Of a stretch of 64,000 nucleotides of DNA, positions 1-64,000 are shown in pieces (positions within the stretch are counted from its first letter, which is position 1; every line of letters starts with the position of its first letter). Under the pieces are notes generated by a model. That model did not search any database. It was not told the DNA's origin and was given only the letters and a program-made list of their open reading frames with translations. Source of the DNA: Hyphomicrobiaceae bacterium (GTDB taxonomy: Bacteria > Pseudomonadota > Alphaproteobacteria > Rhizobiales > Hyphomicrobiaceae). The stretch covers positions 124,001 to 188,000 of the forward strand of contig JAEUMD010000025.1 in the NCBI GenBank assembly GCA_016793635.1, in the 5' to 3' direction. Both the position numbers and the translations under genes were made by a program.

Positions 1-881
1 AGGGGCTCCGTTTCGATAATCCGTTCGTCTACAAGCTCGGCATGGTGGCCGCCATCACAGCCGGCATCGTGTTCATCGCACTGTATGCCTGGCGGCTGGC
101 GCGCGAGGCGGAGCTGATGACGCGGGCGCTCGCGGCGACGGAAGAGGTGCTCGCACGTGAGCAGAAGCTGCATGCTCTCGATGGTCTCGCCGCCGCCGCC
201 GCGCACGAACTCGGAACGCCACTCTCGACCATCGTTCTCGTCACGTCGGAGCTGGCCCGGGAGGTGGCCGACACGCCTTACGCCGAGGACGTGCGGCTGC
301 TCGGCGATCAAGCCAAGCGCTGCCGGGAGATCTTGAGAAAGCTGACCCGCGAGCCGGGAGAGCCAGATGTCTGGTACCAGCGTCTCAGTCTGCGCGAGCT
401 GCTCGAGGAGGCGTCGCGGCCTTATCGCGACAGCAAGGAAGTGGTGGTCACGGGGGCGGCCGATACGCTCGCCTCGGGGAACGGCGTGATCGAGCCGGTG
501 GCGCTGCGCCGGCCGGGCATGATCTACGGTATCGGCAACATCATCGAGAACGCCGTCGATTTCGCGAAGAGCCGGGTCGATATCACCGCCCGCTGGTCGG
601 CGTCGACCGTCACAATCGTCATCGCCGACGACGGTCCGGGCTTCCCCCCCGAGCTCATTGAAACGCTCGGCGAGCCCTACGTCTCGACCCGTCGCCAGGG
701 TGGCGGCCGCAAGCAGGGCCGGGCAGGTGGCCTCGGGCTCGGGTTCTTCATCGCCAAGACATTGCTCGAGCGATCCGGCGCTACCTTGTCGCTCGAGAAC
801 CGGGCGGAGCCCGAACACGGGGCCATCGTTACGGTCGCCTGGCCGCGAGCCGAGTTCGAGCAGGCCTCAAAGGAAACATGA
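1..881 (+). CDS. regB: RegB/ActS/PrrB-type redox sensor histidine kinase (5' partial)
   Basis: C-terminal part of the membrane sensor kinase of the RegB/RegA (ActS/ActR, PrrB/PrrA) global redox system; the frame is open to the left window edge, so the N-terminal membrane helices are missing except for the end of the last one (ITAGIVFIALYAW). The H-box is AAHELGTPLS, the form typical of RegB, with the phospho-acceptor His about 55 residues after the Met at 42. A Cys lies in KRCREIL; from memory this matches the redox-active Cys of RegB. The N-box (IGNIIENAVDFA), G1 (ADDGPGF) and G2 (GLGLGFF) ATP-binding motifs are all present. Its cognate regulator follows in the same direction after 147 bp. 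Seen: kinase motifs. Known: RegB senses quinone/redox state. Inferred: orthology. Confidence 0.93.
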   Translation, partial: GLRFDNPFVYKLGMVAAITAGIVFIALYAWRLAREAELMTRALAATEEVLAREQKLHALDGLAAAAAHELGTPLSTIVLVTSELAREVADTPYAEDVRLLGDQAKRCREILRKLTREPGEPDVWYQRLSLRELLEEASRPYRDSKEVVVTGAADTLASGNGVIEPVALRRPGMIYGIGNIIENAVDFAKSRVDITARWSASTVTIVIADDGPGFPPELIETLGEPYVSTRRQGGGRKQGRAGGLGLGFFIAKTLLERSGATLSLENRAEPEHGAIVTVAWPRAEFEQASKET

Positions 882-976
882 GGCTCGGATGCGGGCGCCG
901 CTTCAGTGCTTTCAGAATTCTCATATTGCAGCGCAAAACAATGTCCGGCGGGTGTTTTCCTTGATGCGATAGGGCG

Positions 977-1006
977 TTGGCATGTGCTCAGGAACGCTTG
1001 TATAAG
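977..1006 (+). promoter_or_regulatory. Candidate sigma70-type promoter of regA
   Basis: TTGGCA at 977-982, an 18-bp spacer and TATAAG at 1001-1006. Transcription would begin near 1012, just before the GGAGGA ribosome site at 1015-1020, giving a leader of about 17 nt. The regulator could therefore be transcribed independently of the kinase. Inferred from sequence only. Confidence 0.45.
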
Positions 1007-1028
1007 AGCGCTCGGGAGGAAACAAAAA

Positions 1029-1592
1029 TTGACCGAAGATCTTTCATTCCAAAAGGACGAGCTGCCTGAGGATCGTACTCTGGTCATCGTCGACGACGAC
1101 CGCGCGTTTCTGCAGCGGGTCTCGCGCGCCATGGAGTTGCGCGGGTTCGAGGTGCGAAGCGCCGCCTCCGTCAACGAGGGGATCGAGCTCATCCGCCAGC
1201 TTCCCCCTGCCTTCGCCGTCATCGACATGCGCCTCGAGGACGGCAGTGGTCTCGATGTGATCGCCGAACTCGGCCGCCTGCGCCCGAACGCGCGGGCCAT
1301 CATTCTGACGGGCTACGGAAACATCGCCACGGCGGTTACTGCGGTGAAGCTCGGCGCGGTCGATTATCTCGCCAAGCCGGCAGACGCCGATGAGCTGACC
1401 GACGCGCTACTGGCGCCGGCCAACTCGAAAGCACCGCCGCCTGAGAACCCGATGTCGGCGGATCGCGTGCGCTGGGAGCATATCCAGCGGGTCTATGAGC
1501 TCTGCAATCGCAACGTCTCGGAGACGGCGCGGCGGCTCAACATGCATCGCCGGACCTTGCAGCGTATTCTCGCCAAGCGCGCGCCGAAGTAG
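1029..1592 (+). CDS. regA: RegA/ActR/PrrA-type redox response regulator
   Basis: Global redox response regulator partnering the kinase just upstream. The start chosen is TTG at 1029, preceded by GGAGGA at 1015-1020. The frame extends upstream to an ATG at 906, but that would add about 41 residues not found in this family, which is normally near 184 residues; this start gives 187. Receiver domain, residues about 17-130, has the acidic pocket DDD, phospho-acceptor Asp66 (AVIDMRLEDG), Thr94 (ILTGYG) and Lys117 (LAKPAD). A Pro-rich linker (APPPENP) leads to a Fis-type helix-turn-helix at about 150-184 (NVSETARRLNMHRRTLQRIL), the hallmark of RegA. In relatives it controls photosynthesis, respiration, CO2 and nitrogen fixation; targets here are not visible. 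Confidence 0.93.
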   Translation: MTEDLSFQKDELPEDRTLVIVDDDRAFLQRVSRAMELRGFEVRSAASVNEGIELIRQLPPAFAVIDMRLEDGSGLDVIAELGRLRPNARAIILTGYGNIATAVTAVKLGAVDYLAKPADADELTDALLAPANSKAPPPENPMSADRVRWEHIQRVYELCNRNVSETARRLNMHRRTLQRILAKRAPK

Positions 1593-1765
1593 AGGTCGAG
1601 AACGCCCGACGATCGCGAGCCGTGTCCGGACCGTGCCGGCACGCTCGTCGGCGTGTCCGCGAGACCCTGCGCATCCGTGTCTCATTGACCAGACCAGCCC
1701 ATTCGGCGAAACCCGCCGCACTTGGGGCAGCGCAGGTCTGCTGCCAGCGAACCGGGGGTCCGATC

Positions 1766-2011
1766 TTGAGCAAGCTGCCGCCGCGCTACAACGCCATCGC
1801 CATGCCGCTCGTGCTGAGCATGCTGATGACGATCATCGTCTCGGGCATTTCGACGGTGAACGCGCTGGGCTTCGCGCCTAGCTGGATGGGGCTTTGGTTC
1901 AAGGCTTGGCTGCTGTCTTGGGCCGTCGCCTTTCCAGTGATGGTCTTCGTGCTGCCGATCGCGCGTCGGATCGTCGCCCGCTTCGTGATGCCGCCCCCAC
2001 CGCCGCGCTGA
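1766..2011 (+). CDS. DUF2798-type small membrane protein
   Basis: About 81 residues with two predicted membrane helices: PLVLSMLMTIIVSGISTVNA and, after a short loop, a helix starting near GLWFKAWLLSWAVAFPV, ending in the basic tail ARRIVARFV. This pattern fits the DUF2798 family of unknown function. The start is uncertain: TTG at 1766 has a GGGGG stretch about nine bases upstream and matches family length, while ATG at 1622 would add 48 residues of unlike composition. It lies between regA and the oppositely oriented mmcB with no clear operon link. Function unknown. Confidence 0.7.
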   Translation: MSKLPPRYNAIAMPLVLSMLMTIIVSGISTVNALGFAPSWMGLWFKAWLLSWAVAFPVMVFVLPIARRIVARFVMPPPPPR

Positions 2012-2020
2012 GTACCGCAC

Positions 2021-2551
2021 TCAGCCGATATCGAGCGCACCCGGTGTCGTCGGGTCGATGGCAGTCGCGAGCCGCATGGCGCCGAGCCGCGCGAACATCA
2101 ATAGGAGTGCCCGACGCCGGCTGCCGGAAAGCTTGTGCTCCGGGGCGGCACGGCTCAATTCGCCGCCATACCTGTCGGCCAGGATGAGCCCGGCGTCCTG
2201 CGGCAGCACGTCGATTGGAAACTCGGGCGAGACCGCAAAAAGAAGGCGGTCGCAATACTCGCGGTATTCAGGCCATTTCTGATCGCTGCGAAAGTCGGCG
2301 AGACACGACTTCACCTCGACGATCCAGATTTCCCCGGAATGCCCGACCGCCATCACGTCCGCCCGCCGGCCATTGGCGAGCGCGACCTCGTAGAGCGGTG
2401 CCAAGCCGTGACCGCGCAACAGCCGCCCGACGCCGCGGCGGATGTCGAGTGCAGCGTCGGACTGGCGGCCGTCCGGTGCCACCGTCAGGTCGGCGACGCT
2501 TTGCAGCACTTCGCCGAGCGGGTTATCACGAGGCTTCTGATCGTTCGTCAC
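2021..2551 (-). CDS. mmcB: MmcB-family DNA repair protein
   Basis: A 176-residue protein of the MmcB family (PF06319), mostly alphaproteobacterial. In Caulobacter MmcB belongs to the damage-induced mutagenesis set and has a PD-(D/E)xK nuclease-like fold. Visible features fit that fold: an acidic residue in ADVMAVG, followed by the conserved core strand EIWIVEVKSCLADFRSD, then KWPEYREYCDRLLFAV. The likely start is GTG at 2551. It is divergent from the LonB-like gene across an 85-bp gap, where both promoters must lie. No LexA box was identified by eye. Confidence 0.85.
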   Translation of the reverse strand: MTNDQKPRDNPLGEVLQSVADLTVAPDGRQSDAALDIRRGVGRLLRGHGLAPLYEVALANGRRADVMAVGHSGEIWIVEVKSCLADFRSDQKWPEYREYCDRLLFAVSPEFPIDVLPQDAGLILADRYGGELSRAAPEHKLSGSRRRALLLMFARLGAMRLATAIDPTTPGALDIG

Positions 2552-2636
2552 TTAATCGCCATCTCGCGGTGGAAAGCGGGATTGCGCTCGGCCGCGGCAT
2601 GCCGCCGGCGGGGGTCGCCCTTTCGTAACACGCGCA

Positions 2637-5354
2637 ATGGTCATGTCCATGCTCATCAAATGGTTCCGCGGCGACAAGCCGGCGCCAGATGACTCTCCTG
2701 TCGAAGCGCCGGCTGAGTCGCCCGCCGAAGGTTCCGCCGAGGCGTCCGCGAAGTCCGCCGAGGGGGCCGGTTCCTCCGAGAAGGATGACGGCAAGGCGAG
2801 CGAGAAGGCGAGCGACGCGGCGCCGGGCAAGATCTCCGACGCGGCGCCAGTGAAGTCCCCGCCGTCCATTCCGCCAGTGGCGCCCGCCATCAAACTCGCG
2901 AGCGACGCCATCGGTGCACCGCGCGCCCTGACGGCGGAAGCGATGCGGCGCACCGTTGATCCGGCGACACTCGGCTTCAAGACGACATCGGAGATCGAGC
3001 CGGCGACCGGTCTCGTCGGGCAAGATCGGGCTCTCGATGCCATCGCCTTCGGCACCGGCATGCGTGCGCTCGATTTCAACGTCTTTGTGCTCGGCCCGCC
3101 CGCCGCCGGCAAGAGCACGGCCGTGCGCAACTATCTCGCCGGACCAGCCGCCGCCCGTCCGAAACCGTCGGATTGGGTCTACGTCCATAACTTCGAGACA
3201 CCTGCGGCGCCGAATGCCATTCCCCTGCCGGCTGGGCGTGCTCGCCCCTTCGCCAAGGCGATGGCGGCGGCACTCGAGGAACTGGCGGCGACGATCCCGG
3301 CGGTGTTCGAGGGAGAAGACTACCAGGGCCGCCGCCGTGCGGTGGACGAGGAGTTCCGCGCCGCGCAAGAGGACGCCTTTACCGAGCTGACGCACAGGGC
3401 CGAAGCGCAGAACGTCACCATTCTGCGCACGCCCGGCGGTTTCGTGATGGCGCCGATGCATGAAGGCGAGGTGGTGAAACCCGAGACGTTCGCCGCCCTG
3501 CCGCAGGAGTACCGCGAGGACATAGCCCGGCGGATCGAGGAGCTGCAGAAGGAGCTTGCGGCCATCATCGAGGCAGCGCCGCGGTCCGAGAAGGAGCGAC
3601 GCAAGCGCCTCGCCGCGCTCAATGCCGAGGTGTCGAAGCGGGTCGTCGATGCGGCGCTGGCGCCAGTGCGCGCGGCGTTCGGCGAGCTGCCCGAGGTGGC
3701 ACAGTATCTTGCGTCGGTAGGGACAGGTCTCATCAGCGATATTGCGGTTTTCCTCAGCAGCCCGCGCGATGACCAGGTGGTGCCTGAACCGCTCGATACG
3801 GCGCGCGATCCGCGCCTGCGCCGGTTCCTCGTGAATGTCGTCGTCGGCCATGACGGCGAGGCAGCGGGCGCTCCGATCCACGAGGAACTCAATCCCACCT
3901 ACTCGAACCTCGTCGGTCGCATCGAGCACAAGGCGCAGATGGGCGCACTCGTCACCGACTTCCTGCTTGTCTCTCCGGGCGCGCTGCATCGCGCCAATGG
4001 CGGGTATCTTCTGCTCGATGCGCGCAAGCTGATCCTCTCGGCGTTCTCGTGGGAAGCGCTGAAGCGGGCGTTGAAATCCGGCGAGATCCGCATCGAGCAG
4101 CCGTCCGAGCTGGCAAGCGTGCTCTCCACGGAAACGCTACAGCCCGAACCCATTCCGCTCGACATCAAGGTGATCCTGTTCGGCGATCGCGAGATTTATT
4201 CGCTGTTGGCGGCGGCCGATCCCGAGTTCTCGCGGCTGTTCAAGGTTCAGGCGGATTTCGACGACGCCATCGAACGTTCGGCGACGAACGATCGCGCGAT
4301 CGGCGGACTCGTCGCCTCCATCGTGCAGCGTCACGCGCTGAAACCGGTGACTGCGACAGGCGTCGCGCGGGTCATCGAGCAGGCGGCGCGGCTTGCCAAC
4401 GATCGCGACAAGGTCTCGATCGAGATCGGGCGGATCGCCGATCTCGTGCGCGAGGCGGACTACTGGGCCGCGCAGGCGGAGCGTGACGTGATCGACGCGA
4501 GCGATGTGGTCAAAGCGGTCGACTCGGCACGCCAGCGCGCGGACCGCATTCGCGAGCACTCGCAGGAGACGATTTCGCGCGGCATCGTGCTGATCGACAC
4601 GGAGGGCGGCAAGGTCGGCCAGGTCAACGGTCTTTCGGTGATACAACTCGGTGACCTAGCGTTCGGGCGGCCTGTGCGCATCAGTGCACGCGTCCGCTTC
4701 GGCTCCGGCCGCGTAACGGACATTGAGCGCGAGGCCAAGCTCGGCGGTCCGCTGCATACCAAGGGCGTGATGATCCTGTGGGGCTATCTCGCCGGCCGCT
4801 ACGCGCTCGATTCCCCGCTCGCGCTCGCCGCAAGTCTCGTTTTCGAGCAGAGCTATGGCGGCGTCGAGGGCGACAGCGCGTCGTCGGCGGAACTCTATGC
4901 ACTGTTGTCGGCACTCGCGGAGGTTCCGATCGATCAAGGGCTCGCCGTCACCGGTTCCGTCAATCAGTGGGGCGAGGTACAGGCGATCGGCGGCGTCAAC
5001 GAGAAGGTCGAAGGGTTCTTCGACATCTGCAAGGCGCGTGGGCTGAACGGACGGCAGGGCGTGCTCGTGCCGGCCGCCAACGTCCAGCACCTCATGCTGC
5101 GCGACGACGTCGTGTCGGCGGCGCGTGAGGGCAAATTCAAGATTTTTCCTGTCGCGACCATCGATGAAGGCATCGCCGTGCTGACAGGTATGCCCGCGGG
5201 TGAGCGCGCCAGGAACGGGAAGTTCCCGGAAGCAACGGTCAACCGGCTCGTCGAGGACAAGCTCGCGCTCTATGCGCAGCGGGCACGACGCGAGTGGCCT
5301 GCTTCCGGACGGCCTTCTGCGGGTGACGAACTAGATGCGGGAGAGACGTCGTGA
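2637..5354 (+). CDS. LonB/LonC-type ATP-dependent protease (AAA_32 + Lon_C)
   Basis: A 905-residue Lon-like protease, not classical Lon: it lacks the Lon N-domain and carries the architecture of the YcbZ/LonB-like group. Residues 1-95 are low-complexity Ala/Ser/Lys/Glu and probably disordered. Walker A is GPPAAGKST at about 153-161. A long insertion with coiled-coil character (EELQKELAAIIEAAPRSEKE) follows, as in LonC helical domains. The C-terminal peptidase domain has the Ser-Lys dyad, Ser747 in EGDSASS and Lys790 in GGVNEKVEGF. Expected role is ATP-dependent degradation of unfolded or regulatory proteins in the cytoplasm. Its stop overlaps the next gene's GTG by four bases, so the two are probably translationally coupled. 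Confidence 0.9.
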   Translation: MVMSMLIKWFRGDKPAPDDSPVEAPAESPAEGSAEASAKSAEGAGSSEKDDGKASEKASDAAPGKISDAAPVKSPPSIPPVAPAIKLASDAIGAPRALTAEAMRRTVDPATLGFKTTSEIEPATGLVGQDRALDAIAFGTGMRALDFNVFVLGPPAAGKSTAVRNYLAGPAAARPKPSDWVYVHNFETPAAPNAIPLPAGRARPFAKAMAAALEELAATIPAVFEGEDYQGRRRAVDEEFRAAQEDAFTELTHRAEAQNVTILRTPGGFVMAPMHEGEVVKPETFAALPQEYREDIARRIEELQKELAAIIEAAPRSEKERRKRLAALNAEVSKRVVDAALAPVRAAFGELPEVAQYLASVGTGLISDIAVFLSSPRDDQVVPEPLDTARDPRLRRFLVNVVVGHDGEAAGAPIHEELNPTYSNLVGRIEHKAQMGALVTDFLLVSPGALHRANGGYLLLDARKLILSAFSWEALKRALKSGEIRIEQPSELASVLSTETLQPEPIPLDIKVILFGDREIYSLLAAADPEFSRLFKVQADFDDAIERSATNDRAIGGLVASIVQRHALKPVTATGVARVIEQAARLANDRDKVSIEIGRIADLVREADYWAAQAERDVIDASDVVKAVDSARQRADRIREHSQETISRGIVLIDTEGGKVGQVNGLSVIQLGDLAFGRPVRISARVRFGSGRVTDIEREAKLGGPLHTKGVMILWGYLAGRYALDSPLALAASLVFEQSYGGVEGDSASSAELYALLSALAEVPIDQGLAVTGSVNQWGEVQAIGGVNEKVEGFFDICKARGLNGRQGVLVPAANVQHLMLRDDVVSAAREGKFKIFPVATIDEGIAVLTGMPAGERARNGKFPEATVNRLVEDKLALYAQRARREWPASGRPSAGDELDAGETS

Positions 5355-6235
5355 CGGCGCATGTTGCCGAGCGCGGCGAGGGCCGTGGTCGCGTCGTCCT
5401 CAGGCTGGGTTGCGTCGGACCCGTCAGCGATGTCGCGATCGATGCGGCGATTGCAGTGGCGAAGGCTTTCGGCGCAGGTATCGAATGCCTGCTCGTGGAG
5501 GATCGCCAAGTCTACGACGCGGCGGCTTACAATTTCACGCGCGAGATCGCGATCGAGGACGCCGGTGAACGGCACATGTCGCTCGACGACTTGGCGCGGC
5601 AGATGGCGTTGGCGGCACGTGCCACCGAGCGCCGTGTTGCCGATCTCGCCGGACGCGCAGAGATTCCGATCGAGTTGCGCCACGTTCGCGATACGCCGCT
5701 CGGCGCGTTGGCCCACGCCTGCCAGATTGCGGGCCCGTGGAACGTCGTTGCGCTGGGGGAGGTCGCGACTTCGGCGACGCTGGCACGATTGGAAATGTTG
5801 TTCGACCGTGTCACCGGCATGACGGGCGTCGTGGTGGCCGGTCATCGCTCGCCGCGGCAAGGACGCGCGCCAGCGTCCGTCGGCCCCGTGGTCGCCGTGG
5901 TCGAGGACCCCGACCGCCTCACGGGAATGATCCGCACGGCATCGCGTCTCGCCGGTGTCGCCGGAAGCGATGTCGTGGTCGCCCTGGCCGCGCAGAGCCG
6001 CTCGGCTTTGGCGTGGCTTGCCGAGAATGTGCGGCAGGGCATCGGTGGCGACCGCCGCGTCACGGTCGTCGAACTCGCGCAGCCGGGTGGCGGTCCAGCG
6101 GTGCTGACAGAGGGGCTGCGTCGCTTGCGGCCGGGCTTTGTCATCGCCGAGTTCGGCGGCCTCGCAGTGCCGGTGGCGAACGGCGGCGGTGCGCTCGCCG
6201 CCGCGCTCGATTGTCCGCTGCTCGTGGTGCGTTGA
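5351..6235 (+). CDS. Universal-stress-protein-like protein of unknown function
   Basis: A 294-residue soluble protein beginning with GTG inside the stop region of the protease gene (GTGA overlap). Two similar alpha/beta halves are suggested: residues about 15-165 and 175-294, each starting with a hydrophobic strand (VVLRLGCVG; VVAVVEDPD) and with Ala-rich helices. The C-terminus DCPLLVVR is like the last strand of universal stress proteins. No clear ATP-binding loop (G-x2-G-x9-G-S/T) is seen, so it may be a non-nucleotide-binding member. Coupling to the LonB-like protease suggests a role linked to proteolysis or stress, but that is inference from gene order only. Confidence 0.6.
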   Translation: MTAHVAERGEGRGRVVLRLGCVGPVSDVAIDAAIAVAKAFGAGIECLLVEDRQVYDAAAYNFTREIAIEDAGERHMSLDDLARQMALAARATERRVADLAGRAEIPIELRHVRDTPLGALAHACQIAGPWNVVALGEVATSATLARLEMLFDRVTGMTGVVVAGHRSPRQGRAPASVGPVVAVVEDPDRLTGMIRTASRLAGVAGSDVVVALAAQSRSALAWLAENVRQGIGGDRRVTVVELAQPGGGPAVLTEGLRRLRPGFVIAEFGGLAVPVANGGGALAAALDCPLLVVR

Positions 6236-6247
6236 GCGGAGCCGGCG

Positions 6248-7201
6248 TCACGCGCCATAAAGCAAATCGTCTGTGCTGCCGACGATCTTCGGATCGGGTT
6301 CATCGGCGACGTCTCGATCCTTGCCCTCGTAGTCATATTGAGAAAGTACGTAGCGGATGACCTCGAGGCGCGCACGCCGCTGGTCGTTGGCGCGGACCAC
6401 CGTCCACGGCGTCTCGGGCGTATGGGTGAAGCGAAACATTTCGTGTTGCGCTTCGGTGTAATCGTTCCACTTGCCGAGGGCGGCGAGGTCGATCTCGGTG
6501 AGCTTCCATTGCTTCAATGGATCATGCCGGCGCTCGTGGAAGCGCAGCATCTGCGTCTCGCGGCCGATGGTGAGAAAGAGCTTGATGAGCTTGATGCCGT
6601 CCTGCACGAGCAGGCTCTCGAACTGCGGAGCGTCGCGCAGGAAATTTGCAAGCTCACGCTGCGTGCAGAAGCCCATGACGCGCTCGACACCGGCGCGATT
6701 GTACCAGGAACGATCGAACAGCACGATGTCGCCGGCCGTCGGCAAGTGCGGCACGTAACGCTGGAAGTACCATTGGCCACGTTCCGTCTCTGTCGGCTTG
6801 GTGAGAGCGACGGCGCGGGCGTGGCGCGGGTTGAGGTGTTGCATGAAGCGGGTGATGCAGCCGCCCTTGCCGGCGCTGTCGCGTCCCTCGAAAAGCACGA
6901 CAAGGCGCTCGCCGGTCTTGCGGATATGCGACTGGAGCTTGAGGAGCTCGACCTGCAAAGCTTCGAGCGCGTCCTCGTACTTCTCGCGTTTCATTTCCTT
7001 CTCGTAGGGGTACCCGCCCGCGGAGAGCGCCATAGCTTCGAGACCATCGGGGAGGCGCGGATTGTCGATGTCGAACGCCGACGCGGATCCCCCGACCGGT
7101 GACGGTGTCTTGGGAGTACTTCCTTTTTCGGCCCGCTCCACCGCTTCGGGTTTCTCTTTCTTGCCGCTCTTTCCCGCCCTTTTAGGCTTGTCCGTCGCCA
7201 T
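6248..7201 (-). CDS. ppk2: Polyphosphate kinase 2 (class I)
   Basis: A 317-residue PPK2 enzyme that transfers phosphate between polyphosphate and nucleoside diphosphates. Residues 1-60 are a Lys/Ser/Pro-rich, probably disordered tail. The core has Walker [10 protein letters not shown], the lid-region signature [16 protein letters not shown], the Walker B-like [17 protein letters not shown] and the later [13 protein letters not shown]. These match the one-domain class I enzymes. AGGAGG lies just before the ATG. It runs opposite to phoR and ends 12 bp from the converging upstream gene. Position next to the phosphate-starvation regulon suggests it helps manage phosphate stores. Confidence 0.93.
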
Positions 7202-7399
7202 ATCGCCTCCTGATGGCTGGCGTCATCGAACCGTCGTCGAAGTGATGTTCTATGCCGTTTCCCTTCACGGGTCGAATTGGCGTGCGCCGGACGGCCGTGG
7301 GGGCTTTTTACGACGCGGCCGGCGGGGCCTTGCGGCGCGCGACCATTCAGTCATGTAGTGTCGAGAGACAGGTCACGAGACGCAGGTCGGGCCCCAACG

Positions 7400-8758
7400 A
7401 TGAGCCACACCACGCGAAGCTTAAGGGACATGGGGGCCGGAATCCTGGCCGCTGCGTCGGCGCGTGCGCGAACATTTCTTGTCGTCGCGCGTCCGCGGTT
7501 GCCGATTGTGTTGCCTGCGCTTTTCTTGCTGCTGGTGCTCTCGCTCGCCGGAGCTGTGTCGAAGCCGGTGGCCGCTGCGCTTGTCGCGGCACTTGCCGGC
7601 GGGTTCGCGGTCGCCGTCGCGCGGGAAGAATTGTCTGCCGGCGTCAAGGCGGTGCGCCGGATGGAGGACGCCTTTGGCCGAAGCCTACGGGACGGTGATT
7701 GGCGCAGCCTCGTCGAAGTACTTCCCGACGCCGCGATGGTGCTCGACGACGACGGACGGGTGCTGCACTTCAATCCCGCCGCCGTCGAGCTGTTTCCGAG
7801 CCTGAAGGCTGGTCAGCCGCTGAGCCGGGTCTCCCGCCATCCCGAGCTGATGGGCTCGATCGATCGCGCTGTCACGGTGGGCGAACCCGCCGTCGTGCTG
7901 CTGATTGAACGCATTCCCGTCGAGCGGCGGACGTCGGCGACGGTGACGCGCTTTGCGCGGCGCAGCGGCGCCCGCGCGGAGCAGCCGACGTTGCTCATTA
8001 CGTTCCGCGATCTGTCCGAGCAGGACAAGTTGGCGCAGATGCGCGAGGATTTCATCGCGAATGCCAGCCACGAGCTGCGCACGCCGCTCGCGTCGCTCAA
8101 GGGGTTCCTCGAGACGCTCCAGGGGCCGGCGCGCGACGATGCGAAAGCACGCGAGCGGTTCCTCGGTTTGATGGCGAGCCAGGCCGAACGCATGAGCCGG
8201 CTGATCGACGACCTGCTTTCGCTCAGCCGCGTCGAGATGCGCGCGCATCTACCGCCGCGCGGCATCGTCGATCTCAACGAGGTGGCGAGCTATGCGATCC
8301 AGACCCTCGAGCCGCAGGCGGTAGCTGCCGGAGCAGAAGTCGTGCTGGTGCCGCACGATGTACCCGCGCGGATCCGCGGGGACCGCGACGAGATCGTCCA
8401 GGTCATCCTCAACCTGGTGCAGAATGCGATCATCTACGGCGGCGACAAGGGGCGGATCGAGGTGCGGGTCGCCCGGCTGAACTCCGGACTCGGACGGGTG
8501 CCGCGTGTTTCCGTCGCCGTCAGCGATCGCGGGCCAGGCATTGCACCCGAACACCTGCCGCGGCTGACCGAGCGTTTTTATCGCGCCAATGCAGCGACCA
8601 GCCGGGCCAAGGGCGGCACGGGCCTCGGCCTCGCCATCGTCAAGCATATCGTGGCCCGCCACCGCGGCGACCTCGATGTTGTCTCTCGGCTCGGGCAAGG
8701 ATCGACGTTTACGGTGGCTTTCGACGAGCTTGTGTCCGCCGCCGAGACGCGGCGGTAG
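7400..8758 (+). CDS. phoR: PhoR phosphate-regulon sensor histidine kinase
   Basis: A 452-residue membrane kinase. Start ATG 7400 is preferred over upstream in-frame codons because the extra segment is Arg/Gly-rich and atypical. Two membrane helices lie at about 33-51 and 56-74, with almost no periplasmic loop, as in PhoR. A PAS domain (LPDAAMVLDDDGRVLHFNP) spans roughly 103-205. His224 sits in NASHELRTPLASLKG. N-box (LVQNAIIYG), G1 (SDRGPGI) and G2 (GGTGLGLAI) follow. PhoR responds to Pst/PhoU phosphate signalling and phosphorylates PhoB. Here its partner phoB lies at the far end of the pst cluster rather than beside it. Confidence 0.93.
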   Translation: MSHTTRSLRDMGAGILAAASARARTFLVVARPRLPIVLPALFLLLVLSLAGAVSKPVAAALVAALAGGFAVAVAREELSAGVKAVRRMEDAFGRSLRDGDWRSLVEVLPDAAMVLDDDGRVLHFNPAAVELFPSLKAGQPLSRVSRHPELMGSIDRAVTVGEPAVVLLIERIPVERRTSATVTRFARRSGARAEQPTLLITFRDLSEQDKLAQMREDFIANASHELRTPLASLKGFLETLQGPARDDAKARERFLGLMASQAERMSRLIDDLLSLSRVEMRAHLPPRGIVDLNEVASYAIQTLEPQAVAAGAEVVLVPHDVPARIRGDRDEIVQVILNLVQNAIIYGGDKGRIEVRVARLNSGLGRVPRVSVAVSDRGPGIAPEHLPRLTERFYRANAATSRAKGGTGLGLAIVKHIVARHRGDLDVVSRLGQGSTFTVAFDELVSAAETRR

Positions 8759-8913
8759 GACTAAGAGTTTTTAATCAATACATATCAATATGTTGCCCTG
8801 TCGCAAAAGGGAAGCATGCAACCGGTAAGACTCCGGCACCGGCAGAGGCTGCCGGCTGGATCGGAGCAGCGCATGCTGAAGATCGCCGCTCCTCGAACCC
8901 ATTGGAGATCAGC

Positions 8914-9963
8914 GTGACCAACAAGTTTCTCGCCCTCACGGCGGCAGTCGCCGCTCTGAGCTGCTTCGCCAATGCCGCGTCGGCGCGCGACCAGATCCGC
9001 ATCGTCGGTTCCTCGACGGTGTACCCGTTCACGACCGCCGTTGCCGAGCAGTTCGGCAAGTCGGGCTCCGGCAAGACGCCGGTCGTCGAGTCGACTGGCA
9101 CGGGCGGCGGTTTCAAGCTGTTCTGCGGCGGCGTTGGCGTCGACCACCCGGATTTCTCGAACGCCTCGCGCGCCATCAAGAAGGGCGAGTTTGAGCTCTG
9201 CGAGAAGAACGGCGTCAAGGACATCGTAGAGATCAAGGTCGGCATCGACGGCCTGACCATCGCCCAGTCGAAGGCCGGCGCGAAGGCCTCGCTGACGCGC
9301 ATGCAGGTGTTCCAGGCCCTCGCCGAGATGGTGCCGGACAAGGACGGCAAGCTCGTCGCCAACCCCTACAAGAACTGGTCGGACATCGACGCGGCGCTGC
9401 CGAATGTCAAGATCGAGGTTCTCGGTCCGCCGCCGACCTCCGGCACGCGCGACTCGTTCCATGAGTTGTTCATGGAGAAGGGCGCAGAGGGCTTCGAGTC
9501 GCTCAAGGAACTGAAGAAGACCGACAGCAAGGCGTTCGACAAGGTTTGGAAGTCGATCCGCAAGGACGGCGCCTACGTCGAGGCTGGCGAGAACGACAAC
9601 GTGATCGTGCAGAAGCTCGAGGCGAACAAGGATGCCTACGGCATTTTCGGTTACTCGTTCCTCGAGGAGAACACCGCGAAGCTGAAGGGTGTCGCCATCG
9701 AGGGCGTCGAGCCCGAGTATGACGCGATCTCGTCCGGCAAGTACAAGGGCGCCCGTCCGCTCTTCATTTACGCGAAGAAGCAGCATGTCGGCGTGATCCC
9801 CGGCATGGACAAGTTCATCGCCGAGTACGTCTCCGACAAGGCCATGTCGAAGGACGGCTACCTCGCCCGCAAGGGTCTGGTCGCGCTCCCCGCCGACGAG
9901 GCCAAGAAGGTCGCCGAGACCGCTACGGCCATGAAGACCCTCGCCGCCGACGCGGTGAAGTAA
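8914..9963 (+). CDS. pstS: PstS periplasmic phosphate-binding protein
   Basis: Solute-binding protein of the high-affinity phosphate ABC transporter, about 349 residues. The start is taken as GTG 8914, with TTGGAG at 8902-8907 six bases upstream; a TTG at 8902 in frame would add four residues and destroy that site. The signal peptide (FLALTAAVAALSCFANAASA) probably ends before RDQIRIVGSSTVYPF, the conserved PstS N-terminus. The phosphate-contacting loops SSTVYPF, STGTGGGF and SGTRDSFHE are visible. It is the first gene of pstSCAB-phoU-phoB and is separated from pstC by a strong hairpin. Confidence 0.95.
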   Translation: MTNKFLALTAAVAALSCFANAASARDQIRIVGSSTVYPFTTAVAEQFGKSGSGKTPVVESTGTGGGFKLFCGGVGVDHPDFSNASRAIKKGEFELCEKNGVKDIVEIKVGIDGLTIAQSKAGAKASLTRMQVFQALAEMVPDKDGKLVANPYKNWSDIDAALPNVKIEVLGPPPTSGTRDSFHELFMEKGAEGFESLKELKKTDSKAFDKVWKSIRKDGAYVEAGENDNVIVQKLEANKDAYGIFGYSFLEENTAKLKGVAIEGVEPEYDAISSGKYKGARPLFIYAKKQHVGVIPGMDKFIAEYVSDKAMSKDGYLARKGLVALPADEAKKVAETATAMKTLAADAVK

Positions 9964-9975
9964 GGCGAACCGATT

Positions 9976-10005
9976 TGGCGGCTGCGCCGACGTGCGCAGC
10001 CGCCA
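9976..10005 (+). terminator. Strong intergenic hairpin between pstS and pstC
   Basis: A perfect 12-bp stem, TGGCGGCTGCGC at 9976-9987 paired with GCGCAGCCGCCA at 9994-10005, loop of six bases. No T-run follows, so it is more likely an mRNA-stabilising or partial-termination hairpin that raises pstS expression above the permease genes than a full terminator. Confidence 0.6.
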
Positions 10006-10062
10006 TCTTGCCCGGTCTCGATGTAGCTACTACCGTCGCGACAGTCATCGCGAGAGGACACC

Positions 10063-11457
10063 ATGTCTGGCATCTACTTCACGACGATGGCCGTGCTCGT
10101 GCTTGCCGGCTTCTACCTTTCGAGTAGACGGGCCGTGGGTGTTTCGCGTGAAGCGAGTGCCGGATCACTGCATTCTCTGCCCGTCTATCACGGCCTCTAC
10201 ACGGCGGCACTGGTGTTTGTGCCGATGCTGCTGGTGTTCGCGGTCGGCGCGCCGCTCCTCGATCGAATCGCAAACTCGGCTGCGCTAGCGGCATTTCCCT
10301 CGAGCTTGGCGACGGACGAGTTGCATCGCGGCGCCACACTACGCGATGTCTACAATCTCGCCGCCAATCAGTATTCCGGCGCCCCTTCGCTCGAACTTCA
10401 GAACGCTGCGGAGACACTGAAGAGCACGCTGTCGCTCGGACGTTGGACGATCTTCGGATTGGGCGTCGCGCTGGGTCTGGCTGGTTTCGCCCTGGGCTTC
10501 ACCAGCATCGACAAGCAGTTTCGAGCCCGCAATCGCTTCGAGCGCTTCGTACTGATCGTGCTGTTCGCCTGCGCGACGGTAGCCATTTTGACCACGGTCG
10601 GCATCGTCTTCTCGGTGTTGTACGAAACGATCCGCTTCTTCTTCGATCCCTCGCTCAAGGGGCGGCCGACCGTCACTGATTTCCTGTTCGGTACGGAATG
10701 GAACCCGCAGGCGGCACTGCGTGCCGACCAGGGTGACATCAAGACGGCGTTCGGTTTCGTACCGCTGTTGACCGGCACACTGCTTATCACGCTGATCGCG
10801 ATCCTGGTTGCCGGTCCACTCGGACTATTCTCGGCGATCTATCTCTCCGAATATGCGACGCCGCGAATTCGCGCTTTCGCAAAACCCATTCTCGAGATCC
10901 TGGCAGGCATCCCGACCGTCGTTCTCGGCTTCTTTGCCGCGCTGACGGTGGCACCTATCATCCGCGGCTGGGGACACCACGTCGGTCTCGATATCGCGTC
11001 CGAGAGCGCGCTGGCTGCCGGCGTCGTCATGGGTATGATGATCATTCCATTCATCTCGTCGCTCTCCGACGACGTGATCAACGCCGTTCCCCAGTCACTT
11101 CGCGACGGTGCCTATGCGCTCGGCGCCACCAAATCGGAAACGATCCGCAACGTCATCCTGCCGGCGGCTCTTCCAGGGATCGTCTCGGCCTTCATGCTGG
11201 CCATCAGCCGCGCCATCGGCGAGACGATGATCGTGGTCATGGCCGCCGGTCTCGCCGCCAACCTGACGTTCAATCCGCTCGACGCGGTGACCACCATTAC
11301 CGTGCAGATCAAGACCATCTTGGTCGGTGACCAGGAATTCGACAGCGCCAAGACGCTCGCCGCCTTCGCGCTCGGGTTCGTGCTCTTCTTCGTCACGCTG
11401 GTGCTCAACGTCATCGCCCTCGCAATCGTACGCCGGTACAGAGAGCAATATGACTGA
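10063..11457 (+). CDS. pstC: PstC phosphate ABC transporter permease
   Basis: Inner-membrane permease, 464 residues, considerably longer than E. coli PstC (319). The extra length is N-terminal: additional helices (IYFTTMAVLVLAGFYLS and AALVFVPMLLVFAVGAPLL), then a soluble segment, before the usual region with FLFGTEWNPQ and the permease core. The core carries the cytoplasmic EAA-type loop DGAYALGATKSETIRNVILP and the following AISRAIGETMIVVMAAG. Its 3' end overlaps pstA by eight bases. Works with PstA as the membrane channel fed by PstS and driven by PstB. Confidence 0.93.
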   Translation: MSGIYFTTMAVLVLAGFYLSSRRAVGVSREASAGSLHSLPVYHGLYTAALVFVPMLLVFAVGAPLLDRIANSAALAAFPSSLATDELHRGATLRDVYNLAANQYSGAPSLELQNAAETLKSTLSLGRWTIFGLGVALGLAGFALGFTSIDKQFRARNRFERFVLIVLFACATVAILTTVGIVFSVLYETIRFFFDPSLKGRPTVTDFLFGTEWNPQAALRADQGDIKTAFGFVPLLTGTLLITLIAILVAGPLGLFSAIYLSEYATPRIRAFAKPILEILAGIPTVVLGFFAALTVAPIIRGWGHHVGLDIASESALAAGVVMGMMIIPFISSLSDDVINAVPQSLRDGAYALGATKSETIRNVILPAALPGIVSAFMLAISRAIGETMIVVMAAGLAANLTFNPLDAVTTITVQIKTILVGDQEFDSAKTLAAFALGFVLFFVTLVLNVIALAIVRRYREQYD

Positions 11458-13186
11458 TATCTCGATGGACATCGCGCGACCGGAACCGAAGTTCCGGCTC
11501 GACTTGACCTCGGATGCGGCGCGGGCGCGCATTCGTTCCCGCTATCGCGCGGAAACCCGTTTCAAGGCGTACGGGATTGCGGCGCTGACGGTGACGGCGT
11601 TGTTTCTCGCGGTCTTGATGTTCGACATCTTGCGCAACGGATTGCCGGCGTTCTGGCAGCACTCGCTGCTGCTCGACGTTCCGGTGGCGGCCGATATCGT
11701 CGATCCGGCAGGCAAACGCGAGGCGGGTGCGATCAAGGGGGCGGACTACTTTCCTCTCATGCGCAATGCGCTCAACGCGGCAATTCCCGGCATCGAGAGC
11801 CGTAGCGCCAGCAAGCAGCTGACGCGTGTGCTGTCGGTCGGCGCGCCCGACAGGCTGCGTGACATGCTGGTCGCCGACCCGTCACTCATCGGCAAGACCA
11901 TCAAGGTGCCGCTACTGCTGTCCGACGACGCCGACCTCTATTACAAGGGCGCCGGTACCGGAATCGACGACCGTGCGGGCCGCGGTACGGCGACGCCCAG
12001 CGGTCGAACAGGTGAGATAACCGTCCTCACCTCGTCGAACGACTTTGCTGAAGAACTTCAAAATATCAAGTTGCGGTTGAAGAGTGTCGCCGACACCATT
12101 TCGCGTGATGCAGGCCGCATCGAGCGCTCGGGCCCAGATCAAGCCCAGCGTGTGGCCAGCATGCGCGCCGAGGTGGCCAACCTGGCGAACCGTTACCAGC
12201 AGCCAGGCAATGCCGAGGCACTCGACAGCAAGGTGCCGAGCGTGCTCGTCGCCATCAACGGTGGTCTCGTCAAGGCGACGAGGCTCGACGCTTCGGGGAT
12301 TACCGGCGACGTGCTGCTGCCGCTCAAGTCGGCGGAAGAGGCCAAGCCCGGAACCTGGAAGGTCGTGCACTACTCGACGCCGGAGTCGGACCGCAAGGTG
12401 ACGGACCAGGAGGTCGCGTTCCTGGAGCGTCTGCGTGAGGCAGGTGCGGTCGACCGTCACTTCAATTGGCGCTTCTTTACCACCGGCGATAGCCGTGAGC
12501 CGGAGCTCGCTGGAATTCGCGGTGCGCTGACCGGTACCGCACTCACCCTGCTGGTGACACTGCTGCTCTGCCTGCCCATCGGCGTGATGGCAGCCGTCTA
12601 CCTGGAGGAGTTCGCGCCGAAGAACCGCTGGACCGACGTCGTCGAGGTGAACATCAACAACCTCGCAGCGGTGCCTTCTATCGTCTTCGGTCTGCTCGGG
12701 CTGGCAGTGTTCCTGAACTTCTTCGGCCTTCCGCGATCGGCTCCGCTGGTCGGCGGCCTGGTGCTGGCGCTGCTGGTACTGCCGACGATCATCATCGCAG
12801 CGCGCGCCGCACTGAAGGCGGTGCCGCCATCGATCAAGGAAGCCGCGCTCGGCGTCGGTGCCTCGCATCAGCAGGCGGTATTCCACCACGTCCTGCCGCT
12901 GGCGATGCCGGGCATCATGACGGGTACGATCATCGGCATGGCGCACGCGCTCGGCGAGACGGCGCCGCTGTTGATGATCGGCATGGTCGCCTTCATCGTC
13001 GACGTGCCGACAGCATTTACCGATGCGGCAACGGTTCTGCCGGTGCAGATCTACTTGTGGTCCGATCTGCCGGAGCCTGCCTTCCAGTCGAAGACGGCGG
13101 CGGCCATCGTCGTGCTGCTGGCTTTCCTCTTCCTCATGAACGGCGCTGCCATCTGGCTGCGCAAGAAGTTTGAGCGTCGCTGGTAA
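11450..13186 (+). CDS. pstA: PstA phosphate ABC transporter permease (long form)
   Basis: Permease partner of PstC, 578 residues against about 296 in E. coli. ATG 11450 overlaps the pstC stop; an upstream frame inside pstC is rejected. After the first helix (about 41-60, [18 protein letters not shown]) there is a roughly 290-residue soluble insertion, likely periplasmic, before the permease core begins near [19 protein letters not shown]. The EAA-like loop is [20 protein letters not shown], followed by [15 protein letters not shown]. Long PstA forms of this kind are found in other alphaproteobacteria; the insertion's function is unknown to me. Confidence 0.93.
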
Positions 13187-13211
13187 GCATCGAAACAAAG
13201 GTCCCGCGAAA

Positions 13212-14030
13212 ATGGATATGTCCACTGTAGAGCATGCGATGCTGACACCTTCCGCTACCTCCGCCCCCGCGTCCGGCACCAAGGTGACCGCTCGTGCATG
13301 CAACGTCTACTATGGCGAAAAGCATGCCTTGAAGGACGTTTCCGTCGATATTCCTGAGCGCAGTATCACGGCCTTCATCGGCCCGTCAGGATGCGGAAAG
13401 TCGACGTTCCTGCGCTGTATCAACCGCATGAACGATACCATTGCGAGCTGCCGCGTCACCGGCAAGATCGAGATCGACGGCCAAGACATCTACGATCCGG
13501 CCCTCGACGTGGTCCAGCTGCGCGCGCGCGTCGGCATGGTGTTCCAGAAGCCGAATCCGTTTCCGAAGTCGATCTACGAGAATGTCGCCTACGGCCCGCG
13601 CATCCACGGCATCGCCAAGTCGAAATCCGATCTCGACGAAGTCGTAATCTCGAGCCTCGAAAAGGCCGGTCTGCTCAAAGAGGTGAAGGATCGCCTCAAT
13701 GACAGCGGCACCGGTCTCTCCGGCGGCCAGCAGCAGCGCCTCTGCATCGCCCGCGCCATCGCGGTAAGCCCCGAAGTGATCCTGATGGACGAGCCGTGCT
13801 CGGCACTCGACCCGATCGCCACCGCGAAGGTCGAGGAGCTGATGGACGAGCTCAAGGCGAATTACACGATCATCATCGTCACGCACTCCATGCAGCAGGC
13901 CGCGCGCGTCTCGCAGCGCACGGCCTTCTTCCATCTCGGGAACCTGGTCGAGGTCGGCGACACCCGGCAGATCTTCACGAACCCCAAGGAACAGCGCACC
14001 CAGGATTACATCACCGGGCGGTTCGGCTGA
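13212..14030 (+). CDS. pstB: PstB phosphate ABC transporter ATPase
   Basis: Cytoplasmic ATPase of the Pst transporter, about 272 residues from ATG 13212, 25 bp after pstA. Walker [15 protein letters not shown]-loop [16 protein letters not shown] (typical PstB), signature LSGGQQQRL, Walker [14 protein letters not shown] and the switch His in [13 protein letters not shown] are present. The first 25 or so residues are a variable tail. Its stop TGA shares a base with an ATG at 14030, an alternative start for phoU. Confidence 0.95.
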
Positions 14031-14092
14031 TGTCACAGATCGGTCGACTTTTCGGTTTCGGCGAGAAATCGCAAGACGCAGGAGCTGCACGT

Positions 14093-14809
14093 ATGAACCC
14101 GCATACCGTTAAGACGTACGACGAGGAGCTCCATCTGCTCGACAAGAAGATCGCGCAGATGGGCGGGCTGGCGGAGCACAACCTCGGTCAAGCTTTCGAC
14201 GCGCTGCAGAAGCGCGATCCGCGTCTCGCCGATCTCGTGATCGTCGCCGACCACACGATCGACGTACTCGAGAAAGAGGTCGAGGAACTTGTCATCCAGA
14301 TCATTGCGCGACGTCAGCCGATGGCGAACGACCTGCGCCAGATCATGGCCGCGATGCGTATCGCCAACGATCTGGAGCGCGTCGGCGACCTAGCCAAGAA
14401 CATCGCCAAGCGGGCCGGCGCGATCGCCGACGAGCCGCATCCCAAGCCGGTCATTTCTGGGCTCGGCCACATGGTCGAGATGGCGCTGAAGCAACTGAAG
14501 CTCGCGCTCGACGCCTACGCCGAGCGTGACGCCGAGCGCGCGCTCAAAGTCTGGCAGGACGATCAGCAGATCGACGCGATGTACAACTCGCTGTTCCGCG
14601 AACTGCTGACGTACATGATGGAAAATCCGCGCAACATCGGCATCAGCACGCACCTGCTGTTCGGTGCCAAGAACCTCGAGCGCGTCGGCGACCACACGAC
14701 CAACATCGCCGAAACCGTGTACTACCTCGTCACTGGCAAGCCGATCGGAGAGGAAAGACCGAAGAGCGACACCACGAGCCAGATGCTGGTGCAGCAGGGC
14801 GATCGATGA
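14093..14809 (+). CDS. phoU: PhoU phosphate signalling protein
   Basis: Negative regulator linking the Pst transporter to PhoR; about 238 residues forming two three-helix PhoU repeats. Two starts are possible: ATG 14030, overlapping the pstB stop, and ATG 14093, which has GGAG eight bases upstream and begins with the conserved MNPHTVKTYDEEL. The second is chosen. Metal-binding-like motifs typical of PhoU are visible: ANDLERVGDLAKNIAKRA in repeat one and KNLERVGDHTTNIAE in repeat two. It overlaps phoB by four bases (ATGA), so regulator synthesis is coupled. Confidence 0.94.
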   Translation: MNPHTVKTYDEELHLLDKKIAQMGGLAEHNLGQAFDALQKRDPRLADLVIVADHTIDVLEKEVEELVIQIIARRQPMANDLRQIMAAMRIANDLERVGDLAKNIAKRAGAIADEPHPKPVISGLGHMVEMALKQLKLALDAYAERDAERALKVWQDDQQIDAMYNSLFRELLTYMMENPRNIGISTHLLFGAKNLERVGDHTTNIAETVYYLVTGKPIGEERPKSDTTSQMLVQQGDR

Positions 14810-15543
14810 CGACGATGGCCGACGCGCGCGCCGATATCGTGCCGCATTCACTCGGGGCGAAGGTTCTCGTTGTCGAGGACGAGGCTCCGCTGGCCGAGGT
14901 CCTTCGCTACAATCTCGAGGCGGCGGGGTTCCTGGTGGTGCATGCGGCGAACGGCGACGACGCCGAGCTGCTGGTCGCCGAGGAGCGCCCGGATCTGATC
15001 CTCCTCGACTGGATGCTGCCGTCGGTCTCGGGCATCGAAATTTGCCGCCGTCTGCGCAACAGAAGCGAGACGCGCCACGTGCCCATCATCATGTTGACGG
15101 CGCGGGGAGAGGAAGCGGACCGCGTGCGCGGCCTCGCCACCGGCGCTGACGATTATGTCGTGAAGCCGTTCTCGCTGCCCGAGCTGATGGCGCGGGTGAA
15201 GGCCTTGCTGCGCCGTGCTTCGCCCGAGCGCGTCGCCGAGGTGCTCTCGGCCGAGGACATCACGCTCGACCGCGCGGCGCATCGTGTCACGCGCGGCACG
15301 CGCGAGGTGCGGCTCGGCCCAACCGAATATCGCCTGCTCGAGTTCCTGATGCAGAGCCCGGGCCGTGTCCTGTCGCGAGCGCAGTTGCTCGACGGTGTTT
15401 GGGGCCGCGATGCCTTCGTCGACGAGCGCACGGTCGACGTTCACATCGGCCGCCTGAGAAAAGCGCTGATCCGAGGCAAGGAGAGCGATCCGATCCGCAC
15501 GGTGCGCAGCGCCGGTTACGTGTTCGGCGACCGCCAGAACTGA
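14806..15543 (+). CDS. phoB: PhoB phosphate-regulon response regulator
   Basis: OmpR/PhoB-type regulator, 245 residues. The receiver domain has acidic pocket EDE, phospho-acceptor Asp68 (LILLDWMLPSVSG), the Thr of MLTARG and the Lys of VVKPFSLPEL. The C-terminal winged helix contains RLGPTEYRLLEFLM and the recognition region DERTVDVHIGRLRKAL. It closes the pst operon, with ATG overlapping the phoU stop. On phosphate limitation it should activate the pst genes and probably neighbours; no convincing tandem Pho box was seen upstream of pstS. Confidence 0.95.
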   Translation: MTTMADARADIVPHSLGAKVLVVEDEAPLAEVLRYNLEAAGFLVVHAANGDDAELLVAEERPDLILLDWMLPSVSGIEICRRLRNRSETRHVPIIMLTARGEEADRVRGLATGADDYVVKPFSLPELMARVKALLRRASPERVAEVLSAEDITLDRAAHRVTRGTREVRLGPTEYRLLEFLMQSPGRVLSRAQLLDGVWGRDAFVDERTVDVHIGRLRKALIRGKESDPIRTVRSAGYVFGDRQN

Positions 15544-15932
15544 CACAACGCCCCGGCATCCCAACGATCGCGCTGGCGCTTGCGCCTCTTGCGCTATCCG
15601 ATCAGACGGAGCCGCTCGCAGTTACACGGAGCGGATGAAGGCGCTCTACCGCCGGGATTCTAGAGCATTTTTATCCGACCATTTATCGCCACCGCGATTC
15701 CGTGCGGCCGGATGCTGCTCTGGCGGGCTGGTCGTGAACGTGAAGTGCCAAACCAAAAAAGCGAAGGCCAGAGCTGCCCCCCGGCGGCTCCGGCCCTCTC
15801 CCCCTGCCTGCGGCGAGTGGTCGCCGCGGCGGCATTCCTTGGTAATTCGTCAGTCACGTTCGCCAAATTGCGTCCGCGCGCGATACCACGATTTGAAAAC
15901 GCTCAGCGCTTACGGCGGGGTCTTGAAGAACC
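15544..15932. other. Intergenic region phoB/gcrA
   Basis: About 390 bp between converging phoB and gcrA. It holds the gcrA terminator (15755-15795) and a short TCTAGAGCATTTTT-like stretch near 15660 that resembles fragments common in rhizobial intergenic DNA. No supported gene is seen. Confidence 0.5.
15755..15795 (-). terminator. Candidate rho-independent terminator of gcrA
   Basis: Read on the minus strand: GGCCGGAGC, a 12-base loop, GCTCTGGCC (one G-U pair) followed by TTCGCTTTTTT. It lies about 140 bp beyond the gcrA stop. Confidence 0.6.
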
Positions 15933-16508
15933 TCAGGCGTCGATGTTGTCGCCGGCGTCGCCCGCGGCAGCCGTTGCGAGCGTGACCATCGCCGGCACCC
16001 GGACGTCGGCCGGATCGCGGCGTCGCGTCTGCGGCGGCTGGAATGCGCGGCGGGCGTGGAATTGGCAATACGGAAGGCCCGGCAGCTTCTCCTTGCCGCA
16101 GAAGTGGAAGTCGGCCTGCTGCGGATCGCCGATCGGCCAGCGGCAGTTGCATTCACCAAGGGTCTGGATGGTCTTGCGCTCCTTGAGCGGAATGTCCAGC
16201 TCCTCCTGCGCCGGGATGAACGGTTCGGCCTCGGGCTGGTAAAGGGCGCGAACGACCGGATTGCCGGCGGCCGGGAAGCGCTGCTTCTGCGGGCGCTTGG
16301 CGGTGGCTCCAGCAGCCGCGGGGCGCGGACGGGCGCGATGAGTCTTCATGCGGGAGGTCGTGGCCCGACCAGCGAGTCCGAGGCGATGCACCTTGCCGAT
16401 CACCGCGTTGCGGGTGACGCCGCCAAGCCTGCCGGCGATCTGGCTGGCGCTCAGTCCCTCGGACCAGAGCTTTTTCAACAGCTCAACCCGTTCGTCGGTC
16501 CAGACCAT
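15933..16508 (-). CDS. gcrA: GcrA cell-cycle regulator
   Basis: A 191-residue GcrA family protein, an alphaproteobacterial transcription factor that binds sigma70-RNA polymerase and acts at promoters with CcrM-methylated GANTC sites. The N-terminal helix-turn-helix is diagnostic: WTDERVELLKKLWSEGLSAS followed by QIAGRLGGVTRNAVIGKVHR. A basic Ala/Pro-rich linker (about 50-110) leads to the C-terminal sigma-interacting domain with ECNCRWPIGDP, FHFCG and LPYCQFH, whose Cys/His spacing is conserved. AAGGAG lies about nine bases before the ATG. Two GANTC sites lie within 80 bp upstream (16526-16530 and 16581-16585). Confidence 0.95.
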   Translation of the reverse strand: MVWTDERVELLKKLWSEGLSASQIAGRLGGVTRNAVIGKVHRLGLAGRATTSRMKTHRARPRPAAAGATAKRPQKQRFPAAGNPVVRALYQPEAEPFIPAQEELDIPLKERKTIQTLGECNCRWPIGDPQQADFHFCGKEKLPGLPYCQFHARRAFQPPQTRRRDPADVRVPAMVTLATAAAGDAGDNIDA

Positions 16509-17041
16509 CTAACGTGCTCCTTGCAGAATCTGGCTACGCTCCGCCAGCGCAAAGGCGCGGGCGAGTTGAAGTCGTCGCCGGACTCGGCAGGGCTCGCGGC
16601 GCAGCGATAACGCGCGCCAACGGGCCCAATCGGAGCCTGGGACGAGATACGGACGCTTACTGGTGATGCAACGGGACTGGAGACAGACGCACACGGGACG
16701 GCCCGATACGAGGGCACGTCGGAACCGGGCGATTCAGGCAGCGGGTGTGCCGAACGCGGCTGCGGCGCCTACTTGGCCGGAGCATGGCGTTACGATGCTG
16801 CTGAACATACGCACGACAAAACGGGCGGCAGAGCCCCGACGAACGAGGAGGCCGGACGAGATGTCGTCACCCAGTCCCAGGAAAATACAATATCCTGATT
16901 GGTGGCTACAAGCATTGCGCATTGCGGTTTCGGGCATTGACATCGTCGAGTGTCCCGGTCGCAACAGAAACGATTCGTCGGGCCCCGGATTATGGGGGCC
17001 GGCGCAGCAAAGATGCTGCTGCCCACAAGTTGTACATGTCA

Positions 17042-17083
17042 AACGCGCGGCGCGTTGACACAGAGCCCCTCTGCGCGTATCAG
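17042..17083 (+). promoter_or_regulatory. Candidate argD promoter with overlapping palindrome
   Basis: TTGACA at 17055-17060, 17-bp spacer, TATCAG at 17078-17083. The perfect palindrome AACGCGC-G-GCGCGTT (17042-17056) overlaps the first two bases of the -35 box, where a repressor or activator could act. Which factor binds is unknown. Confidence 0.5.
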
Positions 17084-17096
17084 GACTGCTTCTTGG

Positions 17097-17119
17097 GCCG
17101 CCGTGAGGGCGGCTTTTTT
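17097..17119 (+). terminator. T-tailed hairpin in the argD leader
   Basis: GCCGCC, loop GTGAG, GGCGGC, then six T (17114-17119). It looks like an intrinsic terminator, but sits only a few bases after the predicted argD start point. It may end an upstream transcript or attenuate argD. Confidence 0.5.
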
Positions 17120-17138
17120 GGTTTCTGGCCTTGGGTGA

Positions 17139-18410
17139 ATGGAGATGACCTCTTCCGTTCCGCAGCCGAGGACGGCTGCGGCCGACACCGCCAGCGCGAC
17201 CTCGAACGACATTCTCGGAGCCGCGCCAGCCACGGTGATGCCGACATACGCGCGCCAGGACGTGGTGTTTGCGCGCGGCGAGGGCTCCTGGCTCGTGTCG
17301 ACCGAAGGTGAGCGCTACCTGGACCTCGCATCCGGCGTCGCCGTCAACGTGCTGGGCCACGCGCACCCCCACCTCGCAGCCGCCCTCAAGGCCCAGGCCG
17401 ACCTCCTCTGGCACACCTCCAACCTCTACCGGGTCGAGGGCCAGGAACGCGTCGCCGAGCGGCTCGGCCGCATGACGTTTGCCGAGCGCGTGTTCTTCTG
17501 CAATTCGGGCGCGGAAGCGTGCGAAGGCGCCATCAAGACCGCGCGGCGCTACCACTACGTCAACGGTAAGCCGGAGCGCTGGCGTATCGTCACGTTCACG
17601 GGCGCGTTCCATGGCCGCACGGTGACGACGCTCGCCGCAGGCGGCAACCCCAAGTATCTCGAAGGCTTCGGGCCGCCCGCGGACGGTTTCGACCATGTTC
17701 CATTCGGCGATCATGCGGCACTCGAGGCGGCGATCGGACCGCAGACCGCGGCCATCATGATCGAGCCGGTGCAGGGCGAGGGCGGCGCGCGCGTCGTTCC
17801 CGACCAGTGCCTGAAGGGCTTGCGCGACCTGTGCGACGAGCGCGGGCTGCTGCTCATCCTCGACGAGGTGCAAACGGGCCTCGGACGTACCGGGCGGCTG
17901 TTCGCGCACGAGTGGGCCGGTATCGAACCCGATATCATGGCGGTCGCGAAAGGGCTCGGCGGCGGTTTCCCCGTCGGCGCGGTGTTGGCGACTGCGGAAG
18001 CTTCCAAGGGCATGACTGCGGGCACGCACGGCTCGACCTTCGGCGGCAATATGCTGGCGATGGCGGTGGCCAACGCCGTGCTCGACGTCGTCTCCGAGCC
18101 GGGCTTCCTCACCGATGTCGAGCGCAAGGCGCTCCGCTTCAAGCAATCGCTCGAGGGTCTCAAGGACCAGTTCCCCGACCTCATCGCTGAAGTACGTGGA
18201 CGTGGATTGCTGATTGGCCTGAGGCTCGCCCCGTCGGTGCTGCCGGCTACGCTCGTCAAGGCCGCGCTCGACGAGCGTCTGCTCGCGGTCGGCGCTGGCG
18301 ACAATGTCATGCGCCTTCTCCCGCCGCTCAACATCTCCGATGATGAGATCGCGGAAGCGATGTCGCGTCTCGCCCAGGCCCTCGCGCGCGTCAAGAAGAC
18401 AACCGGCTGA
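17139..18410 (+). CDS. argD: Acetylornithine aminotransferase
   Basis: PLP-dependent class III aminotransferase converting N-acetylglutamate semialdehyde to N-acetylornithine in arginine synthesis; may also serve lysine synthesis. 423 residues if started at ATG 17139. The first 30 or so residues are a low-complexity Ala/Thr tail, and ATG 17238 ([11 protein letters not shown]) matches where most homologues begin, so the start is uncertain. Visible motifs: [42 protein letters not shown], the Asp of [15 protein letters not shown] and the Schiff-base Lys271 in [14 protein letters not shown]. argF follows in the same direction, with hslO downstream. Confidence 0.93.
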
Positions 18411-18479
18411 ATTCCATTGAAACCCGAACCGGCGGCCCACGCGGCCGCCGCGATCCGCTTTTCCAAGAAGGCCCTGCCT

Positions 18480-19403
18480 ATGGCTTCCCGGCATTTCCTC
18501 GATATCGACGTGGTTCCGGCAAAGGCGCTGCGCCGCATCCTCGACAACGCTCACGCGATGAAAAAGGCGGGGAAGAAGCCGCCCGCGCGGCTGAAGCCGA
18601 AGGGTGTGGATGGCCTCGTGCTCGGCATGATCTTCGAGAAACCTTCGACGCGCACGCGCGTGTCGTTCGATGTTGCAATGCGCCAGCTCGGCGGCCAGAC
18701 CATCATGCTCAACCACACCGATCTGCAACTCGGCCGTGGCGAGTCGATTGCGGATACGGCGCGCGTGCTCTCGCGCTACGTCGATATCATCATGATCCGC
18801 TCCAATTCTCACGAAACGCTGATGACGCTGGCCGAGGAAGCAACGGTGCCTGTCATAAACGGCCTTACCGACAAGAGCCATCCCTGCCAGGTGATGGCGG
18901 ATCTGCAGACGTTCGAGGAGCATCGCGGCCCGATCGCCGGCAAGTCGGTCGCGTGGCTCGGCGACGGCAACAATGTCGCGATGTCGTGGATGCACGCGGC
19001 GGTCAAGTTCGGCTTCACGCTGAAGCTCGCCTGCCCGCAAGAGTTGATGCCGGAGAAGGCCGTCATCGACTGGGTGAAGGCGGAAGGTGGCAGTGTAGTC
19101 ATCACCACGGATGCGGCGAAGGCCATTGCCGGCGTCGACTGTGTCGTAACCGATACCTGGGTCTCGATGGGGCAGACCGACGCGGCGAAGCGCAAGAAGC
19201 TTCTGAAGCCCTATGCCGTCGATGACGCCATGATGCGCCGCGCCGCCAAAGACGCGATATTCATGCACTGCCTGCCGGCCTATCGCGGCAACGAGGTGAC
19301 CGCTTCGGTGATCGACGGCCCGGCATCAGTCGTGTTCGACGAGGCCGAGAACCGCCTTCACGCTCAGAAGGCAATTCTGGCGTGGTGTCTTGGCGCGGAA
19401 TGA
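18480..19403 (+). CDS. argF: Ornithine carbamoyltransferase
   Basis: Makes citrulline from ornithine and carbamoyl phosphate, following argD in the same direction. ATG 18480 is chosen because AAGAAGG lies about eight bases upstream; the frame is open from a TTG at 18417 but that adds an unrelated tail. 307 residues, the usual length. Carbamoyl-phosphate loop STRTR at 56-60, SHPCQVMAD, the ornithine-binding [10 protein letters not shown] and the HCLPAYRG motif near the C-terminus are all intact. Confidence 0.95.
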
Positions 19404-19505
19404 TCGCTGGCGCATCGTGATGCTGTGGACGGGTGAGACGTGCTCGGTGGCATGCGGCCCAGTCGATCGCGGTTGAATGCAGTCGAGTAGCGGAGGCCGA
19501 GTACG

Positions 19506-20492
19506 ATGGCGGATCGCGAACGGCAGGTGTCGGCCGCGGAGACGACGGCAGCATCCGGTGGATCGTCGGATTTCGTGCTGCCGTTTCAGACGGTCGCTTC
19601 CCGCGTCATGGGTCGCATGGTGCGCCTCGCCGGGACCGTCGATGCCGTGCTGAAGCGGCATGCCTACCCGGAGCCGGTGAGCGAGGCGCTTGGACAGGCG
19701 CTGGCGCTCACGGCGCTGCTCGGCACGGCGCTCAAATTCGAAGGCCGGCTCACGCTGCAGACCAAGTCCGATGGCCCCCTCGAGTTCCTGGTGGCGGATT
19801 TCAGCACGCCCGGCTTCGTGCGTGGCTATGCCGGCGTGGATACGGCACGCTACGCGGCACTCGCCGCGTCCGGCCAGCCGATCAGGCAAGGTGCGCTGTT
19901 CGGCAAAGGGCATCTGGCGATGACCATCGATCCCGGTGGCGACATGCAGCGCTACCAGGGCATCGTCGCGCTCGAGGGCTCGACACTCATCGAGGCGGCG
20001 CTCACTTATTTCCGCCAGTCCGAGCAGTTGCCGACATTCATCCGTCTCGCCATCGCCCGCGAGAAGCTCGCCGGAGGCGACTGGACTTGGCGGGTTGGCG
20101 GGCTGCTTCTGCAACACGTCTCGCCGGAAGGCGGGCGCACGGCGGACGAACTCGCGTCGGCGGAAGAGCGAGGGCTGCTGCTCGGCGAGGACGACGATAG
20201 CTGGTCGCGCGTCTCGATCCTCGCCTCCACGGTCGAGGACCATGAGCTGGTCGACCCGACGCTGGCGCCGGAGCGACTGCTCTACCGGCTGTTTCACGAG
20301 GAGGGCGTGCGCGTGACGCCGGTACAGCGGATCGAAGAGTACTGCACCTGCTCGCGCGAGCGGGTGCTCGGCTTCCTCACCCGGTTCGGCGCGGCCGAGC
20401 TCTCCGACATGAAGGAGCCGGACGGCACCATCGCCGTCACCTGCGAGTTCTGCTCCAAGCGCTACCCATTCCGCGACGAGGATCTCGGCTGA
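19506..20492 (+). CDS. hslO: Hsp33 redox-regulated chaperone
   Basis: A 328-residue Hsp33: a holdase activated by oxidative unfolding. The C-terminal redox switch is complete, with Cys280 and Cys282 (CTC) and Cys313 and Cys316 (CEFC), the zinc-binding CxC-X30-CxxC. The body shows LQTKSDGPLEFLVADFSTPG and YQGIVALEGSTLIEAALTYF. The first 20 residues form a variable tail. It lies about 100 bp after argF in the same direction and may be read through from it. C-terminal position next to arginine genes occurs in related genomes from memory. Confidence 0.94.
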   Translation: MADRERQVSAAETTAASGGSSDFVLPFQTVASRVMGRMVRLAGTVDAVLKRHAYPEPVSEALGQALALTALLGTALKFEGRLTLQTKSDGPLEFLVADFSTPGFVRGYAGVDTARYAALAASGQPIRQGALFGKGHLAMTIDPGGDMQRYQGIVALEGSTLIEAALTYFRQSEQLPTFIRLAIAREKLAGGDWTWRVGGLLLQHVSPEGGRTADELASAEERGLLLGEDDDSWSRVSILASTVEDHELVDPTLAPERLLYRLFHEEGVRVTPVQRIEEYCTCSRERVLGFLTRFGAAELSDMKEPDGTIAVTCEFCSKRYPFRDEDLG

Positions 20493-20631
20493 GCCGGTTT
20501 GGGTGGCGCCGGATCGGAGGGCTCGGCCATGGCCGGATGGCCCCGCACGCGCGATCGTGAACGGATCAAGCGTTGCCACTCCGGCGCCGCGACGGCATCA
20601 TGGGCTCTCGCTGAAAGGGCCAGAGCGCAAT

Positions 20632-21459
20632 ATGTCCCGCAGGATCGAATTAGCGTTGAAACGCGGGTACGTGGCGCTCGCCGCCCTCGCTGTTCTTCTC
20701 GGCCTTGCCGCCCCGCTCGCCGCCGCCGACAAGACGGCGCGCGATGTGACGGAGCTGCTGTTCTCGGCGCGCCCGGAGGCACCAGCCGATCTTTCCAACC
20801 TCGATTTGAGCTACCTCGACCTCGCCGGGCTGGACTTCAAAGGCGCCAATCTCTCCGACGCCGATCTTTATGGAAGCGACCTCACGGGGGCGCGCCTGAG
20901 GGGCGCGAACCTGTCGTTCACGCGGCTCGACCGCGCGTTGCTCATATCCGCCGATTTCGCCGGCGCCAACCTCGAGGGCGTCCGTATGCTACGCCCGACG
21001 GTATTCTCCGACATGCGCTTCAACCATGCCGAGGCACCGCGGTTCCAGGGCGCGCGCATGGTCGGCATTCGCGTTCAGGCCAGGATGGACGGCGCCGACT
21101 TCACCGAGGCCGATCTCACGGAAGCCGATTTCAGCCCCTTCGAGGACCGCGCCGGCGAGGGCACCATCACCACGGTGCCGCGCAATGAACTTACCAGTGC
21201 CAACTTCACACGCGCGAAGATGGTCCGCGCGAACTTGCGTCGCGCCATCATGCGGTTCGCAACGTTGCGCGATGCCGACCTCACGAACGCCGATCTGAGC
21301 GAGGTGGATCTGACGCAGGCCGATCTCACCGGCGCCGATGTCACGGGCGCGGATTTCAGCAGGGCGGACCTGGCGCGCGTCGATCTCTCGGCGGTGAAGG
21401 GGCTCGATAAGGCGAAGGGGCTCGATACCGCGGTGAACGTCAGCTCGGCATTGCGTTGA
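20632..21459 (+). CDS. Secreted pentapeptide-repeat protein
   Basis: About 275 residues from ATG 20632. A signal peptide (ALAVLLGLAAPLAAA) is followed by a right-handed quadrilateral beta-helix of pentapeptide repeats of the A(D/N)LXX type, for example LSNLDLSYLDLAGLDF, ANLSDADLYGSDLTGARL and, near the C-terminus, DLTNADLSEVDLTQADLTGA. A less regular stretch at about 160-190 (DFSPFEDRAGEGTITTVP) interrupts the helix and may be a loop. Periplasmic or surface location is inferred from the signal peptide. Function cannot be assigned; some pentapeptide proteins mimic DNA, but exported ones are uncharacterised. Confidence 0.8.
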   Translation: MSRRIELALKRGYVALAALAVLLGLAAPLAAADKTARDVTELLFSARPEAPADLSNLDLSYLDLAGLDFKGANLSDADLYGSDLTGARLRGANLSFTRLDRALLISADFAGANLEGVRMLRPTVFSDMRFNHAEAPRFQGARMVGIRVQARMDGADFTEADLTEADFSPFEDRAGEGTITTVPRNELTSANFTRAKMVRANLRRAIMRFATLRDADLTNADLSEVDLTQADLTGADVTGADFSRADLARVDLSAVKGLDKAKGLDTAVNVSSALR

Positions 21460-21505
21460 CGTGTTGCGTCAGTGAAGCGCACGAAGTCTCAAGCCACCGC
21501 GCGCG

Positions 21506-22666
21506 TCAGCCTTCCGCCCAGTCCGCGAGGCGGCGCATGAACTCCATGCAGCGGTCGAGCTCGCTTTCAGCAATCCACTCGTTGGCGGTGTGAGCCTGCG
21601 CGATATGACCCGGCCCGCAGACGACGGACGGCGCGCCCGCATCCTGGAAGAGACCGGCCTCCGTGGCATACGAGACTGCGTGGGTTTCGTTCTGGCCCAC
21701 GAGCTTCAGCGCCAGTGCGACTACCTCGGAATTGGGTGCGGCGGCGAATGGCGGAACGTAGTTGCTCTGGCGCACGACGACGCCGGCTTCTGGCGCGACA
21801 CTCTGCATCGCGGGAAGGCACTCCGCGGCGATGAAGTCGTTGAGGCGGCGCTCGATGCCGCCGACATCGAGGCCCGGCACGCTGCGCACCTCGAAGCCGA
21901 ACCGGCATGTCACCGGGACGATGTTGGAAGCGGTACCGCCGCTGATCTCGGTGATCTGCAGTGTCGCGAAAGGTGGGTCGAAGCGATCGTCGCGCGCGGT
22001 ATCCTTGAGTTCCTGCTCGATGCGGCCAAGCTCCGCCATGATGCGGCCCGCCCAATGGATGGCGTTGACGCCGAGCGGCGCCATGCTCGAATGCGCGGCG
22101 CGGCCCGAGACCGTCACCTGCCAGCGCGCCGGGCCCTTGTGCGCATCGACCACCGCCATCGAGGTCGGCTCGCCGACGATCACCATACGCGGGCGGGGAA
22201 GACTGCGGCCGAGCTCTCCAATCATCGGCCGCACGCCGATGCACCCGATCTCCTCGTCATATGAAAATGCGAGATGGATCGGCGCAGTGAGACGGCGTCG
22301 CGTGAACTCGGGCACGGCGGCGAGAACGCAGGCGAGAAAGCCCTTCATGTCGGTCGTGCCGCGACCGTAGAGCTTGCCTTCGTTCTCGCGCAGCGTGAAC
22401 GGGTCGCTGTCCCAGCTCTGGCCTGTCACCGGCACGACGTCGGTATGCGCGGAGAGTGCGACGCCGCCCACGCCCTTCGGGCCGATGGTGGCATAGATGC
22501 TCGCCTTCTGCCCGTCGGCGGTCGGCACGAGTTGGCTCGCGACGCCGTGCTGAGCGAGGTAGTCCTCGATGAAGCGCACGATCGGGATGTTGGACTTGTG
22601 GCTCGTGGTATCGAACGAGACCAGCCGGGCCAGCAGCTCCTTCGTCGCGTAGTTCGGTCCTTGCAT
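21506..22666 (-). CDS. argE: Acetylornithine deacetylase
   Basis: M20-family zinc hydrolase, 386 residues, releasing ornithine from N-acetylornithine. Metal-site motifs: LSAHTDVVPVTG (His, Asp), GRGTTDMKGFLA, the general-base pair in YDEEIGCIG and the distal His in VVCGPGHIAQAHTANEW. The dimerisation domain in the middle includes RAAHSSMAP. It is oriented against argD-argF and separated from them by hslO and the pentapeptide gene. With argD and argF present, the linear ornithine route is likely used. Confidence 0.92.
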   Translation of the reverse strand: MQGPNYATKELLARLVSFDTTSHKSNIPIVRFIEDYLAQHGVASQLVPTADGQKASIYATIGPKGVGGVALSAHTDVVPVTGQSWDSDPFTLRENEGKLYGRGTTDMKGFLACVLAAVPEFTRRRLTAPIHLAFSYDEEIGCIGVRPMIGELGRSLPRPRMVIVGEPTSMAVVDAHKGPARWQVTVSGRAAHSSMAPLGVNAIHWAGRIMAELGRIEQELKDTARDDRFDPPFATLQITEISGGTASNIVPVTCRFGFEVRSVPGLDVGGIERRLNDFIAAECLPAMQSVAPEAGVVVRQSNYVPPFAAAPNSEVVALALKLVGQNETHAVSYATEAGLFQDAGAPSVVCGPGHIAQAHTANEWIAESELDRCMEFMRRLADWAEG

Positions 22667-22714
22667 GACGTATCGTCGCCTCGGTTCGGGCGTGGCGTTG
22701 GCGCTGCGGCTTGG

Positions 22715-23107
22715 TCAGTTGAGGCTGCGCGGGGCGAACGGGCTGTCGAGAGAGAACGCGGGTATTGCGATGTCGAACAGCGGACCGTCGTTGGATTGCA
22801 TCTGATAGCTGCCAACCATGATCCCGGACGGCGTCTCGAGTGGGCAGCCGGATGTGTAGCTGAAGGATTCCCCCGGGCTGATGACCGGCGTCTGCCCGAC
22901 CACGCCGGGGCCGCGCACTTCCTGCGTCACGCCATTGGCGTTGGTGATGCGCCAGACGCGCGAGCGCAACTGTACCGTGGCCTTGCTCTCGTTCGAGATC
23001 GTAACCGTATAGACCCAGAAGAAGTGGCCTTCCTCCGGCGACGACTGGTCCTCCACGTACTGCGGCTCGACGCGCACACGGATTCCGCGGGTGACGGCTT
23101 CGTACAT
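22715..23107 (-). CDS. apaG: ApaG (CorD) protein
   Basis: A 130-residue ApaG-domain protein. The fold is a fibronectin-III-like beta sandwich: [20 protein letters not shown] then [17 protein letters not shown], the Gly-rich [18 protein letters not shown] (resembling a nucleotide-binding loop) and [18 protein letters not shown] are highly conserved. Role unclear; linked to magnesium/cobalt resistance in enterobacteria. A longer open frame upstream on this strand is metZ read in another frame, so ATG at 23107 is taken as the start. It lies 83 bp beyond metZ in the same direction. Confidence 0.93.
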
Positions 23108-23190
23108 GGGGCTCGGTTCCAGTTCCTCGGCTGCGGAGTGTAGGCGGCGGCGCCCCGCGGTCAATAGGGGGCGGCCGCCCTGCGGCGCGA

Positions 23191-24408
23191 TCAGGCGTAG
23201 GCCCGGGCGAGGGCCCGGTCCAGATCGGCAATCAGATCGTCCGCGGCTTCGAGCCCCACCGACAGGCGCACCATGCCGTCGCCGATGCCGAGCTCCGCCC
23301 GCTGCTCCGGCTTCAGGCGGAAGTGCGTCGTGGTTGCCGGATGCGTGACGAGGCTCTTGGCGTCGCCGAGGTTGTTCGAGATCTTGGCGATCGAAAGCGC
23401 ATTGAGGAAGCGGAACGCCTCGCGCTTGCCGCCGTCGAGCACGAGCGTCACCACTTGCCCGCCTGCGGCCATCTGTTTGCGGGCGATGGCGCGCTGCGGG
23501 TGGTCGTCGCGTCCGGGGTAGAGCACCGTTGCCACGCGCGCATGCTCCGCCAGCATGTCGGCGATCCTGACGGCGTTGTCGCATTGTGCCTTGACGCGGA
23601 TCGGCAATGTCTCGAGGCCCTTGAGCATGACCCAGGCGTTGAACGGCGAAAGGGCCGGGCCGGTCTGGCGCAGGAAGTCGTGCAGGTGGTCCTTGACGAA
23701 CTGTTTCGATGCCAGCACGAGGCCGCCAAGGCAGCGGCCCTGGCCGTCGATGTGCTTGGTCGCAGAATAGACGACGACGTCCGCGCCGTGCTGGAGCGGC
23801 CGTTGCAGCATGGGCGTGGCGAACACGTTGTCGACGATGACGGTGGCCCCGATCTCGTGGGCGATTTCGGAAACCGCCGCGATGTCGATGAGCTCGAGCG
23901 TCGGATTGGCCGGGGTCTCGAAGAAGAATGCCTTGGTGTTCGGGCGGCGGGCGGCGCGCCATTGGTCGAGATCGCGGCCGTCCACCAGCGTGCAGGCGAT
24001 GCCGAAACGCGGGCAGAGATCCTCGACGATGTAGCGGCACGAACCGAACAGCGCACGCGCGGAAACGATGTGATCACCCGCGCTGAGGCGGGAGAGGATG
24101 GCGCCGGTGACCGCAGCCATGCCGGTGGCGGTGGCGCGCGCGTCCTCCGAACCTTCGAGCAGGCGGACGCGCTCCTCGAGCATCGAGACGGTCGGGTTGG
24201 AGAAGCGGCTGTACTGGTAGCCGGGGTCCTCGTTCTTGAAGCGGGCCTCGGCCTGCTCGGCAGACGAGTAGACGAAGCCCTGCGTCAGGAAGATCGCCTC
24301 GGATGTCTCGCCGAACTGCGAGCGCAGCGTGCCGCCGTGGACCATCTGCGTTTCCGGGCGCCAGCTCTCGGGGCCGGGGATCGTGTCGGCGGGCTTCTCG
24401 GTCGACAT
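23191..24408 (-). CDS. metZ: O-succinylhomoserine sulfhydrylase
   Basis: PLP enzyme of the Cys/Met metabolism family forming homocysteine by direct sulfhydrylation of O-succinylhomoserine. 405 residues from ATG at 24408 ([12 protein letters not shown]); further upstream the frame is open but is riboswitch leader. Motifs: [13 protein letters not shown], the substrate-side [35 protein letters not shown] and the PLP Lys in [12 protein letters not shown]. The upstream SAM-II riboswitch indicates repression when S-adenosylmethionine is abundant, and supports the methionine assignment over cystathionine enzymes. Confidence 0.93.
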
Positions 24409-24714
24409 GGTGCGCGCGCTCCTCGTTTCGCTCCGGCCCGCGGTCGTGCGGGGGCCTCGGCCTGATCGGCAGTGGACCGGCCGCGGCAAACGCCGCCGGT
24501 CGGGCCGGCGCAGCTCGTTTCGGAATGAACCGGGATCGCGCGCGGCCCTTTAGCGTCTTGTTTTACGTGGCAGCAAGCCGGCCGGCCAAATGACCACGGT
24601 ATCGGGGCGCGAGTTAGCGCCTCGATCCCTGGGGCGTCAAGTCCACGGGCGGGATGGGCGGCCCCACTGCCCGCGCCTGCGGTGCGTTGATCGAGGCCCG
24701 ACCCTGGCCCGAGA
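24409..24714. other. Intergenic region metZ/P-type ATPase
   Basis: About 300 bp forming the metZ leader and the downstream end of the copper ATPase gene. It contains the SAM-II riboswitch; the rest is GC-rich with no other feature recognised. Confidence 0.5.
24545..24600 (-). promoter_or_regulatory. SAM-II riboswitch controlling metZ
   Basis: On the minus strand the leader shows the SAM-II (metA-type) consensus: CGTGG pairing with CCACG around GGCTTGCTGCCACG, the loop CATTTGG, and the 3' pseudoknot strand AAAACAAGACGCTAAAGG. These blocks are in the right order and spacing. The element ends about 140 nt before the metZ ATG. SAM-II is the classical alphaproteobacterial methionine riboswitch and usually acts on translation or early transcription. 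Confidence 0.9.
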
Positions 24715-27465
24715 TTAGAGCTTTACCCTGTCGATGCGCAGCGCATTGGCGATGACGCTGACGGAGGAAAGGCTCATCGCCACGGCGGCGATGACCGGTG
24801 AAAGCAACACCCCGAGCAGCGGATATAGAACGCCGGCCGCGACCGGAACGCCGAGCGCGTTGTAGCCGAACGCGAAGGCCAGGTTCTGCCGGATGTTCTG
24901 CATCGTCGCCAGTGCGAGGGCATGCGCGCGCGCGATGCCGGCAAGATCACCGCGCGGCAGTGTGATGCCCGCGCTTTCGATCGCCGCATCGGCGCCCGTG
25001 CCCATGGCGATGCCGACATCGGCCGTCGCCAGCGCCGGGGCGTCGTTGATGCCGTCGCCGGCAAACGCGACGCGGCGTCCCTGCGCCTTCAGGTTGGAGA
25101 TGATCCGCGTCTTCTCGGCCGGGAGCACCTCGGCGTGCACATCAGTGATGGAAAGCTGGCTTGCGACGCGTCGGGCGGCGATCGCGTTGTCGCCCGTCGC
25201 CATGACGATGCGGAGGCCGCGCGAGCGCAGCTCCGCCAGTGCGTCGGCGGCGTTCGGTTTGATAGCGTCGGCAACGGCGATGAGACCGGCGGGCCGGCCG
25301 TCCACGGCCAAGACGAGTGCGGTGGCGGTCGCCTCCGCGTGCCGGCGGATCGCCTTGTCGAGTTCGGCGAGCTTCGCTTCGCCCCAGGTGTTTGCCAGTC
25401 CCAGGCGGCGCATCAACGCCGGCGTGCCGATGGCGACGGGTTTGCCATCCACACGACCAGTCAGGCCGAGCCCCGGTATGGCTTCGAACGTCTCCGCCTT
25501 GGCAAGCTCAACGCCCTTGGCGCGCGCACCTTCCAGGATCGCCAACGCAATCGGATGTTCGCTGCCCGCTTCAAGGCTGCCGGCGAGACGCAATACTTCG
25601 TCCGCGCTGATCCCCGCTTCGGGTTCAACCGCCGCGAGTTTCGGTTTTCCCTCGGTCAGGGTGCCGGTCTTGTCGACGACGAGAGTGTCGATGCCGGCGA
25701 GAGCCTCCAGCGCCGCAGCATCGCGAACCAGAATGCCCTCGCGCGCGCCGCGTCCCGTCGAGACCATGATCGACATCGGCGTGGCGAGGCCGAGGGCGCA
25801 CGGGCAGGCGATGATGAGCACGGAGACCGCGGCGACGACGGCATACGCAAGCGATGGTGACGGGCCGAGGAACAGCCAAGCGAAAAACGCCAGAACCGCG
25901 ACGGAAACCACCGCCGGGACGAAATAGCGGGCCACGCGGTCGGCAACAGACTGAATCGGCGCGCGGCTGCGTTGCGCCGAGGCCACCAGTGCGACGATGC
26001 GCGACAGCATGGTGTCGCTGCCGACCTTCTCCGCGCGCATGACGAACGAGCCGGTCTTGTTGAGCGTGCCACCCGTGACGGTGTCGCCGGGGCCCTTGTC
26101 GACAGGCATCGGTTCGCCGGTGAGCAGCGCCTCGACGATGGCGGAAGAGCCTTCCGTGATGACGCCGTCGACGGGGACTGCCTCGCCGGGCCGCACGCGC
26201 ACGAGATCGCCGCGTATCAAATCGGCGAGCGGCACGTCCTCGTCATGGCCGCCAGACGTCAAGCGCCGCGCGGTCTTCGGCGCCATGTCCATGAGCGAGC
26301 GGATGGCGTTGCCTGTGCGTTCGCGCGCCTTGAGCTCGAGGATCTGGCCGACCAGCACCAAGACTATGATGACGGCCGCCGCCTCGTAGTACACGCCGAC
26401 GACGCCATGCTGGCGCAGCTCCGGCGGGAAGATGGACGGAAGCAGTGTCGCGACGAGACTGTAGAGAAAGGCCGCACCGACGCCGATGGCAATCAGCGTC
26501 CACATGTTGGGAGATCGGTTGCGGATGGAGGCGATACCGCGCTCGAAGAACGGCTTGCCGGCATAGAGCACGATGGGCGTCGCCAGCAGCAGTTCGAGGA
26601 CTTGGGCCCCGCGCGCGCCGATCCAGTCACTCACCGCCAGTCCCACGTGGCTTCCCATGGCCACGATCACGAGGGGAATGACGAGTGGGATCGAGATTGC
26701 CAGCCGGCGCTTGAAATCGACCAGCTCGGGGTTGGGGCCAGCGTCCGCGGGCGGAATGCCCATGGGCTCGAGCGCCATGCCGCAGATCGGACAGGTGCCG
26801 GGTCCCTCTTGGACGATCTCGGGGTCCATCGGACAGGTGTACATCGTGCCCGGCGCGACGCTGGCGTCCTCCGCTGCCGCCGCGGCGGCTTTCGCCGCGG
26901 GGTCGAGGTAGCGGGCCGGATCGGCCGCGAAACGCTCCTTGCAGCGCGGGTTACAGAAATAATAGGTCGTGCCGTTGTGCTGATGCTGGTGCTTCGCCGT
27001 GGCGATGGTCACGCTCATCCCGCAGACGGGATCGATGGCGGTACCCGGCGCCGGGTCAGCGTCGTGTGGTGTCATGGCAGCGTGGCTGCCGCCACAGCAG
27101 CTCTCGGCTGCCTCGGGCGGCTTTCGCGGTGCTGCGCCGAGGTATCGCGCCGGCTCCGCCGCGAAACGCTCCTTGCACCGCGGGTTGCAGAAATAGTACG
27201 TCCGGCCCTCATGCTCGAAGGTGTGCTTCGCCGTGGCGATGGTGACGGACATGCCGCATACGGGGTCGATTGCGGTGCCAGCCGGTTGGGGCGGCGGGGT
27301 GGGGTGAGCGCCACCGCAGCAGCTTTCGGTCGCGGTGGCATGAGCCTCAGGGCTCGTGCTTCTCACGCCCGTGGCGGACCCGCCGCCGATCCTGCGGACC
27401 TGGCTGCCGGGGAACAGCATCGGTGACGCCGGGCTCTTGCCGCCGTTCTCATTTTGATCGGTCAT
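24715..27465 (-). CDS. Cu+-translocating P1B-type ATPase with tandem YHS domains
   Basis: About 916 residues from ATG at 27465, with AGGAGG nine bases upstream. N-terminus: CCGG at 49-52, YHS domain at 66-108 (IDPVCGMSV...YYFCNPRCKERF), CCGG at 123-126, a second near-identical YHS domain at 144-187, then a heavy-metal-binding zinc-ribbon-like domain at 208-235 (YTCPMDPEIVQ...CPICGM). The transport core has the CPC motif (ACPCALG), phosphorylation motif DKTGT, GDGINDAPAL, and the P1B-1 residues YN (FGYNALGVP) and MSLSS that predict monovalent copper. Canonical CxxC HMA domains are absent. Predicted role: copper export from the cytoplasm. No CueR/CsoR gene lies nearby. Confidence 0.93.
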   Translation of the reverse strand: MTDQNENGGKSPASPMLFPGSQVRRIGGGSATGVRSTSPEAHATATESCCGGAHPTPPPQPAGTAIDPVCGMSVTIATAKHTFEHEGRTYYFCNPRCKERFAAEPARYLGAAPRKPPEAAESCCGGSHAAMTPHDADPAPGTAIDPVCGMSVTIATAKHQHQHNGTTYYFCNPRCKERFAADPARYLDPAAKAAAAAAEDASVAPGTMYTCPMDPEIVQEGPGTCPICGMALEPMGIPPADAGPNPELVDFKRRLAISIPLVIPLVIVAMGSHVGLAVSDWIGARGAQVLELLLATPIVLYAGKPFFERGIASIRNRSPNMWTLIAIGVGAAFLYSLVATLLPSIFPPELRQHGVVGVYYEAAAVIIVLVLVGQILELKARERTGNAIRSLMDMAPKTARRLTSGGHDEDVPLADLIRGDLVRVRPGEAVPVDGVITEGSSAIVEALLTGEPMPVDKGPGDTVTGGTLNKTGSFVMRAEKVGSDTMLSRIVALVASAQRSRAPIQSVADRVARYFVPAVVSVAVLAFFAWLFLGPSPSLAYAVVAAVSVLIIACPCALGLATPMSIMVSTGRGAREGILVRDAAALEALAGIDTLVVDKTGTLTEGKPKLAAVEPEAGISADEVLRLAGSLEAGSEHPIALAILEGARAKGVELAKAETFEAIPGLGLTGRVDGKPVAIGTPALMRRLGLANTWGEAKLAELDKAIRRHAEATATALVLAVDGRPAGLIAVADAIKPNAADALAELRSRGLRIVMATGDNAIAARRVASQLSITDVHAEVLPAEKTRIISNLKAQGRRVAFAGDGINDAPALATADVGIAMGTGADAAIESAGITLPRGDLAGIARAHALALATMQNIRQNLAFAFGYNALGVPVAAGVLYPLLGVLLSPVIAAVAMSLSSVSVIANALRIDRVKL

Positions 27466-27580
27466 GGCGTTGAACCTCCTGATGCGGCTAGGGTAACGCA
27501 CGCCCGGCGGCTTCGCACCGGGCACGATGTAGCAACCGGGGAGGTCAATGGTTCGGCCTCCGAACATAGACAGGTAGGGA

Positions 27581-27988
27581 ATGCCGGACGTCAGATCCAT
27601 GTGCGCCATCGGCATGCGCGGGCAGCTCGGTCTGCATGGCGAGTTGCCGTGGGAGGGCGATCCGCGCCCGGAATTCCGCGCCGACGTCGAGCGCTTCTTC
27701 TACGAGACCAAGGGGCACGTGCTGCTGGCCGGGCCGAAGACGATCGGCGCGGTGCCGGCGTGGGCGTTCGAGGACCGCACGATCGAAATCATCCGATCGG
27801 ACATGGCGCCGGAAGATGTTCTGGCGCGCTTCAAGGGTCGGCGGGTGTTCATCGGCGGCGGCCCGCCCGTGTGGGACGTCTATGCTCGGTTCATCCGCCA
27901 TTGGGACATCACGCGGCTTCCCTACGACGGGCCGGCGGACCGTTGGTTCGACCCCAAGTGGTTGGTCGGCGCGGGGCGGGACGCCTGA
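27581..27988 (+). CDS. Dihydrofolate-reductase-like protein
   Basis: A 135-residue protein resembling the DHFR fold: IGMRGQLGLHGELPWEGDP matches the IG..G.LPW substrate loop, VLLAGPKTIGAVPAWAF the cofactor-binding segment and RRVFIGGGPPVWDVYARF the Gly-rich NADPH loop. It is shorter than FolA (about 160), and the conserved Asp/Glu after the LPW loop is not obvious, so it may be a divergent enzyme of the DHFR/RibD superfamily and not the housekeeping DHFR. Start is ATG 27581; 27599 is also possible. Divergent from the copper ATPase across 115 bp; a strong terminator follows. Confidence 0.7.
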   Translation: MPDVRSMCAIGMRGQLGLHGELPWEGDPRPEFRADVERFFYETKGHVLLAGPKTIGAVPAWAFEDRTIEIIRSDMAPEDVLARFKGRRVFIGGGPPVWDVYARFIRHWDITRLPYDGPADRWFDPKWLVGAGRDA

Positions 27989-28001
27989 TGAAGGCTGAAA
28001 C

Positions 28002-28033
28002 AGAAAGAGCCGGGGGAAGACCCGGCTCTTTCT
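28002..28033. terminator. Bidirectional terminator between DHFR-like gene and terC
   Basis: Perfect 13-bp stem AGAAAGAGCCGGG / CCCGGCTCTTTCT with loop GGAAGA. The T-rich flanks serve transcripts from both converging genes. Confidence 0.75.
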
Positions 28034-28120
28034 CATTGGCCATCTTGCCCGCGCGTGGCGTCGGGGTGCATTCGACATCGATGGAAACGTTCGAAGGCTT
28101 CCATCTCGGCCGATTGTACC

Positions 28121-28870
28121 CTAACCGCCTATCCCCAGCCGGTGCATGATGGCTTTGAGCAGATCTTCCGAGCAGCCGAATTCGAAAGCCTTGCACGTCA
28201 CCTCGTGCGAGCCGCGGTAGATCATGTCGAGGGCGACCCAGAGGATGATGAGGAACCCGATCCAGGCGATCCACGGATAGCGGACGAGCAGGCGGGCGAT
28301 GAAGTGTGAGGCCACCGCCATCAGGATGATCGACAGTGCGAGGCCGAGAACAAGCACCAACTCGCTTTCGCCCGCGGCACCGGCAACGGCGAGCACGTTG
28401 TCGAGAGACATCGAAACGTCGGCGATGATGATCTGCGTGACCGCGCCCCAGAACGAGAGGTTGTTGTTTCCGCCATTTGCCGCCGCCTGGACCGTATCGA
28501 GATCGTGCTCCTCCGGGCCGGTGATTTGCCGGTACATCTTCCAGCAGACGTAAAGCAGCAGGATGCCGCCAGCGAGCGTCAGACCGACGATAAGCAGCAG
28601 CTTCTGTGTCACCGCCGCGAACAGAATGCGCAGGATGACGGCGGCCGAGATACCCCAGAAGATGACCTTGCCGCGCTGCGCTTTCGGAACTTGCGCAGCA
28701 GCCATACCGACGACGATGGCGTTATCGCCGGCAAGCGTGATGTCGATGATGAAGACCTTGATCAGTCCGTCGATATTTGCCTGCCACCACGCGGGCGAGA
28801 CGATGTGATCCAATTCGATCAGCAGCGCCTGCCAGAGGCTGGTGGGATCCGCAGCTAGGAAGTCGAGCAT
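28121..28870 (-). CDS. TerC family integral membrane protein
   Basis: A 249-residue membrane protein of the TerC/YjbE/Alx family with about seven helices. The diagnostic acidic motifs are present: IDITLAGDNAIVVGMAAAQV and, in the second half, VSMSLDNVLAVAGAAG. These are thought to form a cation site. Family members have roles in metal (manganese) efflux during protein metalation or tellurite resistance; which applies here is unknown. The leader was checked for a yybP-ykoY manganese riboswitch and no convincing match was found. Confidence 0.87.
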   Translation of the reverse strand: MLDFLAADPTSLWQALLIELDHIVSPAWWQANIDGLIKVFIIDITLAGDNAIVVGMAAAQVPKAQRGKVIFWGISAAVILRILFAAVTQKLLLIVGLTLAGGILLLYVCWKMYRQITGPEEHDLDTVQAAANGGNNNLSFWGAVTQIIIADVSMSLDNVLAVAGAAGESELVLVLGLALSIILMAVASHFIARLLVRYPWIAWIGFLIILWVALDMIYRGSHEVTCKAFEFGCSEDLLKAIMHRLGIGG

Positions 28871-29085
28871 GTCAGCAGGTCCTGGTTGTGGTCAAACCTT
28901 TGGTAGCGCACTCTTCTAGTCCGGTGGGCGAACCGCCGGATGCAATATTTCGTCGGGGGTGATCGTCGCGGCGCAGGGGGCATGTCGAACGCACACCGTT
29001 TTCCCCTCGATGATCGCCATGGCTCGAGTGCGAACTCCGTGCGGTGGTGACCGAGCGGCGCGCGAGTTGTGCGCCAGGGCATGCC

Positions 29086-29601
29086 TCAGTAGCCGAGAAG
29101 CGCCTCGAGCGGGCCCTTGGGCAGGGGGACCAGGAACCACCGTTCGAACATGAAGAACAGCACCAGTGGCACGGCGGTGCCGACGAGCAGGGACTTCAGA
29201 ATGCCGTTATGGCCGAAAGCGATCATGAAGCCCGCGATGAAGATCGCCGATGCGACGTAGATGCCGATGAACTGCGTCGCGGCGATGTACGCGGCGAGCG
29301 GCAGCAACACGAACATGATGCGCGACAGACCGGTCAGGGTGACGAAGTCCTCCTGCGATTCCGCATCACGGTTTCGAACGGCGTTGATGAGATTGATCAG
29401 GCTGGCGCCGCCGAGCAGCACCGAGATGCCGAACGGGAAGAAGCCGGCCGCCGGACCGACGCCCTCCATCCAGCCATGGCCGAGACTTACGCTTTCCGTG
29501 CCGATGACGAGGGCGATGATGAGGAGGACCAGCGCGACGAAGATGTCGACGGCGCGGCGCGACACGAGCAGCGGAGCGTCGTCGGATGGGGACTCGTGCA
29601 T
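29086..29601 (-). CDS. tctB: Tripartite tricarboxylate transporter, small membrane subunit TctB
   Basis: 171 residues with four predicted helices, e.g. AVDIFVALVLLIIALVIGTE and ILLLF-like C-terminal hydrophobics (LLVGTAVPLVLFFMFERWF). The pattern AAGFFPFGISVLLGGASLIN is typical of TctB. It follows tctC and, unusually, is last in the gene order tctA-tctC-tctB. It forms the membrane complex with TctA and takes substrate from TctC. Confidence 0.85.
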   Translation of the reverse strand: MHESPSDDAPLLVSRRAVDIFVALVLLIIALVIGTESVSLGHGWMEGVGPAAGFFPFGISVLLGGASLINLINAVRNRDAESQEDFVTLTGLSRIMFVLLPLAAYIAATQFIGIYVASAIFIAGFMIAFGHNGILKSLLVGTAVPLVLFFMFERWFLVPLPKGPLEALLGY

Positions 29602-29684
29602 GGTGGGGCTCCGCGATTGGTGGGTTGCTTATTGTCGAGGGCTCTCGGGCCCCTTGGAACGTCTGGACGGGTGCCTTTGAGAGC

Positions 29685-29713
29685 GGCGGGCCGGAGCTTC
29701 GTTCCGGCCCGCC
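29685..29713 (-). other. Strong hairpin between tctC and tctB
   Basis: GGCGGGCCGGA (29685-29695) pairs with TCCGGCCCGCC (29703-29713), 11 bp perfect, no T-run on the minus strand. It lies directly after the tctC stop and probably stabilises the binding-protein message or reduces readthrough into tctB. Confidence 0.55.
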
Positions 29714-29723
29714 TTCATGCGTC

Positions 29724-30743
29724 TTATTTGCCCGGTGCGAGGAAGCCAGCTTCCTTCATCAGGTCGTAATGCAGCTTCTCGGCCTTATCGAGCCACGTCT
29801 TGAACTCGTCGCCAGAGATGCTCTTCTGGTTGAAGGCGCCCTTCTCCATGAACTCCTTCCAATCGGGGGTCTCGCGGACCTTCTTCAACAGGTCGACGTA
29901 GTAGGCCGTCTCCTCGGGCTTCACGCCCGGCGACATGAAGATACCGCGCAACATCTGGTACTCGACATCGACGCCCGCTTCCTTACAGGTTGGGATGTCG
30001 GACCAAGCCATGTCCGCCGTCACCTTCTCCTTATAGGTGCTGCGCTCGCCGTCGAAGATGCAGAGCGGACGCAGTGCGCCCGACTTCCAGTGCGAGACGG
30101 CCTCGATCGGGTTGTTGACGGTGGAGTTGATATGGCCACCGACGAGCTGCGTCGCAACCTCGCCACCGCCCTTGTAGGGGATGTAGGTGAACTTCTTCGG
30201 CGCGGTCACCCGCTCGAGCGCGGCGGTGATGATCTGGTCTTCCTGCTTGGAGCCCGTTCCGCCCATCTTCATCGTCTTGTCGTCGCCGGCCTTCACGGTA
30301 GCGATGTACTCGCCCGCGGTCTTTTCCTTCGCGGAGGAGTTGACCCACAGTACGAACTGGTCGAGCGCCATCATCGAGACCGGGGTCATTTCCTTCCAGT
30401 TGAAGGGGACGCCCGTCGCGAGCGGTGTGGTGAACAGGTTCGACAGCGTGATGATGATGGTGTGAGGGTCGCCGGCGTTCTTCTTGACCTCGAGGAAGCC
30501 CTCGGCGCCCGCGCCGCCGCCCTTGTTCAGCACGACGAGCGGCTGGCTCATGAGGTTGTGCTTGGCGATGACGCCCTGGATGAAGCGGGCCATCTGGTCG
30601 GCGCCGCCGCCGGTACCGGCTGGAATGATGAACGTTACGGGCTTGGTCGGCTCCCACGCCTGGGCCGTGCCCGGCGCAAGGAATGTGAAGGAGGCAATCG
30701 CAGCGCCAGCCAGCGCCGCGGTCGTCGAACGAAATGAACGCAT
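29724..30743 (-). CDS. tctC: Tripartite tricarboxylate transporter substrate-binding protein TctC
   Basis: 339-residue periplasmic receptor of the Bug/TctC family. The signal peptide (ALAGAAIASFTFLAPGTAQA) precedes WEPTKPVTFIIPAGTGGGAD, the start of the mature protein with the ligand-contacting Gly-rich loop. The second contact loop lies near VLNKGGGAGAEGF. The C-terminus KLHYDLMKEAGFLAPGK is regular. Substrate cannot be named; Bug proteins bind diverse carboxylates. It sits between tctA and tctB. Confidence 0.9.
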   Translation of the reverse strand: MRSFRSTTAALAGAAIASFTFLAPGTAQAWEPTKPVTFIIPAGTGGGADQMARFIQGVIAKHNLMSQPLVVLNKGGGAGAEGFLEVKKNAGDPHTIIITLSNLFTTPLATGVPFNWKEMTPVSMMALDQFVLWVNSSAKEKTAGEYIATVKAGDDKTMKMGGTGSKQEDQIITAALERVTAPKKFTYIPYKGGGEVATQLVGGHINSTVNNPIEAVSHWKSGALRPLCIFDGERSTYKEKVTADMAWSDIPTCKEAGVDVEYQMLRGIFMSPGVKPEETAYYVDLLKKVRETPDWKEFMEKGAFNQKSISGDEFKTWLDKAEKLHYDLMKEAGFLAPGK

Positions 30744-30888
30744 CGTGTTTCCTCTCCTTTTTCTCGGCTTGGCGGACCTTGCCGGTCTCTGATTATCTCG
30801 CTCTGCTGAGGCCGGCTCATGGCCGCCCCCTGCTCCTATCAGAAATCATCGCCCGTTGCGGACGCATAATGTGCGGGCCGCCGAAAAC

Positions 30889-32403
30889 TCAGCTTGCGCG
30901 CTCGGACGACGGAGTGCCGGCCAGCCGCTCCTTGAGCCAGCCGAACACCGGCCAGAACAGGAGCACGAGGCCGAGCATCATGATCGAACCGACCAGCCAG
31001 TTGGAGAAGAACACCCCGAGGCCGCCCTGGCTGCCGAGCAGTGCCTGGCGGAAACCTTCCTCCGCCTTGTCGCCGAGAACGATGGCCAGCACCAGCGGAG
31101 CGAGTGGGTAGTCGAGGCGGTTGAACAGGTAGCCGACGATGCCGAACACCAGCATCATCCACACGTCGAACATCGCGTTGTTCACCGTGTAGGCGCCGAT
31201 GGCGCAGACGACGAGAATGATCGGGGCGATGATCGAGAACGGCACGCGCAGGATGGCGGCGAACAGCGGCACGCAGGTCAGCACGATGATGAGGCCGACG
31301 ATGTTGCCGAGGTACATGGAGGCGATGAGGCCCCACACGAATTCCTTTTGCTCGACAAACAGCATAGGTCCCGGCTGTAGGCCCCAGATCATCAGGCCGC
31401 CGAGCAGCACTGCCGCGGTCGGCGAGCCGGGAATGCCGAGGGTGATCATCGGCAGCAGTGCCGAGGTGCCGGCGGCGTGAGCGGCGGTCTCGGGGGCGAC
31501 GACGCCCTCGATTTCACCCTTGCCGAAGTTGTCGCCGTTCCTGGAGAAGCGCTTGGCGAGGCCGTAACTCATGAACGAGGCAGGCGTCGCGCCGCCGGGT
31601 GTGATGCCCATCCAGCAGCCGACGAGGCAGCTCCGGACCGAAGTCATCCAGAGCTTCGCGAGCTTGCCCCAGGTGGTGAACACCGCGCCGAGACGGAGCT
31701 TGGCGTGCGCGCCTTGGAACTTGAGGCCATCCTCGATCGAGGAGAGAATCTCGCCGATGCCGAACAGGCCGATCACCGCGATGAGGAAGTCGAAGCCGTT
31801 CAGCAGCTCGGTGAAACCGAAGGTCAGGCGCAGCGTGCCGGTCATCTGGTCGAGGCCGATGGCGCCGAGGATGAAACCGAGCGACATCGAGGCGACCACC
31901 TTCATCGGTGAGCCGCGGCTCATACCGACAAAGCTCGCGAAGGTGAGGAAGAACACGGCGAAGAACTCGGCCGGCCCGAATTTCAGGGCGAACTTGGCGA
32001 CCAGCGGCGCCAGGAACGTGATCATGATGACGGCGACGAGGGCGCCGACGAAGGACGATGTGAACGCAGCCGTCAGGGCTTCATCGGCACGGCCCTGCCG
32101 CGCCATGGGGTGTCCGTCGAATGTTGTCGCGACCGACCAGGGCTCGCCTGGAATGTTGAATAGGATCGACGTGATTGCGCCGCCGAACAACGCACCCCAG
32201 TAGATGCACGAGAGCATGATGATCGCCGAGGTCGGCGGCATCGTAAAAGTGAGTGGCAGGAGAATAGCGACGCCGTTGGCTCCGCCGAGGCCGGGCAGCA
32301 CGCCGATGATCACGCCGAGAATGATGCCGGTGACCATCAACAGCAGGTTGAACGGCGTTGCCGCGACGGAAAACCCGTGCATCAGCGAGGCGATTTCTTC
32401 CAC
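30889..32403 (-). CDS. tctA: Tripartite tricarboxylate transporter, large membrane subunit TctA
   Basis: About 504 residues and roughly 12 helices. GTG at 32403 (VEEIASLMHGFSV) is chosen: AAGGGGG lies upstream and the length fits the family, while the frame above it (from 32595) is Arg-rich and atypical. TctA signature loops are clear: GVLPGLGGANGVAILLPLTF, WGALFGGAITSILFNIPGEP, GIGEILSSIEDG, and in the second half GCWMGITPGGATPASFMSYG and LITLGIPGSPTAAVLLGG-like sequence. It is first in the operon, downstream of a large palindrome. Confidence 0.92.
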   Translation of the reverse strand: MEEIASLMHGFSVAATPFNLLLMVTGIILGVIIGVLPGLGGANGVAILLPLTFTMPPTSAIIMLSCIYWGALFGGAITSILFNIPGEPWSVATTFDGHPMARQGRADEALTAAFTSSFVGALVAVIMITFLAPLVAKFALKFGPAEFFAVFFLTFASFVGMSRGSPMKVVASMSLGFILGAIGLDQMTGTLRLTFGFTELLNGFDFLIAVIGLFGIGEILSSIEDGLKFQGAHAKLRLGAVFTTWGKLAKLWMTSVRSCLVGCWMGITPGGATPASFMSYGLAKRFSRNGDNFGKGEIEGVVAPETAAHAAGTSALLPMITLGIPGSPTAAVLLGGLMIWGLQPGPMLFVEQKEFVWGLIASMYLGNIVGLIIVLTCVPLFAAILRVPFSIIAPIILVVCAIGAYTVNNAMFDVWMMLVFGIVGYLFNRLDYPLAPLVLAIVLGDKAEEGFRQALLGSQGGLGVFFSNWLVGSIMMLGLVLLFWPVFGWLKERLAGTPSSERAS

Positions 32404-33047
32404 GACGGATTTCCCCCTTGTCGGGCGCTTACGGACTTTGAGAGACCGGCGCCGCTCCTTGTTATGTCGCGCGAATTCTCTGGCATACCACGCAGGCGCG
32501 TCAAGGCCTGATACTAAGGTAGATATGAAATTTCGCGGCGCACAAAGCACTTCGCGGCGCAGCATAGCGCGTCGGTGTGACGTGATGAAGTGCAAAAAAG
32601 CTCGTGTATTCGATGGCGACGGCCATCGAATTACACAGGTGTTATTGCTCGAATTCAGTATTTCCTCGATGCTTGGAAGGCTCGGTGGTGTAGCTGCTCA
32701 CGCGTCGCTCCAGGGCGACAGCAGGAAAAGCTTCAACTCCGAGCGCCGAATTGGAGTGGCGGACTTCGATTTTCACGGATCCCGTGAGAATTCGCACCCG
32801 GCCCTACGGTGGAAAGCTTGCTTGCCGTGGCACGATCGTCCCGCCGCTGGAATACGGACGAGGCGAGGGACTGTTGCACCTCCGCCGATCGAGTTTTGCG
32901 CTATGTGCATTGCATCACGGGGACGTGCAAAGCCATGGCATCGCGTCCGCAGGTTGCGCCACGGCTTGTGCCCTCCCCCGGCGTCGTCCACTCTGCATAT
33001 GGTAGGAGCCGCTGCGACGCACGCGGACGAGGCGAGAAAGGCGGCGG
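32404..33047. other. Intergenic region tctA/cytochrome b gene
   Basis: About 640 bp of lower-GC DNA between divergent genes. Beyond the palindrome at 32604-32636 there is a direct repeat TTCGCGGCGCA near 32531-32560. No coding sequence is supported. Confidence 0.5.
32604..32636. promoter_or_regulatory. Large operator-like inverted repeat upstream of tctA
   Basis: ATTCGATGGC (32608-32617), spacer GACG, GCCATCGAAT (32622-32631): ten matched pairs. The outer GTGT/ACAC arms extend the symmetry with one unpaired T. Its position about 200 bp upstream of tctA suggests a dimeric regulator site. No regulator gene is adjacent. Confidence 0.5.
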
Positions 33048-33788
33048 ATGGTGATGCAACCTGGTGACCGCGTGGAACCCGCGGGTGAGCGGATATTGGC
33101 GTGGGACCTTCCTACCCGGCTGTTCCATTGGACGCTCGTGGCACTGATCGCGACAGCCTGGGCGAGCTTCGAATTCTCCGAGCGGATCGGTGACCCGGTT
33201 TTGAAGCTTCACCGCTGGAACGGGATCGCGATCCTTGTTCTGGTCGTCTGGCGCGTACTTTGGGGCGTCCTCGGTTCGCGCACGGCGCGCTTTTCGGAGT
33301 TCGTGCGAGGGCCGCGGTCGGCGTTTGGCTATCTCGCTGGGCTTTTTCGCGGAACGTCGCGGCGTTACCTCGGCCACAATCCGGCCGGCGCCTACATGGT
33401 GCTGGCTCTGCTCACGATCGTCGGCACCGAGGCATTGCTCGGCCTGTTTACGGTCGAGCACAACGACCTGACGGCGGGACCGCTCTACCGTCTGTTGGGC
33501 GAGGATACCGTCAAGCAGGTCTCTCGGGTCCATCGCATGATGTTCGACAAGGTGCTGCTGCCGTTCGTCGTCGTGCATATCGCAGTGAACATTCTCTATG
33601 GCGTGATCAAGCGCGATCCCCTCATCCCGGCAATGATAACCGGCCGCAAGCCGGCGGCGGACTACGCCGACGCCGTGCGGGCGGGAAGTGGAGGAGCGCA
33701 GTCGCTACTGCGCGCGGCAACTCTGCTCGCGGTCTCGGCGGCACTCGTACTCGGCACCATCAAGGGCCTCGGTGGCCGCCTGCCGTAG
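33048..33788 (+). CDS. Cytochrome b561-type membrane protein
   Basis: 246-residue di-haem membrane cytochrome (Ni/Fe-hydrogenase/cytochrome b family, PF01292) with four helices plus a C-terminal fifth. Candidate haem ligands are His in TRLFHWTLVA, LKLHRWNGIAI, VSRVHRMMF and VVVHIAVNILYG. It would carry electrons across the membrane, often with a small periplasmic c-type cytochrome, but none is adjacent. AAGG lies eight bases before ATG 33048. Oriented away from tctA and converging on the MobA-like gene. Confidence 0.88.
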   Translation: MVMQPGDRVEPAGERILAWDLPTRLFHWTLVALIATAWASFEFSERIGDPVLKLHRWNGIAILVLVVWRVLWGVLGSRTARFSEFVRGPRSAFGYLAGLFRGTSRRYLGHNPAGAYMVLALLTIVGTEALLGLFTVEHNDLTAGPLYRLLGEDTVKQVSRVHRMMFDKVLLPFVVVHIAVNILYGVIKRDPLIPAMITGRKPAADYADAVRAGSGGAQSLLRAATLLAVSAALVLGTIKGLGGRLP

Positions 33789-33820
33789 CTTGCTCCAAAT
33801 GACGGCCGCGCCGCTCCGCG

Positions 33821-34465
33821 TCAGCCGCCCGCGCCGCCGAGCCACTCTTTGATTCGCGCGAGGTCCTCCGGAGTATCGACGTCGTCCAGCATCACGGCGT
33901 CACGCGGCTCGATTGCAAGGCCGCGCGAACGGGACATGTGATTTTCGACGATGGCCTTGCCACCAGCGTCGCCTTCGAGCGCCGCGAGCAGAGAGAACAT
34001 ATCCCGCGGCCAGAGCACAGGTGGCCGTAGCTGTCCCTTGATCGTCGGGAAGACGATGCAGTTTCCTTCACGCGCAGAAAACTCCGCGATGAGCTTGCGG
34101 AAAAGGCCGGGGCTCAGCCCCGGCATGTCGCCGGGTACTACGAACGCACCCCTGCATGCGGCGGGAAGTGCACCGATGCCCGTCGCGATCGAACGCCCCT
34201 GGCCCGCGTCGGCTTCTACCGAAAGTGCGTGAACGACGCCGAATGCATCGAGCGCGGCGCGGCGGCCGAAGTCCGTCGGACGAGTGACGGCGACGACGGT
34301 GCCGACGATATCGCGAGGTATTGCGCGCGCGGTCCATGCGACAACAGGCAGGCCGTCGATTTCGGCCAGCATTTTATCGTTTCCGCCGAAGCGTCGCGAT
34401 CTGCCGGCCGCAAGCAATACAGCCGCGATTTCATTATTATCCCTGTTGCCCGTCGAGCCTGGCAT
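33821..34465 (-). CDS. MobA/MocA-like molybdenum cofactor nucleotidyltransferase
   Basis: 214 residues; NTP-transferase fold with LLAAGRSRRFGGNDKMLAEI (nucleotide loop) and FVVPGDMPGLSPG (metal Asp). It resembles MocA, which makes molybdopterin cytosine dinucleotide for xanthine dehydrogenase-type enzymes, more than MobA. ATG at 34465 shares one base with the xdhC-like stop (TGATG), so translation is coupled. XdhC and MocA act together in loading and sulfurating the cofactor in related bacteria. No molybdenum hydroxylase subunit gene is in the window. Confidence 0.87.
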   Translation of the reverse strand: MPGSTGNRDNNEIAAVLLAAGRSRRFGGNDKMLAEIDGLPVVAWTARAIPRDIVGTVVAVTRPTDFGRRAALDAFGVVHALSVEADAGQGRSIATGIGALPAACRGAFVVPGDMPGLSPGLFRKLIAEFSAREGNCIVFPTIKGQLRPPVLWPRDMFSLLAALEGDAGGKAIVENHMSRSRGLAIEPRDAVMLDDVDTPEDLARIKEWLGGAGG

Positions 34466-35496
34466 CACGCGCGCAATTTGTTGCGAAAGGCGGCGATGAT
34501 CTCGGCGAGTATCGAGGCGGCGATCTCTGCTGCGCCGTGCGCGCCGATGTCGAGTCCGATGGGTGCGCGAATGCGATCGATCGCGGCGGGTGTCACTCCG
34601 GATGCAGCAAGTCTCTCGCGGCGGCGCGCGTGATTGCGCTTCGAGCCGAGCGCGCCGACGTAGAAAACTCCGGCGGAAAGCGCGTGGCGCAATGCGGCGT
34701 CGTCGATGTCGGGATTGTGCGAGACTGCGACCAGCGCCGAGTACGGGTCGAGAGCGAGGGCCGGCAAGGCGTCGTCCGGCCATTGCGCGAGGATGCTGCT
34801 GCCGGCGAAGCGTTCTTGGCTGGCGTAAGCGGTGCGCGGATCGACGACGATGCAGTCGTATCCGACGAGGTCCAGCATGGTGACGAGGTGCTGCGCGATG
34901 TGCGTCGCGCCGACTACGACGATTCGCGGTGGCGGCGTCAAGAGATGCACGAATTCCTGGCCGCCGTCCTCGCGCTCGGCCAGCCGGCTTTCGCCCCGCG
35001 CTCGCGCGTAGGCGGCCCACGCTGGCAGGCCGTCACCCTCACGATAGAGGCGAATGTCGCCGGTCGCCGTGTCCGTGACGACAACGGAAGGCGCGCGACG
35101 CGCCTGAAGCCCGAGCAGCTCGTCGAGAAGCGGTATCCCCTGCTCTCGCGTCAGTCGCGCGATCAGAATAGTGATAGAGCCGCCGCAGGGCAGGCCGGAC
35201 TGCCACGCGGTTTCGTTGCTCACTCCGAAGTTGAGGAGCTGGGGCTGCCCTGTTGCGATGACGTCCAGCGCGGCGACGATGACGTCGTTCTCGACGCATC
35301 CGCCAGACACCGAACCTTGGAAGCGATCCTCGCCGGCAACGGCCATCTGCCCGCCGACCGGCACGGGCGATGATCCCCAAGTAGCTGCAACACTCGCGAT
35401 TGCCACGGCGTCGTGCTCGTCGAGCCAGCGCCGGGCGGCAACGAGCGCGTCGAGGTGGCTCGCGTCGCGCCCGTCGTTTCCATTGTACGCGCTCAT
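34465..35496 (-). CDS. XdhC/CoxI family maturation protein
   Basis: About 343 residues from ATG at 35496, with AGAGGGGA just upstream. The N-terminal XdhC_CoxI domain has VAATWGSSPVPVGGQMAV and GSVSGGCVENDVI with its conserved Cys; the middle has GLPCGGSITILI. The C-terminal Rossmann domain begins RIVVVGATHIAQHL and ends near GSKRNHARRRERL. XdhC binds molybdenum cofactor, supports its sulfuration and inserts it into xanthine dehydrogenase-type enzymes. First gene of a two-gene operon with the MobA-like transferase. Confidence 0.9.
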   Translation of the reverse strand: MSAYNGNDGRDASHLDALVAARRWLDEHDAVAIASVAATWGSSPVPVGGQMAVAGEDRFQGSVSGGCVENDVIVAALDVIATGQPQLLNFGVSNETAWQSGLPCGGSITILIARLTREQGIPLLDELLGLQARRAPSVVVTDTATGDIRLYREGDGLPAWAAYARARGESRLAEREDGGQEFVHLLTPPPRIVVVGATHIAQHLVTMLDLVGYDCIVVDPRTAYASQERFAGSSILAQWPDDALPALALDPYSALVAVSHNPDIDDAALRHALSAGVFYVGALGSKRNHARRRERLAASGVTPAAIDRIRAPIGLDIGAHGAAEIAASILAEIIAAFRNKLRA

Positions 35497-35633
35497 TGTC
35501 CCCTCTCGACAGCGGTCGACTCTGGCCTGCGCCCATGAGCTCCGCAAATTTCGGATCGTGTGCCGCCCGGAACAGCGAGTTATCCCGCCCAACCCTAGGT
35601 TTGAGGCATGAACTTCAAACTGGAGTTAGGGCG

Positions 35634-36497
35634 ATGTCCATGAAGACCGATACGACCTATCGCATCAAGGGTGGCCGCATTGGTGTACTCCTCATCCACG
35701 GTCTGTGCGGTACGCCGACCGAGATGCGGTTCGTGGCCCACGGCCTCGCCCGTGCCGGCTACACGGTGCACTGCCCGACCCTCGCCGGTCATGGCGGCAC
35801 CATGGACGACATCAAGGCGACCTCCTGGCAGGACTGGATGCAGTCGGCAGAGGCGGCCCTCGACGAGCTTCGCAAGGAGTGCGACGTGGTGATCTGCGGT
35901 GGTCTTTCGACTGGCGCGGTGCTGAGCCTGATGCTCGCAGCCGAGCACCCGGACAAGGTGCAGGGCACGGTTCTTATGGCTCCGACGCTCTGGCTCAACG
36001 GCTGGCTCATCCCGTGGTATGCGCGCCTGTTCCGCATCATCTCCAACAAGTGGCTGGCCAATTTCATCAGCTTTCCCGATCTCGAGCCGCACGGCATCAA
36101 GGACAACCGTATCCGCGAGTTCATCCGTAATGCGCTCTTCAGCGGAGACAGCTCCGTCGCCGGTCTGCCGGCGACGCCGGGTGGCGCGGTGCTCGAGCAT
36201 CGCCGTCTGGTCAACGCGCTGAAGCGCAAGCTCACCGGCATCGCCCAGCCGGCGCTGGTCATCCATCCCCGTGAGGACGACTACGCCGACCTGAAGAACG
36301 CCTGGTACCTGCAGCGCAAGCTGAAGGGCATGGTCGACATGGTGGTGCTGGACGACAGCTACCACATCGTCACGGTCGACCGGCAGCGCCACGTGGTGGT
36401 CGAGCGCACGCTCGGCTTCCTCAACCGCCTCGCCGAGCAGGTGAAGGCACCGGCTCGTCCGGCTGCTCCGGCGACGCTGCGTACCACCGCAGCTTGA
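35634..36497 (+). CDS. Alpha/beta-fold hydrolase (carboxylesterase-like)
   Basis: 287 residues, cytoplasmic. The catalytic triad is readable: Ser92 in CGGLSTGAV (nucleophile elbow), Asp215 or Asp216 in HPREDDYADL, His244 in DDSYHIVTVD. Oxyanion loop LLIHGLCGTPTEM. It resembles the Est30/monoacylglycerol-lipase-like carboxylesterases, which have a similar lid region (here LWLNGWLIPWYARLFRI). The C-terminal 20 residues are Ala/Pro-rich. GGAG lies eight bases before ATG 35634. Followed by a clear intrinsic terminator, so probably monocistronic. Substrate unknown. Confidence 0.85.
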   Translation: MSMKTDTTYRIKGGRIGVLLIHGLCGTPTEMRFVAHGLARAGYTVHCPTLAGHGGTMDDIKATSWQDWMQSAEAALDELRKECDVVICGGLSTGAVLSLMLAAEHPDKVQGTVLMAPTLWLNGWLIPWYARLFRIISNKWLANFISFPDLEPHGIKDNRIREFIRNALFSGDSSVAGLPATPGGAVLEHRRLVNALKRKLTGIAQPALVIHPREDDYADLKNAWYLQRKLKGMVDMVVLDDSYHIVTVDRQRHVVVERTLGFLNRLAEQVKAPARPAAPATLRTTAA

Positions 36498-36898
36498 GGT
36501 CACGACTGGACGAATTGATGTCCGTCTAACATGTTGAACAGGAAGGATTTCTATCCGGTTGTTTGTTCCGCCAGCGAGACGGGTACCAGGCAGGTGCCCT
36601 GCCGGCAACGACCCCGAGAAACGAGGAGCCCCGGTCCGCAGTCGAGCGACCGGGGCTTTTTCCTGCGTCTGGGAGGGACAGGCTCTGAACCGGTCATGGC
36701 CCCGTGACATGCCGGGCAAGCCTCACCTGCAAGCTCCCTTTCGGCGGCTTCCCGAAGGCGCGACCGTGAAAAAGATAGTCATGTTCCAGCAGGAACAGCG
36801 CCCTTCAGACGATCCCGGCATGATGACCTCAAGCTGAAGACGGCAGAGCCGCCGAAGCACAGCATCACCGGCCTGAGCGCCCGACCTGGAGAACGGAC
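36498..36898. other. Intergenic region after the hydrolase gene
   Basis: About 400 bp. It contains the terminator at 36627-36661 and the promoter region of the secreted protein gene. An open frame here has atypical composition and is not taken as a gene. Confidence 0.5.
36627..36661 (+). terminator. Rho-independent terminator of the hydrolase gene
   Basis: AGCCCCGGTC (36627-36636) pairs with GACCGGGGCT (36648-36657); an uninterrupted T-run (36657-36661) follows. Confidence 0.85.
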
Positions 36899-37534
36899 AT
36901 GAACAAGACTTTGAACATCCTCGCCGCCGCCGCCACGCTGGTTCTGGCGAACGCTGCCAACGCGCCTGTCGCCGATGCCGGCGGTGTCCGCCTGCAGTTC
37001 GGCTTCCCGCTCGGCTCGTTCACGACCCGTCCGAGCGGCTACGGCGGCGGCGGATACAGCCACCATCGTGCACCGCGCTACGACGCCTACGCCGAGCATC
37101 GCCGCGCTGCCGCCCGCCGAGCTGCCATGGTGGCCGAGGCCAAGCGCGAAGCCGCTGCCAAGGCCCGCCGCGAGGCGATCGCGGAGGCCAAGCGCGACGC
37201 CCTGGCGGAGGCCCGCCGCGAGAAGCTCGCTGCCGAACGCGCCGAGGCCCGGCGTCTCGCCCGCGTCGAAGCGGACAAGGAGAAGACCACCGAGGTCGCG
37301 TCTGTCGAGACGGTGTCGCTCGCTCCCAACGCAGCGCCCGTTCCGGCCCGCCCGGACCTGGTGGAGACGTCAGTCGGGCAGCCGAAGACGACCGTGACCG
37401 AGCAGCCCGTGGCGACCGCGGAACCGGCGAAGCCGGCCAAGACAGCGAAGGCCGAGACTTCGAACCGGCCGCTCGATTGCAAGCGGTTCGTGCCGAGCGC
37501 GGGTCTCACCATCACGGTTCCCTGCGCGGAGTAA
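36899..37534 (+). CDS. Secreted Ala/Lys/Arg-rich protein of unknown function
   Basis: 211 residues. A signal peptide (LNILAAAATLVLANAANA) is followed by a Gly/Tyr/His segment (GYGGGGYSHHRAPRYDAYAE), then a highly charged helix of about 80 residues with an AEAKREA-like heptad (likely coiled coil), an Ala/Pro/Thr-rich linker, and a short conserved-looking tail DCKRFVPSAGLTITVPCAE with two Cys that could form a disulfide. Such tails occur in other Hyphomicrobiales proteins from memory. Probably periplasmic; function unknown. A GC hairpin at 37547-37580 follows. Confidence 0.75.
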   Translation: MNKTLNILAAAATLVLANAANAPVADAGGVRLQFGFPLGSFTTRPSGYGGGGYSHHRAPRYDAYAEHRRAAARRAAMVAEAKREAAAKARREAIAEAKRDALAEARREKLAAERAEARRLARVEADKEKTTEVASVETVSLAPNAAPVPARPDLVETSVGQPKTTVTEQPVATAEPAKPAKTAKAETSNRPLDCKRFVPSAGLTITVPCAE

Positions 37535-37822
37535 CAAGCGAAGGTCGCCGGCCGGAGTGGCACACGCCCCTCCGGCCGGTACCCTTTCCAGCCAGAACGT
37601 GGCTGCCGTCGGTAACGCTTACGCGCAGAATCGCCGCCGACATGCCGCGTACTTCCGTTCTGCGATTGATCTTCAAGCGTGATGCCGACATCCTGTGCCG
37701 CGTCAGTGCAACAGTGGTCGGCTGCGCAAGAGGTCGGCTCGCCAGGATTTCATCGATATGGGGCCCGCGTTGGCGGGTGTCCGCAGGGCATGTTCGCCAG
37801 CTCCGCGGCAGGAGACATCCAC

Positions 37823-39031
37823 ATGCAACTCACGCGCAGCACTTCGGGCGGCTCGGCCGCGTCAAGTCCGGCATCCGGCGCGCGCCGCAAGCTGCACATG
37901 GCGCCCAAGCTCGCCTATCGCAATCTCTTCTACGATCGCCTGAGCCTGATCGTCACGCTCACCGGCATCGTCTTCTCGGTGGTGCTCGTGGCGGTGCAGT
38001 GCGGTCTTTACATCGGTTCGGAGCGCACCATCGCCGCCGTGATCGACCAGACCGACGGCGACATCTGGATCGTACCGGTTGGCACCAAGAGCTTCGACGA
38101 CCCGTCGCTGCTCACCGGCCGCGAGCGTTTCAGCGCTTTGTCTGCGCCCGGCGTCGCGAGCGTCGAGAACATCATGGTCTCCTTCTCCTCTTGGCGGAAA
38201 CCGAAGGGCGGTGCGACGACCATCCTGCTCGTCGGCTCGGATTGGACCGGCGACGATCGCGCGCTGCGGCCTTGGAATCTGGTCGAAGGTACCCTCGAGG
38301 ATGTTCGCGCGCCCTCCGCCGTCGCCGCCGACCGGAGCTACTTCAAGGAGCTCGGCATCGACAAGATCGACGACACGGCCGAGATCAACGGCACCAAGGT
38401 GCGGGTGGCGGCGGTGACCAAGGGAATCCGCTCGTTCACGACACTCCCCTACGTGTTCACGACGCGGGAGCGGGCGCAGATGCTGATGGGCGCCTCCGCC
38501 GAGCAGTCGTCGTATACGCTGGTTCGGCTCGAACCCGGAGCCGATGCAAACAAGGTCCGCGAGGAACTCGCTCGCCGGCTGCCCGACGCGGAGGTTCTGA
38601 TGCGCGACGATTTCCGCCAGCGCAGCCTCGACTACTGGCTGTTCCAGACCGGCGCCGGCGCGGCGCTCATCGCTGGCGCTCTGCTCGGTCTCATCGTCGG
38701 CATCGTCATCGTCTCGCAGACCCTTTACTCGAGCACCAAGGATCACCTTGCTGAATTCGCCACGCTGCGCGCGCTCGGCGCGTCGGCCGGCTACATCATC
38801 CAGGTCATTCTGTTGCAGGCGGTCATCTCCGGCCTGATCGGCTACCTGGTCGGCATGCTGCTCAGCCTGCTCATACTGTGGGCCTCGCAGGACACGACGT
38901 TGAACATCGTCATGACGCCGGGCCTCGGGGTCGCGCTGTTCGGCATCACGCTCGGCATGTGCGTCATCGCCGCCATCTCGGCCATCTTCAAGGTCACTCG
39001 CATCGATCCCGCCGGAGTGTTCAGCCGATGA
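37823..39031 (+). CDS. ABC exporter permease (DevC/MacB-FtsX type)
   Basis: About 402 residues from ATG 37823, which has GGAG eight bases upstream; codons further upstream in frame add atypical residues. Topology is FtsX/MacB-like: one helix (LIVTLTGIVFSVVLVAV), a large periplasmic domain of about 200 residues, then three helices (AALIAGALLGLIVGIVIVSQ, VILLQAVISGLIGYLVGMLL and the last). ATPase and HlyD genes follow, giving the DevC-DevA-DevB set. Such exporters move glycolipids or other envelope material with TolC; no TolC gene is here. Confidence 0.87.
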   Translation: MQLTRSTSGGSAASSPASGARRKLHMAPKLAYRNLFYDRLSLIVTLTGIVFSVVLVAVQCGLYIGSERTIAAVIDQTDGDIWIVPVGTKSFDDPSLLTGRERFSALSAPGVASVENIMVSFSSWRKPKGGATTILLVGSDWTGDDRALRPWNLVEGTLEDVRAPSAVAADRSYFKELGIDKIDDTAEINGTKVRVAAVTKGIRSFTTLPYVFTTRERAQMLMGASAEQSSYTLVRLEPGADANKVREELARRLPDAEVLMRDDFRQRSLDYWLFQTGAGAALIAGALLGLIVGIVIVSQTLYSSTKDHLAEFATLRALGASAGYIIQVILLQAVISGLIGYLVGMLLSLLILWASQDTTLNIVMTPGLGVALFGITLGMCVIAAISAIFKVTRIDPAGVFSR

Positions 39032-39161
39032 GCAGTCGGGCGTATGCAACCAACACGTCCTTGCGCTCCAAGTGCCGCGAGGAACAGCCCGACACGGGCG
39101 AACGGGCGATAGCCAACTCACGCGGGTTGCTGCCGTCCACTCCGCACCAATGGAGCCAGTC

Positions 39162-39917
39162 ATGAGCAAGTCGACCAGAGATGCCGAAGGACGCGCCATC
39201 CTCGAGGCCCGGGGCATCACCAAGGTGTTCGGCTCGGGCGACATCGAGATCAAGGTTCTGAAGGGCGTCAACATGCAGCTTCGCGCCGGCGAGCTGACGC
39301 TTCTGATGGGCCCGTCGGGAAGCGGCAAGACGACGTTGCTGTCGATCCTCGGCTGCATTCTTTCGCCGACCGATGGAGAACTCGTCATCAACGGCAGCTC
39401 GACACGCGGGCTCAACGCGGAGGGACTGGCGGATCTGCGGCGCAAGCAAGTTGGCTTCGTGTTCCAGTCGTACAACCTGTTCCCGACGCTGACGGCGGTC
39501 GAAAACGTGTTGCTGGCGCTGGATGTGCGCGGCAGTGGCGCGGAGAACGCGCACGCCCAGGCCGAGGACGCATTGAAATCGGTCGGCCTCGCACACCGCA
39601 TTCACGCCTACCCGAAGAAGCTCTCGGGCGGCGAGAAGCAGCGCGTCGCCATCGCCCGCGCGCTTGCCGGTTCACCATCCGTCATTCTCGCGGACGAACC
39701 GACCGCCGCACTCGACAGTGAGAACGGCGCTGCCGTGATGGCGCTGCTTTCGGAAGTCGGGAAAGACCCGAATCGCGCCGTGCTTGCCGTCACCCACGAT
39801 CATCGCACGCTGTCCTACGCCGACCGCATCATCGTCATCGAGGATGGCCGCATCGTCGATAGTCGCCGCAACGACGGCGCCGCCAACGAAGGGAGTAAGT
39901 CGCATGCCGTCAATTGA
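39162..39917 (+). CDS. ABC exporter ATPase (DevA/MacB/LolD type)
   Basis: About 251 residues from ATG 39162 (GGAG six bases upstream; ATG 39150 possible). Walker A GPSGSGKTT, Q-loop VGFVFQSYNLFPTL, signature LSGGEKQRVAIARAL, Walker B VILADEPTAALDSENG and His switch AVTHDHRTLSYA. These match the LolD/MacB subfamily. The last 14 bases overlap the HlyD-type gene, so translation is coupled. Partner of the permease upstream. Confidence 0.93.
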   Translation: MSKSTRDAEGRAILEARGITKVFGSGDIEIKVLKGVNMQLRAGELTLLMGPSGSGKTTLLSILGCILSPTDGELVINGSSTRGLNAEGLADLRRKQVGFVFQSYNLFPTLTAVENVLLALDVRGSGAENAHAQAEDALKSVGLAHRIHAYPKKLSGGEKQRVAIARALAGSPSVILADEPTAALDSENGAAVMALLSEVGKDPNRAVLAVTHDHRTLSYADRIIVIEDGRIVDSRRNDGAANEGSKSHAVN

Positions 39918-40962
39918 GGTCCTTCGCGGGCTGCCCGGATCGCGCCGCATGGTCCGGGGTACGTGGTCGTATGGTCTCGGCGCGTTCGTGCTCGCCTTGA
40001 GCGGGATTGCATCCGTCGTCGTGCCGTCTCCTGCGGCAGCTCAGCAGCGGCAGAACTACGTCGCCGCGGCGCCGGGCAGGGTCGAGCCTATCCGCGGCGG
40101 CATCAACATCGGCGCTCCGCAAGTCGGCCGGGTCGCCGACGTGCTCGTCGGGGTCAACGACAAGGTCGAGGAAGGCGAATTGCTGATCCGTCTCGACGAC
40201 GCCGAATTCCGCGCCAAGCTTGCGGCCGCCGAAGCTGCGGCCGGCTCCGCCATGCGTGATCGCGACGCCGCCAACCTCTCCTCGTCGCGCTCGGATGTGC
40301 GCAAGGCCGAAGACGACGTGTACGATGCGGAACGTGCGATCACCGGTGCCCGCATCGATCTCGATGCCATGTTGAAAGCGCGCCGTTCGGGCGAGGCCAG
40401 CTCGCGCGATGTCGAAGATGCGCGCCGCCGCCTGACGGACGCAAACGCGCGCCTCTCTCGTGCGCGCACAGCGGTTGCGAAGGCGCAGAGCAAGTCCGGT
40501 CTCGCCGAGCCGAGTCGTTTCGAATCGGGTCTCAGCGCCGCGCGGGCCGAGGTCGCCATCGCCGATGCCCTGCTCGACAAGACACGCATCCGCGCTCCGA
40601 AGCTCGGCACAGTGCTCGAGATTCATCCGAAGGTCGGCGAGATCGTCGCTCCCGCACCGGAGGTGCCGATCGTCGTTACGGGGGATCTCACCAAGCTGCA
40701 GGTCAAGACCGAGGTCAGCGAGTCAGATATTTCACGCATCCGCATTGGCCAGAAGGCGTTCGTGAAGACGGGCGCGTTCCCAGGCCGCGAATTCAACGGC
40801 ACGGTGTCGGCCCTGGCGCCCACGCTCGCGGCGCCGAAGCTCGGCGCCCGCGGTCCGCGCCGGCCGACGGACGTGGACGTTCTCGAAGTGACGATCGAGA
40901 TCGACGGCGACACCCCACTGCTGCCCGGCATGCGCGTCGATGCCTTCTTCCGCGGGAGCTAG
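39904..40962 (+). CDS. HlyD/DevB-type membrane fusion protein
   Basis: 352 residues. N-terminal membrane anchor or signal (GLGAFVLALSGIASVVVP); first half of the lipoyl-like domain (PGRVEPIRGGINIGAPQVGR), a coiled-coil hairpin of about 100 residues (residues 90-200), second lipoyl half (TRIRAPKLGTVLEIHPKVGE), then a beta-barrel with VKTEVSESDISRIRIGQKAF. This is the periplasmic adaptor of a tripartite exporter. Last gene of the three-gene operon; the 75-bp tandem repeats start at its stop codon. Confidence 0.92.
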   Translation: MPSIEVLRGLPGSRRMVRGTWSYGLGAFVLALSGIASVVVPSPAAAQQRQNYVAAAPGRVEPIRGGINIGAPQVGRVADVLVGVNDKVEEGELLIRLDDAEFRAKLAAAEAAAGSAMRDRDAANLSSSRSDVRKAEDDVYDAERAITGARIDLDAMLKARRSGEASSRDVEDARRRLTDANARLSRARTAVAKAQSKSGLAEPSRFESGLSAARAEVAIADALLDKTRIRAPKLGTVLEIHPKVGEIVAPAPEVPIVVTGDLTKLQVKTEVSESDISRIRIGQKAFVKTGAFPGREFNGTVSALAPTLAAPKLGARGPRRPTDVDVLEVTIEIDGDTPLLPGMRVDAFFRGS

Positions 40963-41187
40963 GGTGCGATCGGTCGAGATGCGAGCGCGTAGTGCTCTTA
41001 TCGAGAGCGTGAATCGCACCCTGTGGATGTGACCGAAGGTGCGATCGGTCGAGATGCGGGCGCGTAGTGCTCTCATCGAGAGCGTGAAACGCTCCCTGCG
41101 ATCGTGAGAGAAGGTGCGATCGGTCGAGATGCGGGCGCGTAGTGCTCTCATCGAGAGCGTGAAACGCTCCCTGCGATCGTGAGAGAA
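40963..41187. repeat. Three tandem 75-bp repeats
   Basis: Units at 40963, 41038 and 41113, each 75 bp; units 2 and 3 are identical and unit 1 differs at about ten positions. A truncated fourth start (GGTGCG) lies at 41188. Each complete unit can form GCTCTC-ATC-GAGAGC or the overlapping GAGCGT-GAA-ACGCTC, which share bases and exclude each other. The region is outside genes. Confidence 0.95.
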
Positions 41188-41228
41188 GGTGCGCGGTCCC
41201 TTCCAACGGCCGCAATCGCATCCGCACA

Positions 41229-41272
41229 AAAAGCAACGTCCCGACGCTGGGGGGAGGCGCCGGGACGTTTCC
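41229..41272 (-). terminator. Terminator of the CX4C-protein gene
   Basis: On the minus strand AACGTCCCGGCGC and GCGTCGGGACGTT pair (one G-U), then GCTTTTTG. The G-U pair forms only on this strand, supporting minus-strand use. Confidence 0.8.
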
Positions 41273-41304
41273 GCATGCAGGGGGGCAGGGCAGGCGGGGC
41301 AAAC

Positions 41305-41910
41305 TCAGTGGCGGGTCGAGGCGATCGGTGGCGTCTGCTCTGCGGCTTGCAGGGCGGCGACGGCGGTTTCGAGCGCCGCCGAAATAGCTTCCACGGGAGC
41401 AGGGATCTGGCCGGTCGCCGCGGGTGCGCCCTTGCGCCAGAAGAGCTCGAACGCACGGGAGACCCCGGCGGCGGTCTCGCGGCAGCCGATGCCGTAGCAC
41501 TCGTAGGCATCGCGCTTGGCAGGCTCGCGGCGCATGCAGTCACCGATCCAGCAGGTTTCGTCTCCGAGCCAAAGCTGTTCGTGGGCATCGAGCAGGCGGA
41601 CATCGCGGGCCGCGCGGCATTCCGTCAAAGCGTTGAGCTCATCCGGCCAGGCGGGCGAACGCTCAGCGCCCGGCAGTGCGATAACGGCGCAGATGCGAAT
41701 GTTGGCAGCAGCGAGGTCGTGACTCAGCGCGGCGAGAGCGCGCACGACGGGGCTCTCGTGTGAGCGCACGACGAGGCGATAGGCGTAGGATTTTCCACCC
41801 GGGGCCACGGTGGCGATGCGGGCGATGTGCGCGGCAATGTGGTCCCTGAGCTGGGCTTCCTTCTCCTCCTTCTTGATGACGCGCATGGTCGGGGGAGTGG
41901 TGAAGCGCAT
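41305..41910 (-). CDS. Hypothetical protein with duplicated CX4C motif
   Basis: 201 residues, no signal peptide or membrane helix. A possible alpha/beta core at about 40-115 (SYAYRLVVRSHESPVVRALA, IRICAVIALPG, DVRLLDAHEQLWLGDE) precedes two similar motifs, Cys120-WIGD-Cys125-MRRE and Cys138-YGIG-Cys143-RETA, spaced as CX4C-X12-CX4C. This could bind metal or form disulfides. The C-terminal 45 residues are Ala-rich helix. A T-tailed terminator follows. No family is recognised. Its neighbour upstream on the same strand is the 943-residue membrane protein gene, 160 bp away, so an operon is possible. Confidence 0.7.
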   Translation of the reverse strand: MRFTTPPTMRVIKKEEKEAQLRDHIAAHIARIATVAPGGKSYAYRLVVRSHESPVVRALAALSHDLAAANIRICAVIALPGAERSPAWPDELNALTECRAARDVRLLDAHEQLWLGDETCWIGDCMRREPAKRDAYECYGIGCRETAAGVSRAFELFWRKGAPAATGQIPAPVEAISAALETAVAALQAAEQTPPIASTRH

Positions 41911-42074
41911 GTCGGTACCCTCATCGGCGCTCGGCTGGCCGCCGTCATGACGGCCATCGGAGCGGGTTCTCGGTTGGCGTTGATCATGCCGGTAATAGGG
42001 TTAAGCAACAGTTGAGCCGTGCACGAAATCGGGCCGGCCGGACGTGCCGGCGACGGCCCGATCTCAATCTCCTG

Positions 42075-44906
42075 TCACTCCGCGGCGGTCGGCCGGAAGC
42101 GGCGCGAGATCGCATCGATCTCGATATCGATTTCCGGCTCGTCGAAGAGGGGAATGGTGTCGTCCTCCTCGTCGCCCGGGGTTTCGTCGAGCAGTGAAAA
42201 GGTGGTGATGGGTGCCGGAATTGCTGGCACCGAGGCCGGCGCCGGCGGCGAGGTCACGTTGGAAGGAAGAGTGGCGAGATCGAATGTCGCCGGCGCGGCT
42301 GTAACCGAGCTCTGGGTTTCTGCAACGCTCGACCCGAGCCCGGCAACGGCCAGCAGCGCTGACGGCAGAGTCGCCTCGCTTGCGGGGAGTGTGAACTCGG
42401 CCGTTTCGCGACGAAGGATGACGCCGACGCGAGGTTCGGCAGTGGTACCCGCGACGGCCGGGCCGGACACCTGAGACGTCACCTGGGACGTCCCTTGCGC
42501 GGAAGTGGCGGGCGACTGGCGAACGTGGCTGATGACCAACTCGGCACGGGGCGTCTCACGCTCGGCCGGGCGCGCAGGCTCGGCTGACGGGCTGGCCGCC
42601 TCCTGAGCACGTGTTGCGGACGTCGCTACACCGGACTCGCCGTTGCCCGGAATGGCGAACAGCACGACCTCGCCGGCAGGAATGTCGTCGCCACCGGCAC
42701 GATCCGGCGTCTCGCCCGAAGCGCGGCGGCGCGGGCGCGGACGGTCCAGGATGTCATCGTGGCCGCGCAGGGTCGGCAACGTCGAGCGGTAGTCCTCCTC
42801 GGCCATCTCGCGGGCCCGCCGCGCGGCATAGGGGCCGTACTCGTCGGCGGGTGCGGTCGAGGATGAGGTTGAGGGGGGCGACGCCTCCAGAACGGGAGTG
42901 GCGGGGCCACGGACGCCGCCGGCTTCGGCGACGCGGCGCGCGAAGAAGCCACGCCGTCCCGCGGTGCCCGTCATGCTGGCGACGTTACCCAACGGCTCGG
43001 CGTTCCCGATATCGAGATCCATCGCCGGCCGAGATTCCGCGCTGGCCGTGCGGGTGTTCGGCTCCTGTGCGGGCTGGGTGTGGTCGTTGGCCGCTTCCAG
43101 CGTTGGTTCCGGCTTCACCTCGGCGTTGAACAACTGATCCTCGAGCCGGCGCTTGCGCTTCTCCGCTTCGACCCGGCGGGCCGCGCCCATCACGGCGCCG
43201 AGAATGATCTCGGACCACGCACCGTCGCGGAAGCGGTAGACGCGGAACGCTTCGGCATGGGCGAACTTACTGCCCTGCCGATGCAACTTCTTCTTGATGG
43301 ATCGTGTGGTGAGGAGCGGCGAGTAAACGCGCGTGAAGATCTTCTCCTGCTCGAAAGAGGTAAACAGGTTCGCTAGCAGGTGTGCCTCGAGCTGGAGGTC
43401 CTGGATGTCCTCGGTCGAATAGCTCTTGGTGTAGGGGCCACTCGGCTTGTACGGCGCGTCGAGCGGAACGGCGACGTAGTAGGCGCCATGGAAGTCGAAC
43501 ACGACGTGACGGAACACCTCGAAGTTCTTACGGATCTCGTCGTCGCGGTGAATGTCGTTGAAGCGCGACAGGATCTGAATGACGGGGCCGCGCTCTGCTG
43601 CGCGCATCTTCGGCACGAGGCCGTGCAGGCGATTGATCGGCCGGCTCATCGACACGAGCAGCAGGCAGAGATCGACGAAAAGTGCGATGGCCAGCGGGAT
43701 GTAGTCACGCTTGGAAAGTCCGACCGCGCCATCGGCGGAGGCGAGCGCCTTCTGCGTTGAAGGTGATGCCTCGACGGACTGAACGGCCTTCTTCTGTAAA
43801 TCGCGCAGCTCATCGGCAGACGGCGGCATCTTGAACGAGAGCATGCCGTAGAACGTCGCGGTCAGACGGCGAAAGGCCTCGATCGTCGCCTCCGAGCCCT
43901 CGACGGCCGCGATCTTCGGCTTCTCGAGCTCGGGAAGCTGATCGATGGCGCGCACGACGCCCTTCAGCGCCTGCTGCAATTGCGCGTCGGGGCAGGTGAA
44001 TGTGCCCTTCTGGCTGTCGGGGAAAACCGTGCGGTCGGCACGCTCGGCGAGGTCGGCGCGCAGTTGCTTCAACTGCGGATCCGTGCGGAAGGCGTTGAAG
44101 CCGGTGACAGTCATGTCCAGCTTGCGGCCGAGCGCGCGCATGAACTCGTTACGTGTGCCGGACTTCTCGTCGACCGTCGACTTGTCGTCGCTGGCGATCT
44201 TGCCGAGATCCACATCGAGGGCGCTGAGATCACCCTTGACCGTGCCGACGCGTGCTTTCACGAACTCGGCGGCGAAGCCAAAGCGCTGGGCATCCTCGTC
44301 GCGAAGCTTGCGGCGCGGGCCGTCGCCCGGACGGCTGTTCGGACACGAAGAGCCCTTCGTGCGCTCGAGCTCGGCTTTGGCGAGCGAGATCTGGTTCAAC
44401 TGGTCGAGCGTCGTGGAGAGCTGCGACATGCGCGTCGATGCGGCGTGCAGAGAGGCCTGCACTTGCGATACGGCCGACTCGGCCGACCGCGCGCTCTCGG
44501 AGCGGCTTTCGAGAACCTTCCAGTAGAAGCCGAAGCCGAAGCCGACCGAGATGATAGTGAGGAACGCGTAGCCGGCGATGAACGTGAGGCGCTGCAGAAA
44601 GCCGATGGGAGCGAAGATTTGATCGAGAAGCCAGATGATCATCGTCATCAGCATGGCGACAGAGAAGCCGATGATCGCCTTGTGCAGCAGCGGCAGGTCA
44701 CCCATGTTGGCCTCGATCAGCTCGAGCATACCGACATAAGTCGCGACCCACGAGAGCACGCCGAGACCGAAGACGAGAACGAGCTTCTTCCAATCGCGCC
44801 CGGGACGCTCCTCCTCGCCCCATTCGCCATCGGCGAGATCGACGTCGTAACCGCGCGCGGAAGCGCCGGCGGTGCGGGTGGTATTTGCGTCGCGCGTGAA
44901 CGCCAT
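42075..44906 (-). CDS. Large coiled-coil membrane protein of unknown function
   Basis: 943 residues. Three predicted helices at about 42-60, 77-96 and 104-128 are followed by a 270-residue hydrophilic segment with coiled coil (SAVSQVQASLHAASTRMSQL onward) and two Cys (188 and 305), a fourth helix at 402-420 (YIPLAIALFVDLCLLLVSM), a folded basic domain to about 600 (with FHGAYYVAVPLDAPYKPSGP), and a 340-residue disordered Ala/Pro/Glu tail. An even helix count puts the coiled-coil segment on one side of the membrane, probably outside, and the tail inside. The topology vaguely recalls DUF4407-type proteins, but I cannot assign a family. It is downstream of an atypical PBP on the same strand. Confidence 0.75.
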   Translation of the reverse strand: MAFTRDANTTRTAGASARGYDVDLADGEWGEEERPGRDWKKLVLVFGLGVLSWVATYVGMLELIEANMGDLPLLHKAIIGFSVAMLMTMIIWLLDQIFAPIGFLQRLTFIAGYAFLTIISVGFGFGFYWKVLESRSESARSAESAVSQVQASLHAASTRMSQLSTTLDQLNQISLAKAELERTKGSSCPNSRPGDGPRRKLRDEDAQRFGFAAEFVKARVGTVKGDLSALDVDLGKIASDDKSTVDEKSGTRNEFMRALGRKLDMTVTGFNAFRTDPQLKQLRADLAERADRTVFPDSQKGTFTCPDAQLQQALKGVVRAIDQLPELEKPKIAAVEGSEATIEAFRRLTATFYGMLSFKMPPSADELRDLQKKAVQSVEASPSTQKALASADGAVGLSKRDYIPLAIALFVDLCLLLVSMSRPINRLHGLVPKMRAAERGPVIQILSRFNDIHRDDEIRKNFEVFRHVVFDFHGAYYVAVPLDAPYKPSGPYTKSYSTEDIQDLQLEAHLLANLFTSFEQEKIFTRVYSPLLTTRSIKKKLHRQGSKFAHAEAFRVYRFRDGAWSEIILGAVMGAARRVEAEKRKRRLEDQLFNAEVKPEPTLEAANDHTQPAQEPNTRTASAESRPAMDLDIGNAEPLGNVASMTGTAGRRGFFARRVAEAGGVRGPATPVLEASPPSTSSSTAPADEYGPYAARRAREMAEEDYRSTLPTLRGHDDILDRPRPRRRASGETPDRAGGDDIPAGEVVLFAIPGNGESGVATSATRAQEAASPSAEPARPAERETPRAELVISHVRQSPATSAQGTSQVTSQVSGPAVAGTTAEPRVGVILRRETAEFTLPASEATLPSALLAVAGLGSSVAETQSSVTAAPATFDLATLPSNVTSPPAPASVPAIPAPITTFSLLDETPGDEEDDTIPLFDEPEIDIEIDAISRRFRPTAAE

Positions 44907-45229
44907 GGGACGACCTGCTTTGCTTGTGAATGCAGAGCGCGCTGATCCGTTTGCACGCCACGGCGTCTGGCCGGGGAGATACGTCCGGTGGGGCTCGCTC
45001 GTCGCTTCGACCCGACCGCAATCCGGACGGGCCCTATGTCGTCAGAGGTAGGCTCGTCTCTTGGCGGCAGTACGGCGCGTATGTGGCTCCGCGGGGCTTC
45101 AACGTGGCGGAAAGACGCGCCGTAGATGAAGGAGAGATGAACGGCGAAATGACCTCGACCAGTGCGAAGACACGCCATTCGAACGCGCGGGGCGTGCGGC
45201 GCCACTCGCGCATATAGGCGTACGCTCGT
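44907..45229. other. Intergenic region between coiled-coil protein and PBP genes
   Basis: About 320 bp, presumably the promoter region of the coiled-coil protein gene. No further feature is recognised. Confidence 0.45.
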
Positions 45230-47716
45230 CTATTGGCGCAGCAGGCTTTGCAGGACCATGTCGCTTGGCGTTTCGCGGCCACGACTGGCAGTGTTCGCGG
45301 GCGTGCCTTGCGCGACGGGAGCAACGGCTGGCAGCAACGAGGGTTCGGGGTTGGCCTTGGCGTGCTTCTCGAGATCGGCCAGCAGTGTTTCGACCAGTGG
45401 GGCGACATCGGCGGCGTGGATCGCGCGGCCGAACGGCTGTGTCGGCGAGCCGGTGCCGACGAGAACTACATACGAGTAGGCGGCGCCGTTCGTGAATTGC
45501 AGACCGCCTGTAATCCACGTGTCGATGCTGGCATCGGGGTCGGCATTCACTTGCGTGCCTGTCTTGGCGAAGTGCAGGCGCAGTCCGGGATGGCGCGCGG
45601 CACACCAGTGCGCGAGGCTCTTGAGCGTGCCGTGTGAGGTGTTGTTGGCGCTGTAGCAGAGCGGCGCCTCGAGAAGAGCCTTGACGAGCTGGCCTGCGCC
45701 GCGGTTGACGACGAGGCGAGGTGAAACGCTGTGGGGCCGGGCGAAATCATTGAGGCGAGCAGAATCGCCATCGATAAAATCGAAGCTCTTGACCAATGTC
45801 GGCTCGCCGACGGGCTTGGCGCTCTGGCCGGTGAGCGCGGCGAGCACCACCGCCGACATCTGATGCACGCGCCGTGGCGAACCCGCGATCTGGCCCATAA
45901 CAGCGGCTGTCGATGGCGGCGTGCCTTCGCCATTGGCGTCGCGCGGAGGCATGGTGAATCCGAAGCGGTCGATCAGGGCCTTGATGCGGGCTTGACCGAC
46001 GCGCGCCGTTCGCCCGATCAGGGCCGTGTTGAGTGAGCAAGCGAAAGCGACGATCGCCTTACGTCCATGGCGACCGCCGCCGCCGCGACGGCACGTCTCG
46101 AGCCCCGACGGCGGTGCATCCGTGTCGAGGTAGAGCGACGAAATCGTGTCCGTGTGCTGGTTGGCGATGCCGATGGCGGCGATCATCTTTCCGGTCGAAG
46201 CGATCATGCGGGATTCGCGCGCGGTGTTGTAGAATCCGGTCTCGGCGCTGCGAGCCTGCTGCGAACCGAAGTACGGTGCCGTCTCCCCCGATTCGAAATA
46301 GCGGACGATCTCGCCCCTCGCGTTCGCCGCGACGACGACGACATTCGGCATCTCGCCAGAGGCACCGGCTTTTGCGGGAGCGAGCGTGTAGCCGGGGCCG
46401 AGCTTACCGGCGAGCTTCGCATCGAGCGATGTGAGGGTAGCGCCCACGGCGCTATGGAACGCGAGGTTCTCCGGCACGTCGAACGTCGTCGTTACGCCAC
46501 GCACATAGTCGCGCCAGCCGAAGCCGAAGCGTTGCTTCATCTCTTCCCGCAGTCCGAAGCGAGCCGCCGGCATCAGCACGTTGGCGCGGATGGTGGGGTT
46601 TGCCTGTGCGCGGCGAGATTGTTCCGGGGCGAATGTCTCGAGCGCCTTCTGAAGCCGCGGCCTCACATGCGGGTCGGGCGGTCCGCTGGCGAGCTGCACG
46701 AGCTCGAATACCACCTGCTTTTGCTGCTCGGGGTCGGCGATCAACTTCTCCGCGCAAGTGCGTGCACGCACCTCCGTGATGTACCGCCAGCGGTCGAGGC
46801 GCACTTCGTTCAACCGTTCGCTGCCTTCGAGCAGGATGATCGGCTTGTTGACGGCTGACGCGAGCACGAACTGCTCGGCCATCGAAAGGTCCTGCGCCTC
46901 CTTGCCGAAGACGATGCGGCTCGTCACCTCGACGCCATGCAGCGGCGATCCGCCGGTGCGCTGGGCCAACCAGAGATGGTTGGCCGCCCACTGGCGAAGC
47001 TTGGTGTCGTCGCCCCCGGCTGTCAGCGAACGATAGATGACGGGCGCTTCCCACCATTCGGAAAGCTTGCGGCCGAGTTTCGTGAAACCGCCTTCCGATG
47101 CGCTCGGCGGCGTCTTGCGGATGACACGGGCAAGCTGCATCGGCAGGGTCGATCCGCCGACGCCAAGGCGCGGGCGGCGCGAGGCGATCGATTGCTTGAC
47201 GGTCGTATAGGGGATCTTGAGAACGCCGAGCAGATCGATGCCGAACGGGTTCAGCGGACCGCCGAGGTTGCGGTCCTCGTGGTAGACGAGGCAACTCCAG
47301 TAGTGTTCCGGAACGTCGCGCACGGGGATCGACTTGTGGTCCGGGTTCGCGACGTAATCCCCATGCTCGATCACGGCGTCGGTGAAGTTGACATCGCGCT
47401 GGCTGTCGAGGCGCGGATCGAATGTGCCGACGAAGCTGCCGCGCGTATCGTAGATGGCGGTGGCGAGCCAGCGCTCGGCATCGTAATGCAGCTTCTCCGA
47501 TGTGTAGGCAGCGCCGACGATCCCGCGTAGCGGAGCGACGACATAGACCAGCATCACGGCAAAGAGCACGTAAACGACGGCGGCGGTGACGACGTGGCGC
47601 AGGGGGCCGAGCCGCGGATTGAACGCGACGAGATCGATCAGAACGCGCACCGCACGCGCTGGAACCGCGACGATGATCTCGATGAGGCGCGTGAAAAGGC
47701 GGACAAGGGCGATCAT
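45230..47716 (-). CDS. Atypical bifunctional penicillin-binding protein (class A-like)
   Basis: 828 residues if started at ATG 47716 (MIALVRLFTRLIEII); the frame is open 48 codons further, and no strong ribosome site marks either start. Membrane anchor near 43-62. The GT51 glycosyltransferase domain has catalytic Glu147 in HEDRN and GGSTLPMQLARVI, but the first motif reads EDRNLGGPLNPFGID, three residues longer than the usual EDxxFxxHxGxD spacing. The transpeptidase domain is complete: STGK (Ser507), SLN (561-563) and KTG (718-720). Likely peptidoglycan synthesis in the periplasm, possibly specialised. Neighbours: moeA upstream and the large coiled-coil membrane protein downstream. Confidence 0.82.
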   Translation of the reverse strand: MIALVRLFTRLIEIIVAVPARAVRVLIDLVAFNPRLGPLRHVVTAAVVYVLFAVMLVYVVAPLRGIVGAAYTSEKLHYDAERWLATAIYDTRGSFVGTFDPRLDSQRDVNFTDAVIEHGDYVANPDHKSIPVRDVPEHYWSCLVYHEDRNLGGPLNPFGIDLLGVLKIPYTTVKQSIASRRPRLGVGGSTLPMQLARVIRKTPPSASEGGFTKLGRKLSEWWEAPVIYRSLTAGGDDTKLRQWAANHLWLAQRTGGSPLHGVEVTSRIVFGKEAQDLSMAEQFVLASAVNKPIILLEGSERLNEVRLDRWRYITEVRARTCAEKLIADPEQQKQVVFELVQLASGPPDPHVRPRLQKALETFAPEQSRRAQANPTIRANVLMPAARFGLREEMKQRFGFGWRDYVRGVTTTFDVPENLAFHSAVGATLTSLDAKLAGKLGPGYTLAPAKAGASGEMPNVVVVAANARGEIVRYFESGETAPYFGSQQARSAETGFYNTARESRMIASTGKMIAAIGIANQHTDTISSLYLDTDAPPSGLETCRRGGGGRHGRKAIVAFACSLNTALIGRTARVGQARIKALIDRFGFTMPPRDANGEGTPPSTAAVMGQIAGSPRRVHQMSAVVLAALTGQSAKPVGEPTLVKSFDFIDGDSARLNDFARPHSVSPRLVVNRGAGQLVKALLEAPLCYSANNTSHGTLKSLAHWCAARHPGLRLHFAKTGTQVNADPDASIDTWITGGLQFTNGAAYSYVVLVGTGSPTQPFGRAIHAADVAPLVETLLADLEKHAKANPEPSLLPAVAPVAQGTPANTASRGRETPSDMVLQSLLRQ

Positions 47717-47895
47717 GGCGTTCGCATGCGAGGGCGGCAACACCCCGGCGCACGACGCCAACTTAGCGAGGCGCACACGAGAGGACTGCCCGAGCAGTAG
47801 TCGGCCAATGTGGCGGCCGCCGGTCACGTTCGTGTCGAGACGGCGGTTCTGTTCGGGCAATTCGCTGCCCGCCCGCGCGTTTCAGGCCCGCGCGA

Positions 47896-49191
47896 TCAGG
47901 CCGGTATGCCGAATTCGGAGAACGGGATGAAGGCGACGGGATCGCCGGGCGCGATTGCCGTCACGTCCTCGCCGATCTCGATCAGTCCAGTCGCAGCGCG
48001 CAGCCCCGTGATGAGGCCGGAGCCGTCACGCGCATACTTGTCGACCGCCGTCGTGGCGCCATTGCCGACCAGCCAGCCGCGGAAGAATTCGCGCCGCCCG
48101 GTTTTGCGTTTCGCGATCTCGAAAGCGGCCGGCAACATGTAACGGCGCGGCTCCGGCCAGGGTGCACCGCCGAGACGGCGCAGCACGGGAAACACGTACA
48201 TGAGGTAGCAGACGAACACGGCCACGGGATTACCCGGGAGACCGATGATGACGGTATCGCCGATCTGCCCGAACGACATCGGCCGGCCGGGCTTGATCGC
48301 CAACTGCCACATATGGCGCTTGCCGAGTGCATCCATGGCTTCGACCATGTGGTCTTCCTCGCCACGGCTTGCGCCGCCGGAGGTGATGAGCACGTCGTAG
48401 TGGCGGGCTGCTTCGGCCAGACGCCGCTTGATTTCCCCCGCATCGTCCGGCCAGACGCCGAGATCATGAACGTTGGCGCCGGTCGCGCTGATGAGGCCGC
48501 TCAGCATCGGCGAGTTGGCGTCGTACACCTCGCCGGGAGCAAGCGGCCGGCTGCCGGCGCGGATCACCTCGTCGCCCGTCGAAATGATCGCGACGGAGAG
48601 GCGCTTGCGGCAGACGATGTCGGCGAGGCCGATGGAGGCGAGCGCGGCGGCATCCTGCGGGCGCAGCATCGCGCCCGCTTCGAGCAGGGTTTCGCCTGCG
48701 GCCACGTCCTCGCCCGCACGCCGCACATTTGCGCCGCGCTTGAGGCCCGCAGGGATGGAGACCGTTTGCGCGCCGCTTTCGTCCGTCGCGGTCTCGCAGT
48801 CCTCCTGCATGGCGACGGTATCGATCCCCTCAGGCATTACCGCACCGGTGAAGATGCGGACTGCGGTTGCAGGGGGTACGGCGCCTTCGAGCGGATGGCC
48901 GGCCGCGATCCGGGCGGAAACAGGCAGGCGCGCACCCTCAGCGCCATAATCGGCGGAGGCGAAGCCATACCCATCGACCGCAGAGTTCGTGTGCGCCGGC
49001 ACGGGCCGCAGAGCGACGGCGGGCTCGGCGAGCACGCGACCGGCGATGTCGACGATCGCGACACGCTCGTGCGCGGTTACCGGCGCGATGCGGGACCGCA
49101 GGATTTCGATCGCCTCGTCGTGCCGTAGACGCTGGGAATCGTGCAGGAAGCAATCGTCGAGCAGCTTCTTAGGCGTGGCTGTATCGGACAT
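47896..49191 (-). CDS. moeA: Molybdopterin molybdenumtransferase MoeA
   Basis: About 431 residues from ATG at 49191. MoeA inserts molybdate into adenylylated molybdopterin. Conserved blocks: PAHTNSAVDGYGFASADYGA, IFTGAVMPEGIDTVAMQEDC, ISTGDEV, the MPT-binding SGGASRGEEDHM and GLPGNPVAVFVCYLM, with the C-terminal domain IV from about 355. It supplies cofactor that the XdhC/MobA-like pair 13 kb away would handle. It is alone, with no other moa/moe gene adjacent. Confidence 0.94.
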   Translation of the reverse strand: MSDTATPKKLLDDCFLHDSQRLRHDEAIEILRSRIAPVTAHERVAIVDIAGRVLAEPAVALRPVPAHTNSAVDGYGFASADYGAEGARLPVSARIAAGHPLEGAVPPATAVRIFTGAVMPEGIDTVAMQEDCETATDESGAQTVSIPAGLKRGANVRRAGEDVAAGETLLEAGAMLRPQDAAALASIGLADIVCRKRLSVAIISTGDEVIRAGSRPLAPGEVYDANSPMLSGLISATGANVHDLGVWPDDAGEIKRRLAEAARHYDVLITSGGASRGEEDHMVEAMDALGKRHMWQLAIKPGRPMSFGQIGDTVIIGLPGNPVAVFVCYLMYVFPVLRRLGGAPWPEPRRYMLPAAFEIAKRKTGRREFFRGWLVGNGATTAVDKYARDGSGLITGLRAATGLIEIGEDVTAIAPGDPVAFIPFSEFGIPA

Positions 49192-49439
49192 GGAGCGCGC
49201 ATTCCGGGCGTGCGTTGCGGTCAACATCGGTGTGTCACGAACAGCGCCAGTGGGCAAACGTCAAGCCGGCGGGAGTGCACCTCGCAAACCGGCATCGATG
49301 GGGGCAAACACGGCATCGCGCCCAGGGAAATCCAGTCCCATGACGTTAGCGTCATTCGCCTAAAGTAGAAAATGCCATACTAATTAGCGGCGAACAGAAG
49401 AAAACATTTGCCCAATAACTAGGCTTGAAGCAGAATATC

Positions 49440-49556
49440 AAAGGTTTCACGACCGGATGGCCGGTCAAAAAGTGTTGGGGGAAGGTCGAGCTTCAGTTGC
49501 TGGTTCCGGCGCGTAATTCGCATCCGGTTCGCCATCTGAAGCTCGACCGTTTTTTG
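49440..49556 (+). ncRNA. Candidate small RNA with intrinsic terminator
   Basis: A promoter-like pair (TTGCCC 49408-49413, 17 bp, CAGAAT 49431-49436) precedes two hairpins: GACCGG-ATGG-CCGGTC (49451-49466) and a long stem GGTCGAGCTTCAG (49484-49496) with CTGAAGCTCGACC (49536-49548), 13 perfect pairs, then G and six T. About 115 nt. The long arm is too extended for a simple gene terminator and no gene precedes it on this strand. Function unknown. Confidence 0.42.
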
Positions 49557-49832
49557 CGGCGCGAGACAAGATAGCGAGGGGAGGTTTAGGCTAGGACTAC
49601 CGGGATAAATTTCGGCCGGCCGAACCAGCCGGGGAAATCGACGCGAACCGACTTGTTCGTGACCGGCCGGTCTGATTGTTGATAAACGATGGAAGGGAAT
49701 AGTCGGCGCAAACAGCGCGGTGCGGCGCGTCGGGCGCCCACTCTAATCCAGACTTTCCATCAGCATCCGAGGGCTTCCGCTCTTCGCCCCGCGCGTTCGC
49801 TGTATCACGAACGAATCCAGCAAATAGCGATG

Positions 49833-49925
49833 TCACATCGCATTCAGGAGAACAAAGAGCCCGATACCGATTGCCGGCCCCAATAAAGCGGCCAGCAGCA
49901 TCACCATGAATGGCTTCGCGACCAT
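49833..49925 (-). CDS. Candidate 30-residue single-helix membrane protein
   Basis: ATG at 49925 to TGA gives 30 residues: a short polar start (MVAKPF), a continuous hydrophobic run of about 20 residues including MLLAALLGPAIGIGLFVLL, and the end NAM. The composition is that of small membrane proteins such as respiratory or transporter accessory peptides. The upstream GCGGGGTT is only a weak ribosome site. No known family can be claimed. Confidence 0.35.
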   Translation of the reverse strand: MVAKPFMVMLLAALLGPAIGIGLFVLLNAM

Positions 49926-50138
49926 AACACAACCCCGCAACTACAACTGACGGTGTTACCCGGCGTTTGCCGCCCCGGGAAACTCCACCGGCCTTGGCGC
50001 CCTCTACCTCGCCAATGCTCAGTCATGAATATTACATCAGAACGCTCTAAGTTCCACGGTCATCGCGTATTTTCAGTTTCTATGTCCCCTCGCAAAAGCG
50101 ATCGGATGCGCACGCGTGTTCAATTTTGCGTCGCACCA

Positions 50139-50219
50139 AGTTGCGCAACTGCCAGATTCAGAAGCAGTTTCATGCGCATGTTGCGTTAATGAACATCGTT
50201 TTTCAGCAGCGCGCTGCTG
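50139..50219. repeat. Cluster of perfect palindromes
   Basis: AGTTGCGCAACT (50139-50150), CATGCGCATG (50171-50180) and CAGCAGCGCGCTGCTG (50204-50219) lie within 81 bp. They could be protein-binding sites or part of a structured transcript end. Confidence 0.45.
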
Positions 50220-50434
50220 CACTGCAATGTGCCGACTTCGAAAAAAATCACGAGGCCGCATACAACTTTGCCTTGGGGTGTGACGATTTGGCTACGCTTG
50301 GAAGGCCGTTAGAAGGGGGCCTCGGAGAGACATCCGGCGACCACTCTAGGAGGCTCAACACGGGTCCGCTGGCGCAACCTTAGGGTGATCGCGGGCCAAC
50401 AGCCATTAGACCGCACACCAGCACCTGAAGCCGT

Positions 50435-53400
50435 TCATTTGATATCGAACAAGCGCAACTGCTTCTCGTCCTGACCGCGCGTCTCGGAGGCGAGCTGCTC
50501 GATGCGGTCGAACGGAACCTGCTCTGCGAGCACGAGCGAGCGCTGCGCCTTCATCGATCGCACGAGGCCCTCTTGAACGAGGTGGAACTCGCCAACCGTC
50601 TGGTGCGGTAGCACGGCTGCGGGGTCCAGGCCGCTCTCGCTCTGGAACGCGGCCTTGAGCTTGCGCAGCGCGGTGTCCTCGCGGACGCGGCCGATGAACC
50701 AGCTCGTGATCTGGTCACGGCTCTTGTAGTCCAGGTCACCCGGCGACTGCGTCGCCAGCATAATGCCGAGACCGGCTGAGCGGGCGCGCTTCAAGAGACT
50801 TTGCAGCGGCTCTGCCGTCGCTGGCTTGGAGTTCGCCGGGATATACAGGTCGGCCTCGTCGAACATCACGACAGCCTGCAACTCGTCGTTCGGGTTGCGC
50901 TGGCAGAAGCGGAGCGCTTCCGAAAGGAACTGCGACACCCAGAATAGGATGTTTTCGTTGTCGCCAAGGAACCCCGTGTAGATGATCGAAAGCCGGGTGC
51001 GGCCCTCCCGCGCGTGTGGGCCAAGTCCGAGGAAGCTCTCCATCGAAAGGCTCTCGCCGCCGCCATCGAACAGCGCGGCGTTACGGTGACGCAACGAGTC
51101 GAGCTGGGCGACGAGGTCGCGGCGCAGCTTGCCCGAAGGGTCCATGCGCTGCGTCAGGTCGGTGAGCTCGGGATCCTCGTCCTCGAGCAGATCGATGAGG
51201 TCGGAAAGCGTGACCTCGCGGCTGTGGCGTGAGCCGAGGATGCGCAGAGCCACCGACAGCGTACCCGACTGCTTCTGATGCGTCGCCGAGTTCTTGAGGT
51301 GAAGCATGTCGCCGAGCGCCGCGGCCGACAGGTTCGCCAGAAGCTGCTGCTCGTGGTCCGGCAGCTCGTTGATGCCGTTCGGCAGAAGCGTAATGGAGAT
51401 CGGCCGCCCCGAGGCGCGGCCCGGCGTGTAGACGGCGACGTCGATAGCATCGGCGAGGCGCTCGCGCTCGGCGCGTCGCTCGGCCGTCTCGTTATCGTCG
51501 GCGCGCCAGACCTCGGGGTTGGCGTAGCTGCACAGGTCGCCCTTGCGGTCGAGCAGGATCGCAGGGATGCCGCGCTGGAGCAGTTGCTCGATAAGCGAGA
51601 GGGCGAGCGTGGTCTTGCCCGAACCCGAGCCGCCGAGCACGGCCGCGTGGCGTTTCAAAACGCTGGGGTTGAGGGTGACCGGGCGATTGCGGTTGCCGAT
51701 CTCGCGGCCGGCGAAGATGCTCTTCGCGCCGCCGCCATGCTCGTCGAGGATGACCGAGAGCGGCAGCTCGTCGTTGTTGGGATCGTTGGGATCGTCGACC
51801 GCGGGAACGTTGACGGCAGCGTCGGCCAGGCCGGTGAATTCCATAGCAGGGATGGTAGCGGTGGTGACGTCCGCAGGATCGGCGACGATCTGTGCGGCTC
51901 CCACCTCCGGCTCGGCAGGACGCGGCATCGTGCGGCCCGTCCGCCCGTCCGCGCCGCCATTGATCACGCGCGGCAGCAATTTGCCGAGCAGGTCGAGGCG
52001 CAGCAGTTGGATGATGACGATCAGGTTCGACAGCAGCTTCGCGTCGGCGAACCACTTGCCGAAGCCCGGATCGTTGCGATGGTGCGCGTGGAACTCGCGC
52101 ACCGCGATCATCCGCTCCCACTCCGCGATCGGTACCGTCAATGCCCGCCCGCCCGCCTCGCGGAACTTGCGCATGGATTGCGCGGCCTGGCTCTTGGTGT
52201 TCGGCGGATAGTCCGAAGCACGCAGGATGAAACAGCTCTTGGCGCCGAGGTTCAGGAGTGCGGTGTCGAGCTGGCGCTTGAATGCTCCGCCCTGGATCTT
52301 GCGGTTGCAGAGGAACACGCGGGCCTCGGTGGCGAGGCCGTTACGCTGGCGAATGGTGAGGTCCATCGCCGGCAGGTCGTCGGCTATGTCGAGCCGCGTC
52401 GTGCTCACCTCGACCGTGCCGGCCCACTCGCTTTCGGCAAGCTTCACGGCGAATGCGAGAATGTCGGTCAGCTCGTTGTCGTCGGACGGGATCTCGGCTT
52501 CCGAAGCATTGTGGAAGCGTTCCCACATTTCACGATAGTCGGGCTCGAGCAGCGGAGCAGGTGCGAGTTTCGGCTCGCTGCGCTCGGTCGACATTCCGAG
52601 CACAGATGAAAGCGTAGATAGCCAGGACGCGCCGGGCTTCTCCGCCCGCGGCGCAGCCTGCGCCTCGTCCTCCGGATCTTCCGCCTGAATGCGCAGACGG
52701 CTCTGAGCGTGCTCGAGCAGCCGCCGCGTCGAAAGGCCGGAAAACTCCTCGAAGAACTGCGGACCGAAGTAAGCCGATGGATCGGAGTAGACGACGGCGC
52801 CTGGTGTGCGTGCGGCTTCGTGGCCGAGGCGCTTGGCGATGATGAGGCGCGCTTCCTCGGCGGTACGGCTCTCGTACAGAGGCACCGGACCCGCCTTCTC
52901 GATGCGATCCCGGTAGGACTGCGCCAGCGGCTCGCGTACCTGCGCATAGAAATCGTCGAGGCAGGAGATGACGACGATGGCCGTCGGCACGCGATTGGCG
53001 ATCTGAATGAGGTCGCGCACCGCCTTCTGGAAGCGCTCCTCGGCGTCGTCGAAGAAACGCAGGTCCTCGACCTGATCGATGCAGAAGACGAGCGCGGCGC
53101 CATCGACCGCCCACATCAGCCGGCCGAGGCCCTCGATGATGTCGAAGGCGCGACCGTCGCCGACATTCGGGTCGAGCGCGGCAACGCTCTGCAAAGAAAG
53201 CTCGTTCAGCGGCCTGCATTGCAGGTATTGGCGCACGCGGCTCTCGACGCGCGGGTCGCGCCGCTCGAGATAGAGCAGCGCGCGAATGATGTTGATGTCG
53301 ATGTTGTCTTCGGCGAAGCGCGGCGCGGCGACGATGGTGTCCGCCAGCTCGTGCACCAGGCGGGCGAGCTGTTTGTCGTCGAGCGTCGCCTCGCGCAGCT

Positions 53401-53947
53401 TCTCGATATCCGATGCCGGGATCATGTCGGCGGCGGCGACGAGACGCGCGGTGAGGCGAGCGAGGCCGCTCTCGCCGGCGATGTCGGGATCGTAGGGCCG
53501 TTCGAGAGAAGCGATCAGACGGCGCAGGTAGTAATCGGCGTAATTGGCGATGTCGGGCGACATCTGCGCGTAGCCGAGATAACCCTTCCCGGTGCGGTGT
53601 GTCCCCGTGCGCAGTGCCCGAATGAGGTGCGTCTTGCCGGCGCCGGACTGGCCATGGAACAGCAGGATGCGTGATTGCGTGGCGGGGCCCCCGGCGCGGC
53701 TGGCGGTAACGCCGTCGAGCAGGTCGAAGTACTTGCGCCGCGCCTTCTGGTGCACCTCCTCCACATCGACCGGGTCGGCGCGCCAAATGTCGTCCTCCCA
53801 GGTGATCGAATGCTCGAAAGCCTTCGACACCTGGTCGGGAAGCGCAGCCTTATGAGCCGGTTGGTGCATCGAATCGGGGTCCTTGAACTTGCATTCGGCG
53901 GTTTTTGATCGGCTGCGCATGTCGCTGCCCGGGCCGCCGTTGGCCAT
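50435..53947 (-). CDS. Double-ATPase protein: AAA/STAND-like NTPase plus HerA-like ATPase
   Basis: 1170 residues, no signal peptide. N-terminal ATPase: Walker A GQSGAGKTH (99-107), Walker B ALVFCIDQVEDL (285-296), VPTAIVVISCLDDFY sensor-like strand (320-334), and a helical region to about 420, the layout of AAA+/STAND switches. Middle domain about 490-615 (EVSTTRLDIADDLPAMDLTI; EARVFLCNRKIQGGAFKRQL; FILRASDYPP) could be nuclease-like, but no catalytic set is certain. C-terminal HerA/FtsK-type motor: Walker A GGSGSGKTT (772-780), DRKGD, Walker B AVVMFDEADLYIP (1025-1037), RSAGLGIMLATQSPGDLD. It lies 57 bp downstream of the winged-helix-like gene. A defence or DNA-processing role is inferred only from the architecture. 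Confidence 0.8.
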   Translation of the reverse strand: MANGGPGSDMRSRSKTAECKFKDPDSMHQPAHKAALPDQVSKAFEHSITWEDDIWRADPVDVEEVHQKARRKYFDLLDGVTASRAGGPATQSRILLFHGQSGAGKTHLIRALRTGTHRTGKGYLGYAQMSPDIANYADYYLRRLIASLERPYDPDIAGESGLARLTARLVAAADMIPASDIEKLREATLDDKQLARLVHELADTIVAAPRFAEDNIDINIIRALLYLERRDPRVESRVRQYLQCRPLNELSLQSVAALDPNVGDGRAFDIIEGLGRLMWAVDGAALVFCIDQVEDLRFFDDAEERFQKAVRDLIQIANRVPTAIVVISCLDDFYAQVREPLAQSYRDRIEKAGPVPLYESRTAEEARLIIAKRLGHEAARTPGAVVYSDPSAYFGPQFFEEFSGLSTRRLLEHAQSRLRIQAEDPEDEAQAAPRAEKPGASWLSTLSSVLGMSTERSEPKLAPAPLLEPDYREMWERFHNASEAEIPSDDNELTDILAFAVKLAESEWAGTVEVSTTRLDIADDLPAMDLTIRQRNGLATEARVFLCNRKIQGGAFKRQLDTALLNLGAKSCFILRASDYPPNTKSQAAQSMRKFREAGGRALTVPIAEWERMIAVREFHAHHRNDPGFGKWFADAKLLSNLIVIIQLLRLDLLGKLLPRVINGGADGRTGRTMPRPAEPEVGAAQIVADPADVTTATIPAMEFTGLADAAVNVPAVDDPNDPNNDELPLSVILDEHGGGAKSIFAGREIGNRNRPVTLNPSVLKRHAAVLGGSGSGKTTLALSLIEQLLQRGIPAILLDRKGDLCSYANPEVWRADDNETAERRAERERLADAIDVAVYTPGRASGRPISITLLPNGINELPDHEQQLLANLSAAALGDMLHLKNSATHQKQSGTLSVALRILGSRHSREVTLSDLIDLLEDEDPELTDLTQRMDPSGKLRRDLVAQLDSLRHRNAALFDGGGESLSMESFLGLGPHAREGRTRLSIIYTGFLGDNENILFWVSQFLSEALRFCQRNPNDELQAVVMFDEADLYIPANSKPATAEPLQSLLKRARSAGLGIMLATQSPGDLDYKSRDQITSWFIGRVREDTALRKLKAAFQSESGLDPAAVLPHQTVGEFHLVQEGLVRSMKAQRSLVLAEQVPFDRIEQLASETRGQDEKQLRLFDIK

Positions 53948-54004
53948 TTTCCGAACTTGAAGCAGGGAAGAGAAGCGCGGGCAGAGCCCAGCTTTTCCGG
54001 CCCC

Positions 54005-55222
54005 CTAGTCTTCGATCCGGACGTAATGCCAAACGGTGTTCATGTAGCTGATGGCGGAGTCCTGTATGTCTTTGATGTTACCCTTGTTTCTGAGATCGGC
54101 TCCCGTCAGCGCAAGGCGACCTGCCCGGTGCGCCTCCACCAGCATGCACTTGAACTCGATCTCGGAAAGTCCCCACTCGGGCCGCGAATCTCGAATCGAC
54201 GGCCATACGTGAGAGATAAACGCCTTGCGGTTTCCTGGCCAGCCCTCGGCGGTGCCGGCGGCGGCGCGCAGCACCTCGAGTGTGAATGTTTCGAGGTCCG
54301 GGCGGTAACTCGGCAACGGGGGGGCCGCCGGCGTGGGGTCGTTGTCCGGCACCGGAACGGCGTTTCGCGGCCCGGACGCATTCTTCGCCTCGGGGGCGGG
54401 GGCGGAACGCGGTGCGCGCCGCGCGGCAGTTGTGGGCGCAACACCAGCCGCCGGCGCCTCGCCGCCGATGATTTCACTGACAAAGCGACGGAGGATGGCG
54501 GCTCGCAGTACGTCGAGCGTCGGTTGAACGGCATCGACGTGCTCGGCGGCAAGGGCGGCGATCAGCTTGCTGTCGGACGAGAATTCGCGCGGGCGGCGCG
54601 AGAGCTGCGCGGCGAGCATGCGGCCGGCCTTGGGCGAGAAGCCGCCATTGGCGCCGAGGCCCGACTTGAGCTTGTTGCCGAAGGCTCTCTCGAGCGCGAT
54701 CACGGCGAGCTCCGTCCGGAGGCGGGCTGGTGACGTCTTGAGTCGGCGCGGCATGCCGAATGCCTTCTGGACGATCAAGGCGCGCAGCCCTTCAGGCGTC
54801 GAAAGGGCTTTGAGTTTGGGCGCGGTTTCGCCGTCGAGGCCGAGTGCGCGGGCGATGAGCAACGTGTCTCGAACGTCGGGCCACGCGCCGATGCGCTGGG
54901 TCGCGCGCAGGAGCAAGTAGCGCGCGGCAGTGGCGGAGCCGGCTTCGGTCGCCTCGTATCGGCCGCGCTTCTCGTTTGCGAGGCCGTCGGCGAGGAGCGA
55001 CGCCAGAGCTAACTCCGCGGTTTGCCGCCATTCGCCGGGTGAGAGGCGGTGGGCGACGAGCTGTCCGAGGTCGCGCAGGACTTCGGCGCGTGTCGCGCCC
55101 CCCTCGGCGGAGATGCGCACGAGCACCAAGTCACGGAGCACGGTTGGCTGAGGAGAAGTGGCACGCCCGCCGGTGTCGCCGTCCGGCACCTTTTCGGATC
55201 TGCTCGTCGTCAAGGCCGCCAT
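54005..55222 (-). CDS. Winged-helix-like partner protein of the double ATPase
   Basis: About 405 residues from ATG at 55222 (GGGGAG about ten bases upstream). Residues 25-105 look like a winged helix (TVLRDLVLVRISAEGGATRA, AELALASLLADGLANEKRGR, YEATEAGSATAARYLLL). The middle is helical and basic (residues 130-265); a Pro/Ala linker follows. The C-terminal 85 residues form a second compact domain with NRKAFISHVW, EFKCMLVEAHRAGRLALTGA and the ending SYMNTVWHYVRIED. I have a memory of similar C-terminal domains in bacterial conflict-system proteins but cannot name the family. First gene of a two-gene unit with the double ATPase. Confidence 0.72.
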   Translation of the reverse strand: MAALTTSRSEKVPDGDTGGRATSPQPTVLRDLVLVRISAEGGATRAEVLRDLGQLVAHRLSPGEWRQTAELALASLLADGLANEKRGRYEATEAGSATAARYLLLRATQRIGAWPDVRDTLLIARALGLDGETAPKLKALSTPEGLRALIVQKAFGMPRRLKTSPARLRTELAVIALERAFGNKLKSGLGANGGFSPKAGRMLAAQLSRRPREFSSDSKLIAALAAEHVDAVQPTLDVLRAAILRRFVSEIIGGEAPAAGVAPTTAARRAPRSAPAPEAKNASGPRNAVPVPDNDPTPAAPPLPSYRPDLETFTLEVLRAAAGTAEGWPGNRKAFISHVWPSIRDSRPEWGLSEIEFKCMLVEAHRAGRLALTGADLRNKGNIKDIQDSAISYMNTVWHYVRIED

Positions 55223-55503
55223 GCCTTCTGCTCTCCCCTCGTGTGGGACCATGCACCGCGCCGCTTGCGCACAACGGGTGATCGACCCTCGAGAGCGCTA
55301 TCTAAGCGTCTTCGTCCAACCGCATATCGCTTGCGGCGATGCCGTGCGGGCAGATGGAGTGCTTGACCGTGCGCTCGATTTAGCCGCCGAGACTTCGAAT
55401 CACGGCGAGCACTGCGGCGGAGTTTGGAGAAACCACGGGAGGGTGGAAAGGGCCGCCACCGGGCGTGGGGGCGGTTCTCCCGGCTTTTTCCTCCCCGCGC
55501 GCG

Positions 55504-57756
55504 CTATCTGAGGCGCACGGTGACCCGATCGACGCGGCCCTTGGCGTCGATCACCGAGAGCTTGTAGAAGCCGCGGCCTTCGGGTTGCCAGACGAGATCG
55601 CGGCGATGGGTGGCGATGCCGATCGGCTTGCCGTCCGCGAGCCAAGTCAGTGGCAGCGTGCCGCCCTCGGCCTTGAGCATCAGCGGCTCGATCACGGCTT
55701 CGGCGCTGGCCGTTTCGACTTCCACCTCGGCGCGGTCCGGCGGGAAGGCTATGGCGACCGGGGGCGCGAGGAACGGGCTTGCCGTCTCCGCCACGGTGCT
55801 CGCCGCGCCCGGCTCGGGAAAGCGTTTCAGGGGCGGGGGTAGATCGGCGCCCGAGACCTGCAACGCGCCGGCCGGGGCGGACGGCAAGCGCGCGCGTGCC
55901 TCCGAGATGCGCGCGAAGGCGTCGAACAGAAGTGGAGCGGCGGCGTGGCGGCCCATCAAGCCCGGTGTCGAAGCATTGTCGGGCCGGCCTGTCCAGACCG
56001 CGACGACGTGGTGGCCGTCGTAGCCGATCGCCCAGGCGTCGCGGTAGCCATAGGACGTGCCGGTCTTGTAGGCGATGCGGCCGGCGCGCGCGCTCGCCGG
56101 TGGCGGCGCATCCTTGAGGATGTCGGTCACGTACCAGGAAGCGACGGGCGAGACGAGGCGTCGCGAGCGCTTCTCCTGCTGTCCGCGGCGCAATGCGAGC
56201 GCGGCCGTTGCGATGTCGGCCTTGCGATGTACCAGCGTTACCGGCTCACCGCCGCGCGGGAACGCCGTATAGAGGCCGGCGAGATCCCTGAGCGTCATGC
56301 CGAGACCGCCGAGCGCCAACGCCAGTGTCGGTTCCGTCGCGTCCGGCAACTCGGCCTTGAGCCCGGCGCGGCGGATGCGCGCCAGCATCCGGCCCGGCCC
56401 GACCTTGTCGAGCACTTTCACCGCCGGGATGTTGAGGGAGTTGGCGAGCGCGGAGCGGATCGTCACCGTGCCGTGGAACTCCTCGTCGAAGTTCTTCGGC
56501 GCATAGGTGCCGAAGCGGACCGCGCGATCCTCGATCAGCGTTTCGGGGTGGGCGAGGCCGAGATCGAAGGCCAAGGCGTAGATGAGCGGTTTCAGGGTCG
56601 AGCCGGGCGAGCGGACCGCCGTCGCCATGTCGATCGCGCCGAAGCGCTCGGCGTCGAGATAGTCGGCGGCACCGACGTGCGCGAGGATTTCGCCGGTTGA
56701 GTGATCGGCGACGACGATGGCACTCGAGAGGCGCGGCCCGAGCAGGGCCTTGTGTTCGCGTGCGAGCTGCTCGAGGCTCTGCTGGAGGGGGCGGTCGAGC
56801 GTGGTGTGGTGGACGGTCGTTGCCGGATGCAGCGCCACCTCGCTCTCGGCGAGATGCGGCGCCAGCATCGGGAAGGCGCGGCGTTTGGTCGGCACCGGCT
56901 CGGCGCGGGCGAGCTCGGCATCCGCCGGCTTGATGACGCCCGCTTCGACGGCGCGTTCGAGAACGCGGTTGCGGGCTATGCGCGCGCGCGCGGCGAAGCG
57001 ATCGGGACGGCGCGCCTCGGGGGATTGTGGCAGGGCCACCAGCAGCGCCGCTTCGCCGACCGAAAGACGTTTCGGCTCCTTGCCGAAATAGGCGAGGGCG
57101 GCGGCGCGCACGCCTTCGATGTTGCCGCCGAACGGGGCGAGGCGCAGGTAAAGATCGAGGATCTGATCCTTGCTCGCGCGCTGCTCGATCTGCAACGCGC
57201 GCACCATCTGCTCCAGCTTTCCGATCGCCGTGCGGTGGTGGCGCCCTTCGAGCAGCCGCGCAACCTGCATGGTGAGGGTCGAGGCACCGGAGACGATACG
57301 CCCGTTGAGGAGAAATTGACCGGCTGCGCGCATCACCGCGCGCGCATCGACGCCAGAATGTTCGTGGAAACGGCGATCCTCGAATGCCAACAACATGGCG
57401 AGATAGCGCTGATCTACCTCGTGCGTGGTGACGGGCAACCGCCAGCGTCCATCGGCGGTGGTGAAGGGACGGAGCAGACGGCCGTTGCGATCGACGACGA
57501 TGGTCGAGAGGTCGTCGGCGGCGGAGATGGGCGGCGGGCCGAGGCGGTGCTTGGCGAACTCGAGCCCGCCGATCGCGGCGCCGGCAGCGACGATCATACC
57601 GGCGGCCGCGACGGCGGCGATGCGGACGAGCTTCGTCCGCACGCCGCGGCGCGGGCCACCCGTGACGCCAGGGGGGAGCGTCCGGGTGTCCGCGGCGGAC
57701 GCCGGTTCGTGGGCGGCGTCCGTACTTGTCGTGCTCTCGTGACGAGAGGCGGTCAT
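55504..57756 (-). CDS. pbpC: Penicillin-binding protein 1C
   Basis: About 750 residues from ATG at 57756, eight bases after the upstream stop. A membrane anchor (IAAVAAAGMIVAAGAAIGGL) near residue 45 is followed by GT51 with AFEDRRFHEHSGVD (catalytic Glu) and GASTLTMQVARLL, then the transpeptidase: SPGSTLKPLIYA, SLN in ALANSLNIPA, KTGTSYGYRDAW. The C-terminal BiPBP_C domain (about 640-750) ends SVIDAKGRVDRVTVRLR. PbpC with an alpha-2-macroglobulin partner is a well-known envelope pair thought to repair peptidoglycan after attack. Confidence 0.94.
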   Translation of the reverse strand: MTASRHESTTSTDAAHEPASAADTRTLPPGVTGGPRRGVRTKLVRIAAVAAAGMIVAAGAAIGGLEFAKHRLGPPPISAADDLSTIVVDRNGRLLRPFTTADGRWRLPVTTHEVDQRYLAMLLAFEDRRFHEHSGVDARAVMRAAGQFLLNGRIVSGASTLTMQVARLLEGRHHRTAIGKLEQMVRALQIEQRASKDQILDLYLRLAPFGGNIEGVRAAALAYFGKEPKRLSVGEAALLVALPQSPEARRPDRFAARARIARNRVLERAVEAGVIKPADAELARAEPVPTKRRAFPMLAPHLAESEVALHPATTVHHTTLDRPLQQSLEQLAREHKALLGPRLSSAIVVADHSTGEILAHVGAADYLDAERFGAIDMATAVRSPGSTLKPLIYALAFDLGLAHPETLIEDRAVRFGTYAPKNFDEEFHGTVTIRSALANSLNIPAVKVLDKVGPGRMLARIRRAGLKAELPDATEPTLALALGGLGMTLRDLAGLYTAFPRGGEPVTLVHRKADIATAALALRRGQQEKRSRRLVSPVASWYVTDILKDAPPPASARAGRIAYKTGTSYGYRDAWAIGYDGHHVVAVWTGRPDNASTPGLMGRHAAAPLLFDAFARISEARARLPSAPAGALQVSGADLPPPLKRFPEPGAASTVAETASPFLAPPVAIAFPPDRAEVEVETASAEAVIEPLMLKAEGGTLPLTWLADGKPIGIATHRRDLVWQPEGRGFYKLSVIDAKGRVDRVTVRLR

Positions 57757-57764
57757 CGCGCGTC

Positions 57765-60700
57765 TCACTCCTTGCCGGAGATGACGAGCGTGCCAGCCGC
57801 GGTGCGCGCGTAGCGCTCGGGCCGGTACATGTCCTCGACCGTGGCGGCGGGATGGACGAACTTGCCCGGCGTCACCGCTCGCACGATGTAGGCCGCTGTC
57901 GCAGTGCGCACCGTGCCCTTTGCGGCGGCGTCCGTCGTGCCGCTGCTCTCGCCGTTCTCGCCACGCGACGGGAACAGGTTGAAGGCGGCGACGAAGCGGT
58001 CGTCGCGGAACTCGGCGTGCTCGGCCGTCAGCGTTCCTTCGAGCCATTCGATCGACTTCACGTCACCCGAGGCGACGAGCCGCGGGTTTTCGATCTCGAG
58101 GCCGGACGGCAGGCGGTCGACTAGCAGAACGCGGCCGCCTTCCTCGCGCGTTTCCACCTTCACCACGGCGACGAGACGGTCGTTCTGGGCGAGCGTCGCG
58201 GTGCCGCCGTTGGCGCTGGCGAGCACCACCTCCTTGCCTTCGAGCGTGTAGTAGCTGCGGGTGATGGTGAAGCCCTTCGAAACGGGCGGCTCAGGTGTCA
58301 GCGCCGCGCCGATGACGGACACCACGACATCCACCGCGGCTTCGCCATCGTTGCGGATGACGAGACCGCCGCTCTTGCTGATCTCGGCGGGTGTCAGCGG
58401 CCTCAGGACGGGTCCGTCGAGTGGCGCACCGTCGAACGAGAGGCGCGTTTGCGCGGCCTCGGCCGAGAGCGCGTTGGCGGCGAGAAGCAGCCAGGCCTGC
58501 TCCTGCGTCGAGGTGTAGCCGCGGCCGGCATAGGCCTTGGCGATCACGTCGGCGAGGCGCGGCGCGTCGGTCTTGGCGATGCCCGACTCGGACGCAAGCG
58601 TCACGAGAGCGGCACCGTCACGCAGCCTGGAGCCATAGTCGTCGCGCGGGATGTCGGTCGCCGCCTTGTCGATATCCTCGACGGCCGCTTTGAAGGCACG
58701 CTCGGCGCGCGGCTTGTCGCCAAGCATGGCGAGGGCCGCGCCGAGCTGTGCCTTGGCCAGCGGCGAGGAGAAGCGATCGAGGCGAGTATCGACGTAGTAG
58801 CGCAGCTCGCCCATCGGCGCGCGGCCGTTGCGCGAGAGGACATAGAGGGCATAGGCGCGATCCTCGCCGCCGCTCTCGAAGTCCTGGGCGTAGGAGATGT
58901 AGTTCTGCAACCGGTCGAGCGCGCGGTTGAACGCTTCCGGCCGAACCTCGTAGCCGGCTTCCTTCGTGCGCGTCAGGAAGTCGGTGACGTAGGCCGTCAG
59001 CCACAGGTCGACGGTGGACGGCCCCCAGACACCGAAGGCGCCCGAGTTGTCCTGCATCGAGAAGACGTGCTCGATGGCCTTCTGCACGCGCTCCTTCAGT
59101 GCCTTGTCGGTGCCGATTCCGACGCGCGTGGCGACGGCGTTGGCGTAGACGAGGGGCAGTGCACGCGACACCGTCTGCTCGGCGCAGCCATACGGATAGC
59201 GGTCGAGCTGCGTCAGCAAGCCGGGGATGTCGAAGCGGGCCTGCGGACCGGCCGACAGGTTGATGCGCGTGCGGCTCTGGATCAGGTCTGTGACGAGATC
59301 CTTGCTGAGCGTGAGTGAGCCGTTCGGCTTCAGCTTGGCCACTGTGGTGCGCTTGATGTCGCCAGCCGGCGGCTTGACGTCGATGGTGAGGCTTCGCGCG
59401 ATGGCGATGCCGCCAGGACCGGACAGGCGCACTTCGTAGGCGAGCGGGCCGACCTCGGTCGGCTTCAACGTGATCCGCTCGATTTTCTTGGCGCCGGCCG
59501 CGAGATCGATCGCCTTGTCGGCGACGCGCTCGCGCGGGGCCTGCTCCATGCCGGCAACGCTCATGTCGATGGCGATCTGGTAGAGCGCCGCCGGGCCTTC
59601 GACATTGTGCACGTCGAGCGTCAGGCGCGCCTCGTCCCCGAGGGTCATGAAGCGCGGCGACGTGAGGGTCAGCGCGACCGCGTCGCGGACGATGACGTCC
59701 TTCGACGAGGAGCCGAGCTTGCCCGCGGTCCACGCCACGGCCATCAGCCGCACGGTGCCATTGAAGTCCGGCATCTCGAACGAGACGTTGGCCTTGCCGT
59801 CTGCGCCGACCGTGACGATGCCGGAGTAGAGCGAGACGATCTGTTCGACCGAGGGCGAGCCCTGCATCTCCATTCCAGCATCACCGTCGCCGCCGGAGCG
59901 CATGGTGCCGCGCTCGGCCCGCATGCCGTCGATCAGACGGCCGTAGAAATCACGGATGTCGACGCCGAGCTTGCGCTGCGCCCAGAACCAGCCTTGCGGC
60001 TCGGGAGCCTTGTAGCGCGTGACGTTGAGCACGCCGAGGTCGACCGCGGCGAGCGTGAGGTGGGCCTGCTCGCCGGCGCCGAGATTGCCGACCGTAACAG
60101 GGACCGTGAACGTCTGGCCGCCCTTGATCTTCTCCGGCGCGTCGAGGGCGATGGGGAGCGTGCGCGACTTCTGGTCGATGCCGAGCCAGGCGAGGCCGAG
60201 CGCGCGGCCCGGCATGCGCTTCAGGGCTTCGTCCATCGGCCGGTAGAGCATGGCGGTGACGTAGGCGCCGGCGCCCCAGTTTTCACCGACGGTGAGCGAA
60301 ACCTCGCCGCCACCCTTGGCGATCTCGACCTCGCGCGCTTCCATGAGGCCGCTGCCGAGCACGGTGATGAGCGCGGTGCCGCCGTGCTTGGAGGCGATGC
60401 GCAGCTTCGCCGTATCGCCCGGCGAGTAGCTCGACTTGTCGAGCGCCACGTCGAGCACCTCGGGGCTGTCGGGATTGTCGGCGCTGACGAACCAGCCGGC
60501 GTTGAACGCGACGCTCGACTGGATGGAGTTCTCGCCCGGCGTCGTCACCTCGAGGCGATAGCGGCCGTATCCGACCGGCGCGGTGATGCTGGCCGGTGCG
60601 TCGGTGCCGATGTCCACGGTGCCGCTCGCCACCTTGCGGGTGAACGTCACTGCGTCGTAGGTCCACGATCCGTCACGCGAGTACCACTGCCAGTTCGTCT

Positions 60701-63104
60701 CCAGCCGGAGGAGCTGCCAGTTGACCGCGCCGACCGCAGAGCGCTTGCTCGCCGCATCGAGATGAATGACTTCGAACGAAGCCTGGCCACCGTCCTCGCC
60801 GAGATCGTCGGCCTCGAACAGGCTCTTGATGCCGAGGCGCGGACCGTTGGCCGCCACCGGCGCGATGACGCTGCGCTCGATGCCGCGTCCGCCGGGCTCT
60901 TTCATGCGCAGCAGAATCTGCGCCTCGAGCGGCTTGGCGGTCGATGGTATCTGCGGCAGCTTGATCGCGACGTCGGCATGGCCGGCGGCGTCGGTTTCGC
61001 CGAGCCCCTCGAGCGGAGCGCGAACCGGTGTCACGGTTTCGTCGGCGAGACCGAAGCGGTAGCCGGGAAAACCGGCGAGGTCGCCGGCCAGCGGCTTCAC
61101 GATGATTTCGCCTTCGAGGGCGAGACCAGCGGCCGGGGGACCATAGAGATAGCGGCCGTCGAGCTTCACCGTGCCATTCGCATCGGTGCGCAGTGCTTCC
61201 GCTGGCGGCGTCAGCGTCATGTCGAGCCGTTCCGGCATGAAATCTTCGACCAGGAACGAGACCTGTGCGATCGGCTGCCCTTCGGGATCGACGTGCAGCT
61301 TGGCACGCCATGTTCCGGTCATCGCCGACGACGAGAGCGGCATGGAGTGCGAGCGTCCACCCTGGCCCGCGTCTGACACGACGATGCGGCGATACTCGAC
61401 GCCATCGGGACGCGAGACGATCAGCGTCATCGGCGTCGTTACCGCTTTACCGGCCTCGTCACGCACGAGGCCCGTCAGGTGCACCGTTTCGCCCGGGCGA
61501 TAGACGCCGCGCTCGGGGAAGATGAAGGCATCGATCGGCCCCGGCGCGTCGCGGCCTTTCACGCCACGGTCGGAGAGATCGAACGCGGCGGTTGTGAGAT
61601 CGAGGAACGCATATTCGCTGCCGTCGCCACGCTCGGCGACGAGGATCGCCGGTTGCAGGCCACCTTCGCCCTTGGCGATACCTGCGGGGAAACGGACATA
61701 GCCCTTGTCGTCCGACTGCGCCTCGGCGAGCACCTCGTTGTTGCGCGCGACGACGCGCACCTTGGCGGCGCCGACCGGCTTCGTCTCGGCGAGCGAGCGC
61801 ACGAAAGCGTGGATGCCGTCGCTGCCTGAGAACGCGGTGAGGCCGAGGTCGGAGACGATGAACCACTGCGTCGCGACGTTGTATTCGTTCTCGCCGCCGG
61901 TCGGCCGATCAGGCTTGGCGATCATCACGTAGGCGCCGGGCTTCAGCGTGCCGACCGAGTCACCCACCGGCACAGCCGTCACTACTTCGGCGTTGATCTT
62001 CGACTTCACCTCGAGCACGCCCTTGTAGATGCGCTCGCCCGAGCGGTTCTGGATCGTCTCCACGTCCCAGGTCGAGAGCTGGCGATCGAGGTCGCCGTTC
62101 TGAAGCATCTGGGCGAGGTTGCGATCGCCGATGCGATAGGCTTCGACCTTCACGGCGTCGGTGTTGATCGAAACGACGGGAATGCCCTGCTGCCCGCGGC
62201 TCGGCAGCACGTAGGAGCGGCCGGTGAAGCGCACGGAGGGCTTGCGGTCGGGAACGTAGACACCGACGTCGATGTTCTTCAGCAGCACCTCACCAACGTC
62301 AGACGGAAGTCCGGCCTTGAGCTGGATCTCGTAGCGCTCGCCGTGCGTCAGTCCCTCGATGCAGAGCTGCTTGTTTTCCGGGGAGACGCCGGCCGGGTCC
62401 TTGCCGCCGACGGTGACGAACTTGGCGAAGTCGACCGGCGCGCGCGAGAGCATCTCCGAGAACTGGAGGCAGACGCGCGGGCTCGCGGCATCACTGTCGG
62501 TGCGGTAGTCGGTCATGCGGAAGCCGTGCTCGGCGGCGAGCTTGTCGAGTGCCGCCTGCACCTGTGCGTTGTCGACGAGAGCGATGGAGGTCTTCAGTGC
62601 CTCGATCGCCGGGCGCCAGAACGCGCGCCGCTTCAGCGCGTCGGAAAGCACGACGAGGGCGCGGGCCTTCGCCTGCTTGGTCGTGGCGCGCTCGTACGCG
62701 ATGTAGGCGGCGCCGGAAGCGTTCACCGGCAGATCGAACCGCTCGCTGCCCTTCGCCGGGTCCGGCTTGATGGCGAGCAGCGCTTCGGCGAGCCCTGTCC
62801 AAGCGCCGGAATTGCCGGGCTCGGCGACGACGGCCATCGCCAGGTTGCGGGCCGCGGCTCGCGCGTCCTTGTCCTTCGATATCGCTTTCGCCGCGGCGGC
62901 GATGAGCTGTTCCGGCTTCTCCTTGCCGGGCTTCCAATGGGACTTGAGGTAGGTCTCGTAGCGCTTGCCATCCTCCGTGAGGCCCGCGTGCGAGAAGGGT
63001 TTTGTTTCCGCGAACGCGAGGGACGGCTGGAGCAGCATGGCGGGTGGACCCGCCGCTGCAAGAATGAATGCCAGTGACAGGAGCAGATGCAGCAGCACGC
63101 GCAT
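57765..63104 (-). CDS. Bacterial alpha-2-macroglobulin (YfhM/MagD-like)
   Basis: About 1779 residues from ATG at 63104 (AAGGTGG just upstream; the frame above is open but atypical). Signal peptide LLLSLAFILAAAGPPAMLL; no lipobox, unlike E. coli YfhM, so soluble periplasmic or otherwise anchored. N-terminal helical repeats (about 45-200) are followed by a series of MG beta-sandwich domains. The bait/MG10 region and the thioester motif YGCAEQT (Cys near residue 1307) are present, so it should trap proteases covalently. The C-terminus has the macroglobulin complement-like domain. Paired with pbpC, eight bases away. Confidence 0.94.
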   Translation of the reverse strand: MRVLLHLLLSLAFILAAAGPPAMLLQPSLAFAETKPFSHAGLTEDGKRYETYLKSHWKPGKEKPEQLIAAAAKAISKDKDARAAARNLAMAVVAEPGNSGAWTGLAEALLAIKPDPAKGSERFDLPVNASGAAYIAYERATTKQAKARALVVLSDALKRRAFWRPAIEALKTSIALVDNAQVQAALDKLAAEHGFRMTDYRTDSDAASPRVCLQFSEMLSRAPVDFAKFVTVGGKDPAGVSPENKQLCIEGLTHGERYEIQLKAGLPSDVGEVLLKNIDVGVYVPDRKPSVRFTGRSYVLPSRGQQGIPVVSINTDAVKVEAYRIGDRNLAQMLQNGDLDRQLSTWDVETIQNRSGERIYKGVLEVKSKINAEVVTAVPVGDSVGTLKPGAYVMIAKPDRPTGGENEYNVATQWFIVSDLGLTAFSGSDGIHAFVRSLAETKPVGAAKVRVVARNNEVLAEAQSDDKGYVRFPAGIAKGEGGLQPAILVAERGDGSEYAFLDLTTAAFDLSDRGVKGRDAPGPIDAFIFPERGVYRPGETVHLTGLVRDEAGKAVTTPMTLIVSRPDGVEYRRIVVSDAGQGGRSHSMPLSSSAMTGTWRAKLHVDPEGQPIAQVSFLVEDFMPERLDMTLTPPAEALRTDANGTVKLDGRYLYGPPAAGLALEGEIIVKPLAGDLAGFPGYRFGLADETVTPVRAPLEGLGETDAAGHADVAIKLPQIPSTAKPLEAQILLRMKEPGGRGIERSVIAPVAANGPRLGIKSLFEADDLGEDGGQASFEVIHLDAASKRSAVGAVNWQLLRLETNWQWYSRDGSWTYDAVTFTRKVASGTVDIGTDAPASITAPVGYGRYRLEVTTPGENSIQSSVAFNAGWFVSADNPDSPEVLDVALDKSSYSPGDTAKLRIASKHGGTALITVLGSGLMEAREVEIAKGGGEVSLTVGENWGAGAYVTAMLYRPMDEALKRMPGRALGLAWLGIDQKSRTLPIALDAPEKIKGGQTFTVPVTVGNLGAGEQAHLTLAAVDLGVLNVTRYKAPEPQGWFWAQRKLGVDIRDFYGRLIDGMRAERGTMRSGGDGDAGMEMQGSPSVEQIVSLYSGIVTVGADGKANVSFEMPDFNGTVRLMAVAWTAGKLGSSSKDVIVRDAVALTLTSPRFMTLGDEARLTLDVHNVEGPAALYQIAIDMSVAGMEQAPRERVADKAIDLAAGAKKIERITLKPTEVGPLAYEVRLSGPGGIAIARSLTIDVKPPAGDIKRTTVAKLKPNGSLTLSKDLVTDLIQSRTRINLSAGPQARFDIPGLLTQLDRYPYGCAEQTVSRALPLVYANAVATRVGIGTDKALKERVQKAIEHVFSMQDNSGAFGVWGPSTVDLWLTAYVTDFLTRTKEAGYEVRPEAFNRALDRLQNYISYAQDFESGGEDRAYALYVLSRNGRAPMGELRYYVDTRLDRFSSPLAKAQLGAALAMLGDKPRAERAFKAAVEDIDKAATDIPRDDYGSRLRDGAALVTLASESGIAKTDAPRLADVIAKAYAGRGYTSTQEQAWLLLAANALSAEAAQTRLSFDGAPLDGPVLRPLTPAEISKSGGLVIRNDGEAAVDVVVSVIGAALTPEPPVSKGFTITRSYYTLEGKEVVLASANGGTATLAQNDRLVAVVKVETREEGGRVLLVDRLPSGLEIENPRLVASGDVKSIEWLEGTLTAEHAEFRDDRFVAAFNLFPSRGENGESSGTTDAAAKGTVRTATAAYIVRAVTPGKFVHPAATVEDMYRPERYARTAAGTLVISGKE

Positions 63105-63496
63105 GTAGACCACCTTGGGCTGGGCGAGGAGAGCAGGCGTCGGGAGTTGAGCGTCGGACGGTCCGGACACTCTTCTGCATCCGATCATCGACGAGCGAGC
63201 AAAACGGGTGAAGACCATCAGACGGGAATGACCGAACCGCGGCGATAGTAACGGACTTGTCGCCAAATTCCGGGGAATTCGCCCATTTTTCGCCGCCATC
63301 GGCGCGCCGCCCGGCCAACGTGCCGATCCCGCGCCGCGCCTCCCCCTGTTCCTTTCCGCAAAAAATTGCTGCCCGCACCCGCCCTGTTTCGACCGGAACA
63401 GCGCGTTCGGGGGCGTGCGGGCATCTTGAGCCTACGAGCTGCACGACAGCGGCCCCGAGATCAAACGAGACAACCCGAGCGAGACAGGAGCTTCCC
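63105..63496. other. Intergenic region alpha-2-macroglobulin/cold-shock-like gene
   Basis: About 390 bp between divergent genes; must contain both promoters. A CTGTT...AACAG short symmetry near 63383-63400 is noted. No gene is supported. Confidence 0.45.
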
Positions 63497-63715
63497 ATGC
63501 AGGTTCACGGCGAAATCACCAAGTTCCGCGCCGACATCGGCTTCGGCGTCATCACCGGCGAGGATGGCCGCAAGTACCGCTTCGCCAAGTCGGAGCTGGT
63601 CAACACCGACGCCGATCTCATCGGCAACGCGGTGGACTTCATGGTCGTGGCCAATCGCCCGACCGAGATCATCGTCCTCGACGGTACGCCCTGGACCGTA
63701 TTCGGCCGCGCCTGA
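63497..63715 (+). CDS. Small cold-shock-domain-like protein
   Basis: 72 residues, AGGAG six bases before the ATG. The sequence resembles an OB-fold cold-shock domain: GEITKFRADIGFGVITGEDG matches the RNP-1 region (KGFGFI in CspA) and KYRFAKSELV the RNP-2 strand, while NAVDFMVVANRPTEIIVLDG continues the barrel. It lacks the aromatic density of CspA and ends in GTPWTVFGRA. RNA or single-strand DNA binding is possible. Followed after 49 bp by another gene in the same direction. Confidence 0.65.
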   Translation: MQVHGEITKFRADIGFGVITGEDGRKYRFAKSELVNTDADLIGNAVDFMVVANRPTEIIVLDGTPWTVFGRA

Positions 63716-63764
63716 TCCCCTCGATCCAACCTCAGCCCTGGTTTTCGCCCCCCTGGAGAGTGCC

Positions 63765-64000
63765 ATGACCGCCACCGAGACGAGCTTCGACACGACCGAC
63801 CTGCCGATGGTTCGCCGCGCCGCTCTGGCGCTCGCCATGCACCTGCTGATCGAGGACGAGCGCGGGCTGGTCCTGCTGCGCGGAGCCACCTCGGCGGATC
63901 GCGCCAACCTCGAAGCCAAGTTCTGGGATTGCTTCGACGGTGATACCCGCGAAGGCGTCGCCACCCTGGTCCGGCTGTGGAGCCTGATCGACGTGTTCCA
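63765..64000 (+). CDS. Hypothetical protein (3' partial, cut by window edge)
   Basis: The first 78 codons of a gene with GGAG six bases before ATG 63765. The visible part is soluble and helical (RRAALALAMHLLIEDERGLV, KFWDCFDGDTREGVATLVRL). No domain is recognised. Close spacing suggests co-transcription with the cold-shock-like gene. Confidence 0.6.
   Translation, partial: MTATETSFDTTDLPMVRRAALALAMHLLIEDERGLVLLRGATSADRANLEAKFWDCFDGDTREGVATLVRLWSLIDVF

What the first reader, a model, noticed from the sequence alone, without database searches (positions are those of the whole stretch)
50435..55222. Two-gene module: winged-helix-like protein plus AAA/STAND and HerA double ATPase
Seen: a 405-residue protein with a winged-helix-like N-terminus and a compact C-terminal domain, 57 bp upstream of a 1170-residue protein with two separate P-loop ATPases (Walker A at 99-107 and 772-780), the second HerA/FtsK-like, separated by an alpha/beta domain of unknown role. 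It is bordered on one side by a 1.2-kb gene-poor, lower-GC region with palindromes. Known: HerA-type motors with switch ATPases, nucleases and HTH proteins occur in several anti-phage and DNA-processing systems. Inference: this could be an uncharacterised defence or plasmid/phage DNA-sensing module. I do not recognise a named system.
Basis: partly seen in the sequence, partly recalled or inferred. Interest (0 to 1): 0.75.

Follow-up and report, generated by a model that had tools for sequence, protein, structure and literature searches.

The report
Resident DNA-motor pair with tiny neighbour
A two-gene, probably DNA-moving module in Hyphomicrobium-type bacteria looks like a nuclease-free, permanently resident cousin of operons that resemble anti-virus systems, and a conserved gene for a 30-residue membrane peptide sits beside it, which makes it a testable cell machine rather than a typical defence island.

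Summary
The pair does not behave like a defence-island element: single-copy, found in 34 of 36 genomes of its family plus some sister families, mostly at a shared chromosomal address, under strong purifying selection, beside ordinary neighbours. Its closest outside relatives found are patchy three-gene operons (DUF559 endonuclease, small protein, AAA-HerA motor); six of six intact ones carry the nuclease, while the pair shows none nearby and its genome has no DUF559. The architecture resembles the published 'HerA/FtsK capture' class minus the active nuclease. The 'gene-poor' stretch holds a conserved 30-aa, single-span microprotein gene (49833-49925, minus), seen in 57 of 80 related loci, always on HERA's strand; window and nearest relative differ at 10 of its codons, all synonymously. 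Best explanation: a core, membrane-linked DNA translocase sharing ancestry with nuclease-armed capture operons. No function was measured; resident immunity with another effector is the main rival.

The parts
50435..53947 (-). HERA, 1170 aa: probable Orc/Cdc6-like AAA domain, alpha/beta middle domain, HerA-class translocase domain
53627..53653 (-). N-terminal Walker A (residues 99-107, GQSGAGKTH); the matching Walker B reads DQ instead of DE
   Evidence: DQ in 31 of 31 rows
52079..52480 (-). middle alpha/beta domain (residues about 490-623), candidate inactive restriction-endonuclease fold
   Evidence: order of elements; no ExK/QxK after Asp529; fold not confirmed by any search
51608..51634 (-). 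HerA-domain Walker A (residues 772-780, GGSGSGKTT)
54005..55222 (-). P405, 405 aa (upstream start at 55252 gives 415 aa): winged-helix-like N-terminus, helical middle, conserved C-terminal domain of about 100 aa
49833..49925 (-). conserved 30-aa single-span microprotein gene, 509 nt after the HERA stop codon
49932..49939 (-). TGCGGGGT, RBS-like motif before the microprotein start
   Evidence: (GCGGGGT in 50 of 59, CGGGGT in 53 of 59)

Best explanation
HERA and P405 are the core of a resident, vertically inherited DNA-translocating machine of the Hyphomicrobiaceae and some sister families. P405 binds DNA through winged-helix domains (inferred). The N-terminal Orc/Cdc6-like AAA domain, whose Walker B is DQ, acts as an ATP-binding loader or switch (inferred). 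The HerA domain assembles as a ring and pumps double-stranded DNA (inferred from the HerA family). The 30-aa microprotein anchors or regulates the motor at the inner membrane (inferred from its constant place beside HERA and its single hydrophobic span). The machine shares ancestry with nuclease-armed operons of the 'HerA/FtsK capture' type but works without their DUF559 nuclease, so its output is most likely DNA handling (segregation, clearing or positioning of chromosome or plasmid DNA) rather than cleavage. Shown: pairing, near-universal presence in the family, shared address, no DUF559 nuclease nearby, homology to the three-gene motor, conservation of the microprotein. Not shown: any biochemical activity, membrane location or DNA substrate.
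For: P405 in 34 of 36 family genomes; the own genome has one HERA plus one weak 22% match. P405 kept beside HERA in 67 of 67 loci with enough upstream sequence. Address: a CAP lipoprotein gene upstream in 50 of 58 loci with enough flank and in 5 of 5 sister-family loci. Purifying selection: HERA dN/dS 0.043 against L025 and 0.127 against L024, lowest of five genes compared each time. Colinear homology to the three-gene motor (982 columns, E 4e-52). DUF559 nuclease beside 6 of 6 intact three-gene motors and in none of the 80 pair loci (flanks up to 10 kb, often less); no DUF559 in the own genome. The two clades separate with SH-aLRT 100 each. A separate FtsK exists. Microprotein: 57 of 80 loci, all on HERA's strand; in 23 whole genomes 12 matches, 11 of them on the contig and strand of P405, and none in the 8 genomes without P405; 10 of 10 codon differences between window and L025 synonymous.
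Against: No function was measured. The HERA model is moderate (mean pLDDT 69.8; 1056-1154 below 50) and one PDB match reached E 0.001. P405 shows no convincing homology to the small protein of the three-gene operons (hhalign probability 17%, N-terminal part only). The microprotein is undetected in 18 of 73 loci with 1 kb of downstream sequence (one of these, L046, holds a diverged 30-aa candidate), in 3 of the 15 P405-bearing genomes among the 23 searched and in 4 of 5 sister-family loci, with a weak match in the fifth, so it cannot be strictly required. In the window and L025 the usual upstream neighbours are replaced by PBP1C and A2M. Two family genomes gave no P405 match (G011, G019). The decayed motor in G478 shows no nuclease match in the 12 kb fetched. 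The tree is unrooted, so loss of the nuclease is not shown.
Confidence: 0.5

Rival explanations
1. A fixed, lineage-wide anti-invader system: HERA-P405 senses or captures phage or plasmid DNA and triggers an effector other than DUF559, for instance a host nuclease or the membrane microprotein as an abortive-infection effector.
For: Architecture resembles the Orc/CDC6-coupled HerA/FtsK capture class (PMC10853773, sections 22 and 26 read); best PADLOC match mad8, 3e-20; P405 evolves faster than HERA (33-69% against 52-81% identity to the window protein).
Against: Near-universal in the family, shared address, strong constraint; 0 of 10 conserved-neighbour representatives match PADLOC; no match to HERA in phages or viral contigs.
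Confidence: 0.33
2. Remnant of a capture system that lost its nuclease and is kept only by drift or linkage.
For: No DUF559 nuclease nearby; the middle domain lacks nuclease motifs; a decayed relative of the motor exists in G478 (2 stops).
Against: dN/dS 0.04-0.14 for both genes and intact Walker motifs in 24 of 24 rows of the pair clade.
Confidence: 0.04
3. The microprotein is an unrelated gene that merely sits next to HERA, for instance a small subunit of another membrane complex (this rival concerns the third component only and is not exclusive of the others).
For: 194-625 nt gap with its own RBS-like motif; absent from some pair-bearing lineages.
Against: One match per genome and beside the pair in 11 of 12, none in 8 genomes without P405; kept before different downstream genes (TGLY 26, MoeA 19, P201 1, other or none within 3 kb 11, of 57).
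Confidence: 0.4

Closest known systems
Orc/CDC6-coupled HerA/FtsK capture systems (Rakesh, Aravind, Krishnan 2024, PMC10853773)
   Same: AAA domain, alpha/beta domain at the place of the inactive REase, HerA motor, probable winged-helix partner
   Different: no active endonuclease found, not in a mobile setting, near-universal in one family at a shared address, a transmembrane microprotein gene beside it
DUF559 - small protein - AAA/HerA three-gene operon (L164, L165, L166, L167, L175, L206)
   Same: motor homologous over 982 columns
   Different: has a DUF559 nuclease; patchy; shares none of the pair's ten profiled neighbour families except an A2M-like match in L206
MADS Mad8 (PADLOC)
   Same: HerA domain, E 3e-20
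   Different: the only other MADS model to match was mad3, on HERA itself at E 0.006; 4 window proteins scanned
BREX BrxC/BrxD
   Same: N-terminal AAA (Foldseek 9zll, BrxC; weak BrxD HMM)
   Different: HerA C-terminus; no PglZ or methyltransferase among 19 window proteins scanned with Pfam
FtsK
   Same: HerA/FtsK superfamily motor
   Different: the FtsK_gamma match lies elsewhere in the genome

Membership tests
Orc/CDC6-coupled HerA/FtsK capture system | HerA/FtsK translocase domain | tested here: met
   DUF87 5e-13, HerA_C 1e-11, over their cut-offs; Walker A invariant
Orc/CDC6-coupled HerA/FtsK capture system | Orc/CDC6-family AAA ATPase | tested here: inconclusive
   Foldseek BrxC E 9e-4, Cdc6/Orc1 2qby E 9e-3; AAA_22/AAA_16
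Orc/CDC6-coupled HerA/FtsK capture system | inactive REase after the AAA core | tested here: inconclusive
   helix, three strands, helix, strand at 490-576; no conserved catalytic motif; no domain-level fold search was run
Orc/CDC6-coupled HerA/FtsK capture system | active endonuclease in the operon | tested here: not met
   no relative of the DUF559 nucleases in 80 loci or the window, no DUF559 in the own genome; other nuclease families not searched exhaustively, but none among the conserved neighbours identified
Orc/CDC6-coupled HerA/FtsK capture system | wHTH protein in the operon | tested here: inconclusive
   P405 adjacent in 67 of 67; winged-helix-like order of elements in its model, Foldseek hits to PadR, IdeR and MukF none at E 0.001
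Orc/CDC6-coupled HerA/FtsK capture system | mobile gene neighbourhood | tested here: not met
   shared chromosomal address; no phage or viral-contig match for HERA
FtsK | FtsK_gamma domain | tested here: not met
   the one match in the genome lies on contig C16, not in HERA
BREX | PglZ and PglX/BrxX partners | tested here: inconclusive
   not among 19 window proteins scanned with Pfam; rest of the genome not tested
MADS | mad1-mad7 partners | not tested
   4 window proteins scanned with PADLOC; no search of the genome

The most novel reading that the evidence does not exclude
A core membrane-tethered, non-FtsK DNA translocase: HERA, P405 and the 30-aa microprotein form one machine in which the nuclease output of a capture-type system has been replaced by a membrane peptide, used by these budding, often hyphal bacteria to move or clear DNA at the membrane.
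Probability: 0.2. Interest if true: 0.85.

Novelty: new variant of a known kind. Interest (0 to 1): 0.6.

Why it matters
An architecture so far described as mobile anti-invader machinery lives here as a constrained, near-universal gene pair of one bacterial family, next to a conserved transmembrane microprotein gene. That gives a concrete, testable case of traffic between immunity and housekeeping DNA motors, and a candidate second DNA translocase in budding Alphaproteobacteria.

Tried and rejected
Defence-island reading: rejected as first choice on distribution, address, neighbours and constraint. FtsK: rejected. Rfam RNA in the gap: none. ParA lost from the gap: a ParA-like gene lies convergent next to HERA in L169-L171, but tblastn gave no ParA match in the window, so loss is not shown. 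TGLY-P943 as part of the module: they follow HERA in many loci but not in others, so left out. P405 as the counterpart of the small protein of the three-gene operon: not established. PDB sequence searches gave one HerA-domain helicase for HERA (8wiv, E 2.5e-7) and nothing for P405. A budding-specific role could not be tested.

Print searches: 15 of 117 listed; 10 of 26; 2 of 2; 2 of 2; none; 10 of 225; none; 1 of 1; 8 of 8. I saw these as listings only, except PMC10853773 (outline, sections 22 and 26, one passage) and PMC12839542 (passages, section 16). In the listed entries I saw none that names this pair or the microprotein; unlisted entries and supplements were not seen.

I also lowered the winged-helix and BREX membership rows to inconclusive.
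Full report
Observation. HERA runs 50435-53947 (-), 1170 aa. P405 runs 54005-55222 (-), or from 55252 with the longer start. The gap is 57 bp. Both Walker A motifs are invariant in the 37 aligned sequences. Pfam sees AAA_22/AAA_16 and HerA domains. PADLOC's best match is Mad8 of the MADS system, 3e-20, within the HerA domain. P405 has no match over a cut-off (one Pfam match, HVO_A0261_N, E 0.0055, below its cut-off).

Structure. The AlphaFold model of P405 is good (mean pLDDT 85.5): a winged-helix-like N-terminus, a helical middle, a disordered linker and a compact C-terminal domain. Foldseek matches are weak, none at E 0.001: MukF, JetABC, PadR, IdeR and others. HERA's model is moderate (mean pLDDT 69.8) and poor in the last part of the HerA domain. 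Its matches include the BrxC N-terminal region, HerA, Cdc6/Orc1, TrwB and Sir2/HerA; only the first reaches E 0.001. The middle domain has the order helix, three strands, helix, strand. In the 31 aligned proteins it has no ExK or QxK after the Asp529 of the pair, so if it is a nuclease fold it is probably inactive. The N-terminal Walker B reads DQ instead of DE in 31 of 31 rows, which would fit slow or absent hydrolysis (general AAA knowledge, recalled).

Distribution. P405 occurs in 34 of 36 genomes of the window's family (own included) and in 4 of 24 genomes of other families of the order. In an order-wide sample it is found in 26 of 249 genomes (one of these, G796, weakly). HERA matches 28 of 249 at 1e-20, of which two (G623, G493) are the three-gene relatives described below. 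The HERA/P405 type falls in ten families of the order. Class sample: 1 of 289, the own genome. Phylum samples: 2 of 299 for P405; 4 of 299 for HERA, including one three-gene relative and one HerA-only match. No match to HERA in phages or viral contigs (a pattern-based scan). Three plasmid-collection records match HERA in part; they are of the three-gene type.

Inheritance. Of the 80 loci fetched, 74 show P405 next to HERA on the same strand and the other 6 begin at or inside HERA; all 67 with at least 1.5 kb upstream have it. A CAP lipoprotein gene lies upstream on the opposite strand in 50 of 58 with enough flank, a polysaccharide-flippase-like gene in 20 of 51; downstream, TGLY in 32 of 58 and MoeA in 14 of 59 (identities by Pfam). 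The five sister-family loci L169-L173 have the CAP gene (5 of 5), a D-Ala-D-Ala carboxypeptidase gene (4 of 5; the contig of the fifth is short) and the flippase-like gene (3 of 5). The six three-gene loci show none of these ten profiled families apart from an A2M-like match in L206. In the window and L025 the upstream side differs (PBP1C, A2M). Ten neighbour representatives, each from a family in 5 or more loci, had no PADLOC match; 20 families reach 5 loci, P405 and HERA included. HERA's dN/dS against L025 is 0.043 and against L024 0.127; P405 0.099 and 0.142; three neighbours 0.066-0.122 and 0.174-0.223.

Relatives with a nuclease. Three-gene operons were found in G623 (L167), G493 (L166) and G636 (L206), and in three records of the plasmid collection: Methylobacterium aquaticum pMaq22A_1p (L164), Nonomuraea (L165, an 11.85-Mb record, probably a chromosome) and Tsukamurella (L175, where the record annotates DUF559, hypothetical and DUF87 genes). 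Gene one is a DUF559 endonuclease (Pfam 4e-10 and 4.5e-13 in L167 and L164; annotated in L175; the rest by homology), with Glu241, Asp276, Glu287 and Asp289 invariant in five aligned. Gene two encodes 223-235 aa in the five aligned. Gene three is AAA-middle-HerA, 36-74% identical to that of L164 and homologous to HERA over 982 columns at E 4e-52. Nuclease and small protein lie beside the motor in 6 of 6. A decayed motor lies in G478 with two stops, without a nuclease match in the 12 kb fetched. The operon is patchy: 3 of 249 order genomes plus the decayed copy, no three-gene match among 279 class genomes at 1e-40 (two candidates scored per genome), none in phages or viral contigs. On the tree (quick method, LG+G4, no bootstrap) the pair (24 rows) and the three-gene set (6 rows) are each one side of a branch with SH-aLRT 100. 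G796 carries a third, very divergent motor with a P405-like gene and no nuclease match; its branch is too long to place. Because the root is unknown, loss of the nuclease in the pair is an inference.

Comparison with print. Rakesh, Aravind and Krishnan 2024 (PMC10853773, sections 22 and 26 read) describe neighbourhoods with an Orc/CDC6 ATPase, an inactive REase, an active REase, a HerA/FtsK motor and a wHTH, and propose that they intercept invader DNA. The pair resembles that class except for the active REase and the mobile setting. The main text does not hold the word DUF559; its supplements were not read.

The microprotein. blastn of the 1.2-kb gap against the 80 loci showed one stretch of about 100 nt conserved well beyond the nearest relative, in 14 loci. 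It holds an ORF of 30 codons, window 49833-49925 (-), MVAKPFMVMLLAALLGPAIGIGLFVLLNAM, with GCGGGGT before the start in 50 of 59 (58 of 59 are 30 aa, one is 31). It is found in 57 of 80 loci, all on HERA's strand, 194-625 nt after HERA; among loci with 1 kb downstream, 55 of 73. L046 has a diverged 30-aa candidate. Pro17 and Gly22 are invariant in the alignment. Differences fall mostly on third codon positions (18679, 8007 and 29361 at positions 1, 2, 3 over all pairs of 57; pN/pS 0.41), and window against L025 shows 10 codon differences, all synonymous. In 23 whole genomes it matched 12, once each: 10 strong matches and one weak one (G005) lie downstream of P405 on the same contig and strand; the twelfth (G006) is weak and on another contig. 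There is no match in the 8 genomes without P405, and none in 3 with P405 (G008, G036, G043). A weak match lies between HERA and MoeA in sister-family locus L170 (E 0.006); the other four sister-family loci gave none. No Pfam match over a cut-off in 4 members (best E 0.025) and no convincing NCBIfam match in 20 (best E 0.073). The gap is therefore not empty, and the peptide is the best candidate for a third component. Whether it is made is untested.

Verdict. I favour a core DNA-translocating machine with a membrane link (0.5) over resident immunity with a different effector (0.33). Function is untested, and the budding-cell idea is a proposal only.

Noticed in passing
window 49833-49925 (-): Conserved 30-aa single-span microprotein gene in the supposedly gene-poor stretch, without a Pfam or NCBIfam match over a cut-off.
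   Followed up: yes
L169:6390-7295, L170:13393-14532, L171 about 13807-14649: ParA/MipZ-like gene convergent with and directly beside HERA in three sister-family loci; no such match in the window.
   Followed up: partly
L175:6272-11240: The three-gene DUF559 operon in Tsukamurella sits beside a PIN/VapB pair between ribosomal-protein genes.
   Followed up: no
window 42075-47860 (-): A 943-aa protein without a Pfam match follows a divergent PBP-like transglycosylase; both recur together downstream of HERA in many loci.
   Followed up: partly
window 35595-41910 (-): Four listed ORFs (374, 579, 238, 201 aa) without a Pfam match at E 0.01; not shown to be genes, except that the 201-aa one is conserved in many loci.
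   Followed up: no
L032, L046, L052: Records titled Devosia equisanguinis carry the Hyphomicrobiaceae-type locus; L032 groups inside that clade in the tree, so the titles may be wrong.
   Followed up: no
L168:7909-12133: Very divergent P405-like plus AAA-HerA pair without a nuclease match in G796.
   Followed up: partly
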